Below are positions 1 through 64,000 of a stretch of 64,000 nucleotides of DNA, one piece after another; the stretch's first letter is position 1; every line of letters starts with the position of its first letter. Origin of the DNA: Selaginella tamariscina (taxonomy: Eukaryota; Streptophyta; Lycopodiopsida; Selaginellales; Selaginellaceae); contig PUQB01000244.1 of the NCBI GenBank assembly GCA_003024785.1, positions 186,001 to 250,000 of the forward strand, in the 5' to 3' direction. Position numbers and translations under genes: made by a program. A model generated the notes under the pieces. It searched no databases, was not told the origin of the DNA, and was given only the letters and a program-made list of their open reading frames with translations.

Positions 1-95
1 TGGTAATCAGTTTTTAAAGAAAATAAAAATATTACTCGTATACATTGCGTATGACGTACGATTATTGAAACTGCATTAGAATATACTGCAAGTAT

Positions 96-1259
96 ATGCG
101 TGTTTTATGGCCACTCCAGTTCTCAAGCATGACTGTCTTGCTCTTCATAATCAATTCCGTGTGTTGTGCCTTAGAAGGATGGATAGTCACAGGAAATATT
201 ATAACACGTACACCTCCATGTGAAGATCTGTGTTTCAGCATTCTAGGAGACAATAGCAATCCAGGAGATTTAGTAGGCCTCTATGATATACGGGAATCAA
301 CAGCTAATCAACGTTGGAGGTATGAGACGCTCTCAATCGCCTCAAGAACATCACAGTATCCTCAATTGTGCATGTCTACCTCGTTATGCAACTGGGTCGT
401 GGGAAATGACTCGAGGGACATGGAAATCGTGAGCTTGAGAGGAAATGGATGTCCAAGCAATGGTCTCAATCTCAATGGATCAAACTCGGTGTCTCAGAGA
501 GTCTTTCTTGGCAAGGGAGAGCAATATGTGTTAAGCTTTCAACATGGCAAAGGCTCGTGCAATGGGAAAGCTGTGAGTGGGAACTTAGAAATCTCCAAGC
601 AGGTTAATAAACATGTTGAGTGTGCATCCATTTTTTTTGTAGTTCAAATAGTCACATATATATTATTGTATTTGTGTAGAGTCTGATCCCATGGCGTGTA
701 TGCACAGGTTACATACTTTACGTCCTCGGACAACGGCACATGTAAGATGGAAACCGTACAGTTCAACTCAAGTGGTACAGGTGAAGTAGATATTACATTT
801 CGTGGTACCCGCGGTGACCAAGGGTGTGGACAAGTTATTGCAAATGTTGGAGTTAACAAGAGAAGTTCAGTAGCTACAAATCCATCTGTTTTAACCGGAG
901 ATGATGAGTCCTCATGCATGGTTAATTAGTGGAGTGACAATAGTTTCATTGGTTGCTGTTGTTACTATACTACAAGGTTTGGAAGAGGTATGTACTCAAG
1001 AAAGCATCAAAAGACATAAGTCTTCCATGGTTGAGAAGGTATACGTTCCGGGAGATCAAGTTCATGACGAACAACTTTAATCATTGTCTTGGAAAGGGTG
1101 GCTTCGGCACGGTTTTCTTGGCTACAACATCTTCAGGAACGAAATATGCTGTCAAAATGTTCGAGAAAGAAGGCACAGATTTTCAGATTGAGCTTGATGC
1201 ACTCGGAAGAGTTCATCACAGATGTATTGTGGAATGTCACGGTTATTCCTTGGATGAAG
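96..1259 (+). pseudogene. Lectin-type receptor-like kinase, degraded tandem copy 1
   Basis: This is the decayed duplicate of the receptor kinase at 2759-5192. It opens with a hydrophobic signal-peptide-like start (ATG at 96, then TVLLFIINSVCCALEGW) and the first part of the extracellular domain with its NQRW motif. Compared with copy 2 it has lost about 465 bp of ectodomain (junction near 388), 14 nt just before the membrane span (near 917) and 17 nt inside it (near 958). The last two losses shift the frame and destroy the transmembrane segment. The kinase N-lobe survives (glycine loop GKGGFGTVFL, then YAVKMF with the ATP-binding lysine). The conserved splice donor at 1260 is kept, but no C-lobe follows; the sequence runs into a PPR remnant instead. 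I infer that it is non-functional. Confidence 0.85.
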
Positions 1260-1331
1260 GTATAGACAAACTCATCCATCTCTCTCTCTCTCTCTCTCTC
1301 TAATAAACACACGCACAGCAATAACTCACAA

Positions 1332-1605
1332 GGGTTGAGACCGGATCTTAATACCTTCGCCACCTTGCTGCAGTCATGCCAGCTCACGGAAACAAAGCCA
1401 TATGTACTTTCTATCTGCTGAGATGGATTTCCATGTTGGACACAACATGGACCACTTTGTGTGCATTGTAGTTCCGTGGCTTGCTGTATTGGGTGCTTGT
1501 ACAAGTCATTCTGACGAGATGAGGGGGCAACGAGCTGCTGGACATGCATTTGGCTTACAACCAACCGGCTTGGCACCATTGGCAATCTTATCCACCAGGT
1601 TTTAA
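1332..1605 (+). pseudogene. PPR protein fragment (last repeat plus E-motif)
   Basis: Two frames together resemble the end of a PLS-class pentatricopeptide repeat protein. The first (1332-1418) reads GLRPDLNTFATLLQSC, a typical start of a PPR repeat. The second (1402-1605) contains NMDHFVCIV and then WLAVLGACTSHSD followed by RAAGHAFGLQPTGLAP, which fits the E-motif region of plant organelle RNA-editing or processing factors. The usual stretch between the HFVCIV and WLAVLGAC blocks is missing and the frame changes near 1400-1420, so this is a relic. It sits exactly where the kinase C-lobe of the upstream receptor copy should be, so it was joined there by rearrangement. Confidence 0.6.
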
Positions 1606-1639
1606 AGAAAAATAAAATACTCAAGTGCATTTCTATGCA

Positions 1640-2568
1640 TTGACTGTATCTGACTATGATTGCTTGTTATGGCCTTTCTAGATGAAAGTCTTGCGTCATC
1701 CATATCAAGTTTGTGCGACATTGAATAGTATTCATCTAATACATACAGAATATTTTTTATTATATAGAATATTTTAAAAATATAAAAAATATATATTTTT
1801 AAGTACTAATGAAACTCCTAAGTGCAGAATTACTACACTTCACCTATAAACTGATGATTTGTAAATTTACAATTAATAAATTTATAAGTTATGATGTTTA
1901 TTATTGTATTTGTTTAATCTAACTCTTGTAGAATCTCATTCTTAAATTATATAGTTGCAGTGTGCAAGAGGCCTCTCACACCTTTAGCTACTTCTTTAGG
2001 CGTGGGAGGCCTCTATTACATAATTTAATCTGGTTATATTTCTGCTGAAAGAAGAGAGCTCTTGCATACAACTGGCAAATTGGCCCGCGCCCACCTTAGT
2101 AATTACAAAGTTATATTCTTAATATCTTTGTGATTATCTATATCTATTATAGAAGATACTCTATTCTATAGAATGTTCTCTTTTGATTTTTTTTTAATTT
2201 AATTAAACTTGGTTTCGCACTTTAATTATGTGTGTTTCAAGTTTCAATCGTGAAGCTTCCACCCGTGTAACGAGTTGCATTATAAGCATACTTATTTAAA
2301 ATTATATACATTAAAATAAATTAGAAACATGTTAATATTTGTCTGGAAACATCGTTGGTTGGTTGGTCAATATCAAATAATTCAAACCGACTAAACAGGA
2401 CTTCACATTATATTTATATATGAAGATCTATACGATGCAAACGAAATAGTCTGCGTTTGCTCTTTGACAAATGTAAGTCGGAAGTACGCATTGTGTGCGT
2501 GTTATATACTTTGTTTATACGTGTTTGTGTATACGCCCATCCATGTGTACGGATGATATACGTTTTGG
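1640..2568. other. AT-rich spacer with a hairpin
   Basis: No coding potential is seen. The stretch is AT-rich and holds one clear imperfect stem at 1970-2015: the arm GAGGCCTCTCACACC pairs at 13 of 15 positions with GGCGTGGGAGGCCTC. I see no other recognisable feature. Confidence 0.5.
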
Positions 2569-2580
2569 GGTACGTATTCG

Positions 2581-2627
2581 TTTTGGACCATTTCTCGATT
2601 TGTGCGTGTCATCCTTGCGCAGGGGCC

Positions 2628-2659
<32 letters not shown>

Positions 2660-2679
2660 TCAGGTGTCTCCGAAGGGAC
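2581..2679 (-). pseudogene. U6 snRNA retro-pseudogene
   Basis: Read on the minus strand from 2679, the sequence matches plant U6 spliceosomal RNA almost end to end: GTCCCTTCGG start, GATAAAATTGGAACGATACA, AGAAGATTAGCATGGCCCC, GCGCAAGGATGACACGC and AAATCGAGAAATGGTCCAA. It differs from the usual plant 5' stem (GGAGACACCTG instead of GGGGACATCCG). The U-rich Pol III terminator is absent. An 18-bp direct repeat, GGTACGTATTCGTTTTGG, flanks it at 2569-2586 and 2680-2697, like a target-site duplication. I see no upstream sequence element of the usual plant U6 promoter. I infer a LINE-mobilised retro-pseudogene rather than an expressed gene. Confidence 0.85.
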
Positions 2680-2758
2680 GGTACGTATTCGTTTTGGTAG
2701 GTGTATGTTGACATTAAGAAGTATATAGACTTCAAAATTTCACAATTTCTCCTCAATC

Positions 2759-4415
2759 ATGGCTCTCCTGAGGATTGTCTTGCTCTTTATAATCAAGTCC
2801 ATGTGTTATGCCTTAGAAGGATGGATAGTCACAGGAAACATTACAACACGTACACCTCCATGTGAAGAGCTGTGTTTCAGTATTCTAGGAGACAATAGCA
2901 ATCCAGGAGATTTAGTAGGCCTCTATGGTTGTTTTGATATACACGATTTAAAAGCTAATCAACGTTGGAGGTATGAGAATTTCACGCTCTCAATCGCCTC
3001 AAGAACATCACAGTATCCTCGACTGTGCATGTCTGCATCGTTACAGAATAACTCTGTGTTCCTCGAAGTTTTGTCAGTCCGGGAAGTCAAGTCAGTACTG
3101 GGTAGTGAATGACACAAACAAGAGCATTAGAAATGGAGATGAGTTATATCTCAAGCCCCTCTTGGATACGAGCCGACGTTATTTATCTCCTCTTGAAGTG
3201 TCCAAGGTATGCATACAGTATAATTTCCGAATCTAAATAACAGAGTTGAGCTGCTCATAGTATGTGCATACATATATTCAGATATATCAAATTTTAATAA
3301 ACAACCTCGAAGATCCTGTGTAGAAAATATTAATGATGCAAGCAGATTATGTTCAGGTTCAGGAGACGAACTTGACATTCTTGCAGTACGAGCAGAATAC
3401 GAGTTCCGTTGCAGATGGCACGGGCTTAGAAAATGGAGATTTCTCACGGCTTTCACCGTGGTTGTACCAGTTTCTTCCAGTGGTTCAAGGTCGGTTTGCG
3501 TACAGTGTATGCAACTGGGTCGTGGGAAATGACTTGAGGGACATGGAAATCACAAGCTTGAGAGGAAATGGATGTCCAAGCAATGGTCTCAATCTCAATT
3601 CATCAAACTCGGTATCTCAGAGAGTCTTTCTTGGCAAGGGAGAGCAATATGTGTTAAGCTTTCAACATGGCAAAGGCTCATGCAATGGGAAAGCTGTGAC
3701 TGGGAACTTAGAAATCTCCAAGCAGGTTAATAAACATGTTGAGTGTGCATTCATTTTGTAGTTCAAATAGTCACATATATATTATTGTATTTGTGTAGAG
3801 TCTGATTCCATGGCGTGTATGCACAGGTTACATACTTTACGTCCTTGGACAACGGCACATGTAAGATGGAAACCGTACAGTTCAACTCAAGTGGTACAGG
3901 TGAAGTAGATATTACATTTCGTGGTACCAGCGGTGACCAAGGGTGTGGACCAGTTATTGCAAATGTTGGAGTTAACAAGAGAAGTTCAGTAGCTACAAAT
4001 CCATCCGTGTTAACCGGAGATGATGAGTCCTCATGCAGTGCTAGTAGAGTATGGTTAATTAGTGGAGTGACAATAGTTTCATTGGTTGCTGTTGAACTTG
4101 TTGTGGGTTGGTTACTATACTACAAGGTTTGGAAGAGGTATGTACTCAATAAAGCATCAAAAGACATAAGTCTTCCATGGTTGAGAAGGTATACGTTCCT
4201 GGAGATCAAGTTCATGACGAACAACTTTAATCATTGTCTTGGAAAGGGTGGCTTCGGCACGGTTTTCTTGGCTACAACATCTTCAGGAACGAAATATGCT
4301 GTCAAAGTGTTCGAGAAAGAAGGCACGGATTTTCAGATTGAGCTTGATGCACTCGGAAGAGTTCATCACAGATGTATTGTGGAATGTCACGGTTATTCCT
4401 TGGATGGAGGTATAG

Positions 4416-4472
<57 letters not shown>

Positions 4473-5192
4473 GCAATAACTTGTTCTTGTGTAGGCAAAC
4501 TTTACCTTATCCTGGAGTACATGCCTCAGGGAAGCTTGTTCGACCATCTCCATAAGCCCCAGCATACACCCTTGAGCTGGAGAGACCGTGTTAGAATAGC
4601 AAAAGACATAGCGCATGGACTTGCATACCTTCACCACGGTGCAAACCCTCCTATCGTCCATAGAGATGTGAAACCTGCCAACGTTCTTCTAGATGAGGAC
4701 TTGTCAGCAAAACTTGCGGACTTCGGTGTCTCGAGGGTGGGCCGGTTGGCTGCAGATGGTGCAAAGCTGGAGACTACAAGAACACATGACATGCATGGAA
4801 CTTTTGCGTATCTTGACCTACAAGCGTTTCAAACTACAGGTGCATTTGTGTCTGGGAAGACAGACGTGTATAGTTTTGGTATTACACTCCTCGAAATGAT
4901 ATCTGGTAAGAAACCTGGACTCGATGAGATTGATATCATAGGATGGGCAAAGAGTATGGAGTCTTTGAAGAATATTGCTGATCCTGCTATGGAAGGCATG
5001 TACGACGTGCATCAACTGAACACTCTCTATGATGTTGCTATGCTTTGTGTCGGTGACTACGAGACAAGGCCAGCTATCTCAAAGGTTTGTGATTTCATTA
5101 AAGACTTACGGACTGAAGAATCTATATATCAAGATACAAGTTCTTCTGTTGATAACGCCCTATCTAGAGTTTCCATTTCTCCTCGTGATTGA
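2759..5192 (+). CDS. Receptor-like kinase with R-lectin-like ectodomain, copy 2
   Basis: A membrane receptor kinase with four inferred exons: 2759-3206, 3357-3725, 3827-4409 and 4495-5192. The start ATG at 2759 precedes a signal peptide (LLFIIKSMCYA). The ectodomain has two QxW-like motifs (NQRW, SQYW), suggesting an R-type beta-trefoil lectin fold, then a GLENGDFS...SPW block reminiscent of DUF642/galactose-binding modules. A transmembrane span follows (WLISGVTIVSLVAVELVV). The kinase shows GKGGFGTVFL, YAVKVF, VHRDVKPANVLL, ADFGVSR and GTFAYLD, so it looks catalytically complete. Splicing out 4410-4494, a (CT)n-rich intron, restores SLDGGKLYLILEYMPQG. In exon 1 the frame changes between about 3040 and 3090, so a frameshift separates the two QxW motifs. 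The gene may therefore be damaged, or the assembly may have an indel. It is a tandem duplicate of the gene at 96. Confidence 0.8.
4422..4467. repeat. (CT)n microsatellite inside kinase intron
   Basis: An uninterrupted CT run fills most of the 85-nt intron 4410-4494. The same intron in copy 1 has a shorter run (about 1281-1302). The tract extends the polypyrimidine region ahead of the acceptor TTGTGTAG. Confidence 0.9.
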
Positions 5193-5344
5193 CACACAAT
5201 ATACTTCATTTTGAAGGGTGGTACAAAGACGTTTATATATATATAGGTGGTAAATCACACACACACACTTGTATACAATGTCATCAACTCAACGATTTAT
5301 TAACTTCAAAATGTTCATATAACAATCTCTCTCTCGTAACTTGT

Positions 5345-5557
5345 TTAAACCATTATCCTATTCAAAGCTTCAGGCTCAGTAAACCAATCAGGCACAATAT
5401 ACTTGATGATGGACCTTAAGCTGCTAAACGTGCTCCTAATGGTACTTTCAGCAACACCAGTAACCTTTGATATCTCGTCAACACTGGGCCCATTACACAA
5501 GAGCGACATTATATAGATGGCCACTGCTGCTATGCAAGTTGTAACTAAAATGGGCAT
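5345..5557 (-). pseudogene. TFIIB-like C-terminal fragment (3' part)
   Basis: The minus-strand frame encodes IAAVAIYIMSLLCNGPS, then ISKVTGVAESTIRSTFSSL and IIKYIVPDWF. This matches the second cyclin repeat and C-terminus of plant transcription factor IIB, whose usual form is roughly AAAVIYIITQL...GVAEGTIRNSYKDL...IPxW. It stops 13 residues later, about where TFIIB ends. Its 5' edge at 5557-5532 is one arm of a 26-bp inverted repeat. The preceding part of the same cyclin fold lies at 20341-20112 on the same strand. I read the two as one gene split by a 14.6-kb insertion. The atypical sequence suggests a divergent TFIIB/Brf-like paralogue. Confidence 0.65.
5532..5557 (+). repeat. Left terminal inverted repeat of nested element 1
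   Basis: The 26-bp segment starting ATGCAAGTTGTAACTAAAAT and ending GGGCAT is matched at 24 of 26 positions by the reverse complement of 20087-20112. The two arms lie exactly where the two TFIIB pieces break off. Similarity fades beyond the 26 bp. I could not find a clean target-site duplication; only a shared TGCA is obvious. Confidence 0.65.
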
Positions 5558-5589
5558 GGCTATAGTCCCATTTCCTAATAATTACAATT

Positions 5590-6035
5590 TTAGCTATTTA
5601 ATTAGCATTTTCTAATATTAAAGGAATATTCTTTAGAATATATGTTTGAAAAGAGAATATTCTTTAGAATATTCTATTTTGTATTCTACCCTTTAATAAA
5701 TTATAGCATTCATTGAACAAAAATTAATAACATTATAAAAGTAGAATGTATTAAATTATATAATATATTGCCTAATATAACAATTAAGGAAGAGCATAAG
5801 AGGTACATTATATAAATATTGATGTTGTTATTAAAATATTAATATTTAAATATAACATTATTAATTAAAAATTTGTAGTAGTAATAATATATATATAAAA
5901 TCCTATAATAATATAGTCAATCTTCCATATCATTTTTTAAATTTATATAGTTAAGTATACAATTTGGTACTATTATTAAAGAGTTTATAATAATTATGAA
6001 TATTAAATATATGATATTTTATAATTTTGTAATTG
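5590..6035. other. AT-rich non-coding stretch with GAATATTC motifs
   Basis: Very AT-rich DNA with repeated GAATATTC-type short palindromes (for example near 5630-5690). No gene is seen. It lies between the left terminal repeat and the 3' end of the transposase-like gene. Confidence 0.5.
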
Positions 6036-6037
6036 CT

Positions 6038-9000
6038 TTAAGCTTCAGAAAACATACATTCCCTTGCAGTTTTGTTAATCGTGACTTTATCAACGCTTCT
6101 TGACATCCACCCATATCGAATGGATTTAACATTTATAAAACATGCTGGGTCTTTTTGATTGGGAGACCATGTTTTCTCTAGGCATCCATTATATCTTTCG
6201 CTCTCCTTCTCGTGTCGCCTTTTTTGTGGTTTGAACCATGCAACCTTAACAATACTATTTTTTGTGATTACTTCAGGTGTGTCGATAATTTGACCCATCC
6301 AAATAGGCTGATTATATGACGCATCTGGAGTAATGAGAACCATCATTAGTTTTTGAAGATCCTTGCAGCAATCAAAGTATGCTTTAGGTTTTTGGTTCCT
6401 TTGTCCAACAAAGTGTGGGGTTTGCACTTCCACATCACTACTGGCTTCTATGTCGTCTGTGCTCAGTGATGTCATTTCAATCTCCTCTCGCCACCTTGTT
6501 TTAGGCCAAAAAGGGTGTTGCAATTCTGTACTTGTGACAGTAGGCCCTTCCAACTCTCGAACAACAGTCTCCCAATAGTTGACCACATGCTTATATAGTT
6601 CTGAGTAACCAGTTGCCTTATCAGAATTCTTTGGCATCGATTTTTGAACCCATGCCACATATTTTTTGATGCCATCAATAATAACCTCTTGTTCCTTGAG
6701 CTGGGCACTCAATGGAATAGGGTCTGGTTGTCCTTCTGGGAGAAGTGGCTTTCCATCCTCTCCACTTTTGAAGAGCATTAAGCCCTCTTTCGGTAACCAC
6801 TCCTGCTCTGATGGCCGTAACTTGTACTGCATAATAGGTATACCATCTCGTATGGAGAAAAAGAATTGTAGCGGCACAAGGTGACCAACTAAAGAATCAC
6901 TCCCTTCTTTTATATACTCCTTGAGAAATTTTTTGAAGTCTGGCACCTCAGTCACAAGCAAAGCACAACTTTTTTTGGAGATGCAATTTTCAAAAAGATT
7001 CATCATATGCGGTAAGGTAAGTGCACTTGTCCTTTTTGTAGAGTTGGAGACCTTGCTGAAGAACGCATCAATATCTTTCATGAGTGTGACCAACCATAAG
7101 GAAACTGAGCGTGATTGTTTCAAACACACCTTTGGCAACAAGCATTGACAAGTATGCTAGCACATATCTAGAAAATAAAAGTAAGTATGAGCTTGAGAAA
7201 CCCTTAAGTAAAATGATTTACCTATTTTTGTTCTCGCCTGCACAATTATCCATCTGTAAAAGCAAATGACGAGGAAGCTTATTTGATGTTGAGGACACAT
7301 GTACACTATTTGAGCTAGATCCCTCCACTGAACCTGAACTCTCAACAGGGCCATCTGTTTTTTGTGCAGGTTGCTGACAATGCCTCTCATATTCCCAAGT
7401 AGCCTCAAGTGCAGATGTGTTCATGAGAGCATTATGTAAAGGTTGAAGGTGTTGTTTCTTCACTTTGAGATCACTGATAGGACTTGTCTGTGAGTGGGCT
7501 TCAAGGTTTCTGAAACACATGGCTAACGACCCAATAGTGAAATTGGAGTCGCTAGACCAATGTGGAAGTGAAAAGTGTCCATATGACTCACAACCGTGTC
7601 CATGTGTTAGCACACCTGTCAATGAAATCGGAAGTTTCATGACATTTCCAAGGCACTTTGGTGTTGCAAAGAGCTTTGGAATGCTGGTCTTTGAATGATC
7701 CATCTTGTCATGGATCAAGCACAGGTACTCTGATGGGCGTGACACAGAAAGCATGCGGTGTGCATAGTACTGAGACCGGCAAGTTTGTTGTGCAATCATG
7801 TGGGCCTCCATCTTCCTTTGAATGGTAGTGATCTCCACCAAGGTTTTTGCACAAGCCTCTGCAGCCTTCAATGATGTACAAGTGTCACACTTAGAAAAGC
7901 TAGAGTGTTTTGCAATCTCCACATCCTTAAAATGAGTATTCCATATGTTGTTGAAGGTACCAGTGCAGATTGCTTGGAGCCCCATCAAACTGAGGCACTT
8001 GTTCACATGTTCACACAGTTTCAATTGAGTGTAGATTGAAGGTAAAACCTTGAGATTTTCCCTGACCCCTGCATTTGTGGTTCGGCATTTGTGAGGCATC
8101 CTGTCTGCATTTGCTTCCACAAAAGCCTTGAGTATCTCTATGGCTGCCATGATGTGAGAGCGGGTTTTGACCAAGCCAGTGTTCCCATGAACTGAGGTTC
8201 GCGCTCCATCTAGCCACTCATCCCTCCGACGGTAGAACGTGGTCTTTGGGATCCCGTATATACTGTACCAAGCTTTGAAGCAGATGGCCACCTTATTAAA
8301 TACCATGGATGTACTCTGATAACCTGTGTCCGAGGCCATTCCATCAATACACCCAGTTAGTGCAGCATATACAAACTCATGCCTTTGCTTTTGGGTGAGC
8401 ATACGAAAGACATGTCTACATTGGGTAATTTCATTCCGGTCTGCCATCTGACAACACTTCTTCTTGCAACAGTCAATCGTGGAAATGCTCGTAACACTTT
8501 CGGAAGATGTAGGATCCATCTTTACCCTCTTGCTGAAACTTGCAGGGGAAGATCTACAACCCATGAATCGCCTTTTTCTTACAATAGGACCAATGCAAGG
8601 AACCTCTTCAAATATGAGTTGTTCTTCCGGGTTGTTATTATTGAAATCCAACCCAGAATATGTTGAACCATCTTGCCGTCTTAATTCAGATGTTCGCCAC
8701 CTCACGAGGGATCCAGGATACAATGTGCCATTAGGTGAAACCTCTGTCACAACTACACCCACGAAGTCGGACCCTAGTTTCTCTTCTGACACTGCTTCCA
8801 TTGGATTTATAGCTGTGATGATGCCTCTTCCGACTTCAATCTCACGAAGAAAGAGAATCACCTCATCCATTACAGCAGGCAAGCCATCATCTGGTAAACT
8901 CGTGCTACTATTTGTTTGTGACTCTGCATATTCTGTGTCAGCCTTGACTTCATCCAAATTCCACAATACAGGAGAACCCTCCTCAAATTCCATTCCCAGA

Positions 9001-9158
9001 ACCTCAACATACTTGTAAATGGTGTTCACCCATACGTACACACAAGATCCTTGGGCAATATTGTGACATGATGCATTATTATCTCGAACTTCCACAGTTC
9101 CAGTGCCAACTATCTCGTTGTTCCGAAGAAGACATACTTTATCTCCAGTATTAAACAT
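6038..9158 (-). CDS. Transposase-like protein (DUF7869-type), two exons
   Basis: Two exons (9158-7222 and 7167-6038) joined across a 54-nt GT-AG intron give about 1020 residues. The junction restores LQMDNCAGENKNRYVLAYL followed by VGHTHEDIDAFFSKVS. This acidic signature, D...N...HED, is typical of a family annotated as DUF7869 (name from memory), thought to have a DDE/RNase H-like fold. The N-terminus (GDKVCLLRNNEIVGTGTVEV...VLWNLDEV) resembles the small module often found ahead of plant transposases (DUF8039-like). The C-terminus has an IWMGQIIDTPE...VAWFKP block. ATG at 9158 is the first Met of the frame. A splice-acceptor-like TTTATGTGCAG just upstream (ending 9165) means a further 5' exon is possible. 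No internal stops occur, so the gene may be intact. It runs divergently from the methyltransferase gene further right. Confidence 0.7.
7168..7221 (-). other. 54-nt intron of the transposase-like gene
   Basis: Donor GTAAATC follows AAAAATAG, and acceptor TTTTATTTTCTAG precedes ATATGTGCTAGC. Removing it joins the two exons in frame within the conserved KNRYVLAYL segment. Confidence 0.85.
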
Positions 9159-9311
9159 ATTGTCCTGCACATAAATAATTGTATTATTTATGATATCTGT
9201 TTATGCAATATTTCTAAGAAATCTGAATTACGGTTACTTAATAATATGCATATGCAATAATACATAATTATGTTTAGAGATAATATCTCATGTTTGATTA
9301 ATACAACTGAT

Positions 9312-10041
9312 GGGCGGGATTAATCCCGCCCACGAATCCCTCCGACGAGGAACGGTCGGCGGGATTAATCCCGCCGCCGACTCAACCCCTTCGGAGAGAG
9401 TCGGCGGGATTAATCCCGCCTTGGACTCCCTCCGACAAGGAAGAGCCGGCGGGATTAATCCCGCCGCCTCTTCCTCCTCGGGGGAGTCCGGCGGGATTAA
9501 TCCCGCCGACTCTCTCCGACGAGGAAGGGAGTCCGGCGGGATTAATCCCGCCGACTCATCCTCGCCGGAGAGAGTCGGCGGGATAATCCCGCCGGCCCCC
9601 CGAGGAGGAAGAGGCGGCGGGATTAATCCCGCCGGCTCTTCCTTGTCGGAGGGAGTCCAAGGCGGGATTAATCCCGCCCACAATTCTTACGACGGGGAAT
9701 GGGTGGCGGGATTAAACCCGCACATAACTCTCTCCAAAACTATGATTTCAAAGAGATCTCGGGATAAATCCTGTCCCCAAATCTTTAAAACAGGGAAGTG
9801 GTGGCGAGATTAATCCCGCCACCCCTTCCCTGCCTCCTAAAATGGTTGGCGGGATTAATCCCGCCGACAACTCTTTCTAATAAATTCTGGTAACTCTTCA
9901 TCAGTTGAGAAGGTTATCGACGGGATTAATCCCGCCACTCTTTTTCAGTGGCGGAGAAGCATTGCCCGGGAGATGGTGGCGGGATTAATCCCGCCACCTC
10001 TTCGAAGAGGCCAAAAAGAAATGGCCGGATTAATCCCGCCG
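9312..10041. repeat. Palindrome array A (GGCGGGATTAATCCCGCC units)
   Basis: About 15 copies of an 18-bp perfect or near-perfect palindrome. Cores begin at 9313, 9358, 9403, 9448, 9490, 9535, 9577, 9616 and 9661, then decay from 9705 to 10040. Spacing is 45, 45, 45, 42, 45, 42, 39 and 45 bp. The spacers are related to each other and are themselves weak inverted repeats (GACTC...CCGACGAGG...GAGTC). Because core and spacing are symmetric and in multiples of three, both strands stay open as 15-residue peptide repeats (GGINPADSLRRGRES-like on plus, AGLIPPDSLPRRRES-like on minus). I do not think either is a gene. The array looks like a minisatellite built on a self-complementary core. Confidence 0.95.
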
Positions 10042-11640
10042 GCCCGGTTAACCTAGAATATTAAGTTAAAAGGATATTTAAACGGGATAAATCCCTAACG
10101 GAATATATTATAATCCTAATGCATTCCTAAACCCCTAAATTGTAATTTTAAGAGAGAATGTAAGAGAGTGAATCTTTATAAGTATTTTTAAATTTGTTTA
10201 TAATACTTACTTGTAAACAGCACTGAAGGCGCCGTGCTTTCCTATAAAGAATAGCACCCAATTTAATCTCGCCCCTGAGATGATCACTATGAAGAAAAAA
10301 GAAGATCTAAAGAGTGAAAAATACAGAAATGAAGAAACCCTTGCCGGAGAAAGAACCAGATCTGAATTTGAGTGGGAAATTAAATGCATTTTCAAATTTA
10401 CATGTCAGACCGACAATACATATGTCAGAAATTCAAATTTTTTAAAAAGAACAGAAAATAAAATTTAAGATGAGTTGACACAAATATCCGACACTCTGAC
10501 ATATATACTCTCCAGTTCCAATGAGTATTTTAAAATTGCATTTAATGTTATTCAAGTGATTCAAGCTGTTTAATATTACGAAATTTTAGACTATATTCTA
10601 CATTCTTAGTATTCAAGTATATTTATATATATATATATATATAAATATATACTTATACAATAAATAAATTGATATATTATTATGTATCATTTAAAATATA
10701 TTCATAGTCTGTTTATTATTATTATTTTCTTAATTACTCGAGTATTTAGTTTTCATTTCCTAGTATCAATGGGATATTCTTTAATATTTTATTAATATTT
10801 GAAGAATATTCTAATATTAAACCTGATTATCATAATTAAATTAGTCTTGTTCTTAATTATTGCAGTAATTATTCTACATTTGTATATATTAATGGGATTT
10901 TCTCAATTAATTTGTTATTATTTCAAGAATATTCATGTGTTAAACCTTATTATCAATATTAAATTAATACACACTATGAACATATTTTAAATTATACATA
11001 ATAATACATCATTTTATCTAATATATAGTCATATATAGTTTTAATAATATATATATTAATATCATTTCCTTAATTACTTGAGTAATTAATCTTCTTTATA
11101 TTAATGGGATATTCTTTATTATTTTCTTATTATTCCAAGAATATTCCAATATTAAACATGATTATGATAATTAATTTAGTTAATTATTTGAGTACTTAAT
11201 TTACATTTGTATATATTAATGGGATTTTCTCAATTAATTTCTTATTATTTCAAGAATATTTCAATGTTAAACCTTTTTATCAATATTAAATTAATATATA
11301 TTATTAAAACTATATATGGCTATATATTAGATAAAATCATATATTATTATGTATAATTTAAAATATGTTCCTAGTGTGTTTATTAATATTATTTTCTTAA
11401 TTATTCGATGTTTGTTTTGCACACATATATAAACACAATCATAAATTTACACACGCATTACAAGAACTTACAAAAACACATATGCACACACATGCACAAC
11501 CCTAAACCAAACTGAAGAAATAGGTTGCTTCTTTATTGAAAACATCATGTTCAACGCATGTATGATATATGTACTCAATCTGTGTGACTGTATGTAACAC
11601 ATTGAATTTACATGTGTAATATTTATATTAAGCTTGTTGG
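10041..11640. repeat. AT-rich tandem/foldback repeat region
   Basis: No gene is visible. A roughly 330-bp unit containing TTAATGGGATATTCTTTA and TTAATGGGATTTTCTCAATT blocks is present twice (about 10768-11099 and 11100-11400). Inside it, 10988-11053 and 11295-11360 are inverted repeats of 66 bp, identical at about 63 positions, so the region can fold back on itself. A short (AT)n run lies at 10626-10645. Confidence 0.75.
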
Positions 11641-11644
11641 GAGC

Positions 11645-11675
11645 AAACCCTAAACCCTAAACCCTAAACCCTAAT
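11645..11675. repeat. Interstitial telomere-type repeat
   Basis: Four consecutive CCCTAAA units, the plant telomere repeat. Isolated telobox-like TTTAGGGTTT pieces also occur around 12140-12230. It is far from a chromosome end as judged by flanking content, so it is an interstitial tract. Confidence 0.9.
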
Positions 11676-11679
11676 ATGT

Positions 11680-12285
11680 AACACAATGAATTTACTCATG
11701 TAATATGTATGTATGTCTGTGTGTATACACGTGTGCATGTATATATGTGTACTCTGTATGTATATATGTGTACTTTCTGTCTTCTCTCATACATACACAC
11801 CATGCATGATCCATGTTAATATGTACTGTCTCTCTTCTCTCAAACATATACACCATGCATGATCTATAATATGTACTCGGTCTCTCTAATATTATGTACT
11901 AATATGTGTGTATGTCTGTGTGTATACACGTGTGTATGTATATATTATGTGTATTAATATATGCAATGTGTATGTATGTATTGATACACATGAAACTTTA
12001 ACACTCTCATGGACACACACATGTTAAATCCCTGCATGATTTATATTTTTGAGGTGTATGTGATACACCCACGCACACGCACGCGCTAATAATATAATGA
12101 AAGAATATTCGTTTAGGGCGAATCTATATTTTATTCTTTTTAGGGTTTAAGTATATTCTCAGAAGGAATATTCTATTAGGGTTAATATATATATTTAATT
12201 CCTTTAGGGTTTAGGTATATTCTTAGGGTTTCAAGAGGCGGCGGCTGTGAAATCGGCGGCGGCGGCTGTGCACACAGGTGAGATC
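11680..12285. other. Spacer with TG/TA-rich simple repeats
   Basis: Two related blocks (about 11690-11830 and 11880-11990) share TATGTCTGTGTGTATACACGTGTG. No coding sequence is seen. A GC-rich GGCGGCGGC-containing patch occurs at 12237-12265. Confidence 0.5.
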
Positions 12286-12578
12286 TGTGTGTGTGTGTGT
12301 GTATGTATGTATATATGTATAGGAGTGTGCGTATAAATTTATTTATTAGTTTTATCTCTCGCACACACACGCACACTCCTGTGTATGTATATGTGTGTGT
12401 GGGTGTGTGTTTGTTTATCTGTATGATTTTATTTGTTTCGCTCACACACGCATACACACGATATACATATACACATATATATATATACCTATATACATAT
12501 ATACATACATATATTATGTGTACCAGTATCTGTAAATTTTTTTTTATTGATCTATCTCTCCCACACACACGCACACTG

Positions 12579-12655
<77 letters not shown>

Positions 12656-12720
12656 TATGTGTACCAGTATCTGTAAATTTTTTTTTATTGATCTATCTCT
12701 CCCACACACACGCGCACTGC

Positions 12721-12786
<66 letters not shown>

Positions 12787-13480
12787 ATCAATGCATATTA
12801 ACAAATAGTATACAACACTAGTTTATATATATGCTTATATATTCATATGGGTTATATATCTATATACACACATATATATATGTGTGTGTTTATCTGTATA
12901 ATTTTATTTATTTATTAGTTTTATCTCTCGCACACACACGCACACTCCTGTGTATGTATATGTGTGTGTGTGTGTGTTTGTTTATCTGTATGATTTTATT
13001 TGTTTCGCTCACACACGCATACACACAATATACATATACACATATATATATACCTATATACATATATACATACATACAACACTAGTTTATATATATGCTT
13101 ATATATTCACAGACTCTCTCTCTTTCTCTATAGATTATATATCTATATACACACATATATATGTGTGTGTTTATCTGTATAATTTATTTATTTATTAGTT
13201 TTATCTTTCGCACACACACGCACACTCCTGTGTATATATATGTGTGTGTGTGTGTTTGTTTATCTGTATGATTTATTTGTTTCGCTCACACGCATACACA
13301 CGATATACATATACACATATATATACCTATGTACACACATATATTAGGTGTACCAGTACTGTATAATTTTATTTATTTATCTATCTCTTGCACACACACG
13401 TACACTCCTATACATACATACATACATACATATATATATATATATACACACACACATATATATATGTGTGTGTTTTTATC
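12286..13480. repeat. CA/TG/TA microsatellite and minisatellite block
   Basis: Dense simple repeats include (AC)n at 12584-12635 and 12724-12770 and (TA)n tracts. A longer unit recurs at about 12350-12510, 12915-13070 and 13200-13335: TTTATCTCTCGCACACACAC, GCACACTCCTGTGTATG, TTTCGCTCACACACGC. Open frames on both strands are low-complexity artefacts. The same long unit precedes the palindrome cluster at 60757. Confidence 0.9.
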
Positions 13481-13489
13481 TCGCTAAGC

Positions 13490-14965
13490 CCCTCGAGCGG
13501 CGGGATTAATCCCGCCGCTATAGGTTTATAGCCTCGGCGGCGGATTAATCCCGCCGCTATATGGTTGGGGCCATGGCGGGATTCAACTTGGCCATACGAC
13601 AACCGAAGAGCGGCGGGATTCATCCGCCGCCCATAACCTGCGTGAGGGGCCTCGGCGGCGGGATTAATCCCGCCGCTCACCCATGCCCTGCGCGGAATGC
13701 GGCGGGATTTATCTCGCCGGCAATGGCCTGTGTGAAGGTTCTAATGGGCAGGATTAATCCCGCCGGATTTCGCGCAGGGCATTTACAGGGGATGGGCGGC
13801 GGGATTAATCCCGCCGCCCAGGGAATTCACGCAGGACATGAACGGCGGGATTAATCCGGCCCACGCTTGCCCTTCGCGGAGGGCGGCGGGATTAATCCCG
13901 CCGCTCAGGCACTTCCGCAAGATATAAGCGGCGGGATTAATCCCGCCCCCACCCATCCCTGTTCAAAATGCCGCAGCCAATATATATGTGTGAGCTCATG
14001 ATTTATGAGAGGGCGGCGGGATTAGTCTCTTCGAACCTTCATTACCCGGTGGCGAGATTAATCCCGCCACCCTTCTTTTTTTCCTCCATTGGTATGTTGA
14101 ATCAATCCCGACTAACTCTGTCTGAGACGGAGAAGGTTTACAAAATACTAATGGAGGGAACTGAGAAGGGTGGTGGGATTAATTTCACCATCCCTTACAT
14201 GGTGTGCGGGATTAATCCTGCCGCGTACGCATGCCCTGCGCGGAATCGGGCGGGATTTATCCCGCCGCCATTAGCTTGCATGAAGGGCCTAGGCGGCGGG
14301 ATTAATCCCGCAAGATTTTGCACAGGGCATTGCCGTTCGGCGGAATTAATCCCGCCGACTAAGGCCCAAGTGAAGGGCATGGGAGGCGGGATTAATCCCG
14401 CCGGACGCCAATTGCCTGCGCGAAATCGGGCGGGATTTATCCCGCCGCCATTGGCCTGCCTGAAGTGCCTAGGCGGCGGGATTAATCCCGCCCGATTTCG
14501 CGCAGGGAATTGGCGTCCGGCGGGATTAATCCCGATGCCTAGGGACCGAGTGAAGCCCTGGGCGGCGGGATTAATCCCGCCAAGTCTTCAATGCCTGTTG
14601 GAGAAATGAATCTCGCCACCCTTCCCTTTTTCCTCCATTGGTGAGTTGGACCAATCCCAAACGTTTCTGTCTCAGACGTAGAAGGTTTACAACATACCAA
14701 TGGAGGGGACTGGGAAGGGTGGCGAGATTCATTTAACCATCCCTTACATGGTGGGCGAGATTAATCCCGCCTCCTTTCTGGAGTCACTGAAGGGGTGTGA
14801 GAAATAAATCCTGCCCAGTTCTCTCTGAGACCGAGAAGGGTGGCAAGATTAATTCCGCACTCCCGTTCAAGGCCTCCAGAAAGGTGGCGAGATTAATCCC
14901 GCCCACTCTTTCAGGAGGCATTGAAGGGGTGGCGAGATTAATTTTCATGTGAATATATATGTGTA
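13490..14965. repeat. Palindrome array B (GGCGGGATTAATCCCGCC units)
   Basis: About 30 perfect to degenerate copies of the same 18-bp palindrome, again near 45-bp spacing; cores begin near 14247, 14293, 14339, 14384, 14428, 14474, 14519 and 14562. There is a higher order: 14228-14400 and 14407-14578 are two roughly 175-180-bp units of four palindromes each. Blocks at 14065-14210 and 14608-14760, sharing CCTCCATTGGT and GAAGGTTTACAA, repeat at about 540 bp. Two spacers are mutual inverted repeats: 14399-14434 pairs with 14484-14520. Later copies often carry GGCGAGATTAATCCCGCC. Confidence 0.95.
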
Positions 14966-15059
14966 TTAGTATATATAAGTTGTATCTCATTTTATTTACT
15001 TTTATCATCTTATCATAATATTTCGAGTAAAAGCTAGGAATCTATGTAAAACTGTCAAG

Positions 15060-15127
15060 AGCTCACATTTGTGGTGGTTCTAAAACGAAATGTTATCTTT
15101 CTTTTGCACTAACACAAATGTGAGCTT
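15060..15127. repeat. Stem-loop with 14-bp perfect arms
   Basis: AGCTCACATTTGTG near 15060 is the exact reverse complement of CACAAATGTGAGCT near 15113, with a loop of about 40 nt. It lies just upstream of the ParB-methyltransferase-like gene and could be a small insertion footprint or a promoter-region hairpin. Confidence 0.8.
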
Positions 15128-15238
15128 CGGACAGTTAATTACGTCTACTTCTCTCTGTGTATTATTTTTGTATATTCGGGTTTATACAAGTGTGTGTGCG
15201 TTTTTATATAATTTATATTTATAGTGTATTATTTTGCA

Positions 15239-18200
15239 GAAGGACGATTTGATCAAACAAGGAGATCGAGTCATTAGTATGGAGTCGTTGTCAAATTCTG
15301 GGTAAGAATTAAAATAAAATCTGTTATACTCGGATACTTGACTAATCTTTTTGTATTCAGATTGTGGAATTGAGTGACATTAAAGACAAGAGCAGGAGAA
15401 GAGATGGGCAGGGGGATTCTGGAATCAACTTGGCCATATTTTAAGATAAATGGGAAGCGCATTGGAGCAACCATGGTTGCTGTCAAATTAACCTCTGTCA
15501 CATCTCATGGACAAGCAAAACAATGGAAAGTAGATTCGCTAGTCAAGCACCCGAAAGCAGGCTGCGAACCCAGATTGGACGATGCTCGACAGATATGCCT
15601 TGTTCCATCCAATGTCACGTTCTCGGATCCAGAGGTCGTCAGTTACAACATTAATCTCGGGTGGTTTTGTCGACTTGTGGATAATGACGTTCACGTGTTC
15701 ACTAATGATGTTGACCTTGGAGTTCTTCTTCAACTCAACGAAAGCCCATCTATGGAGGGGATCCATCTGGATGTCTACTTCGAAGATCTTCAGACTCATC
15801 GAGTAGGTGTATTGTCAGGAGATATTGCTTCACAATACAGAAAATCAGCAAGTGGAGCAATCTTCCCTCTTCACATTGAAGAAGAACACAGCGACATCAT
15901 AAGGAGATTGAGAGGTGGCTCGGTCTCAGGTTCTCTACAGATCACGTTCAATTTGCTTAGGAAGCTTCGGGAGCTGGAAGAGTGTGCCGAGAACACTAGA
16001 ACAGCTGCAGTCGGGGATCACACATGTTGATTCGGATCGCAAAAGAAAATCATCAATCGTTTTGTCAGCTGCACCTGTGGCATCTCATGCTGCAATAAGT
16101 CACAAGGAAATGATGTTGGATGATAAGATTTATCCTTGTAGGGTTAAATATTGCAGCGTCAACCCAAACTTCAATTACAGGCCACTCAACCAGGAACGTG
16201 TAGCTGAGCTCATGGAGAAGATGAAGGACGACAATTCTTATACCGTTCCACATAATGCTGTTTTGTGTCCATACTATGAAAGAAGGAAGGGTGCTGACAA
16301 AGTCTGGATCACAACACCAGAACAACTCATGAAGATTCAGACGGAGAATAAAAGATCTATCAAGTACTACATCATTAGTGGCCAGCACACAATAACGGCA
16401 GCCCAACGACTTCTCGATGAACACAACAAAGGAACGATGGCAACAAAACTTTCCGAGCATACCCGTGAGAAGCTGACAAAAAGATCGGCGTTTTTAGCTA
16501 AGCCGAATCTCACAATCGAGCAGTACCATAAGTTATCGGCGGAATGGGACGCTGCCGACACCAACCACTACAACAGCAAAATATGGGAGAAGTTTAAACA
16601 CACGCGAGCCGTGTGGGAATCTCTTCAGCGACCACAAAGAGCTACCGCAGGGAATACACAATCTGCGGAATACCGGGTAAGCAAATTGTTTGGGCGGGAT
16701 TTATCTCGCCGGTATATTAATCTGTCTTTTTCCTCAGAGAGTTGAAGAAATTGCAGCAGTTGATTTTGCCCAGGTGGGCGGGAAGGAAACATCATTTCTG
16801 ATGATGTTGATTTCTTGCCCCGAAGATAGGATCTTTGCCAAATGGTTGGGGATTATGGAATCCTTTTCAAAAGGAACACTGAAGAAGAAGCAGACAAGTG
16901 AAGGGGAGCCCTCAGAAAAGTCTGCAAAGAAACCCAGTAAGACGCCGAAGGCTAAGTCTGTTCAATCTACAAAGGATGTAGACAACGATTTCAAGCTCAC
17001 ATGGTTGAAGCCTTTAAATGGAACAACGATGGAGGAGATGGAAGTCTTGGCTGATTTGGTGATCGATGGCAAACTACAAATTAATAACAGCAGCCCAACC
17101 TCTCCTTTTTCATCTCAAGGCAATGGAGTTGAAGACGGTCAGGCATTTCAAGGAGTGGTTGGGAATACACTGCCACAAACTGGGTTGGACCTCGACTTCA
17201 ACATATGAAGAGGTAGCAAATATTTGCATGTGACGAACGATGATATGCTTGTCGAATGGGTGAACCAATCGGAAGATCTAGGCAAAATCTATTGCACGCC
17301 AACGCCAAAAAGGAGAACATTGGGATGACGCCTTCTCTTATGGCAGTCCTTCAGCAGCGGAGAACCGAATTGAACCTTATAAAGGAGGATGCTACGAATC
17401 ACGACAAGCCCTACAGATGTTTGTTGTTAGATTCGGAGACTTTATGGGGTAACATCACTGCTTGTAGGAAACCGTTTCAATTGTTCGTGATGGATCGGCG
17501 GGTGTCAAAAAATCTTTCGACAGATAGGGCACTAGAGGATCTGGTGGAGAAACTTAGCCGTGCAAGCATATACATAGAAGGTATTTATTATTGAATTCAT
17601 GCTTGCGCTCTTCACTGATACCTACTTTTTCAGGTATTTATTTCTTGATTCTTGCTCATGTCACCGATACTTTTGCCTTCGCCTTCGCCAAGAAGAATAG
17701 ACATCGTTGGACAGGATTTTATATGAACGATGCTAATCCCAAGTGCATTGATACGTTGTTCACTTGGTTGTTAGGAATGCGCCAAACAATTTCAAGCTTC
17801 CAAATGACTGGCCAGGCATCTGTTTGCACTCCAACGGCCCTGAACCTCCATCCGATACACCGATAGGTATGAGTGACGTATTCGGCAATGTACGTTATCC
17901 AAACATTACAAGTCAAGCGGCACGGAGCATCGTCAACTTGATCAGGGGTCCTCACAGTGATGCGTGGGTTTTTGACTACTGCACTAGGGGGTCCGTCTTG
18001 AAGGAGTGTTACCTTCGGCATACATGTGTGTTTGCCGTTGAGAAGGATAAGACCATGGTTGAGGACCTGAACAAGTGGATAGATTGGGTCTCAACTGAGT
18101 ACCCCAACGATCCATAAAGGCGTATTTGAGAAAGTTCCCTCCAGATAAGTGCGATAGCTCTGAAGGTGAATCTGGTTCAATCTCGGAGTCTGAGAACGAA

Positions 18201-18377
18201 CATCAATCAGATATTAGACCGGAAGTTATCTCGAGGAGTACAGAACATTCGCACACTCCAGGACCCATGGAAACATCAATAGAAGATGCAGAAGATCTTG
18301 AACCATCTCACAAGCGGCTTAGACCTTCTTCGCCTCATTCAGAAGGTAATAGCGAAGAAGAATTGATAATGAATTGA
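15239..18377 (+). pseudogene. ParB-like/DNA methyltransferase fusion, decayed
   Basis: A multi-exon gene on the plus strand. The N-terminal part (15374-16030) is unrecognised. A ParB-like domain follows with YYIISGQHTITAAQRLLDEH (16360-16430). Intron 16677-16737 joins YR to RVEEIAAVDF. Further on, VFGNVRYPN and WVFDYCTRGSVLKECYLRH (17880-18035) fit the C-terminal part of a beta-class amino-methyltransferase, where motif I would be DPFxGSGT. Here the glycine-rich motif is degenerate and no DPPY motif is visible; MDRRV occurs where motif IV is expected. Frame changes occur near 15990, 17320 and 17760, and a stop lies at 17206. It is probably a dead copy. It is a distant homologue of the gene at 48346-51874 and, like it, runs divergently from a transposase-like gene. 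Confidence 0.6.
16677..16737 (+). other. 61-nt intron carrying one palindrome unit
   Basis: Donor CGG|GTAAGC and acceptor CCTCAG|AGA join the two coding segments in frame. The intron contains GGGCGGGATTTATCTCGCC at 16691-16709, a slightly degenerate unit of the palindrome family of arrays A and B, taking up about a third of its length. Confidence 0.85.
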
Positions 18378-18634
18378 TAGAGTGATGAATAGTTGTAAAT
18401 GAGTGTAACATAAGGCATTTTTGTATATTTCTTTTATATTTGTACAGAAAATAAATTCTCAAGGATTAATGAAGCTTTTAGTTCAAACATGGGTCACACA
18501 TTAACAAGGTAAATAATATACCTTGATAATTTTAAGGTCAGCTAATTATCATTTTGCAGATGTAATGAAATAATTGAGAACATGGATTTTCAGCATTGCC
18601 ATGAGGTAAGAGAGGGGTTTGGCGACAATTTCTT

Positions 18635-19824
18635 GTGCCACATGTCAGAATGACAGAGTTCATGCAGGAAATGGATAATAATGCAGCTCAAAACATCGTT
18701 ACCATGGGGGCCACTTCAGTTTTTGCATCATCATTTTTATTGGCTTCAGTTCCGAAATCAATTTCTTCAGCGCATGCAATATCTGAATCTTGTAAGGATG
18801 ATGTACAATTAAATGATGAAGGGATAGGCAACGAAATAGTGGCAACGGATAAATGTGAAAGGGAGCAAACAAGTGATTTGCAAAGTATTCAAGAGGCAAC
18901 GCTATCTCATGTTACTCATGGCCATATTGTGTTGTTGGATGTCAATGGTGTTCTGCTTCATCGACAAAGGCCCAGGATAGAAAAACAGAAATCAAACAAG
19001 GAGATTTCATTCCTTGTCATGGTAAATTTCGATATGATATTATTTTTCGTCCAGGGTTGGATCGTCTCTTTCAAAAGCTTAAGGAGATGGGTGCGCTTGT
19101 GGGGATTTGGTCATGCATGCAGATTCATAACTTAACACCGCTGTTGAGTTTACTTAAGAAACATTGTAGTGTTGCAGAAGAGGTGATTCGTAAAGATTGG
19201 ATTTTTGACCAGCGAATATGTTATAAACCTCTCGAATTTCACAATATAAGAAAGGAAAGCAAGCCATACTTCTTCAAGAATGAAAGAATAATTGGGACTC
19301 ATGGGGAGATCAGTCGCTTAAGGATAACGAAGAATGCACATATCTTAGTAGTAGACGACTCTCCTCAGAAGGCTATGCTCAACCAAAACATTGCTTGTAT
19401 TCATCCAATCACTTTCGATCCATATTCTGATACCGATATCATGGATGAGCTAGTGAACTACTTGGATACGTGCCTCAGAAAGAAGAATCTCGAAAATTTT
19501 TGTGAGCAGTATCCACCGTATCATACATTTCCTGAAGCTTTTCTTTCTCGTGATATTGAATTTTATAAAATGAAGGATAGCAACCGGGCGCTTTATAATA
19601 TTATTCTTAAGGAACGTCAGTTTTTAGATGAGCCTTTATGCAGACCTTCTCTTATCACATCTTATGTATTAACAAGGATGGCAACTCCCAATTGCATTCG
19701 TGAGAGTGTTAAGTGGTGGCAACAACATCAAGATATTGACCAAAATGATTTGATTAATCCGGAGAGTGATGATTTAGACAAAATGAAAAGATTTCTTTGT
19801 ATGATAGAAAGAAAGTATTTATAA
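18635..19824 (+). pseudogene. FCP1-like HAD-family phosphatase, frameshifted
   Basis: A HAD-superfamily phosphatase of the FCP1/SCP type, which in other members acts on the RNA polymerase II C-terminal tail. The nucleophile motif is LLDVNGVLL (about 18931-18957). IIFRPGLDRLFQKL and GIWSCMQ follow, then a late acidic motif, ILVVDDSPQKAM. The second aspartate of the usual DxDx(T/V) motif is Asn here; I recall this variant in plant FCP1-like paralogues, so it may be natural. The frame changes by one base between about 18975 and 19005: RQRP is in one frame and EIKQGDFIPCHGKFRYD in the next. I see no intron that would explain it. It is therefore a pseudogene, or a one-base assembly error. It lies inside nested element 1, downstream of and on the same strand as the methyltransferase-like gene, and was probably captured from the host. 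Confidence 0.7.
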
Positions 19825-19849
19825 AAAATTAACATGTTGATAAGAAAAT

Positions 19850-20086
19850 GATTTCATTTGTAATTATGTTTGATAGTATTTCTTCATTATTGTAAACTAT
19901 TTTTAGAATAATATGAATATTCTAAGATATTTTAGGAATATTCCTTACTAAGTAAGGTTATTGAAGGATTAATTAATTAATTAATTAATATTTAAGGCTT
20001 AATTACATATTAATTAAATGATTAATTAATAATTAAAACTTAAGTATTAATTAGTAATTTATTTTATATTCCCATTTTCACGTATC
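19850..20086. other. AT-rich inner flank of right terminal repeat
   Basis: AT-rich DNA with a TTAA-repeat run (GGATTAATTAATTAATTAAT near 19969) and GAATATTC motifs. No gene is seen. Confidence 0.5.
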
Positions 20087-20112
20087 ATGCCCACTTTAGT
20101 TACAACGTGCAT
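20087..20112 (-). repeat. Right terminal inverted repeat of nested element 1
   Basis: The reverse complement of this segment matches 5532-5557 at 24 of 26 positions. It abuts the upstream TFIIB piece. Read in the direction of TFIIB, the arm begins C|GTTGTAAC and the other arm ends TTTTAG|TTACAAC. A GT donor and an AG acceptor are therefore available at the ends. Confidence 0.65.
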
Positions 20113-20341
20113 TTGCTAGAGTTTTCGGGGTATGCATTATATCCCTGTCTTTACACATCTTCACACACTCTTTGGCAGTCTTGGCAACTTTGAAATCCAG
20201 GTGAAGTAAGCTACAGAAGCGGTTCACGTACTTGTCACCACTTACACACAGCTTGTCAGTGAGGGTCTCACCGGCATCCCTTCGCTTGTATAATCTCCTT
20301 AATTGTTCTTGGGCTGGTGGAGTCCAATTACACCTATACAT
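20096..20341 (-). pseudogene. TFIIB-like fragment (5' part of second cyclin repeat)
   Basis: The minus-strand frame includes TDKLCVSGDKYVNRFCSLLH and FKVAKTAKECVKMCKDRDI, then HTPKTLANA. This matches the start of the second cyclin repeat of TFIIB, usually HAGDFLRRFCSNLGM...VKAAQEAV...DIRRSPISIAAA. The frame ends at the inverted-repeat arm (20112-20087). Its natural continuation, CIAAVAIYIMSLL, is the fragment at 5532-5345. If the 14.6-kb segment were spliced at the GT and AG in its ends, the reading frame would be kept (ANA-LTT-CIAAV). No exon for the N-terminal zinc ribbon or first cyclin repeat is visible upstream. Confidence 0.6.
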
Positions 20342-20479
20342 ACGCAGACACCCGTGGGTGTATACATAAAACTGTACCTATATATATATATATATATCAT
20401 TGATTCCCTAGTCAATCCATTCTAATGTATTGATTGAAGTGTGGTGTGACACTAAAAGAAATGTGTACATAGAACACAT

Positions 20480-21450
20480 GAGCACACATAAACACAATTT
20501 TATTAGAGATATTTTTCGTAAAAAGTCAGGCTGCTTCTTCCACGTCTCCAAATCCTTCGCTAACAATTTTACATTTTCATATGAATCCAGAGCATTTTTC
20601 ACAACTTTAGCGAGTTCACTTGCCTGGTTCCTCGGCTGCAAGCCACTCTCTTCCACCATAAGCTCCTCAATAGCATCCTTTAGCTCATCCTTGCCCACAA
20701 CTCCATCAAGACCACAATTTTCTGTACAAAGCCGAATAGCAATTCCCCACACGTCTTTCAGGAGCTTGCTGGTCAGCACTTGATCCCCAACTATGGGCCG
20801 TGCTATCACAGGAACACCGGCAGTGATACTCTCCAAGACCGAGTTCCATCCACAGTGTGACAGAAAGCCACCAACAGCACGATGACACAACACTCTGGAC
20901 TGAGGCACCCAATCCGTTAGCAGCCCATGGTATACCACCGTGGTAACACTCTCTTTTGCTTTACTCGTCAGACGGTACGGCGCTGTGTTTATGAAGCCGC
21001 ACGGTACCAGTGGTAAATGCTCGTACCATACCACCCAGAGAAACGGTACATCCGTTGACCGGTATACAGCCAGATCAGATATAAAGGGTCACCCATGGTA
21101 TACCCAGCTTTTCAGCTACATATCCACCCCATTCAACAAGGGCATCACTTATGACACACGTCACTGGGCGGTTCCTCCGCTGCTGCACGATATAGTCACC
21201 TAAGCCTTGAAATTCAGTGAGGAATGTCTTGAACAGCACAAGGTTGCGCTCTTGCGGTAGCTCGAGAGGCAAATCTTCGAACCTTATGTTGGACGTTGCA
21301 GCTGGAGCTTTCTTGAACTTGGTCGAGACTTGCAGGATTGTTATTGTGCATTTTTGCAGTTGAAGTGAGATGTCTGGAGAGGTGAAGGAATGGGATTTCA
21401 TGACCAGGAAAGAAGAAGGGTACTGCAAGGATAGTTCCGCTGTCTTCCAT
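20480..21450 (-). pseudogene. UDP-glycosyltransferase (UGT) pseudogene
   Basis: Family-1 plant glycosyltransferases move sugar from UDP-sugars to small acceptors in the cytosol. The start (21450) reads ILAVPFFFPGHEIPFLHLSR, the usual substrate-side N-terminus. The C-terminal half has the PSPG donor-binding box: WVPQSRVLCHRAVGGFLSHC, then GWNSVLESITAGVPVIARP. Normal UGTs are about 450-500 residues. Here roughly 200 residues between IPWVTLYI (near 21080) and the FLWVV block (near 21040) are deleted. Frameshifts occur near 21390 and 21070. It is non-functional as it stands. Confidence 0.85.
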
Positions 21451-21709
21451 AGCTGTAGAAAAAACCTACAAGCGTTTTACACATTTGCACGTCATTATCA
21501 GAAATTGTAACAAAGATGTTGCATACTGTGTTCATTTATTACCTCCTGCCTAACGGAAAATAGAAAAGAGGTAGAATGTATAATTACGTTGCCTTGTAAT
21601 GTTAAATTACTTAATTGTAAATTTATATTATTACTATTCGGCACGGACCAACTTTTTAGCATGTTTATATAGCTGTCTGAACTAGACCCACCCCTAGTGA
21701 CATTCACAC

Positions 21710-23250
21710 CTCAATTAATACAATGTTCTCTTGTTGTGGCGAATATATCAGAAATTAAGTATGTGACATACATAATATTGTCGTATATCAATACGAACAT
21801 AGGTTATACATGTATATGTAAATACATACACGTACATACATATCTATAGAAATAAATATATACTATATGTAATGAAAAATATAATATTTAATGAGTTTGA
21901 TATGTATGTTGTTATGTACAGTACATGTCCAAACGGGATGCAAATACCAACCTGTATACACATATAAGTAATGTAATCTGTATGTGTGTGTGGTGTCAAC
22001 GTTAGCTTAAATTTTTCTAAATTGTACAGCTTGATAGAAACTACTAAAGCTATGAGTTAAGCATTTCAAGGTCACACAGGCATGGTCTTTTCATGTCACG
22101 GGATTCCACAAGGTCGTCTTTACAAGTCTTATCTTTATCTATCAATACGGACGGACAAGTGCCGAATGGCGTTTACACGGCTAACCCGAAAAGGACTTGA
22201 GTGGCTAAGTTTTTAGAGAGCCCACGCAAGTTTTTCCTTTGACCAAGTTCCTTTCACAGTTTATACATTTATTTCTCTTGGTTTTTAATATATTAATTTA
22301 ATTAAATTTTATAATTTATTAGTAACGGTATAAAATGGTCCAAATTAATTACACATAAATAATATTCACTGTTTTAAAGGAAAAGATTTAATTTGCAATC
22401 TTAAAACCTCAATATATCAACATATTTACAATTCATTAGAAATTCATAATTAAAACACACACACATGCTTACCTGTTTTTGTGACTAAAGAACTACCAAG
22501 ATAATATTATACTTAACAATTCAAAAACATTTCTAAAATTTTACACACAGTAATTAAAAAAGAATTTCTTTTTATAAATTAAAAAGAAAATTAAATTAAT
22601 AAACTTACAATTGCATTTTAATCTCATTTAAATTTTAATATGAAAGTTTGAACACATCCTTTTATTTTTCTTTTGATTTAATACTAGTACACATCATCAC
22701 CACTGTTAGTGAGGTTAATTATCTTATATAATAAGTTTATTTAGTGTGGGTCCATATGTCATGAATGCTCCATCAATACTAACGACCGTTTTAATTCCAT
22801 TTGACTTATCTAAATTTATCTTAAATTTAATTTGAAAAGGACGTGTATTTTTTAAATTCCATTTGGCTTATTTAAATTTATCTTAAATTTAATTTGAAAA
22901 GGACGTGTATTCAACCTTTATATAAGGTTAGCAAACCCTTCTTTATATACAAGAAGGCTAAGCTATTTTAGGCAATATTTAATTTAATGCTTTTGTTCTA
23001 TGGCATCCATATATAATTCCAATATATGTCTTAAAATATACTTAAAGTATTTCATAGAATTTTTACATTACTCTTCCTTTGGATTTGAACGTCGATGATA
23101 TGGAAAGAGTAGTTGAACATGTACATTTTGATTCACTTTATCTGAATTGCAGACCATGTAACACTTGAGGACTCAATCTTCATATAATGAAATATAAATT
23201 AAGCCACTTGGAAATTAATTCAGAGGACAACCCTTTGGAATGCATTTTCA
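21710..23250. other. AT-rich intergenic DNA with a 60-bp tandem duplication
   Basis: No gene is seen. About 22793-22850 and 22853-22912 are near-identical copies of a unit containing TTAAATTTAATTTGAAAAGG followed by ACGTGTATT. The rest is low-complexity AT-rich DNA. Confidence 0.6.
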
Positions 23251-26200
23251 GATATAAGACTAACCTTCATCACTCACAATATAATCAGGGACAAATGAAT
23301 GCCGAACATTATAGTGTTGTTGCTGTACCTCTTGAGCATGAGATAACTTTGTTAACATCTCCTTGTGTAATACCGCAAGAGTTTCATCTAAATACTGGCT
23401 CCACGTTTGTGCATCTATCAAAATAGAAGGAAAAGAAGGGAAACCAACATCAAAAGGAAACACAAGGGACTGACCATACAAGGCCAATCAGTCTGGTTTG
23501 ATTCACATACTTAGACAATAAACACTTAAAAGTATAATTGAGTCACTCCACTAAATCATCAGTTTTGGATGATAGGGTGTTGTGAAAGGCTGTTTGATTC
23601 CAACCTTGTAGTTAGCAAAACTCAAAACTTTCAACTGAGGTTCTTGATCTGAAAGAATATACTATGAACATCGATGCCTTAACACCACTTGATGAAACAG
23701 GAAATATGCCACATGAGTTGCCTTGCCTCCGAAAGAGCCCAAACCTTCACATACTATGTCAAATAGTTCGACAAAACAATAGCATATGCATTCCCTACTG
23801 TTCATCGCCAGAGAAAGGTCCAATGAGATCGTATGCAACTAGCTCAAAAGACGATGAATTTAAATGGATTGTAGACGACCACTAGGAGGAGTGGATTGAG
23901 GATTCCGACCTTGACAGAGATGACATGTTTGCAAATATTGATGAAGGTTATGTCGGAGTTGAGGCTAATAAAACTGTGAACGTAACTTGTCTAACACTTT
24001 AAATGAAACTCGAGATGACCAGAGAGAGGTCATCATGGAAAGCATGAAGAAATGTGGTACATAGCATGATGGGATTACCAACCGAGGTGGAATACCTATA
24101 CTAGTTTGTCCCCCAAAATAAAAATCCTTTACCATTGTGAACTTTGCAACATGGTCTTGAAAATCAATATCAACATTTGCAACCATCTCATGAGCTTTGA
24201 TTACATCTATTATCTATTGACTTCATGATTCCAAGTGTTGTGCCAACCTAATTTCGTGGAGACTAGACAAAGGTGTGGGTTCTAAAGACGATAAGACACC
24301 TGTTGCAACTAGTGCCCGTGACAAAGTATCCACATTCACCATGGAGGAACTTGGACAATGATTAACTGTGAATTGATAATTTTATAATGCTAATGCCCAT
24401 TGCGCATGTCGACCTATTAAATGTTTCTTCTTTAATATTGAATGTATTGCAACATGATTACATTCCACTAAGGTCCCAAAACCATGAAGGTAGACATTCC
24501 TTGTCTGTAATTGAATAATTGAGTTCTGGACCACTGAGACTTTGATTGACATACATAATGGGATGTTATTGACCTGATTATGGGTCTTCTTGCATGAAAT
24601 TAACACCCAAACTAATATTTAAAGTATCAATATAAAGAACAAAGGGGTGAGAGAAATCAAGATAATGGAGAAAAGGAGCAGAGGTTCAGAGATGGATAAG
24701 AGACTCGAAGGAGGATTGACACTGAGAGGACCATGAGAAAGAAGGGGAACAAAACAAAGCACGTAGTGGAGCCATTTCATCTGCCAAACATGTGCCAAGT
24801 AAGTCATTTTGCCTAGAAATCGTTAAAGTTCACGATGTATTTTTGGAACTAGGAACTCCTTCACTGCTTGAATCTTTGTTGGATCTGGATGAACACCCTC
24901 ATGAGAAATAACAATTCTCAAATACTTCACAGAAGTCTGACCAAACTTGCATTTTGACAATTTCAACATCAATTGATATTGCCGCAATTATAATAAGATT
25001 TGCTCCATGTGAGCCAAATGTTCTTCCCATGTACCAATTATAAACACTCTTGCAAAAGATTCCAAACCTCGAATGACTTCATCCATGAGCCATTGAAACA
25101 TGGCTGGAGCATTCATCAAATCAAAAGGTATCATCGTGAACTTATATAATTCATTACATGTTCAAAAAGTAGTCTTGGCTGCATTTATCGGATTAAGAGA
25201 AACTTATCAATAATCTGAAGCTAGATCTAGTGTTGTAAACCAATGACTCTTTCCCAATTTGTTAATAAGGTCATCCATGCGTGGCATAGGATAACTATTC
25301 AGTACCGTCACATTATTTAAAGGTCAAAAAACAATTGTGAAACGCCTACTGCCATCTGCTTTGTCGATGATATGAGGCTCAAAAGCCCACATGTTACAAG
25401 ACGGACATACCACTCCTTGAGTTAATATATCCCAAACAACTTGTGCCATCTCTTGCTTCTCTTGAGGAGATTGTCAATGAATTGTAGCCTTTATTGGTGT
25501 AGTATTTTTTGTATCAATCTGATGGCAAGTGTTAACCGCAGTACTCCCTACCACAACTGGTTGTTGTAAATCTGGGAACCAACGAAGAAGCTTTTTTATA
25601 TCCTTTTGACGACATTCTAGAGATGGATTAGGAGGAAAGACCACCTCTGTAGCAACCTAAAGAGATGCACAAACTCCAAACCTCACTGTAGATTGTCCTT
25701 GTAAGGGAGAATAAATAGGAATGAAAACTTACCTCATGTTGAAGTCTACATGCACACCCTCAGCATGCATCCAAGTAAAACCCAAATTCACATCATACAA
25801 TTGGGAAGGCTTCACCCAAAGAGGTAGTGCCTTAAAATATGACCCTAGGAGAATAGGGGCATAACAAGTTTGGGAAGAGATAGCAAAAGACTTATTGTCT
25901 CAAAGTGTTCACTGAGTAGGTTTCATTAGAAGAAAGCACTATGTCACTAAGAAATATCGAATGGACGAGATGGCTGACCAAGAATTAAGAAGAATTAATA
26001 CCAAACAATCACACATAAAACCTTCAAAAGAAAAGACAACAGGTTCCTTCACGAGTGTTCCAACCACACCTTGTAACATCACACCATGAAAACACAGAAG
26101 TTGTAAAACCCCATTACACAATCCCTCTGTTGCATTGACGAGAACTAGTTTCCTACTCATTATGAAAAAGAGGTAATACATCCATTGGTGGAACTACAAT

Positions 26201-26704
26201 GTCCTTGTCTTGTACCCCTTGATGAGCTAGACATTGATGATTAGCACACTCAATCGCTAAATACCCAAATCCCTAGCATTCCGTGCTATTGACCATGTCC
26301 ACAGCCTATGTATGTATGACCACATCCTCATCCTCATTGCATAGGTTGGAATGCAGCCTGTGGAACTACAACATCTACCTCCATGGGTTATGGATGAGCA
26401 ACTGGCAAAATAGGGGCTATCCAGGTTGAACATGAGTAGCAAAGGAGGCAACACCATTTTCAAGTGTTTGTGCGATTTGGATTGCATTCTCCAAGGTTGT
26501 TAGGTGATGTCCATGAACAGGGACTTTTGTTGTACCACAGCACTTGATAAAATAGCCCTTTCTTAACCACTTCAGACATGTTGGGATCCACTCAACCAAG
26601 TGGTTCTTAAAACAGACTTTAAAAACTGTGTAGCTGTTTCACCACCTTTTCGTTACAACTGTAAAACCTCATTGAATGACATAGAGGCATTCACATGACA
26701 CTCG
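23250..26704 (-). mobile_element. Decayed Ty3/gypsy retrotransposon, left arm of an inverted pair
   Basis: On the minus strand this carries broken gag, reverse-transcriptase, RNase H and integrase regions. It is the inverted counterpart of 27395-30770. For example, LRQYQ...KCKFGQTSVKYL reads on plus at 29110 and its complement lies near 24930-25000. Every domain has stops and indels. About 110 bp of integrase present in the right arm is missing near 23490. No LTRs are identifiable. It is an old, inactive copy. Confidence 0.8.
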
Positions 26705-26705
26705 A

Positions 26706-26957
26706 ATGATGGATTTATGGGAAGGATGGATTTTTTCTGGTTTTTGTAGAGAAGATGGTGAGGTTTACAAGCTTCATGACCAAGATTATGTCCACAATGG
26801 CAAGAAGCTTATCAACCCAAGGGATAGAGCATCAAAGAACTTGTTTTTGGGAAATCACTTGGCACATCTTAATGATGTTTGGCTTGTTTTTGAAGAATTC
26901 CATGGACAACATGAAATAGAGGTTGGAGATGTGAAATGTGATGATCAATTAAATTAG
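26706..26957 (+). CDS. Unrecognised ORF at the centre of the inverted retroelement pair
   Basis: An 83-residue frame, with YVHNGKKLINPRDRASKNLF and LAHLNDVWLVFEEFHGQHEI, lies in the unique spacer between the two retroelement arms. Its residue composition looks coding-derived and it vaguely resembles fragments found in plant transposon proteins, but I cannot assign a family. It probably is a remnant of whatever the elements inserted into. Confidence 0.3.
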   Translation: MMDLWEGWIFSGFCREDGEVYKLHDQDYVHNGKKLINPRDRASKNLFLGNHLAHLNDVWLVFEEFHGQHEIEVGDVKCDDQLN

Positions 26958-27059
26958 TGAGTACCATTTTCATTAGTGGAAATGCCGAGTAATCTCTAGT
27001 TTATCTTTTTCTACTTAAGTCTTTCTTCTTTCTTTTTTTCTTTTCTCCTTATTTAGCTA

Positions 27060-30000
27060 TGGTTGTCTATGTGGAGCAGCTTTTGCAGGCCATAGTAGAA
27101 TCCCAAGTATAAACACAACAATTGCTTAGTGTTTTGACGCAAAGAACCCACAATCCAACTAGGTATAATCCTCGTCTTTGCCCCGACTCTTTCTCAGGAG
27201 TAGCCATAGAAGATGCACATGCTTGGGTTGAGCACTTTTGTATGGTGGTTGCATATCACCAATGGGATCCCCTCCATCAACTTCATGAGTTGCCACCTTA
27301 CTTGCGTGGATCTGTTGCCTTGTGGTTTCAATACATGGCCCCGGCATCCAAAGCTACAATTGATTTGTCTTTATCAGCATTGGCGATTGCATTTGGGTGT
27401 CATGTGGATGCCTTTGTGTCGTTAAATGAGGTTTTACGGTTGTAACAAAAGATGGTGAAACAACTGTACAGTTTAAAGTCCGTTTTAAGAACCACTTGGT
27501 CGAGTGAATCCCAACATGTTCGAGGTGGTTAAGAAAGGGTTATTTTATCAAGTGCTTGGTACAACAGGAGTCCCTATTCATGGACATCACCCAACGACCT
27601 TGGAGAATGCTATCCAAATCGCACAAACACTTGAAGATGGTGTTGCCTCCTTTGCTACTCATGTTCAACCTGGATTGCTTGGACCAGCCCCCCTTTTGCT
27701 AGCTGCTCATCCATAACACTTGGAGGTAAATGTTGCAGTTCCACAGGCTGCATTCCAGCCTATGTGACAAGGACGAGGATGTGGTCATAGATACATAGGC
27801 TGTGGACATGGTTAGCAGCATGGTTTTGAATGCCAGGGATTTGGGCATTTAGCGGTTGAGTGTGCTAATCATCAATGTCTAGCTCATCAAGGGGTACAAG
27901 ACTGGGAAGTTGTAGTTCCACCAGTGAATATAATACCTCTTTTTCATAATGAGCAGGAAACTCATTCTCGTCACCAATGCAATAGAGGGATTGTGTGATG
28001 GGGTTTTACAACTTTTGTGTTTTCGTGGTGTGATGCTACAAGGTGTGGTTGGAACACTCATGAAGGAACCTGTTGTCTTTTCTTTTGAAGGTTTTATGTG
28101 TGATTGTCCGGTATTAATTCTTCTTGATTCTTGGTCAGCCATCTTATTCATTCGACATTTCTTAGTGACATAGTGCTCTTTTCTAGTGAAACCTGCTCAG
28201 CGAACACTTTGAATATTGTATGGAGACAATAAGTCTTTTGCTATCTCTTTCCAGACTTGTTATGCCCCTATTCACTTAGGGTTATATTTTAAGGCACTAC
28301 CTCTTTGGGTGAAGCCTTTCCAATTGTATGATGTGAATTTGAGTTTTAATTGGATGCATGCTGAGGGTGTACATGTGAACTTCAACACGGGGCAGGTTTT
28401 CATTCTTAGTTATTCTCCCTTACAAGGACAATCTACAGTGAGTTTTAGAGTTTGTGCATCTCTTTAGGCTACTGCAGAGGTGGTCTTTCCTCCTGATCCA
28501 TCTTCAGAATGTTGTCAAAAAGATATGGAAAAACTTCTTCATTGGTTCCCAGATTTACAACAACTAGTTGTGGTAGGGAGTACTGCGGTTAACACTTGCC
28601 ATCAGATTGATACAAAAGGTGCTACACCAATAAAGGCTCTAATTCATTGACGATCTCCTCGAGAGAAGCAAGAGATGGCACAAGTTGTTTGGGATATATT
28701 AACTCAAGGAGTGGTATGTCCGTCTTGTAACATGTGGGCTTTTGAGCCTCATATCATCGACAAAGCAGATGGCAGTAGGCATTTCACAATTGTTTTTTGA
28801 CCTTTAAATAATGTCCTATGCCATGCATGGATGACCTTATTGGCAAATTGGGGAAGAATCGTTGGTTTACAACACTAGATCTAGCTTCAGATTATTGATA
28901 AGTTCCTCTCAATCCGATAAATGCAGCCAAAACTACTTTTTGAACATGTAATGAATTATATAAGTTCACGATGATGCCTTTTGGTTTGATGAATGCTCCA
29001 GCCACATTTCAATGGCTCATGGATGAAGTCATTCGAGGTTTGGAATCTTTTGCATGAGTGTTTGTAACTGGTACATGGGAAGAACATTTGGCTCACGTGG
29101 AGCAGATCTTATTACAATTGCGGCAATATCAATTGATGTTGAAATTGTTAAAATGCAAGTTTGGCCAAACTTCTGTGAAGTATTTGGGAATTGTTATCTC
29201 TCATGAGGGTGTTCATCCAGATCCAACAAAGATTCAAGCAGTGAAGGAGTTCCTAGTTCCAAAAACACATCATGAACTTCAACGATTTATGGGCAGATGA
29301 CTTACTTGGCAGATGAAATGGCTCCACTGCATGCTTTGCTTTGTTCCCCTTCTTTCTCACGGTCCTCTTAGTGTCAATCCTCCTTTGAGTTTCTTATTCA
29401 TCTTTGGACCTCTGCTTCTCTTCTCCATTATCTTGATTTCTTTCGCCCCTTTGTTCTTTGCATTGATACTTCAGATATTAGTTTGGGTGCTGATTTCATG
29501 CAAGAAGACCCAGAATTAGGTCAATAGCATCCCATTGTGTATGTCAATCAAAGTCTCAATGGTCCAGAACTCGATTATTTGACTACGGACAAGGAATGTC
29601 TACCTTCATGATTCTGGGACCTTAGTGGAATGTGTTCATGTTGCGGTACATTTAGTATTAAAGAAGAAACATCTAATAGGTCAACATGCACAATGGGCAT
29701 TAACATTATAAGATTATCAATTCATAGTTCATCATTGTCCAAGTTCTTCCATGGTGAATGTGGATGCTTTGTCACGAGCACTAATTGCAACAAATGTCTT
29801 ATTGTCTTTAGAACCCACACCTTTGTCTAATCTCTACAAAATTAGGCTGGCATAACACTTGGAACCATGAAGTCAACATATAATAGATGCACTCAAAGCT
29901 CATGAGCTAGTTGCAAATGTTGATATTGATTTTCGAGACCATATTGCAAAGTTCATGATGGTAGAGGATCTTCTTTATTTTGGGGGACAAACTAGTACAG

Positions 30001-30770
30001 GTATTCCATCATGCTATGTACTTCATTTCTTCATGCTTTTCATAATGACCTTCTCTCTGGTCATCTCGAGTTTCATAAAGTGTTGGACAGGTTACGTTCA
30101 CAGTTCTATTAGCCTCAACTTCAACATGACCTTCATCAATATTTGCAAACATGTTATCTCTGTCAAAGTTGGAATCCTCGATTCACTCCTCCTAGTGGTC
30201 ATCTGTAATCTATTTAAATTCATCGTCCTTTTGAGATGGTTACATACAATCTCATTGCACCGTTTCTGGCGATGATAGTAGGGACTACATATGTTATTGT
30301 TTTGGCAGACTATTTGACATGGTATGTGGAGGTCCAGCCTTTTCCGAAGTCAAGGCAACTCATGTGGCATATTTCTTGTTTCATCAAGTGGTGTTAAGGC
30401 ATGGATGTTCAGAGCATATTCTTTCAAATCAAGAACCTCATTTCACAACTGAAATTTTGAGTTTGTTAACTACAAGGTTGGGAAGCAAACAACCTTTCAC
30501 AACACCCTATCATCCAAAAACTAATGGTTTAGTGGAGCAACTCAACCGTACTTTTAAGTGTTTATTATTTAAGTATGTAAATCAGCACCAAACTGATTGG
30601 GATCAATACTTGCCTCTCCTTCAATTTGCTTATGTGTCTTTTGTCCACCAGTCCACTAGAGTCTCCCCATTTCATTCTTTGTATGGTCAGTCCCCTCTGT
30701 TTCCTTCTGATGTTGGTTCCCCTTCTTTTCGGTCTATTTCAATAGATGCATAAACATAGAGCCAATATTT
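27060..30770 (+). mobile_element. Decayed Ty3/gypsy retrotransposon, right arm of an inverted pair
   Basis: The order is gag, RT, RNase H, integrase. The gag-like piece (27122-27445) has DAHAWVEHFCMVVAYHQWD and LPPYLRGSVALWFQ. The RT region (28870-29300) has TMMPFGLMNAPATFQWLMDE and KCKFGQTSVKYLGIV. The RNase H region (29460-29620) is fragmentary. The integrase core (30290-30750) has HGCSEHILSNQEPHF and HPKTNGLVEQLNRTFKCLL. Many stops break the frame, so it is inactive. It is longer than the left arm at its 5' end, including gag sequence that the left arm lacks. Confidence 0.85.
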
Positions 30771-30779
30771 AGATGAAAC

Positions 30780-32400
30780 TCTTGCGAGGTTTACTATTCA
30801 TGAATAGTAAAAATCATGGTCTAAGCTAAAAAAGTTAATTCATGGACTCATATCCTTCATTCATGAGTCCTGTTAGAGAGATCATAGATGTTGTGTTACC
30901 TACTGTGTTGCCTACCTTCTGTGATTGGTGATTGGTGAGTGGTTCTAGACTCTTCAAAAGTTTATAATAAGTTACTACATCTGGTATTTTAAAAAGTTCT
31001 CCCATGATCATCTCACAGGTTGCTTGGAACTCTATCACTCTAGCTTTGATTGTAGATGACAAGGAAATGCTAGTGGGATATTAATGTTGACCATGATGAA
31101 GAGTCTAGTCTTTGTCACATATAGGTATGATGTAATAAGACGTGACCTCGCATCCCTTCATAATATTTGACTCATCTTCACAGTGCATGCATGTCATGCC
31201 TTCAACTATCTCAAAGAATGTTTTCTTCACCTTCTACACGAAGTCTTTGAAATGATATTTGTTCGAGGTCGAAAAAAGAATAAGAAGGGTTCATGCACTT
31301 CATATGTTTAACATAGTTACTCCAATTGACTCGAGTGGAACTAAGATGTGCCTATTTTCTTTCCATCCCCAAGTACTTGTTATTGCTATCCTTGTGAGGC
31401 AGCAACTCGAAAATGACATCTCTATTATAATTCTCAAACACTTTAGAAATGTGTTTAATTGCAGAAGAAGTCTTCATGAAATTCTTCCCTATCCTACATT
31501 GTCTATCTTTTGAAGGATCACAAGCACTGAATCACTTTTTTTGGAACTCTTTATTTTGAAAATTGGACCTTTTACTAGCTACAATGTATAAAAATTGAAC
31601 TCGATAGTTTCATCCCATTCAGTTAAAATCTTTGTTTCTAGTCATGAGGATCTAAGAAAATATAGCATTTGTTGTATACGAAAATCTTCCCACACTGGAA
31701 TGAAGAATGACGCATGTAATTCTTGAGCAAACACAAAAGAATTACCATTTTCTTCTACCAAAAATTTCTTGTCATATCTCACTCTTGCTATTTAGTTTCA
31801 CTTAAAAAAAAATGAAGATAAAGTTTAAATAATTGTAAATATTAACTTCTTAATTTGAGAAGTCAATTAAACTACAAAAGTCAATTAATGCTTATTACGA
31901 TTGTTCCAAACTGAACATGCATTAAATGTATGCGAGCTAAATACATTGAAATCTATTTACTTAACTATCAACCTTAATTTTAAATCCTAATCAATCATGG
32001 TTATAGATTTGAACACCGTTAAATTCAAATCATGTCTATCCAATAAAGAACCCTAAATATAATTTTATGCCCACATGGCACAATAGTTGGGAGCTTTCAT
32101 CGACATCTATATCCACATTCCTTGATTACATTCTCACATAAGATTGCTTAGTTTTACTTTTTTTTCTTCACTTACTTTCTTCTATTTTGCTTGCCTTTCC
32201 TCTTATATTCTTTTACGCCATATCCGCTACATAGAATTTCAAATGGGTACTCATAGCTTAATCCCCTTTTTATCTCTTCTCAATTTCCTTGTTAAAACAC
32301 CAACTAATAGTATAGGCAAGTTCTCCCCCAATCAATATAATGTATCCCCTTTTTGGTTCCCCATGCCATTAGCACCTAGCAAGAGTTTCTGATCTCTTTG
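30780..32400. other. Non-coding, no recognisable gene
   Basis: Short frames at 31259-31513 and 32144-32392 show no family motif. The region follows the retroelement integrase and may be its decayed 3' part or LTR, but I could not identify LTR ends. Confidence 0.35.
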
Positions 32401-32419
32401 TGAAGTGTTGAGTGGTAGC

Positions 32420-32960
32420 AATGCCCCCAAAGGTTGTCCTTTTTCTGTCTTAGTTGGTGTTGACTAGGGTTTTCGGCACATACTCTCCCAGTAGACAGAG
32501 CCGTTTTTCCCTTTTCTACCTTAGTTGACGCTGATTGGGCACATAACCCCAATCGACAAAGTCATTTTTCACTTTCTACCTTAGTTGATGCTGATTGGGG
32601 AGTTTGGCATATACACACCTAGTCAACAAGATTATTTTCCCCTTTTCTGTCTTTGTCAGCACCGACTAGGAAGTTTAGCATAAAGCTCCTTAGTTGGCAA
32701 AAAAGTTTGTCCCTTTTCTACCTTAGTCGGTGCCAACTAGGGAGTTTGGCATAAACCCCCCTAGTCGGTAGCACCATTTGCTCCCTATACTATATTGGTC
32801 GGCATTGACTGGAGAGTTCATCATAAACCCCCAATTGACAATGCCATTTGCTCCCTATATTGTATTGGTTGGTGTCAATTGGAGAGTTTAGCATGCACTC
32901 CCCTAGTTAACCATGGTAGCTTTTATCTTGTGTGCCGATTGGGGTGTGCGACATAAACTC
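32420..32960. repeat. ~63-bp minisatellite with CGACTAGGG motif
   Basis: Around eight diverged copies of a roughly 60-65-bp unit built from CTTTTCTACCTTAGTCGG, CGACTAGGGAGTTTGGCAT and CCCCTAGTCGGCA. The GACTAGGG and CCCTAGTC parts of each unit are complementary, so each unit can form a small hairpin. Confidence 0.8.
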
Positions 32961-35900
32961 TAGCAGTCAGCATACATAATCATGCTCCTACTCATTGTTT
33001 TTATATTTGTAGATAATGTAGATTGCAAGAGAAGAAAGACTAATAGTATAGTCCAATACAATCTTTGAAACAAGGTCTTTATGTTTGAATGTTGACATAG
33101 CTTTAGGGGATGTAGGTTTAGTGAGAAAGGCAAAGATGAATGTGGCACCAGTTTCATCGACATAAGCAAATGGTCAATGACACCTTGTAAGTACTAGCAC
33201 TAACATTTTTATTCTTGTTGTGTTGCCCGATTTAAAAGTGCCATTTGTTGATGTGGTATCAAAAGAGACTGATGACGAATGGCTATGAAATGGGGCCACG
33301 TAGTTAAATTTTAGGATGACCATTGAATAGGATTTTGAATAAATAAGATTTAGTAAAGCCATTTAATAGGGTTTAAGACAATGGTTATGGGATCACTTAG
33401 GATGGCGTTGATAAGATTTATGATGGTCTTGGATGGGCTTCAATAATATTATCATGTAAAATCAGCCCTTTGAGTACACATACATGCCATGGTATGAGTG
33501 AACTCCCTGGGTAATCCTCTTGTATCTCAACAAACACAGTCTCCAGGACTTGTTGTAGCAGCTGAGGCTTAGCCTTTAAGGCTGTATAAAACCATCACAT
33601 AATAAAGGAAAATGAATTTCCTTTCAACCAAAGCTCAAGGGGATCGAGCCTCAAAACCTGTTGGCCTTAGTAATTCCTGAGATTACTACTTTGCAGCCAT
33701 GCGCAGGGTAACTCAAGAGCCTCAAACAATTCAGGCTAACTCAAGAGCCTCAAACAATTCCGGAGGCTCTTTAACTCCAAAGAGGCATGAGAATGTAGGC
33801 AAGCTATGGAACCGGAATATAACTTATTGATGCAGAATAAGGTCTTGGTCATCGGTATGTCTTCCACAACATGGCCGAGTAATTAGTGCCAAGTGATTGT
33901 TAAAAAAGGTTTAAATTTGATGCAAGTGGATGAGTTCACTGGTATTTCATTCAATTTTAACACTTGCAACTGAGTTCCACAACCAAAGGGTTTTGATCTA
34001 GGACAATGAAGATCTGGTGTGCCATCTCCACTGTGCTCTATATGGTTTACGCGGTCTCCACGTGCTGGTACAACGACATAGACAGATTTTTAACCTCTTT
34101 GGGTTTTACTAAAATAGGTTTAGATGGCAATGTTTCAGTCTGGATCTAAACTTGCCATTTTTAGCATGTATGTGGAAGACAATATCGTGGGTAGAAGCTG
34201 CCTAGGAACTCCTTGCCGGGGCTGCCTTCCTTGACGGCTGAGGCACTGGAGAAGCTTGGACCAGACACAGGAAACCTGAAATGGTGGTAAGGGTCTGAAA
34301 TAAAGGTTGAAAGCAAATGTGTAAAGAACAGATATTCTTTTCTTATTGAAAACTAAGGTTGATAAATGAGGGTCAAAAGTATTATAAGTATCAACTTTGT
34401 AAAACGGAACCTCTTCAAAAGTAAATGGTTCACCTGCATGTGTCAACCTTCTTGGACTGACTATTGTTTGCCTCACTAACTTACAAGATAGTAACATAAA
34501 CATAAAACACTAAATCTTATTAAATACATCACATAGTGTAGGAAACGTGGTGGTTACAGAAGGTATGGCAATCATATTACCATTGCCTCTCCCATCCTTG
34601 AAAGGTAGCATACACAACTCTCCTTTCAAACTACTTATAGGTTGCATGTCTTATGAATCCAAAAATGTCATAGTTGGAACAACTACATATGCACCAGTCC
34701 TTGGATCTTTCTCAGTCCCCATCTCTGTTACACTATATTGGTGATAGTCTCCAGAGAAGAACACCTTCATCCCCTCCACTGTTGAGATCATGACCACGTA
34801 ATTAAAAAGTGCCACCCAATCCAGTTCATCTGGAGTGGGATTTAAGACACATACATGGTCCCTGTTTATGGCTGATTTACCTTTTCTTAAGTATATATAT
34901 ATATATATATTTAGACTCCTATATTTTGGAATATCAATGTGTATTAACCTTTTTTTCCATAAACATGCTCATTTATACTAAGATATGTATATACATATAT
35001 ATGGATTTTATATGAGTTTAATCCACAAAGAATGATGTTTGAGTAAGCGACAAACCAACAAATTATATATATGCATGTGCCCTTGTAATGCATTCATACA
35101 AGTATGTAAGTAAAGCTTACTTCAAAGTCATTGGATTTACAAGCATGAGATATAATGTTAGTCCATTGTGGTCGTTGGATCTACAAGCTTTAAACCATTG
35201 GATCAACATTCGTAAATCTAATTTATACACTAAAGAAAGTAAATGCACCAAGAATGTATGCATATGTATAGTGTATATATGTATGCATAAGTATGTATAT
35301 ATATATATATATATATGCATATCTTTGTAAACTTACCTTCTAGGGAATGTTAAAAATACAGCCACATACAAGTTTAAATATCCTTGCATTACATTTTATG
35401 ACTTGTGAGTTAATAAAGACTTGTAGTATGTCTACGTACTACTGTATTACACGTGTATATGTGTATTCAATAATCTAAGATAAACCATGAAATATGCTCT
35501 CTTATGCATATATTCTAATGTACATTATCACTTTCAAACTTATCAAATCTTACAATATTAATTTTTGGTGAAAATTGTGAACTCATAATATTTACCATGG
35601 TTAAAAGTTAATAACACACGTGTCAAGATAGTTATGGAAACTTTTTTTTCCCCAAAGCTAATGTGAATAGTGTGCTGAGTAGGAGGTGTGAAATCTATGT
35701 CGGTGTATATTGCCTCGTCATTGTGTATGAGTTATTTTTTTTCTTCATCCAAGGTACTGTTTTATCCTAACTTTTGGCAATGGCAGAGTGCATTTCTACT
35801 ATGAAAGAAGTGGAGTCTTGGAAATCATTAAATAGTTTTTTAACCTCTGAGTCAGCTCCAAACTCTGTATGCAAGAAGGTGAATAGTTGATTTGAATTAG

Positions 35901-37190
35901 GGGATATTCATTCCTTGAGATGATTGAATCTCAGTGGAAGGAAGCCAGGGTTGTAGTAGGGTTGTACATGGCATTTGTTTGAGGAGCACGGAAGATCCTA
36001 AATAATTGTGTTTCTTTGCCTCTCACTACTGCAGATATTTTTCGACTTCCAGCTCTTTTGTTGCAGGTAGAGGTGGTTTTGCCGCCTGGGGTGTTGTCAT
36101 ATGGCAACATACATAGTGACAGGCTCCTAACCTCATCACAATGTCATGATTCAATCCAATAAGAGAGCAGGCTCTTTCAATGGACGACTTGCACTTAAGG
36201 TTAGTATATTTTTCCCACAGTCTCTCTTAAATACATATGTAAAACTATATATAAAAAACTATACTTAATATATGGAATCCCTATATGCCTAGTTGTAATT
36301 GTCTACACATAACATGTAAAACACATGTTATATGCATTTTATAAATTATGTACATTGAAAAATCCATTAAAATGTATAAAACTTTAACATTGTTCTTATA
36401 GGAGTGCGGTTTCACTATTGCACATGACATAATGAAATTTAATACAAAGATCATTCGGAGACATAATGAAATTTAATACAAAGATCATTCGGAGACATGT
36501 CGCACCTTTCCAATGTACAATATTGTGTATTTTCCAAGTGGCTTTAACCTTCCCAGTGTCAAAATCAGTCGTTGTTAAATGTAGAAACCAGAGAAAGCGG
36601 TTAGTAAGTATTCTCATGTCTTGAATGCAAGATCTTTGCTTCCTTGAGTTTGATAATCATATTGTTTCCACTGAGTGTGACTGGGTGAGCTCGAAGATCA
36701 GTCGAATTATAGGTGGTCGAAGAAATTGGCTTTAGGTATTTTTAATTCTTTAATACGCACACTCACATACATATGCATGTACACATATTTACATGCATAC
36801 ATGATAGATATATTATATCTAATATACACATGTATATGGATATAACCTTTCTCACACGCATGGTCATCTAAGGTACATGTTCAGGAACACACATATAATA
36901 TGGGTATTATATATGTAGAGCTAATGCACATGCAATAGATACACATGTACACATGTATATAGTCTTCTAAAGGCATCTACAGGCACATCTTAACAGGAAT
37001 GAGGAGGGTTTGAAACTATGAATTTGGGAAGTCAGAGGTAGTGTTGCATGTGCCATGCAAGGAGTACACTATTCAGGCATTGGAGTTCCTTAGTATGCTA
37101 TTTAAGGCTTTATAGGTATGTTATATTTTAAGTGTTTATTTTATCCAGACTCACATTGCCTTTTGAATAAGGTGGTTTTCATATAGCTGA
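32961..37190. other. Long AT-rich stretch without a supported gene
   Basis: Scattered short frames (for example minus 34135-34503) have no recognisable motif. Noted repeats are a 21-bp direct repeat CTCAAGAGCCTCAAACAATT(C) near 33713 and 33740, (TA)n at 34891-34910 and 35299-35315, and a perfect 34-bp tandem duplication at 36427-36494. Confidence 0.4.
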
Positions 37191-37995
37191 TGAGGTTTAC
37201 CTCATGAACTCAGAACTTGGAATTGTAGCCTCGGGTATTGTAGTGGAACCAGACAAAGCACTTGCAAAAGTGATGGCTAATTTGAAGGCCAAGAACCAAC
37301 TAATAGTCCCTGTTTCCATTGATTGTATAGAACCCGATTGTGAGGCTGTGGAACTAAATTATAGCCATAGTTCATCCTTGGAGACATTGAAGGATGCAAT
37401 GGAAGAAGGGGCGTCTGTGTTGTGGCTAGTGGATGGTTTGTGTTACAAAAAAGATTTTGTGAAGCCAAAGGTAATAAATAAACAGAAAGGTAACAGCAGC
37501 AAGAAGGAACAAGTACTAAAGAAGATCTCTTTGGAGTTATATAAGGTCAAATATTTATATGCTCTAAATCATCTACCTTTTATAACACTTCTACTGTGTT
37601 AATGCAGTTGCCAAGGGACTGGAAGGATATGCTTAGGAAGCAACCCATTCGGGACATCAAGGAGGTGGCAAGAATTTTGTTAGGTAAGCTCTAGACATCA
37701 CAGATAGCATATCTTATACTTACAGTCAATGCACTCATGCAGCACCCAGTGCATGCTCGTGTCAAATGTGAAAATGCTTGCAGTTGAGCTAGACCAGTTT
37801 AGGCCCAACACCTTTGCAACAGTTCATAATGCGGAGAAAGATGAAGTTATAAGACAGTTTGTAGAGGTTGCTACTGGTTCTAATCTAGTACAAATTCACA
37901 AGTCCAATTGGTCACAGAGAGGAAATTGGGTCACTGGCATAAATGCACAAAGGAAGGCATGGAAGAGGAGAGTCGCAACACCTTCTATGACATAG
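37186..37995 (+). pseudogene. Transposon-related protein fragment (DUF8039-like module)
   Basis: An acceptor-like TTTTCATATAG precedes ADEVYLMNSELGIVASGIVV, then VPVSIDCIEPDCEAVEL and GASVLWLVDGL. This has the same layout as the N-terminal module of the transposase-like gene at 9158 (GDKVCLLRNNEIVGTGTVEV ... VLWNLDEV), a module often seen next to plant transposases. A Lys-rich stretch follows. After a likely intron at about 37543-37607 comes LPRDWKDMLRKQPIRDIKEV. Then the frame is lost and another frame continues to 37995. I see no catalytic domain, so it is probably a fragment of a transposon gene. Confidence 0.4.
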
Positions 37996-39290
37996 ATTGA
38001 ATTTGTTGTATGAAGTTTTTTAGTTGAGTATAGTGATGTAGTAGTAGTTTGTTTTTATGTTGTTATATTAGCATATCATAATGAAAATTATTGTAGAAAA
38101 AGGTTCTATATATGTGCTGTGTGTAAAAATTGCGGAGTGAAAAATGAACATCACTTTTCCCTAAAGTCATTCACAAATGGATATTCATTTCCTAACACTA
38201 AGATTCATCAAAATGAAGGTGCATAACAAATATCCTTTTTCCTTACAAGACTATCTAGCACAAGTGAATATTTGCAAGGACCGGATTGGAACACTTACGC
38301 GAGTGTTCACTTCGGACCCTTACTTTAACCATGAAATTAGGGTCTGAAGTGAATATCTACCACATTTTCGGGTTTCCTGTGAGAGAAGATGGACAAGATA
38401 ACAAGGTGAGCTTCAGACGTGGGCGATACCTGAAATAAGAGACCTCCCAAGCCCGTGTACCACGAGAATGACCATGGGAGGAAGAAGACGGACGTGACCC
38501 AGAAATGTGTCTGGGTATAAACAAGTATATTATGCGTGTACTAAGTCAGCTTGCTCTAGTTGAGTTTGAGAAGCAGTTTCAATACTAGTTTGAGATATCT
38601 GTCGTGGGAGACATCTCCTACTGTATTAGCATATAGGTGATCCATGACTAAGCAGCAAGAATGACTCAACTCTCTCAAACCCATTATATTACTGAGGTAC
38701 TTTCCTAGTTCAATATGGGAGCTTGCAAACATGTATCAATGCCAATGCAAGTGGGAGTTGTTCTCTTAGCTGAGTAGAGTTCTTCAACAGATGAGGAGTG
38801 GTAAACATTTCAGATCAACAAGTTATGGGATGTTTGATATACCTTGATGTGTGCACCAGGGTTGCCGCGAACGGTTCTTTGCAAAAGCATTCTCTTTTGA
38901 GAACTCGTCCTCTAACGTCTCAAAATTGTGCGAACCGTTTCATGTTTCAATTTAATTTTAAATTAAAAGAAATTTTTTAGATAATTTTATTCACTCACCA
39001 CCGTAGACTCTATGTGTGAGCTCCTCAAATCATAGATGCAGATTTAAGGTATTTTTTTTATAAAAACCCTAATTCTAACAAAAACGCGTTCCCAAGCGTT
39101 TGCAAATTCATGTAAACTCATTTGTTGGTAACTATGGTATGCACAAAGCCCCATTTATCCTCTGCAGTGGGAGTCACATGGCAAGCTCATTGGATGGTTA
39201 CGAAAAGGATCTTGAGGACATTTGATGATTTGATCACACATTGGTGTATTGTGGCAGCAACATACATGCATGAGAAGTGAAGCTTTTAGG
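37996..39290. other. Non-coding stretch upstream of copia fragment
   Basis: No gene motif is seen. Part may be decayed Ty1/copia sequence belonging to the fragment that follows. Confidence 0.35.
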
Positions 39291-39299
39291 GTAGTATTA

Positions 39300-39810
39300 T
39301 GATGCAGACTGGGCTATTTACAAAGATTCCAAAATGTCAACTTCATGATGCCTATTCTTCTTGAATGATCGTGGGATTTCACGGTGGAATAAAAAGCAAT
39401 CAATTGTAACATTGAGTAATACCAAGGCTGAATTTGTAGCTGCTATTGTTATAGTACATGAATTTCTTTGGCTGCAGGATTTACTGAATGAGCTAAAGAT
39501 TCATGTAGAGAAACCCACAGACACTGGTGCAGTCTCTCTACCTCAGATTCTATACAAGGACAAACATTTAGGTGTGAAGACAAACTTTATTCACAATCAG
39601 GTGGAAAACGGAAAGATTCTGCTAATACATATCTTCACTGAAGAAACGAGGGCAAACATTCTCAGGAAGGCACCAACAAGGGACAAGTTTCATACAATAT
39701 GTCTTATGTGAACCTGCAGGCACCTGGATGAGCTGGAGCAAGTGGGAGTGTTGGAATATGCTCAGCCATCCACGTTTTGTATGGTTTATTATTCACTCTA
39801 ATGCTTAGCT
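39300..39810 (+). mobile_element. Ty1/copia retrotransposon 3' fragment with start of 3' LTR
   Basis: The frame 39361-39711 has ISRWNKKQSIVTLSNTKAEF, then EFLWLQDLL, HLGVKTNFIHNQVENGKI and a closing KAPTRDKFH. This is the RNase H C-terminus of Ty1/copia polyproteins. Twenty-odd bases after the stop, GCAAGTGGGAG looks like a polypurine tract, and TGTTGGAATATGC (39749) looks like an LTR start. The LTR is cut short within about 60 bp by the adjoining LRR-like locus. Upstream polyprotein domains are missing. Confidence 0.75.
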
Positions 39811-39861
39811 TTTATCTAAAATTTAAAATTTTACAAATTTTACAAATATTACAAACATTTT

Positions 39862-42097
39862 TAAATATTATTACATTATGACCACCACTGAAGCCATGCT
39901 GTTGACCTCTCAGGTATCTCACTGGCAGATGGCTGGTCCCTGTTGGTGATGGACTGCACAAGCTGATCCTGGTTGCTATTTGATGAACCTTTTCTTCTTG
40001 TTCACAAAGGTCATGGAATTCTTCAAATTCCTTAGGAGGAACTATGTAACCCCGTTTGAGAATGCCATCCATAAATTCACTTTCCATTTTCTTCCAAATC
40101 ATCTTATGTCCATTCTCGTACATATTCCAGTTGATTTTGTGCTTAATCTCCAAGAAGTATTTGGTCGTCCTTGTGAAGGGTTGGAGGCGTCCTTCATCAT
40201 CAAAGAAGATGGCATCCCTTCCAACTGTCAGCTTGTAAGGATGGAGAGTTTCTTCATGGTGGTTTAAAATATTGTAGTCAGCTTCACATTGCAGGGACAC
40301 TTCATCAGCTTCTGATACATACTTATCAAGCATGTTTTTGTCTAGTTGGGTGACTTCCAATTTTGGGTTGTGAGCCATGAATCCAAACTGTTCCACGGCA
40401 CGGTCATTTAAACTCTTGATAGTGAGCTGTGAGTCTTCTAGATGCAAGACATCACGTGAGATTTGTTCTTCAGTAGAGCTCCCTGTCAATGTATTACGCT
40501 TGTATCCACCCTTCCTTTTTGCATCTAGTATGTGCAAATTTTTTCCTACCTTACCTCCAACGTTGAATTCATTTCCCATCTCGCATCTGTTTGAAACTTC
40601 TCCATCTTGTTGATATTCTGTACATTCTTCAGTTTTGGCTTACCCGTTATGAATGAGCTGCCATCATTGTCTTTTGGTTTGAACTTGACAAAAAACTTGT
40701 ATGGATAGGGCCTGTTTCCTTTCCGCTTGCTATTTGATAACTCACATGCACCTGCACATTTAGAGTCGGACAGTCTGTCTTGTAATGTTTGAACGTGAGT
40801 AACATGCGTGGGAAGACTGCTTGCGTTGGCTTGCCTTTGATCAAACGTCCTTTGTTGTCTGTTCCCTCAAAGTGCACTTCCACGGTGAACTCTTTCAAGC
40901 TCTGTTTTGTACGTTCCTCTGCAATGTGTTTCCTGTTATTTCTGTCGTTTTTGTCATCTTCGTCATCTCATCATCCTCATCGTCCTCATCGTCACTCTGT
41001 TCTATGCCTTTCCCCTTGTTATTTTGCTTCTTCTGTTCCTGATTTTGTTGAGCATCTTGTCCATCTCCACTGCCACTCTGGTCAGAAGTTGTTTTACCTG
41101 AGTCTCCACTAGTGCCTCCTTGACAACAATTTGCCACGAGCTTATCAAATTCTATTTCATAATCCATTGCTAAAAATTCCTTGCTCCACTCTTCATCACT
41201 GAGAACGTGAATCTCTGCATAAAAGGTGATTAGTTAATCACGCACACATACAACTAAGTTTTAATACCTGTTCTACCATCTGGAAACATGTGAATGCGTG
41301 CCCTTTGACATCCAACATTAAAAATTTCACACTGTTGCAGTGTGTTGGAGAACATTAAAGCCAGCTTTCCATGTTTAAACTTGTACTTGATGAGGCTCTT
41401 TTGGACGGCAATGTTGCGTTGTTGTAGGCCCAACCACTTCGTCTTGAGTTCATTTGAAGCCCAAGGCATATCCAGCTCCAAAATCTTGTAGTTTGTAATT
41501 AACTTGTTGAGGATTGTCTCTTGAAAGCTGGCACGAAGAAGTCCTCTCAAACCAAAACCCTTAAGCTTGCAGTCCGGATTAGTTAGAAACTCTTCAATCC
41601 GAGTTATAACTTCGTAATGAAAATATTCAGCTTGTAAGACAAAGTGGGTTAGGCAAGGTGCTGTCTGTACAGCCTTTAGTATGACTTGAATATCCTCAGT
41701 GTATTTGAACAGCTCTAGAGAAAGGAAAGACAGTTTAGATCTGCTAATAGCACTGGCTATCTCCTGCAAATCATGTTTGGTGGTTGTCAATCCTCATTTC
41801 TAGTCCGTCGAGGGTACATTTGGGGTTGGTCAAGAACTCAATTGGAGTGTTATAATACACACAAAGTCCCAGCTTGCGTAGGCTTCTACCTTGTGAACCA
41901 CATCACTGATCCACTCTGCATCTCTAGTTTCTATATAGAGATCCCAAATCCTGCAAGTTGGATCAGATAGTAATTGATCAATCCCGTGAAAACTACCACG
42001 AATCATAAGGCGTTCAATGTGTTTTGTGATGATGGCCAACTTAGATAGATCCAGATCAGGTTCGGTCCTCAGTACGAGGGTCTTCAACTTGATTGGG
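39862..42097 (-). pseudogene. LRR-like protein gene, 3' half, frameshifted
   Basis: The downstream part of a gene whose 5' part lies at 46145-46865. Recurring blocks (LLSDPTCRIWDLYIE, FLTNPDCKLKGFGLRGL) suggest leucine-rich-repeat-like units. A good intron joint at about 41218-41266 gives FPDGRTEIHVLSDEEWSKEF. An acidic, low-complexity tail (SDDEDDEDDE) follows, then a C-terminal region at 40579-39862 (LHPYKLTVGRDAIFFDDEGR, ENGHKMIWKKMESEF) that I do not recognise. Frame changes occur in the GAT/GAC repeat near 40970 and again near 40730. The gene is broken, and no specific function can be assigned. Confidence 0.5.
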
Positions 42098-42102
42098 TTT
42101 GT
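42098..42102. repeat. Target-site duplication TTTGT (left)
   Basis: TTTGT immediately outside the left LTR is repeated at 46140-46144 outside the right LTR. This is the 5-bp duplication expected for LTR retrotransposon integration. Confidence 0.85.
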
Positions 42103-42303
42103 TGTTATGCACCACTACATACAAACTAGAGACCCTCACAACACAAACCCGACCTCCCCGAGCTGTCTCTAGTCTCTACTCCCAAAACGCTTCCAATCTT
42201 AGGGTGCCCTTAATTCTCTTAGATCCAGGTATAGCTCTTTAGGAATATTCTAACTTATACCTTTTTGGGGAATATTCTTTGATTCGTTATACGGGTCGTA
42301 ACA
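42103..42303 (-). repeat. 3' LTR of Ty3/gypsy element
   Basis: A 201-bp repeat with ends TGTTATGCACC...GGGTCGTAACA, matched by 45929-46139. The adjacent ATCCTCCCCCATT (42304-42316) is, on the minus strand, a polypurine tract AATGGGGGAGGAT. That places this as the 3' LTR of an element read right to left. Confidence 0.9.
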
Positions 42304-44689
42304 ATCCTCCCCCATTAGCAAGTCCTTGTCCTCAAGGGCAGTATAACTTACTTAACTGGTCCTGTATCATTAGCCTCATACATCCACAAAGAATCTACTT
42401 GGGACTTGTTCTTTGTGAGTACTCTCTTTAACTGGCTAACATGAAACACTGGGTGCACCCTCACTCCTTCTGGTAGCCATAGTCAATATGCCACCTTATC
42501 GATACGCTCCAGAATCTCATAAGGACCTGAGTACCTGGGAGACAACTTATCATTGTGTCCCTTTCGTAAGGCCACAACAGTGTTCTGCCTTACATGTGTG
42601 ACAAATACACTCGGAGATATACATAGTCTCCCACCTGGAACTCTTAGAAGCTTTTGTGCTCATTAGCAAACTTAATAGTTCGGCTGCTTGTAAGTTCTTC
42701 TTGCACAAACTCTGAATGTTTTTAAGCTCAACACTCAGATCTTTAGCTTCCTCGTCCATGTTACCTTGAGCTTTCTTACTTGCTAAACCCAGCTCAAAAG
42801 CTGTCTTGGAATGCTGTCCAAACATAGCATAATATGGACTCATTCCAATGCCACTGTGTCCTTGGCAAATGGGTGACAAAGTCCATAAAGATACTACTTC
42901 ATCACCTGTCTGGAATAGGCAATGGTACTAATAGCCCACTTGGTTTTTCCTTGGGCACCTTTACTTGCTGACACTTGTCACAAGTCCTGCAGTACTCTAT
43001 GATATTAGCTTTCATATTCCTCTAATAGAACCTTTCTTGATCAATTCATATGTTTTCCTCCCCCCAAAATGACTAGCCTCCGGGTGATCATGATGGAAAT
43101 ATAGTACCTGGTTGATCAAATGATCTATATGAGGAAGATACACACGGCCATTGTAGTACAAAACTCCATCCTAAAATGAGAATGGTGGCTCTAGCTGTCC
43201 TCTGAGCTCCTGCACCTCAACGTCTTGTGCTTGAGCATGTTGAACTACCTAGCTAAACTCACTGACCGTCCTTATTAATGCATTACATAAGCGTGTTTGG
43301 AATTCTCTAACCACTGTGGCTCTTCTAACGCGTGACAAAGCATCTACCACCACGTTAGTCTTTCCCATGCAATGCTCAATAGGAAATTTGCCAAACTCCA
43401 TGAGCTTAACCTTCCAGCGAGCTTGCTGAGAGTTTAACTCTTTCTGTTTGAACATATACACCAAAGTCTTGTGATCTGTAAACACTTTGAAACTTGCACC
43501 ATAAAGATAGTGCCTCTAAACTCATAATGCATTAACAATAGCCAGTAGTTCTTGCTCATACGTTGAGTATTGTTGCTCTGTAAGATTCAAGTACGACTCT
43601 TAAGCAATAGGCATTCCCTCTTGCATAAGTACAACTCTAATGGCCACTCCACTTGCATCACACGATACCTCATAAGGCTTAGGGATAAAACTGGTGCACG
43701 TACCAAAGCTTGTTTCAAAACTTGGAACTGCTCTTCTTTGAAGCACTTCATGCAAAGGAAACGTTCTTCCTCAGCAACTTAGTTAACAGAGAAGCTTTCT
43801 TGGCATAATCCTTGACATACCACCGATAATAACTAGCCATGCCCAAGAAACTTCGTAACTCTTCTGCATTGCTAGGAACTAGCTATTGCTCCACCACTGC
43901 CACCTTCTGTGGATCAGTCTTCACTCCACTTGGCGTCACAATGTGACCCAAATACTCCACTTTGCACTGAGCAAATGCACATTTGCTCTTCTTTGCATAG
44001 AGCTTATTCTCCCTCAACAACTGAAGAACTCTTTGCAAATGCTGCACATGCTCCTTCATATTCTTATTGTAAATAAGAATATCGTTGAGGAAGATCTCCA
44101 CAAAGTCGTGTAAGTAGTCACCAAACACCTCAGTCATCAACCGAGTGAATGTGACTAGGGCATTTGTTAAGCCGAATGGCATAATAGTGAACTCAAAATG
44201 CCCAACTATCTTGGTGAACATTCTGGCTCCACCGAGATGATCCATGATAGTATCCACACATGGCATGGGCATCTTGTCCTTCACTGTTTGTTTGTTGAGA
44301 GCTATGTAGTTTATGCACATCCTCATGGTGCCATTTTTCTTCCTGACAAGCAATACTGGTGCACCAAATGGAGACTTGCTCAATTGTATGAAGCCATATT
44401 CCAATAGCTCCATCACTTGTCTCTTAACCTCTTGCTCCTTAGCATGGCTTAGTTAGAATGGCTTTCATACCCTATTTTAGCTCCACACCTCTTGCATGTG
44501 GTAGCCATGAGGTAACTCAAGAGGGAAGACGTCAGCAAACTCCTTGCACAACAGCTTTGCTCAAGGTGACAATAAAGAACTTGTTTGGAGACTCAAGCTT
44601 TGTTCCAAACCAAGTGTCTTTCACTTCACTATACTCAAGCTTCATGTGCTTGGTGCTCCACTAGATCTTAGGATCCACACGCACTAGCT

Positions 44690-45580
44690 TCACAAGAAAG
44701 AACGTCTCCACCAGCTGGGTTTTGCCAACCTTTAGCTGTAACTCCTCCACACAAGCAATTTAGCTCTATGTGACAACTAAGCCCTCAATCTCATATTGAG
44801 GCACAGTCTTCATTCAGCTCCACCAGCTAGGTTTTGCCAACCTACAGCTGTAACTCCTCCACATAAGCACTGTAGTTCTGTGTGATAGTTGAGCCCTCAA
44901 TCTTGTATTGAGGCACAGTCTTCGTACAGCTCCACCAGCTGGGTTTTACCAACCTACAGCTGTAACTTCTCCACACAAGCACTATAGCTCTGTGAGCCCT
45001 CAATCTCGTATTAAGGCACAATCTTCGTACAACCCCATCAGCTGGGTTTTGCCAACCTACAGCTGTAACTCCTCTACACAAGCACTGTAGCTTTGTGTGA
45101 TAGTTGAGCCCTCAATCTCGTATTGAGGCACAGTCTTCGTGCAGCTCCACCAGCTGGGTTTTGCCAACTTACAGCTGTAACTCCTCCACACAAGCACTGT
45201 AGCTCTGTGTGATAGTTGAGCCCTCAATCTCGTATTGAGGCTCTTCGTGCAGCTCCACCAGCTGGGTTTTGCCAACCTCCAGCTGTAACTCCTCCACACA
45301 ATCACTGTAGCTCTGTGTGATAGTTGAGCCCTCAATCTCATATTGAGGCTCTTCGTGCAGCTACCAGCTGGGTTTTACCAACCTCCAATTGTAACTCCTC
45401 CACACAAGCAATGTAGCTCTGTGTGATAGATGAGCCCTCAATCTCGTATTGAGGCTCTTCGTGCAGCTCCACCAGCTGGGTTTTGCCAACCTCCAGTTGT
45501 AACTCCTCTACACAAGCACTGTAGCTTTGTGTGATAGTTGAGCCTTCAAATTCGTATTGAGGCACAGTCTTCGTACTTTG
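44690..45580 (-). repeat. Tandem 36-residue repeat inside the retrotransposon
   Basis: About eight copies, period roughly 102-113 bp, of a unit containing CACCAGCTGGGTTTTGCCAA and TGAGCCCTCAATCTCGTATT. The best copies are 108 bp and stay in frame on the minus strand, encoding SACVEELQLEVGKTQLVELH plus EEPQYEIEGSTITQ. It lies between the zinc knuckle and RT, where the protease should be, so it appears to be an internal expansion of the polyprotein. Confidence 0.85.
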
Positions 45581-45928
45581 TTAACACAAAGTTATTGCTA
45601 TTCATGCTATCCACAAGGACTCGCACTGGATGCTCACCAAGTTGTCCCTCCACCACAATAGCACGTGTGTGTGGCTCTTCCCGTGCCATGTAGTTTACCT
45701 ATTGAGCAAGAACAAATAAAAATTTACCTTGTGATTTAGAGAAGTCTTATTTGTGTTCCTCTCCATGCTCCATCTCCTAAAGCTTCTTAGGTGTCTACTT
45801 GTCCTTGTTACAATTGAAACTTTTGCCCTTGGGCTTGCTTCTCCTTGGACAATTTACCTTTTAGTGTCCAACGTCTCCACACAGGTGGTATTATCCCTTC
45901 TTATCTCAAACCTTGCTTCGATACCAAT

Positions 45929-46139
45929 TGTTAGGCACCACTACGTACAAATTAGAGACCCTCACAAAACCACCCGACCTTCCCCGAGCTGTCTTTAGTC
46001 TTTACACATTGCTCTTCCAAAAAGGCTTTCAATCTTAAGGTGCCCTTAATTCTCTTAAATTTAGGTATAGCTCTTTAAGAATATTCTAACTTATACATCT
46101 CTGAAAAATATTCTTTAATTCGTTATACGGGTCGTAGCA
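45929..46139 (-). repeat. 5' LTR of Ty3/gypsy element
   Basis: A 211-bp repeat, TGTTAGGCACC...GGGTCGTAGCA, closely similar to 42103-42303 but with several indels and substitutions, so the insertion is not recent. The primer-binding site adjoins it at 45915-45928. Confidence 0.9.
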
Positions 46140-46144
46140 TTTGT

Positions 46145-46880
46145 TGTTCTTTATGGCAATGTCAAAGCCTCATTCAAATCGGTAACTTCTCCTTTACTTG
46201 AAAGGCGTAATCCTAGACTACTCACGCTAGTGATAACCATTTCAAGCAAGCCTTCCTGATCTGGAGATGAAATCTTGCTAAGGTCAATGTGCTCAATGAC
46301 ATTATCCTCGGCCCTGAGCAAGTGTTGCGGTCCAGCAAAATCTTTGAAACCACGATTCAAAATTGCCACTCTAACGGGGCATATTTTGATCAGATTTTTC
46401 TCCAAATCGTCTAGACTGCGTACCTTTAGGGGTAGCAAGTCTAGATGATTTAGAGACGTTGCAGACAACTCCCTGAAAACACGATACTTTTTCGTTATCT
46501 GCCACAGCTCCTTGTTGTCGTCTGAGGTGGGAAGTCTAGACGATCTGGAGACACATCCATTTTAGGCTTTGAAAACTCCCTCAAGATAAGATACCTTTTC
46601 ATTATCTTCCACAGCTCCTTGTTCCTTCTTCCGTGAATTTCAATGCTGCTGGGGAGGTGGGGGTTTCTGAGATGACTTACGAGTTGCTCCTTGCCCGTGG
46701 GATTTTAGACCTGGTAAGGACTCTGAAGGCTTCATAATGTGTGAAATTTTTCAAGATCTTTGTGAGCTTGAATTTGCAGCCGTGCTTCTCTTGCTTATCT
46801 AGATCTTCCCACTCACTTTCTCCATTTGTCTTTTCGTCTTCATCGGATGAAGACTTGCTCGACACAGTTTGAGTTTCAAA
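46145..46880 (-). pseudogene. LRR-like protein gene, 5' half
   Basis: Reading from 46865: MSSKSSSDEDEKTNGESEWE, a low-complexity acidic start, then CKFKLTKILKNFTHYEAFRV (to about 46680). A second segment (46468-46151) has LNHLDLLPLKVRSLDDLEKN and VIEHIDLSKISSPDQEGLLE, leucine-rich-repeat-like, and ends at a TAA (about 46151) seven bases from the retrotransposon junction. Across the element the frame continues with NPIKLKTLVLRTEPDLDLSK (42097 downwards). I take this to be one gene, interrupted by the 4.04-kb element and already carrying a stop or an unrecognised intron. Confidence 0.5.
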
Positions 46881-48019
46881 TCTGCAACAAGCAAAACTTG
46901 AGCAAAGAGATAGTGAAGCTTATTCAGCTGCAAGATTCATGGATGCAGTATCTGCTTTTTAATCGTGCACTCTCCTCACCTGGTTTAAAAGTTAATTTAA
47001 TGACTTTATTACAGTATAAAATGTATCAAATATATAATTATACTTACTGTAGTTGTAAAATTCGTTTGGGGTTACCCAAGCGTTTTTCTCAAATGCATTT
47101 AATAAACCCGTTTGCAAATGCATTTAGGAAAATTTCTAATTTTTATAATAAATTAAAAAGATTTTAAAAATATAATTAGAAAACTAATTTGGGCAATGTT
47201 TAACATTTTTCATAGTCGGAGAGTTTGTGTGGTATTTAGTTTTTGTTGTTTTTGAAATTTCCATAATTTAATAAAATTAAAATGAAAATTAATCTATTAC
47301 GAAAATATGCAAACGCGTTAAACTTTTTTAATACGCGTTTCATTTCAAACGTTTATACTTTAATAATATTAATAATAGTAGCTGCAAACGCAAATTACTA
47401 ATTGCTAAGTAACAAATTGCTAATTAATATATTTATTAATTGACTACCATATATATATTACATATTATTAATATTTTAATGATTGAATATTGTATTGCAG
47501 GATTATTTATTCACAATAATTGTTTTAAGGAAAGCAAGATACATGTACTAAACACAAAAGTCGAGAAAAAAACCCGTCGGTGGAGGACTAGTAACTGTAA
47601 TACCATTACGTGAGTGGCGTTTAGATTTGGGTCATCTCTTGATAAATAGATAAAAAATCAAAGAACTGTAGTGAGTGACGAGCACATCGTCGTACAGCCT
47701 CATTATGCACACATATTGTTTAAAAACAAAAAAAAAACATTTTAAAATATATTTCTTATATTTAAAAATGTTGTTTAGTTTAAACTGATAATTAAATAAA
47801 TAAACCTATCATATTAAAACATTTTAATATAATATGTTTAAAATGATAATTAAATAAATAAACTTATCATATTAAAACATTTAATATAATATAAGTATAC
47901 ATCATATTTAAAATTATTATTTATGATAATAGACAATAATTGGTTTTAAGAACACATTCACAGACATTATACCTACATATATATACAGACTATAGCATAT
48001 TTATTAAAAAAATGAAGTA
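46881..48019. other. AT-rich flank of the MULE element
   Basis: No gene is seen. About 47650-47930 is a direct repeat of 57748-57935, sharing AATCAAAGAACTGTAG, GAGTGACGAGCACATCGTCG and ATAATTAAATAAATAAAC. Within it, 47787-47840 and 47841-47900 are a tandem duplication. Confidence 0.6.
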
Positions 48020-48037
48020 CTGCTATGTATTATTGAT
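48020..48037. repeat. 18-bp flanking duplication (left) of the MULE element
   Basis: CTGCTATGTATTATTGAT is present perfectly at 48020-48037 and at 57001-57018, immediately outside the two terminal inverted repeats. Mutator-type elements usually make 8-11-bp duplications, so 18 bp is long. Confidence 0.9.
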
Positions 48038-48155
48038 GGGTTTGACATTTCCTCGAGCGCAGTTTGCCGAGCGTACGGATTTCCGTCATACCGGAATATT
48101 CCATTCCGTACAGAATATTCGTTTTCATATAAAGAATATTCTGGTGCGGCGGGCG
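48038..48155 (+). repeat. Left terminal inverted repeat of the MULE element
   Basis: About 115 bp, imperfectly paired with the right end. It contains several GAATATTC palindromes and ends with GGTGCGGCGGGCGG. Confidence 0.8.
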
Positions 48156-48345
48156 GGCAATCATGGCGGCACGGTAATGTGTCAAAGTTTCACAAATTTG
48201 GGGGTTAATCTGACATATATATTTATATATTTATATTTATATTTATGTTTTTATTTTTTTAATATTTATATTTATAACTATAATTATATTTTTATATAAA
48301 TACCGCATCAAACTAAATAAAAATTACAATAAAAACATAACTCAA

Positions 48346-51300
48346 TCATGAAGACTCGTTTCCACCAGCCAGTGCCTCGTCGTTAATGAATGCATTGTTA
48401 CGGTGTCGTGAACGTTTCTCCTGTCTGTCGTAAACTTCGAACTCTTCAACCATTTTCTTTGCCATCTGATTAGCGTAGTCTGGTAGAACAATACTGAAAA
48501 CATATTAAAGTTTAAAACCAAAGAAATGATAAAACAAATCTCACTCATCATCTGATGACTCGTATGATCTCTCTTCTGCTGACTCATCTGATGACTCGTC
48601 GTTGTGCTCCACGGACTTCTCCGTAACAACATCCTTGTCGTTTCGAGAAGGCGGATCCTGGTCTCCATCGTTGTCGCTAGCCAAAGGCAAATCCTGTGCT
48701 TCTGTTTCCATGGCCCTCTTCCACTCATCAAAAGGAGTAATCATGGAAACAACTTGATCATCCCCACCACCTTCAGCTGCTGTAACACTTGGAATGACCT
48801 TCCTGAAGACATCTCTGGCTGCTAAAACCAGATCCTTGTTGATGTCGATTCCATAACCATGTCTCCCTGTGTGAAAAGCTGCAAGAATACTAGCACCGGT
48901 TCCCACTGTTAGATCCACAACAGTTCCACCAGGCTTTGTGAGCTTCTCCACTAGCATCGCAAAAACAATTTCGGGCCAATTGAAATCCTGAAAGTTACAA
49001 TATTAGAACATGAGAAATAACAAACAACATTATACCATGGGAGCTGGAAATCTTCTGGCTCATCAAAAAGAAGAGTGTAGCGAGTGTCCAAGATCTCCTT
49101 GTTCTTGGCAACCTTAGAGTAGGGGGAACCAAAAATACACATGGCAATGATGCTTTCCTGAAAAAATAAACATTAAAAAATGACATTCTCAAAAAGAAGA
49201 ATTACCTTTCTAGAGAAACGGTATCCCCATGACTTTGTCGTGTGCACATAACTCATCTGCAGAAACTTTAGCTTGCAAGTTTCTGCAGTGTTCTTCAAAG
49301 CTAGAACATCATCCGGTAGCACAAACACTACCACATGGCCAGCTCTGTCTAATATCCCGAAAGCAAGGTTCACCAAGTTCTTCAGCAAAGCATCCGAGAA
49401 CTTCGTGTATTGATCCACCATCCCGCCTGCCTCAGCAACGCATCCGGTAGGCGGGTCGATGACAACGAGATCAACAGCTCCCTGGATGCATTTTGGTGGA
49501 GGCTTCGCACCAAACACATGAATAGTCCAACTTGACTTGTGACTCACGATCCAATCCTCAAGCTCCTTCAATCCTGACGGAAAAGGCCTTCCGGCTTTGA
49601 AGTACTGGACTGCAAGGTTCTCTGAATCTGCATGAATGATTTCCCAGCTTCCATTTCCCTTCTCAGGCATCACCATCCTCAACATATCATCTTCTTCCAA
49701 TCCAGCCGAGATGAAGGATGGGGCTGAAGAAGAAGCTTGTCCCTTGCTGACCTTGCTCGCCGATCTAGCATACCTGATATCCATCTTCACATGGAGCTTC
49801 CTTGCAGCATTGTCGTTCTTCCATAATAGCTCTCGCCGATCATCCTTGTGTATCTTATAGCTGGCCATCTCCCATTCGGGACAGTCACCAGGAAGGAAAT
49901 CCAGCCAGAAAGGACAGTGTTCCACTTCGTAATCACTGATATCACGTAACAACCGGCTCCACATGCTAGAATCCTTGGTAACATCCATCCACTCTTTGAA
50001 ATCTTCAGGGAGTGCATCGTTTTCCATTTTAAAAACCTGTAAAAATAGATAAAAATCTGTAAAGAAACAAAAAAAAAACTTGCCTGAATGCCATTCTTTT
50101 TGCAGATTTTTCCAGCTCAAATAGTCGAGGAGGTGGAATTGTCGCACCGAACTCCTTGTTCTCGAGCATGTTCTGGTACATATCCAACTTAATTTCATTG
50201 TGCATCTTCATATACCATGTCATGAACTCCTCTACATGCTCGACCAAAAGCTCTTTAGCTGCCTCCGCGACCTGGCACGATAAAACGAATAAAAATGAAA
50301 AATATAAATATTAAATTACCTGGAACCAGTAAGTAAAGATGTGCAAAAACTTGATGAAGTCCTTGTCAGGCCAGCCGGTGACACCTTCCTTCTTGTCTTT
50401 CTCCGTCATGTTCACCAGCTTCTCAAGAACGCCACGTTCTTGAATGTGCACAAGCTTTCCAAGGATATCAACCTTGACGTTGGAAGGAAGCTGGGACTTC
50501 GCGAGCATTTGAAGCTTCTCCAGAGTTATTTGCTTCGTTGATGGTTTGATAGTGATATCTGTGATCGCCTTGAACCAATCTTCACCGACCGCCGGATCAG
50601 CAATGGTGAGGAATTTGTTCATCCGAACTGTGAATGTCTTGTAAACGCTGGAGAGGATCTGAGATTCTGTCTGGTTTGGTTTTCTGTTCGCAAGTTTTGT
50701 AGCGATTTGTCGCTTCAGTTGATTCTGCAAAAGAAACCGAAAATCAAAAAACAGTCAAAAGAAGAAGAAAAGATTACCTCCCAAAAAATCTTCACCAATG
50801 TCGTCTTTGGATACTCGTACCAAACGTCTTCTTTTCTGTTCGATCTCCACACTTCCACAGCTTTTCTATCTTCCTCCGGCATCCCGCGAAGAACATGATC
50901 GGTAGAAAGATCTGCAGACTTCACACAACAATTCCGTAAGAACTGCAAGGTGTGAATGATTGTTGTAGGAACCACACGAGCAGTTGCTCTGCAAAACAAA
51001 ACAACATTTATTTAGTATTTAAATAATGAAACAAACAAGTCACTTACTCATTCAACCGATTGCAAGCAGCGATTAGTCTCTTCTCCTCTTGCACTGTGGA
51101 TGCTATGAGTGTTGCACGTACACGCAAAGTCCATTTCAAACCTGGCTCTTCAGCAAGCAAAGTGTTCAAAGCAACCCGACGATGATTCCCATCCCACACC
51201 AGAAACTTTGCATCTTTCAGAAATCGATACCATGCAGAAAATGCTGGCTTATGCAAATCCGCTTCAAACTCTCTATCGACCTGTGCTTCTGACTCATTCC

Positions 51301-51874
51301 AACTTCGGCGTTCGTCTGCACTCAGCTGTGGTCCGAAAGATAAGGTGAACACTGACGTCTCCTGGTAAAATCCTTCAGCTCTAATCCATCCAACAAGGTC
51401 TTTCACGCCGTCCTTAGTGACATTCCTCAAACGTTGGTGTGGGAGCAACCTGTGAACCGGGATACGCGGAGGCTCACCAAGCTCAACTGGAACGTAGTGG
51501 TCTCGTCCTTGTAGCGATGTGTCAATATCTGTGTCATACCGAATAACAAGATCCCGAAGAAGCTTGGATGGAGCCTCAAGTGTCAGCCGCTCCGGAATTG
51601 CATATGATTCGGCAACATCCTCAGGAGCATCCAGTTTCCTCTTCTTATTGAACATTTTACTACCAAGATCAATATCCGGTACTTCCTCTGCATTACCGTG
51701 TTCTGCAGAGCTTCCTGCAATCTCCCTATTTCTAGGCATCCATTCACTCACCACAGTATGTTCATCAATGACTTGCGAACTATCCACAGGTTCATTGTTC
51801 GTCGGCATCATCTCTTTGTGTTGCAGTTGTGCTTGGCGCCTCGGCCTCCTTTTGCCACGAGGTTTTGGAGCCAT
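48346..51874 (-). CDS. ParB-like/beta-class DNA amino-methyltransferase fusion
   Basis: Eight inferred exons: 51874-51048, 50988-50778, 50724-50320, 50271-50080, 50036-49206, 49157-about 49028, 48987-about 48540 and about 48494-48346. Together they give roughly 1060 residues. Start context: ATGGCTCCAAAACC. A basic N-terminus (PRGKRRPRRQ) could localise it to the nucleus. A ParB-like domain spans residues 140-270 (PVHRLLPHQRLRNVTKDGVK; FLVWDGNHRRVALNTLLAEE). A helical middle follows. The methyltransferase domain has motif IV as VDLVVIDPPTG, before motif I, VVDLTVGTGASILAAFHTGR. The IV-then-I order marks the beta class, which in bacteria makes N6-methyladenine or N4-methylcytosine. The catalytic tetrad is DPPT instead of (D/N/S)PP(Y/F/W), so activity is uncertain. 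The tail is acidic and serine-rich. It is divergent from the transposase within one element. Confidence 0.75.
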
Positions 51875-51879
51875 ATCTG

Positions 51880-53410
51880 CAAGAGCTTCTTGGACGATAT
51901 TTCTTGAAGTGTCAAAGTCTTGTATTTATCTCGTAGTCTCTTACTCTGCCTTTGTCTCATTCTGCAATTACAACAACTGATAAGTGTGTGTGTGTGAGTT
52001 GTTTTAATTTATGGACACACATTTACTATATATGTATACCTATCAATATATATAGACACACACGCACACACACACATATTTATACGTGTAATGTTGTTTG
52101 TGTGTGTGCTCACTATATAATGTTCCTTGTGTATGTGTGTAATGTTGATTATGTGTGTGTGTGTGTGCAATGTTGTTTGTGTTTTGTGATGTGTCTGTGT
52201 GAGAGAATATGGGTATATTCATATCTCTTCACATGTATATACAGACGAAAAAGCATCATCTCATATATACAAGTCTTAAATTCATATACTTATACATACA
52301 TACATACATAATATATATATATATATATATATATAAGTCTTTTTAAGTATGTATTTAAATATATATATTTATATATACACACACACATGTATACAAGTCT
52401 AATGTTGTATAATCATACGTGTGTAAAATGTTATTTATGTGTGTGCGCAAAAACACACACACACACACACACACACACGGATTTCCTGCCCGAATTGGGC
52501 AGGAATCCTGCCCAGATGGTGCGGCCGCCGCACCATCCAGGCGGCAGATTTCCTGCCCGAATTGGCAGGGTGTGTGTGTGTGTGTGTGTGTGTTTGCCGA
52601 AATCGGCAATAACTCATGCGTCGGAGGTGTGTGTGTGTGCACACGCGCGTGCGTTTGTGAATACAAAGAAATCCTACTGAATTTGCACATACATTCACAG
52701 AAATTACTATACACATATATAAGATTTTACCTGTAGCCATGTCGCCGTGACGCTCACACTAGCCTCTTGTCGCCGCAAAAAAAAGAACAAAAGTGCCCTC
52801 TCTCAACAATGGAGAATGGAGAAGAAGAATGGGTAGTCCTGAACCTTTACCCTAAAATCTAACACTTAACCCTTTGACCCTTAACTATAAACTGTGTTTA
52901 ATTAAACCATACAACAGTATATATAATACTTACGATAAATAACATACTATATAAAAGGATACAAATACAAACACATATTTAAGTAAAAATTTGTATGTTA
53001 AAAAAACATATTATTATATAATTAAATAAATATTCGTGTAAAAATATGTATTTATAATTGACAATTGGTAGCGGAGCAAGTATTAATCAACATCTACATT
53101 TGATAAAATACTGGATCAAATAACTATATAATTATAATAAATAAATTAACAGAATATAAACAAGTCATAAATAAATATGTCAGATGAATGTAGATTAGAC
53201 ACACATTTATTTAAAAGACAATAAAGATTGCTCTATCTCTACGTGAAGTGCTATACTATATTAGCATCTAAGATCTATACGTTTCCTTGAATTAAATATT
53301 CGCCCACGTTGAGTCATGATTGTGAATTTTTGAAATGGTAATATCCGATATTTACCAAAAGATGATTAAGTAATGCTGTTGTTTTTCTGTCACGTTTGTG
53401 GTAACTGCTT
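51880..53410. other. Divergent intergenic region of the MULE element
   Basis: This separates the two gene starts and must hold both promoters. It contains TG/CA and TA simple repeats (52060-52170, 52304-52335) and the hairpin at 52456-52602. AT-rich DNA without genes follows to 53410. I see no convincing TATA box assignments among the many TATATA runs. Confidence 0.6.
52456..52602. repeat. GC-rich hairpin between (AC)n and (TG)n tracts
   Basis: Left to right: (AC)n, TTTCCTGCCCGAATTGGGCA, then the centre GATGGTGCGG-CCG-CCGCACCATC, then TTCCTGCCCGAATTGGCAGG and (TG)n. The two halves are complementary, including the AC/TG tracts, so the whole region can fold as one long stem. The central GCGGCCGCCGCA resembles the inner edge of the right terminal repeat (56800-56812). 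Confidence 0.85.
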
Positions 53411-53415
53411 GCAAA

Positions 53416-56400
53416 ATGGCCAGGATTGTTTACGGCAATTTGGATCACGATGTTCCTGTGATAGATGGTGTTGGAATCATTCTTACTAATCAGATTAGAA
53501 CGTTCTTTGGCATTTTTGATTGGCAAAGTGTTCGTCTTTTTAAACTTCTTCATGGGCAATCTGCTTTACAGATCGAAATAAACGAGGACCAAGATGCTGG
53601 AGGGAAGGATAATCCAGGATATGTTTTGTTACCGGATGAAGGACCATTGTTTAAGCTTGTCGTTGCTTCTGACTCTGAATACTCAACGTTGAAGAACCTT
53701 TTCACTTCTAATACCTGCAAAAAGGGAAGAATTCTTATCGAGGGTTCCACGATCATTCATACAAATGAATTGCCTATTGCGTATGATGGGGATGTCATTT
53801 TTGAGCTCCCTCCTTCCGAATACAAATACAAAGGAATGAATCGGAAAGAGGATGGACATACCTGGACAGCAGGAACGACCAGCAACTGGAATTTTCAAGC
53901 GAGGGTGTCCAGGAGCAAATGTGTTGGGAGCCTTTGCTGTATCAACCCGGACTGCCCTGCTTCTAAGGCAGGATTTCCGAACTGCACTAAATGGAAAGGA
54001 TGTATTGTTTCCCCACCTTCAATCGACAAACTGGCAAAAGGATTGACATGTTTTTTCTGTAAAGAAAATCCATTGTGCCTTGAAGTTTGTCATGCTGTGG
54101 CGTTTTGCGTTTTCCCAGACGACATAACCAAGACTAGATTGTTTATCCACCAGGGAAAACATTCACATCCAGTGGGTGATGGTGTTTCTGCATCGAACAA
54201 AGAAGAAATGCATATGGCGGTCCAGAATGCAACAGAAAGAACTCCCAGAGCTAGTCCAAGAGTCATCGAAATGGCAGCATGTAAAGATGCTATCTTTGGT
54301 TTTCTATTAGATAATTCTGAGCCTGGAAGTTGGGATAAGCTCATGGATCATTTGCAACCATTATCAAACAATCGAAGGTACAATTAGAGTTTTACTTTGT
54401 GCTGAGCATTCTTTGATAATACCTTTGATGCAGAGTTCGTCAATGGGTAGCGTCCGCAAAGAGAACTGCTGCTGAAATGCCAGAGAATATTGATGGATTA
54501 TTGGAGCTGAAACGAAGGTTGTCTATCCCATTCATCCACGTGATTCACTATCCTGGGATGAATTTCCGTGGTTCAGACGACCAGGCATTAGTTTTTAAGA
54601 TGACGGTTTCAGGGCCAGGTTCTGGAATCGATTATGTAAGGATGTGCCAACCTCCTCTTGGCCCTTTGCAGAAGAGTTGGGTTCTACTTGATCACACACA
54701 CCGTGTTGTTGATAAGTGGATCACTCTGGCATTGCATGTTTACGACCCAAAGTAAGATGTTATCTTTTTGTTGTTTGCTTAACTCTTTGATTATTTTATA
54801 GTGTGCGCCGATTATCCACCATTGCTTATGGTGACATGAAGAGACAAACGGCTGGAGCTGTGGAGAAGTTTTTTTCGTGCTATGTTGGATGTCTGTTCCG
54901 AGAAGGGAATCTACAATGTGCAGTTCGCTGGGTTTATGTCCGATGAAGCAGGAGCGATCTGGCAAGCAATTAGGAATGTGTTCTTTAATGGCCAAGAAAT
55001 TCCTGGACGTGAACGGAGCTGTATCTTTCACTATGAACAAGCCATACAACGTGTGACAAGGAAGTGGGTCCCTCTTGAACATCAACAACAACATCTTCAA
55101 CTTTTGAGATCATGGCCAACAGCCACATCAACAACTGATCGTGAAGAAATTGAAAATAATCTTTTCCGCTTTTGGAATGAAAATGTGAAGGATGTTGGAG
55201 TTATGCAGACGTGGTTTTCATGGTGGGAAAGACAGAAGAATCATATTTCAAATGTTGTTCTTGAAAGCATGCCGGAGAATGCTGCAAGGGTTGTGCCCAT
55301 GACAAACCAGTCGGAGTCTGTTCACGGAAGATGGAGGAGGGCTAGAGATTCAAAATACATTTCATTGTACCAAGCTACAATCCACGACCTGACTGAATCA
55401 GTGCGACAATGTGCTCTTGTGAAGGCTTTTAGAGATGGAAGGTATAGTGGTTCCGGGCCGACTTCAGAGGAGCTCTCAGCAAGGTTCGAGAGAAGAATGT
55501 CAAATGCTAACTCAACAACACCTACAGCAAAGGTTATCATCGACTTAGTTGAAGATGTTGCTCCATCAAGCATGCAGGATACTGCTTTTGTGGCTGCCAC
55601 GAATGTTGAACATCGCACTGTGCAAAGAAATATGGGGTCAGAGGCTGAACGATCCCACCGACCGGACATCTTCTATAGTGAACAGGTTATTCCAACACAG
55701 TGTAGACGGAAGCGACGATTGGATTTTCAACTTGCAGAAGAACATGAAGAATATGTTCTGGTTGAAGAACAAGATGTTACACCTGGACAATGGGCGATTA
55801 GAAGATGTGGTGAAAGAAGTTCTGTGAAATGTCTGGCAGGCTTTCCCTCTTCAGGAGGTCAGTGGAGTGCTTGTGACAAAAAGATCAGTCCTAGTGGTAA
55901 TCGAGTGGCTGCTCCTTGTTTTTTTGGAAGGATCAGATACAATGACAAAGAAACTGGTGAAGAATGCTTTCGCTCACAAATGATGTATTTTTGTCCAACA
56001 AACATGCTTTGCAACAGACATCCAAGACCAACTATTGTTTCTCCGCCAGCTTCTACCTCGGTTTGGAAAGTTCAAGTGGGCACGAAGCTGATAGCAATGG
56101 AGATCAATGATCTGGCAAGATCAGGTTTTATGCTAGCTGGGCTTCCTTCAGCTCATGCAGGAGTGCCAGGTTTTTCAACACCTCATGTTCCTTCAGTTCC
56201 TGTTGGAGTCACTGGATTTTCAACACCCCCTGCACAATTTCGTGGACCTCCTGTTCCTGCAAGTGGTCGTGCAACAAGAACACCTTTAGGGATGTCTAAG
56301 AAACAACAGGTAAGTTTTGAAGCATGTTTGACGTTGGGAGCATATGTCGCAGAAGTTGACGTGGTTGATCCTCCAACATGCATTCGCTTCAGAGTATGTG

Positions 56401-56636
56401 ACAACGACCATACATCTGCTTGGGTTGTCATTTGTAGCGCACCATCTTGTTCATGCTCGGAGTTCTGCAATGGTCGTCAGTGGGTGCCTTGCAAACATAT
56501 GTATTTTGTTTACAAGCGTGTACTGGGAGCTGATCCTCGAGTTGTCAAGCATTTGCAACGTCGTACACTTGCACCCCGTGAACTAAGTTCTTTATTGATG
56601 CTACCAAGGAACCTCCATCCTCCACCATCTATTTAG
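53416..56636 (+). CDS. MULE-type transposase with SWIM zinc finger (one frameshift)
   Basis: Three exons: 53416-54377, 54434-54751 and 54802-56636, about 1037 residues. Start AAAATGGCC at 53416 is the first good ATG. The N-terminal part has a cysteine cluster (SKCVGSLCCINPDCPASKAG...CTKWKGC...CFFCKENPLC...H..H) of the WRKY-GCM1/FLYWCH-like kind found ahead of MULE transposases. The MULE catalytic core follows: SWVLLDHTHRVVDKW (first Asp), QFAGFMSDEAGAIWQAI (second Asp) and CIFHYEQAIQRV. The C-terminal SWIM finger is CSCSEFCNGRQWVPCKHMYF. In exon 3 a run of seven T (54869-54875) puts VEKFF and RAMLDVCSEKG in different frames; six T would keep one frame. This is a one-base mutation or a homopolymer error. 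Both introns join conserved sequence cleanly. Confidence 0.85.
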
Positions 56637-56799
56637 TGTGTTTGGTTTGTTTTCAAACAGCTTCGGTTTTATATTTGTTATTTCAAACTTATAATTTTCA
56701 ATATAAATTTTAATGGTAATTTTATGTTTAGCATATTTTTAAGTAATTTAACATATATTTTCTTTAAATACAACAAAAATATACTACCATATTTTGTAT

Positions 56800-57000
56800 G
56801 CGGCCGCCGCACTAGAATATTCTAGAATATTCTTGAAAATTTTGGAAGGTCCAATTGTGTGTACACTTGGCAGTACGAAAAATTTCCGTAGAATATTCGA
56901 GGATATCTAGACGGAAATCGTACGGAACAACGGAATATTCAAGAATATTCGGAAATCTAGGTCAAGCTCGTTGACCTGCGCTCGAATTTCGCCGTGCCCC
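56800..57000 (-). repeat. Right terminal inverted repeat of the MULE element
   Basis: About 200 bp paired imperfectly with 48038-48155, longer by an insertion of about 80 bp. It ends CTGCGCTCGAATTTCGCC then GTGCCCC and has many GAATATTC-like motifs. Confidence 0.8.
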
Positions 57001-57018
57001 CTGCTATGTATTATTGAT
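57001..57018. repeat. 18-bp flanking duplication (right) of the MULE element
   Basis: CTGCTATGTATTATTGAT, identical to 48020-48037. The bases on either side of the two copies do not match, which fixes the length at 18. Confidence 0.9.
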
Positions 57019-60000
57019 TATACAACGCACACGCGCACACGCACATGCAAAATGATAATACAAGAGGTCAACATAGTTGAGAGCGTGGATTTAATCGAAA
57101 GTACCAATAATCACGTAATAATACACAAGAGAAGCGATGGGAATCGATCATATGAGCATCTTAATGGTTCTGCTGAATGGTAGAACAGTGCACTCCTATA
57201 CTTTTAAAGATATTTAAAACACACACACACACATCTTATTATAAAAAGCCGCTTAATAAGTTTAATCAACCTTGGAAGTTGATATGCTCCCTTGACAAGC
57301 TGCCCTTGTACCCAGTCTTTCTCATTCTTATAAACATTTTGTAGCTTATGCACGCTATAATTTGTCAAAGAAAATTATAAGTATACCTAAGTTTTAGTGA
57401 AGAGTGTCCATCCCAATGAATTTAGTGAAGACACGTAGTTTAAAACAGATTAACCATCTTGTTTAATCAAGTTAAAGAATGGCCAATGCAGATCTTGAAC
57501 GTGCGACTTAGCAGGAGGGAATCGATGTCATACATGTACATGTAATATATATTTCATAGTATATTAAAAATTGTACATTGAATGTGTCTTTTACGAGTAT
57601 AAAATAGAACAGACCGTGTTTGACGGGACTGATTGAAATATAATATATGTTTCTAGCCTAGTGACGTGGGTAGTCAGTATGCTGTAGTTATCAACATGCC
57701 GTGTGTTGTCGTATTCATTCAATCTCATGCCTTGATAAAAGATGTATAATAGAAAATCAAAGAACTGTAGGGAGTGACGAGCACATCGTCGTTCAAAAAC
57801 AAGAACAATTTAAAACATGTTTCTTATATTTAAAAAATATTGTTAAGTTTTAAAATGATAATTAAATAAATAAACCTATCAAATTAAAACAATTTAATGT
57901 ATAATATAAGTATATATCATATGTAAAAAAATATAAGTTAAGAATATGTTTAAATAATAAACAATACCTGTTTTGTCCTAAATAAACAATTAGTTTAGTA
58001 ACATAAAATCACGACATTAGGATTTTAAATGAAATATAAATAATATGCATTAATTAAAAGAACATGTTTTGAAATTGTTCTATTAATATCATGTAAGCTT
58101 TGTATCGCATGTTCAACATGTGTGTGTGTAAATAAATATATGTGTACCGTAGAAATGTAAATACAACGTGTCCACTAAACTAATCAATATTGAATGTTTA
58201 TCTACCTTTATAAAAAATGCCGCATACGTGATTATGAGTTTATTTAATATTGCTCATTAAATATATCTTGTGCATACAAATGCTTACATATATATTGCAC
58301 ATACTTATATATATATATATATATATATAATATCATACAATTGAAGTTATTAAGCGTAGAAGATCATAAAAAGCTCTTTTAATTAAGATTTATCATGCAT
58401 CAAATTTTGTTTCTTGCGTTATAGATTAGTAAAGTGCTAATTAGTTTTAATTTCATTATTTAGAAATAAATTAATTTCATAAGTTCGTAGTGGATTCTTA
58501 TTCAACCATTATCTTTCTCATTTATTCCATAAAATTTTATCTTAAACCATTGTCCTCGTCACCTCTCTCTCTCTATATACACACGTATACATACTGTTTG
58601 TGTGTGTGTGCGACGAAGACACACTCAAGTAGTGAGAGATGGGCTTCATACTTTGGTGGCATCAATAGTTAAATTTATTTATTAGTATTTAATCTTGAAA
58701 TATCATAATTACTTATTCACAACTATTAAATATTTTAGATCTAACACCATTTTTAAATCAGATTTTGAATTTTTGATATAAGTTTACCCAACGTTTTAAA
58801 TCTGATTTCATTTAATTTTGATTAAATATCTTTTATTATAATAAATATTAATCTTTTTCTTAATAAATATATACCCCTAGGATAAATAAATTCTTTAATG
58901 TACTAGGCATATACAACTTTTTAATTGCAGAATCTCTTATTTGCTAGAGGGTTCTGGTGTCGCTAAGTACTTAAAACTTAATATTATACCATTTTATTTT
59001 ATTAATAAGAATCAAGATTCTGTTAATGTATATGTATGTATACATATATAAATGTATGAACGTTCTACCACCAGTTTTTAGTATATTTAACTAAGACTCT
59101 TTCTCTCTCTCTCAAACACATGCACACTGGCACCCACCCACCTACACCCACATGTGCATGTGTGTGTGTGTTTGCTGTGTATATATATGCCAGTTGCCAC
59201 ATTGTTCTCTTAAAAATGCCTAGATTCATGCACACGCGGAACATGTAATAACATATGAAACATATAAAATATATATATAAATATGCATACACAAATATAT
59301 ATATGTGTGTGTATACAAATCTTGAAGAGAGATTGCGCTTACATACTAAATCCCTTGAATAATGTTTAATTAAATATAATAGACTGTCCAATGATTTGAT
59401 ACAATCTTGGGTTGCACTAGATATAGTCATGCTAGTTAAATTTATTTATTTTAATTATTTATATTTAATAGTCCCTTGCATAAAATCTACTATTTCAAAA
59501 CAGTAGACCCGAAACTATATTTTTATATTTTGACTGAACTTTCTAGAATATATCTTCAAAACTTCCAAGATTAAACATTTTAAATGTCATTAACCTCCTT
59601 TTAAATAGTAATATTGAATATATTAGGAATATAGATGTAAGCCATCACCTTAACTTACAAGCAAAGAGTAGCACACCACTTAACAAAAAAACCATTCACT
59701 TAAACAAGAGGGAGTTCAAAATACATTTGTTTTCTGTTAAACAAATGAATCTTTCAAATAAGCAGAGGATCTTATTGACTTTCCTCATCTTCTTAATGTC
59801 CATCAAAATTTTCTACCAAGTCGTTCTCTTCTTCTCACCGTTGATCATCTCCACGCTGCTGTGTGCCTTCGCGTTCCTCAGCCACGGCAGGCTGCTCGAG
59901 GAGTCCCACCCGAGTTCCATACAAACCCAACCCCAAGGGAAGCCCATGTACTGGGGTCATGCCCACCTCCATGAATCCCCTAATATATAATGAAAAAACA

Positions 60001-60070
60001 CACACCAGTATGTAATGGTAGCATCAGTGAGGTAGTTATACAAGAACTCCCTGTAAATCCTGATCATGTG
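57019..60070. other. AT-rich intergenic DNA
   Basis: No supported gene. It includes the direct repeat 57748-57935 (copy of 47650-47930) and (TA)n at 58308-58328. An 87-codon frame at 59727-59990 has a hydrophobic stretch (FLIFLMSIKIFYQVVLFFSP); it could be a small membrane protein but has no family signature, and I leave it uncalled. Confidence 0.4.
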
Positions 60071-60154
60071 TGTATATCTTAATAATAAAATTTATTTATC
60101 TATCTCGCACACACGCACACTCGTATATACATACATACATACATATATATATAC

Positions 60155-60189
<35 letters not shown>

Positions 60190-60470
60190 ACACACACACA
60201 CACATATAGATAGATAGATAGATAGATATGTGTGTGTATCTATATAATTTTATTAATTTATTAATTTTATCTCTCGCACACACACGCATACACACGATAT
60301 ACATATATACATATATTATACCTATATACATATATACCTACATATATTATGTGTGTGTATTTGTATAATTTTATTTATTTATCTATCTCTCGCACACACA
60401 CACACTCCTATACATATATACATACATACATATAATATATATTATATATATAATATATATATATATATAT

Positions 60471-60511
<41 letters not shown>

Positions 60512-60562
60512 ATAATTTTATTTATTTATCTATCTCTCACTCACACACACACTCCTATACAT

Positions 60563-60593
<31 letters not shown>

Positions 60594-60756
60594 ATATTAT
60601 ATATATATATATATATATATTTGTGTTTGTATCTGTATAATCTTATTGATTTTTCTATCTTTAGCACACACGCACACTCCATATATACATAGACATATAT
60701 ATGTGTTTGTTCATCTCTCGCACATTTCTGTATATATATATGCATATATATATTTG
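60070..60756. repeat. CA/TG/TA microsatellite and minisatellite block
   Basis: This is built from the same long unit as 12286-13480: TTTATCTATCTCTCGCACAC then ACACGCACACTC, TATACATACATACATA, TATATATATGTGTGTGTG. It appears four to five times. It leads directly into palindrome cluster C. Confidence 0.9.
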
Positions 60757-61095
60757 TGTGTGAACGGGATTAACCAAAGGGCAGCGGGATTCTTCATGCA
60801 AGCCCTCCGTGCAAGTCATGGGCGGTGAGATTAATCCCGCCGCCCATATATATATGTGTGTGGGCGCATGATTTACGAGAGGGCAACGGGATTAATCTCA
60901 CCGTCTTTCCGAGGAGGCGTGAAAATGGTGGGAAGATTAATTCCCTTCACCGGGCATAGAAGGGGTGGCAGGATTAATCCAGCTATCCTTTATGTCTCAA
61001 TGAGGTTGGGGCGGGATTAATACTGCCACACCACCATTATCTGTGCAAGTCATGGGACTGAGAAGGGTCGCGAGATTAATTCCACCATTTAATAT
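60757..61095. repeat. Palindrome array C (degenerate)
   Basis: About eight degraded copies of the GGCGGGATTAATCCCGCC family, for example GGCGGTGAGATTAATCCCGC near 60820, GGGCAACGGGATTAATCTC near 60880 and GGGGCGGGATTAATACTGCC near 61010. The flanking GTGTGTGGGCGCATGATTTA resembles GTGTGAGCTCATGATTTATG in array B (13987). The two loci therefore share ancestry beyond the palindrome itself. Confidence 0.85.
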
Positions 61096-61099
61096 ATGT

Positions 61100-63999
61100 A
61101 TATGTGGAGAGTTGATGTAAAGAAAGTGTGTAGTCTTTCTCAAAGGTTAGGATAAAGGAAATCGGTTAAACAGGAAAAGGTGAGGTTTCCTATTTTCCTG
61201 TTTAACACTCCTTCTAATAGATCATGCCATCTACCAAAAAGCTCCATTGTTAGGGATGCAACAATAAATCTGTCCGCTGCCAAAATCTATTATTCTATCT
61301 CATTCTTATGATCCCACATGAGATAACTTCATAATCAATTAGTCGAGCTAACTAACTTGAATATAGAGTGCACGCTTACAACTAACTAAGGTTTCAAGTT
61401 ATACATGTTTAAATCAGGTGACTTGAACTTAATATAAACTATTCTACCTAATGTTACTTGTAGCTAGCGTCATCGAAATATTGCGAACATTAAACAATAC
61501 TTTGATTACATTGGATTTTCAAACCAACTGCTTAACATATTCATCATATGTTAATATCCGACATTTCGTTGTATTATAAGTTCATCGCAATAGTCTGCTT
61601 CTAGAGTTACACTCTCGAAAACATGCACTATAACGAGAGCTCATTTTACACCTTCTGTCAGAATGTAGAATATGCCCCTTCTTCCAAATCAAAGATGCAC
61701 ATTTAACATAAACATTTCCCCACTTGAACACCATTGCTGGACACGATATTGAATCTTAACATAAGTCAAAACTCAAAGGACGCTGTCACATTCTCAATCA
61801 TGTGTTATCCCAATTTCATACACCTTAAAGAAAAAGAAAATTTTTCAATAATGTGTAAACTTAGCATATCACATGATCCACTTCACTAGACTTAGTTTGT
61901 ATGCCAGAACAAACTAACACGCCACGTCTTGTGGAAGTATATAGTAAAGTAACCTGAACATCCATAAAGTAAAGTAACCTGGCATACAACTTGAAAGTTG
62001 ACTTCCAAGTGCTACCTTAAAAGTCCATAACCCACACCCCCTTATGAAGTAAGTGTACTTTGAAGAGTTATAGATCTTAAGACCAACTCTCCACGTAGAA
62101 TTAAGACGTTAGCCAAAAGTGATAGAGTACTTTAAGAACTTAGAACTAACTAAGCCCTAAAATGCATCACACCTTGGATAGTCCTACTGACCGTAGAGAA
62201 TAAGCTCTTATACCAATTGTCAGAGTTTTAACCCAAAGGGCCACACGTGGGCTGCCAAGTGGCCATTCAGCGTCATCACCCTGTGTGAGCAACGCTAAGT
62301 CTTCCAAGATAACCCTAAGAGTCTGACTTAAAGACCCAATTAGGTAGAAGACTTAGAGTCCTACCCTAAGTCCCCTAGAATGACCATCCCCTGAACCCTA
62401 GAGAATAACCCAAGTAGACTTTTGATCCTATTCCAGTAGACCTAAACATGCTCATGCCCTAACCCCACAAAGGAGATGTGTCTCACACATACCCCCGTTA
62501 TAGAATCAAGGCATCGTCACTTACCCCTTAAAAATCACCCTCATTCAGGAGTACAACCCCTTTAGGGCGACAAGGGGTACCCTAAACCACGACTAACCCC
62601 TAGGGGTTTGAGTGGCCAAGTCATACCTTAGACATAGGGCTAATACTTAGTGAGGACATGAGCGCTGCACCATAGGCGAACAACAAGTGTTCTGCTAAGC
62701 AAACTCCCTAAGGCTAGGTTTGGATAATCCTAAATACATGACCTTGCGAGTGTTTCACGAAAAGGCTCCTGCTAACAAGCTTAGGTTGTTCAACCCCTAG
62801 ATTCCAAGGAGGACACTCCCCTAGCCAAGTGTGCCTAAGCACACTTAGTTACGAAGACCTAACCTCTCTTGAGCAAATGCCCAAGGCTTAGCCCTAGCGC
62901 GAGCAGTTTGTCAGAGTATCCAACCCCTTGGCGACAAGCCCATGACACAACCCCAAAGGGCGTGCCTCGGGCATTGTATCATGTGACGTTTAGCCTAGTG
63001 TCACATCTCCATGTGACACTGCCTTTTCCGTTGTGGGCTATCATGTCATAGCTCTTAGATTCAAGAGTTGCACCAAGTGCCACAAACGTGGCTCCTAAAT
63101 GCTAACTTAAGAACCTCTTAGTGAACCCTCAGAAACTGGGTAATGTGAACACGTCAAATAAGATCCCACGCCCACGGTTGGACAAGGACACGAATGTGCC
63201 TTGCTTGGCCATGAGTGTTACACCTAGCTTGACGTGGAGGAGGTTGGAGACAAGCCTCAACCTCTGCCTCTTGGAACGTGCATTCCGACAAGACCTTTCA
63301 GGCATGGATTCGCCAACGTTAAGGGTGAGCTACCCCGAAGGTGAGACGTACCCCTGTCATCTAGAAGTTAGGGTGGCACAATAGAGAGTTGTGCCTTGAT
63401 GACACAAGCTAGAGCTTGCACCGGGAGAAGAAATAACGAGCCCAGTCATGAACCTAAGAACCCTCACTCATATGTACTACCTTATTTATGTGACAGAGCC
63501 TCCCCCCTCTGTTTTCCTGTTTACATAAGTGGGCTGGCACAGAATCTCATTCCCAGAGGAAATATACTTGGTGAGTTAATTAATGACTCATTAACCCCTA
63601 AAACTTAACCTGAGGGGTTTAGGGCGTGGGGTTAGGGCAACCTTAGGGTTAGATCAACCCTAGGGGTGTTTCTACCCATATTCGACTTGTCAAACTCACC
63701 AGAACCACCCAAAAACCTAACTAGGACACAAAAAACTAGGGTAAGAGTTTTCTAGATGGAAGTGTTAGCTTCGCCTAGAGTTTCTTGCAAATACTTAATG
63801 ACACCCGGCTGGACCATCACTAGATATCCAAGTGCACTAAGTGGGCATGTTTCTTCTAAACTTAGGACTTATCAACATAATACAGTAAGTAACAACAGTC
63901 AACGTCCAAAGTAAAGGGTCGAGTCATAGTAAAAACTATGACAGAAAAAAAGATTCATGAGTTGCAAATCGACCCTAGCAAGTTCTAGTAAGAGGGTCA
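61100..63999. other. Repeat-like region, possible LTR element running off the edge
   Basis: No coding motif is found. GCTCTTATACCAATTGTCAGAG at 62200-62221 reads on the minus strand as an LTR end followed by TTGGTATAAGAGC, close to the initiator-tRNA primer site TGGTATCAGAGC. From 62220 to the window end may therefore be a 5' LTR, or part of one, of a minus-strand element. Its internal part (61100-62200) lacks recognisable gag or pol. Without the far LTR end I cannot confirm it. Confidence 0.3.
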
Positions 64000-64000
64000 A

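Follow-up and report, generated by a model that had tools for sequence, protein, structure and literature searches.

A Mutator-like DNA transposon of Selaginella tamariscina that carries a gene for a predicted ParB-like/amino-methyltransferase fusion

A DNA element in the 64-kb stretch of the Selaginella tamariscina genome analysed here (the window) encloses, between inverted ends, a transposase gene and a divergent gene for a predicted ParB-like/amino-methyltransferase fusion. This raises the question of whether the second gene is a working part of the transposon or a fragment caught by chance, and of what such a protein would do for its carrier. The preferred reading, to which about an even chance is given, is that of an autonomous, recently active Mutator-like transposon that employs the fusion as an anti-silencing or self-marking factor.

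Ends, repeats and target sites

The initial annotation described inverted-repeat cores equidistant from the two ends and a perfect flanking duplication of 18 bp, and both hold at the positions listed below. The element measures 8963 bp here, with boundaries taken from the target duplications at many loci.

48038..57000, unstranded: whole element
48020..48037, + strand: left target-site duplication, 18 bp, CTGCTATGTATTATTGAT
57001..57018, + strand: right target-site duplication, 18 bp, CTGCTATGTATTATTGAT
48053..48062, + strand: inverted-repeat core TCGAGCGCAG, 10 bp, 15 bp inside the left end
56976..56985, - strand: the core TCGAGCGCAG inverted, 15 bp inside the right end
48072..48154, + strand: left subterminal array of ACGGATTTCC, three GAATATTC palindromes and GTGCGGCGG
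56798..56950, - strand: right subterminal array of five GAATATTC palindromes and GTGCGGCGGCC
52480..52575, unstranded: palindromic central part of the region between the two divergent genes, with ACGGATTTCC and GTGCGGC in common with the ends

The GAATATTC motif is common to both ends (three copies by the left, five by the right) and has no copy between them, and GTGCGGC recurs at both ends and in the divergent promoter. The palindromic centre, whose DNA fold has a z score of -9.9 that is inflated by the CA/TG runs alongside, is a candidate binding site or operator. The view of GAATATTC as a motif of several families was dropped; the other clusters in the window are AT-rich and differ in motif order by eye.

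The duplication around the window copy is perfect but exceptional in length in comparison with other copies. Among the 17 copies fetched, 13 others have a duplication of 6-10 bp (with one mismatch in four of them) and three (L012, L023, L024) have none. At 20 further loci, with end positions free to shift by at most 2, a duplication of 6-11 bp is present at 11 and none was found at nine, four of which (C550, C608, C391, C937) have both ends. Overall, target duplications accompany 25 of the 37 sampled copies (14/17 and 11/20) and are mostly of 8-10 bp, with some of 6 bp, in agreement with the 8-11 bp by which MULEs are recognised.

The transposase and methyltransferase genes

The transposase gene has three exons, which in the window copy are located as follows:

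53416..54377, + strand: exon 1 (Cys/His cluster)
54434..54751, + strand: exon 2 (first catalytic D)
54802..56636, + strand: exon 3 (second D, C/H, E and SWIM-type motif), with one indel in the window copy

The three-exon gene of the intact copies, found in nine of the 17, codes for 1037 aa with D407, D474 and E598, and with C500/H503 between the second D and the E. A DDE triad with C/H in this position is the pattern of MULE transposases. A SWIM-type CxC...CxH motif (C976, C978, C990, H992) was recognised by eye, without profile support, in the C-terminus. Pfam holds no transposase model that matches the protein and no MULE or SWIM model up to E 10; the relatives P0002 and P0003 are likewise without a MULE or SWIM model, and both keep the first two D and the C/H and end before the E. 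A public protein search with the transposase returned two relatives (36% and 33%), and a decayed one lies elsewhere in the window. Since Pfam gives no transposase match, the label "MULE" rests on the motifs and the target-site duplications: the annotated MULE transposase with its zinc cluster stands as far as these go, the SWIM domain is a candidate one, and the element is classed as Mutator-like rather than as a confirmed MULE.

On the opposite strand, the methyltransferase gene of copy L009 consists of eight exons (830, 211, 405, 188, 832, 122, 450 and 154 nt) separated by seven introns of 47-59 nt, with the following counterparts in the window copy:

51048..51874, - strand: exon 1 (ParB-like domain, DGNHRR)
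50778..50988, - strand: exon 2
50320..50724, - strand: exon 3
50084..50271, - strand: exon 4 (GC donor)
49206..50036, - strand: exon 5 (motif IV, DPPT), with a 1-nt loss at 50022
49036..49157, - strand: exon 6
48545..48987, - strand: exon 7 (motif I, DLTVGTGA), with a 7-nt net loss at 48964-48967
48346..48493, - strand: exon 8, including the stop codon

An intact and identical protein of 1063 aa is encoded by four of the 17 copies, and there are copies in which both genes have an undamaged frame. It matches PF01555 (N6_N4_Mtase; E 3.5e-8, 34.1 bits, cut-off 26.7) and phrog_67 (E 7.5e-11), and motif IV (aa 739) stands ahead of motif I (aa 890), which gives the beta order of methyltransferases. 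The likeness to ParB comes from one motif, DGNHRR at aa 229, and from a sub-threshold match to the DndB profile (E 0.0054, 16.3 bits, cut-off 29.1). The eight exons, the methyltransferase domain and its beta order agree with the initial description, and the arrangement of a ParB-like N-terminus joined to an amino-methyltransferase, divergent from the transposase and inside the ends, is present with the ParB part as a motif and a sub-threshold match. Two word-limited searches of public proteins gave no methyltransferase homologue, at E <= 0.001 among 8000 candidates scored and at E <= 1 among 1070 candidates, respectively; the phage records and viral contigs searched gave no match, and the solved structures searched gave weak matches only.

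Motif IV reads DPPT and aligns, in a weak match, with the DPPY of MboIIA; it lacks the aromatic residue of the beta class, which normally contacts the flipped base. The protein is a predicted methyltransferase fold, and DPPT leaves its catalysis uncertain. This substitution, and the location of the strongest PF01555 stretch in the motif I part (aa 868-921), are what one would expect of an integral accessory protein that is inactive as a methyltransferase, binds the element through the ParB-like domain or binds S-adenosylmethionine, and aids transposition or expression. The near-universal presence of the gene among tested copies (see below), from which some function is likely, fits such a protein as well. 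Motif IV nevertheless retains its Asp and its two Pro, and motif I its GTG; an odd residue in motif IV is no proof of inactivity, and this alternative is considered unlikely on the whole. A KKRKLD stretch in exon 1, which by eye resembles a nuclear signal, could instead point to an enzyme that manipulates the host and acts mainly on its chromosomal DNA or on competing elements; the tests run gave no pointer to host targets, and this role appears quite improbable.

Copies, selection and damage

A search of the assembly for the same gene pair had been suggested at the outset, with termini that consistently lack the methyltransferase, or homologues found only outside elements, as arguments for a chance capture. 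The 5' terminus is present in 87 genome copies (control, 0), and the methyltransferase is in place at 74 of the 75 of these that were tested, leaving a single terminus without it; a transposase core lies 5.9-7.2 kb from at least 62 of the 87 (100 of 115 cores listed). A one-off capture is ruled out by these counts. Moreover, none of the at least 102 listed genome matches to the methyltransferase protein (43 candidates scored of 2350 at first look) lies outside an element: they are 78-100% identical, bar one 55% stretch at C1045, which sits within a copy of the same element family. That the methyltransferase is the element's own, carried gene is strongly supported.

Most fetched copies are young: with the central repeat set aside, 13 of 15 full-length ones differ pairwise by 0-11 substitutions. 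The shared presence could thus stem from a single founder, with the gene hitch-hiking as a Pack-MULE style passenger in a copy burst. Such a passenger is improbable: the gene is also found in copies that are 91-94% identical over the tested stretch (C558, C662, C611, C136:154342), no donor gene appears among the at least 102 listed matches, an unrelated superfamily is reported to have a like arrangement (PMC12477816), and the variants common to several copies lean towards synonymous changes. Specifically, in part of exon 5 the shared variants comprise 9 nonsynonymous and 12 synonymous changes (expected nonsynonymous fraction 0.746; P 0.0019) and the private ones 37 and 17 (P 0.19). The lean of the former suggests selection, with a signal that falls to P 0.03 once CpG transitions are removed and that derives from variants scored against L009, not an ancestor, with shared variants treated as independent. 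Shared transposase variants number 3 nonsynonymous and 1 synonymous, and the whole-gene counts of both genes are too few to decide. CpG transitions make up 20 of the 75 distinct substitutions, compared with 30 CpG among 457 sites, an excess that may reflect host 5mC pressure.

The window copy itself has frameshifts in both genes. In the methyltransferase, the 7-nt net loss is private to this copy, as are small indels at 51831, 51853 and 48422, and the 1-nt loss is shared with three other copies; on the intact exon model, translation stops after 626 aa. In the transposase, the exon 3 indel (one extra T, by eye) leads to a stop after 474 aa. The splice junctions of the window copy were rejected as a gene model, because the intact copies lack the frame conflicts that it shows at exons 4/5 and 6/7, which are thus damage or assembly error. 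An intact methyltransferase was not obtained from 13 of the 17 copies, and 18 of 39 exon-5 fragments carry at least one frame-changing gap, which reflects decay or assembly error; the window frameshifts are possibly assembly error. Most copy pairs differ by more small indels than substitutions, as in a noisy long-read assembly, and L015 and L017, with common flanks and target site, differ by 0 substitutions and seven indels. Some single-copy frameshifts may indeed be artefacts. As an account of the element as such, an assembly or contamination artefact is refuted by the target duplications of the sampled copies (L015 and L017 being one site), the seven short introns and the decayed transposase relative in the same window, and its probability is minute.

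Proposed role and known systems

In the preferred reading, the fusion protein would be the anti-silencing or self-marking factor of the element. It would bind its own element, with the GTGCGGC and GAATATTC motifs as possible sites, and would then write N6-methyladenine or N4-methylcytosine, a mark that would keep the promoter and the ends usable against host 5-methylcytosine silencing; self-modification could protect the element, mark its ends or help it to resist silencing. The fuller proposal, that a ParB-guided enzyme writes the element's own mark on ends and promoter, confers an identity apart from host 5mC and accounts for the recent burst, is put forward tentatively, at somewhat less than an even chance. 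The role of either base in land-plant nuclear DNA is disputed, and a young multi-copy element with a candidate writer offers a clean test, any mark being expected on the element. If true, a bacterial-type mark would be an added strategy for transposon escape from host silencing.

Second genes beside a MULE transposase are known in MuDR (mudrB) and VANDAL21 (VANC), and VANC is an element-specific anti-silencing factor; neither is known to have a methyltransferase domain. The role proposed here resembles that of these accessory genes, but with a bacterial-type enzyme.

The initial view that ParB-methyltransferase fusions are known mainly from phages and bacterial mobile DNA has to be amended, since PMC12477816 reports such genes in transposons of brown, green and red algae; it is the only source on a transposon-borne module in the literature searched, and passages of PMC5512222 concern bacterial elements. 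According to the former, Sola1-1_Ec32 of Ectocarpus encodes a ParB-like/N4mC-or-6mA methyltransferase of 1104 aa, with a proposed role in binding and modifying the element that carries it. By description, the fusion here has the same methyltransferase domain, a putative ParB-like part as well and a similar length (1063 aa), and the methyltransferase gene lies on the strand opposite to the transposase in both, whereas Sola1-1_Ec32 belongs to the Sola1 superfamily, measures 21.5 kb and resides in a brown alga (PMC12477816). The proteins of Petroll et al. 2025, as cited in PMC12477816, fall in the same class of transposon accessory protein. According to PMC5890265, dinoflagellate and charophyte retrotransposons likewise have their own DNA methyltransferase gene; these are host-derived cytosine-C5 enzymes reported to methylate CG de novo, in contrast to the predicted beta-class amino-methyltransferase of a DNA transposon. 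Apparently new here are the MULE vehicle, the plant (perhaps lycophyte) host and the evidence of an integral, maintained gene. If the proposal is true, the algal and MULE cases would represent repeated uptake of one bacterial-type module by unrelated superfamilies.

The element, its ends and its copies

The window, C554:186001-250000, carries a real, young, two-gene Mutator-like DNA transposon with an integral ParB-like methyltransferase gene, which is divergent from the transposase gene. The element lies at 48038-57000, where the initial annotation had placed it, and the inverted end cores (TCGAGCGCAG, 15 bp in from either end) and the perfect 18-bp flanking duplication (48020-48037 and 57001-57018) described there were both confirmed. 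Among the 17 copies compared, direct end duplications were found in 14, measuring 6-10 bp (four with one mismatch) and 18 bp in the window copy, and were not found in copies L012, L023 and L024. The 18-bp duplication of the window copy contrasts with the 6-11 bp of the other duplication-bearing copies.

The whole-element DNA search of the genome (300.7 Mb, 1391 contigs), in which 17 of 266 first-look candidates were scored, returned 17 main places that are all 97-100% identical; 15 hold nearly the whole element (at least query 1-8896), another is missing its first 700 bp, and the remaining one stops at 7300. Outside the central repeat, 13 of the 15 full-length copies differ pairwise by 0-11 substitutions, whereas L014 and L022 differ by 14-32, and L022 additionally by 42-52 indels. 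The copies outnumber independent insertions, because L015 and L017 share both flanks, L022 and L023 share the right flank, and the flank at C803 is that of the sister copy at C760:517000-527300. L015 and L017, separated by 0 substitutions and 7 indels, are apparently one insertion assembled twice, and their difference provides a gauge of assembly indel error or allelic difference. Since indels also exceed substitutions in most copy pairs, some of the apparent frameshifts may be assembly errors, and this applies to the window copy too. In that copy, the methyltransferase gene has break points at 50022 (a loss common to three other copies) and 48964-48967 (private), and the transposase is broken by one indel in exon 3.

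The methyltransferase gene as part of the element

A 35-mer from the 5' terminus, searched over the whole genome with up to three mismatches, found 87 places (44 exact, 18 with one mismatch, 17 with two and 8 with three) versus none for its reversed sequence. DNA and protein searches had already placed the methyltransferase gene behind 35 of these termini; for 40 others, 301 bp were fetched at its expected place, and 39 of these stretches align with the element in the region of methyltransferase exon 5 (C662 over 137 bp only), C481:239506 being the single exception. The gene, attributed to the element by the initial annotation, is thus carried consistently, behind 74 of the 75 termini examined and 43 of the 44 exact ones; the remaining 12 of the 87 all have two or three mismatches. 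The copy at C481:239506, the only one among the 75 to lack the gene at the expected place, has an exact 5' terminus and is perhaps truncated or internally deleted.

A 38-mer from the transposase core found 115 places, against none for the control. With 100 of these cores listed, 62 of the 87 termini (38 of 44 exact, 24 of 43 others) have one in matching orientation 5.9-7.2 kb downstream. The other 25 are without a listed core, several of them still having the methyltransferase (C324, C797:141187, C827), and 38 of the 100 listed cores are without a listed 5' terminus; truncation, contig ends, unlisted cores or changed ends may explain these unpaired cases.

Ends were fetched for 20 of the 31 methyltransferase places beyond those from the whole-element search. 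Both element ends stand at the predicted distance in 15, and one end is in the stretch fetched in the other five. A 6-11 bp duplication is present at 11 of the 20, while at C550, C608, C391 and C937 both ends were found and the duplication was not. Read whole, C760:517000-527300 has the duplication; in C1114, also read whole, the 3'-end probe gave no good match.

A genome search with the methyltransferase protein (43 of 2350 first-look candidates scored, hence a lower bound) yielded at least 102 matches, 78-100% identical except for a 55% stretch at C1045. Because four of the less similar places, including C1045, are 93-99.5% identical to the element in DNA, no separate host gene outside any element is seen among these matches.

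Protein identity, reading frames and selection

The pattern D, D, C/H, E plus CxC...CxH is a hallmark of Mutator-like transposases. No Pfam transposase model was matched in the profile search, and the protein is placed with the Mutator-like transposases on its motif-located residues D407, D474, C500/H503 and E598, its CxC...CxH tail and the mostly 8-10 bp duplications. In two unnamed relatives (36% and 33% identical, covering 48% and 43% of the query) the Cys/His cluster is mostly kept, and so are the C/H pair and the first and second acidic residues.

In the methyltransferase protein, the C-terminal half matches PF01555 above cut-off in the Pfam profile search, as well as phrog_67, and its motif order, IV ahead of I, is that of the beta class. 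Motif IV reads DPPT; MboIIA, a weak match at E 0.057, has DPPY there. With its DGNHRR and a sub-threshold match to the profile of DndB, a protein assigned to the ParB superfamily (PMC10853773), the N-terminal part likely merits the ParB label.

The methyltransferase gene has eight exons and seven introns of 47-59 nt, GT-AG with one GC-AG exception. Its exon model fitted 12 of the 17 copies, a splice-site anchor being altered or missing in the other five; four (L009, L012, L015, L016) encode an identical 1063-aa protein, and the remaining eight have a premature stop. The three-exon transposase gene encodes 1037 aa in nine of the 17 copies, identically in eight, and both frames are intact in L009, L015 and L016.

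Changes in 39 exon-5 fragments were counted relative to L009, with transitions weighted twofold for the expectation. Variants common to at least two copies comprise 9 nonsynonymous and 12 synonymous changes, versus 74.6% nonsynonymous expected (P 0.0019), or 5 and 6 without CpG transitions (P 0.03); private variants comprise 37 nonsynonymous (three stops) and 17 synonymous (P 0.19), and 18 fragments have at least one frame-changing gap. These counts are suggestive of constraint on the propagating methyltransferase lineage with drift in single copies, and no more than suggestive because L009 served as reference and shared variants are not all independent, some being possibly recurrent. The full gene in 21 copies shows 32 nonsynonymous, 20 synonymous and 10 intronic distinct changes, those common to at least two copies (2, 5 and 1) being too few to judge, as are those of the transposase (3 nonsynonymous, 1 synonymous). 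Of the 75 distinct exon-5 substitutions, 20 are CpG transitions, while CpG accounts for 30 of 457 sites, an excess suggestive of 5-methylcytosine set by the host on older copies.

Candidate binding sites, neighbouring features and known systems

GAATATTC occurs three times within ~110 bp of the left end and five times within ~190 bp of the right end, with none between the two ends; the window holds 21 versus 1.9 expected, 13 of them outside the element in AT-rich sequence. GTGCGGCNGCC, with up to one mismatch, occurs at 48144, 52519/52523 and 56798/56802 (5 versus 0.6 expected) and nowhere else in the window, the middle sites lying inside a palindrome in the intergenic region from which both genes diverge. 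In an attractive model, one protein would bind both element ends and the shared promoter through these candidate sites. A self-marking or anti-silencing role of the methyltransferase protein is likely enough to test, the DPPT motif being the main doubt.

Elsewhere, the window has protein kinase and UDP-glycosyltransferase matches, compatible with a plant, and the following features:

2577-2679, minus strand, U6 snRNA (96.5 bits)
6041-9200, minus strand, two open frames matching DUF7869, perhaps another transposon gene
9298-9813 and 13941-14609, GGINPA-type peptide units repeated in open frames, probably minisatellite-like repeats
15374-18100, open frames of an apparent multi-exon gene that includes another ParB-like stretch at 15912-16742 (ISGQHT motif by eye), with no Pfam match for the two frames scanned; possibly a further accessory gene of a transposon
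30925-31498, minus strand, decayed transposase relative (tblastn 6e-11), with no methyltransferase match beside it in the same search of the window

In the literature searched, which included few subscription papers and is no proof of priority, such a methyltransferase gene was not found in a Mutator-like element or a land plant. The 6mA survey PMC12695648 deals with MT-A70 enzymes, and cytosine methyltransferases encoded by retrotransposons offer another precedent (PMC5890265). A transposon with its own ParB-like methyltransferase is an already known kind, because PMC12477816 describes the 21.5-kb Ectocarpus Sola1 element, whose 1104-aa ParB-like/N4mC-or-6mA methyltransferase lies on the strand opposite the transposase, cites Petroll et al. 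2025 and a 2011 work for such transposon accessory proteins, and proposes self-binding and self-modification for the transposon-encoded enzyme.
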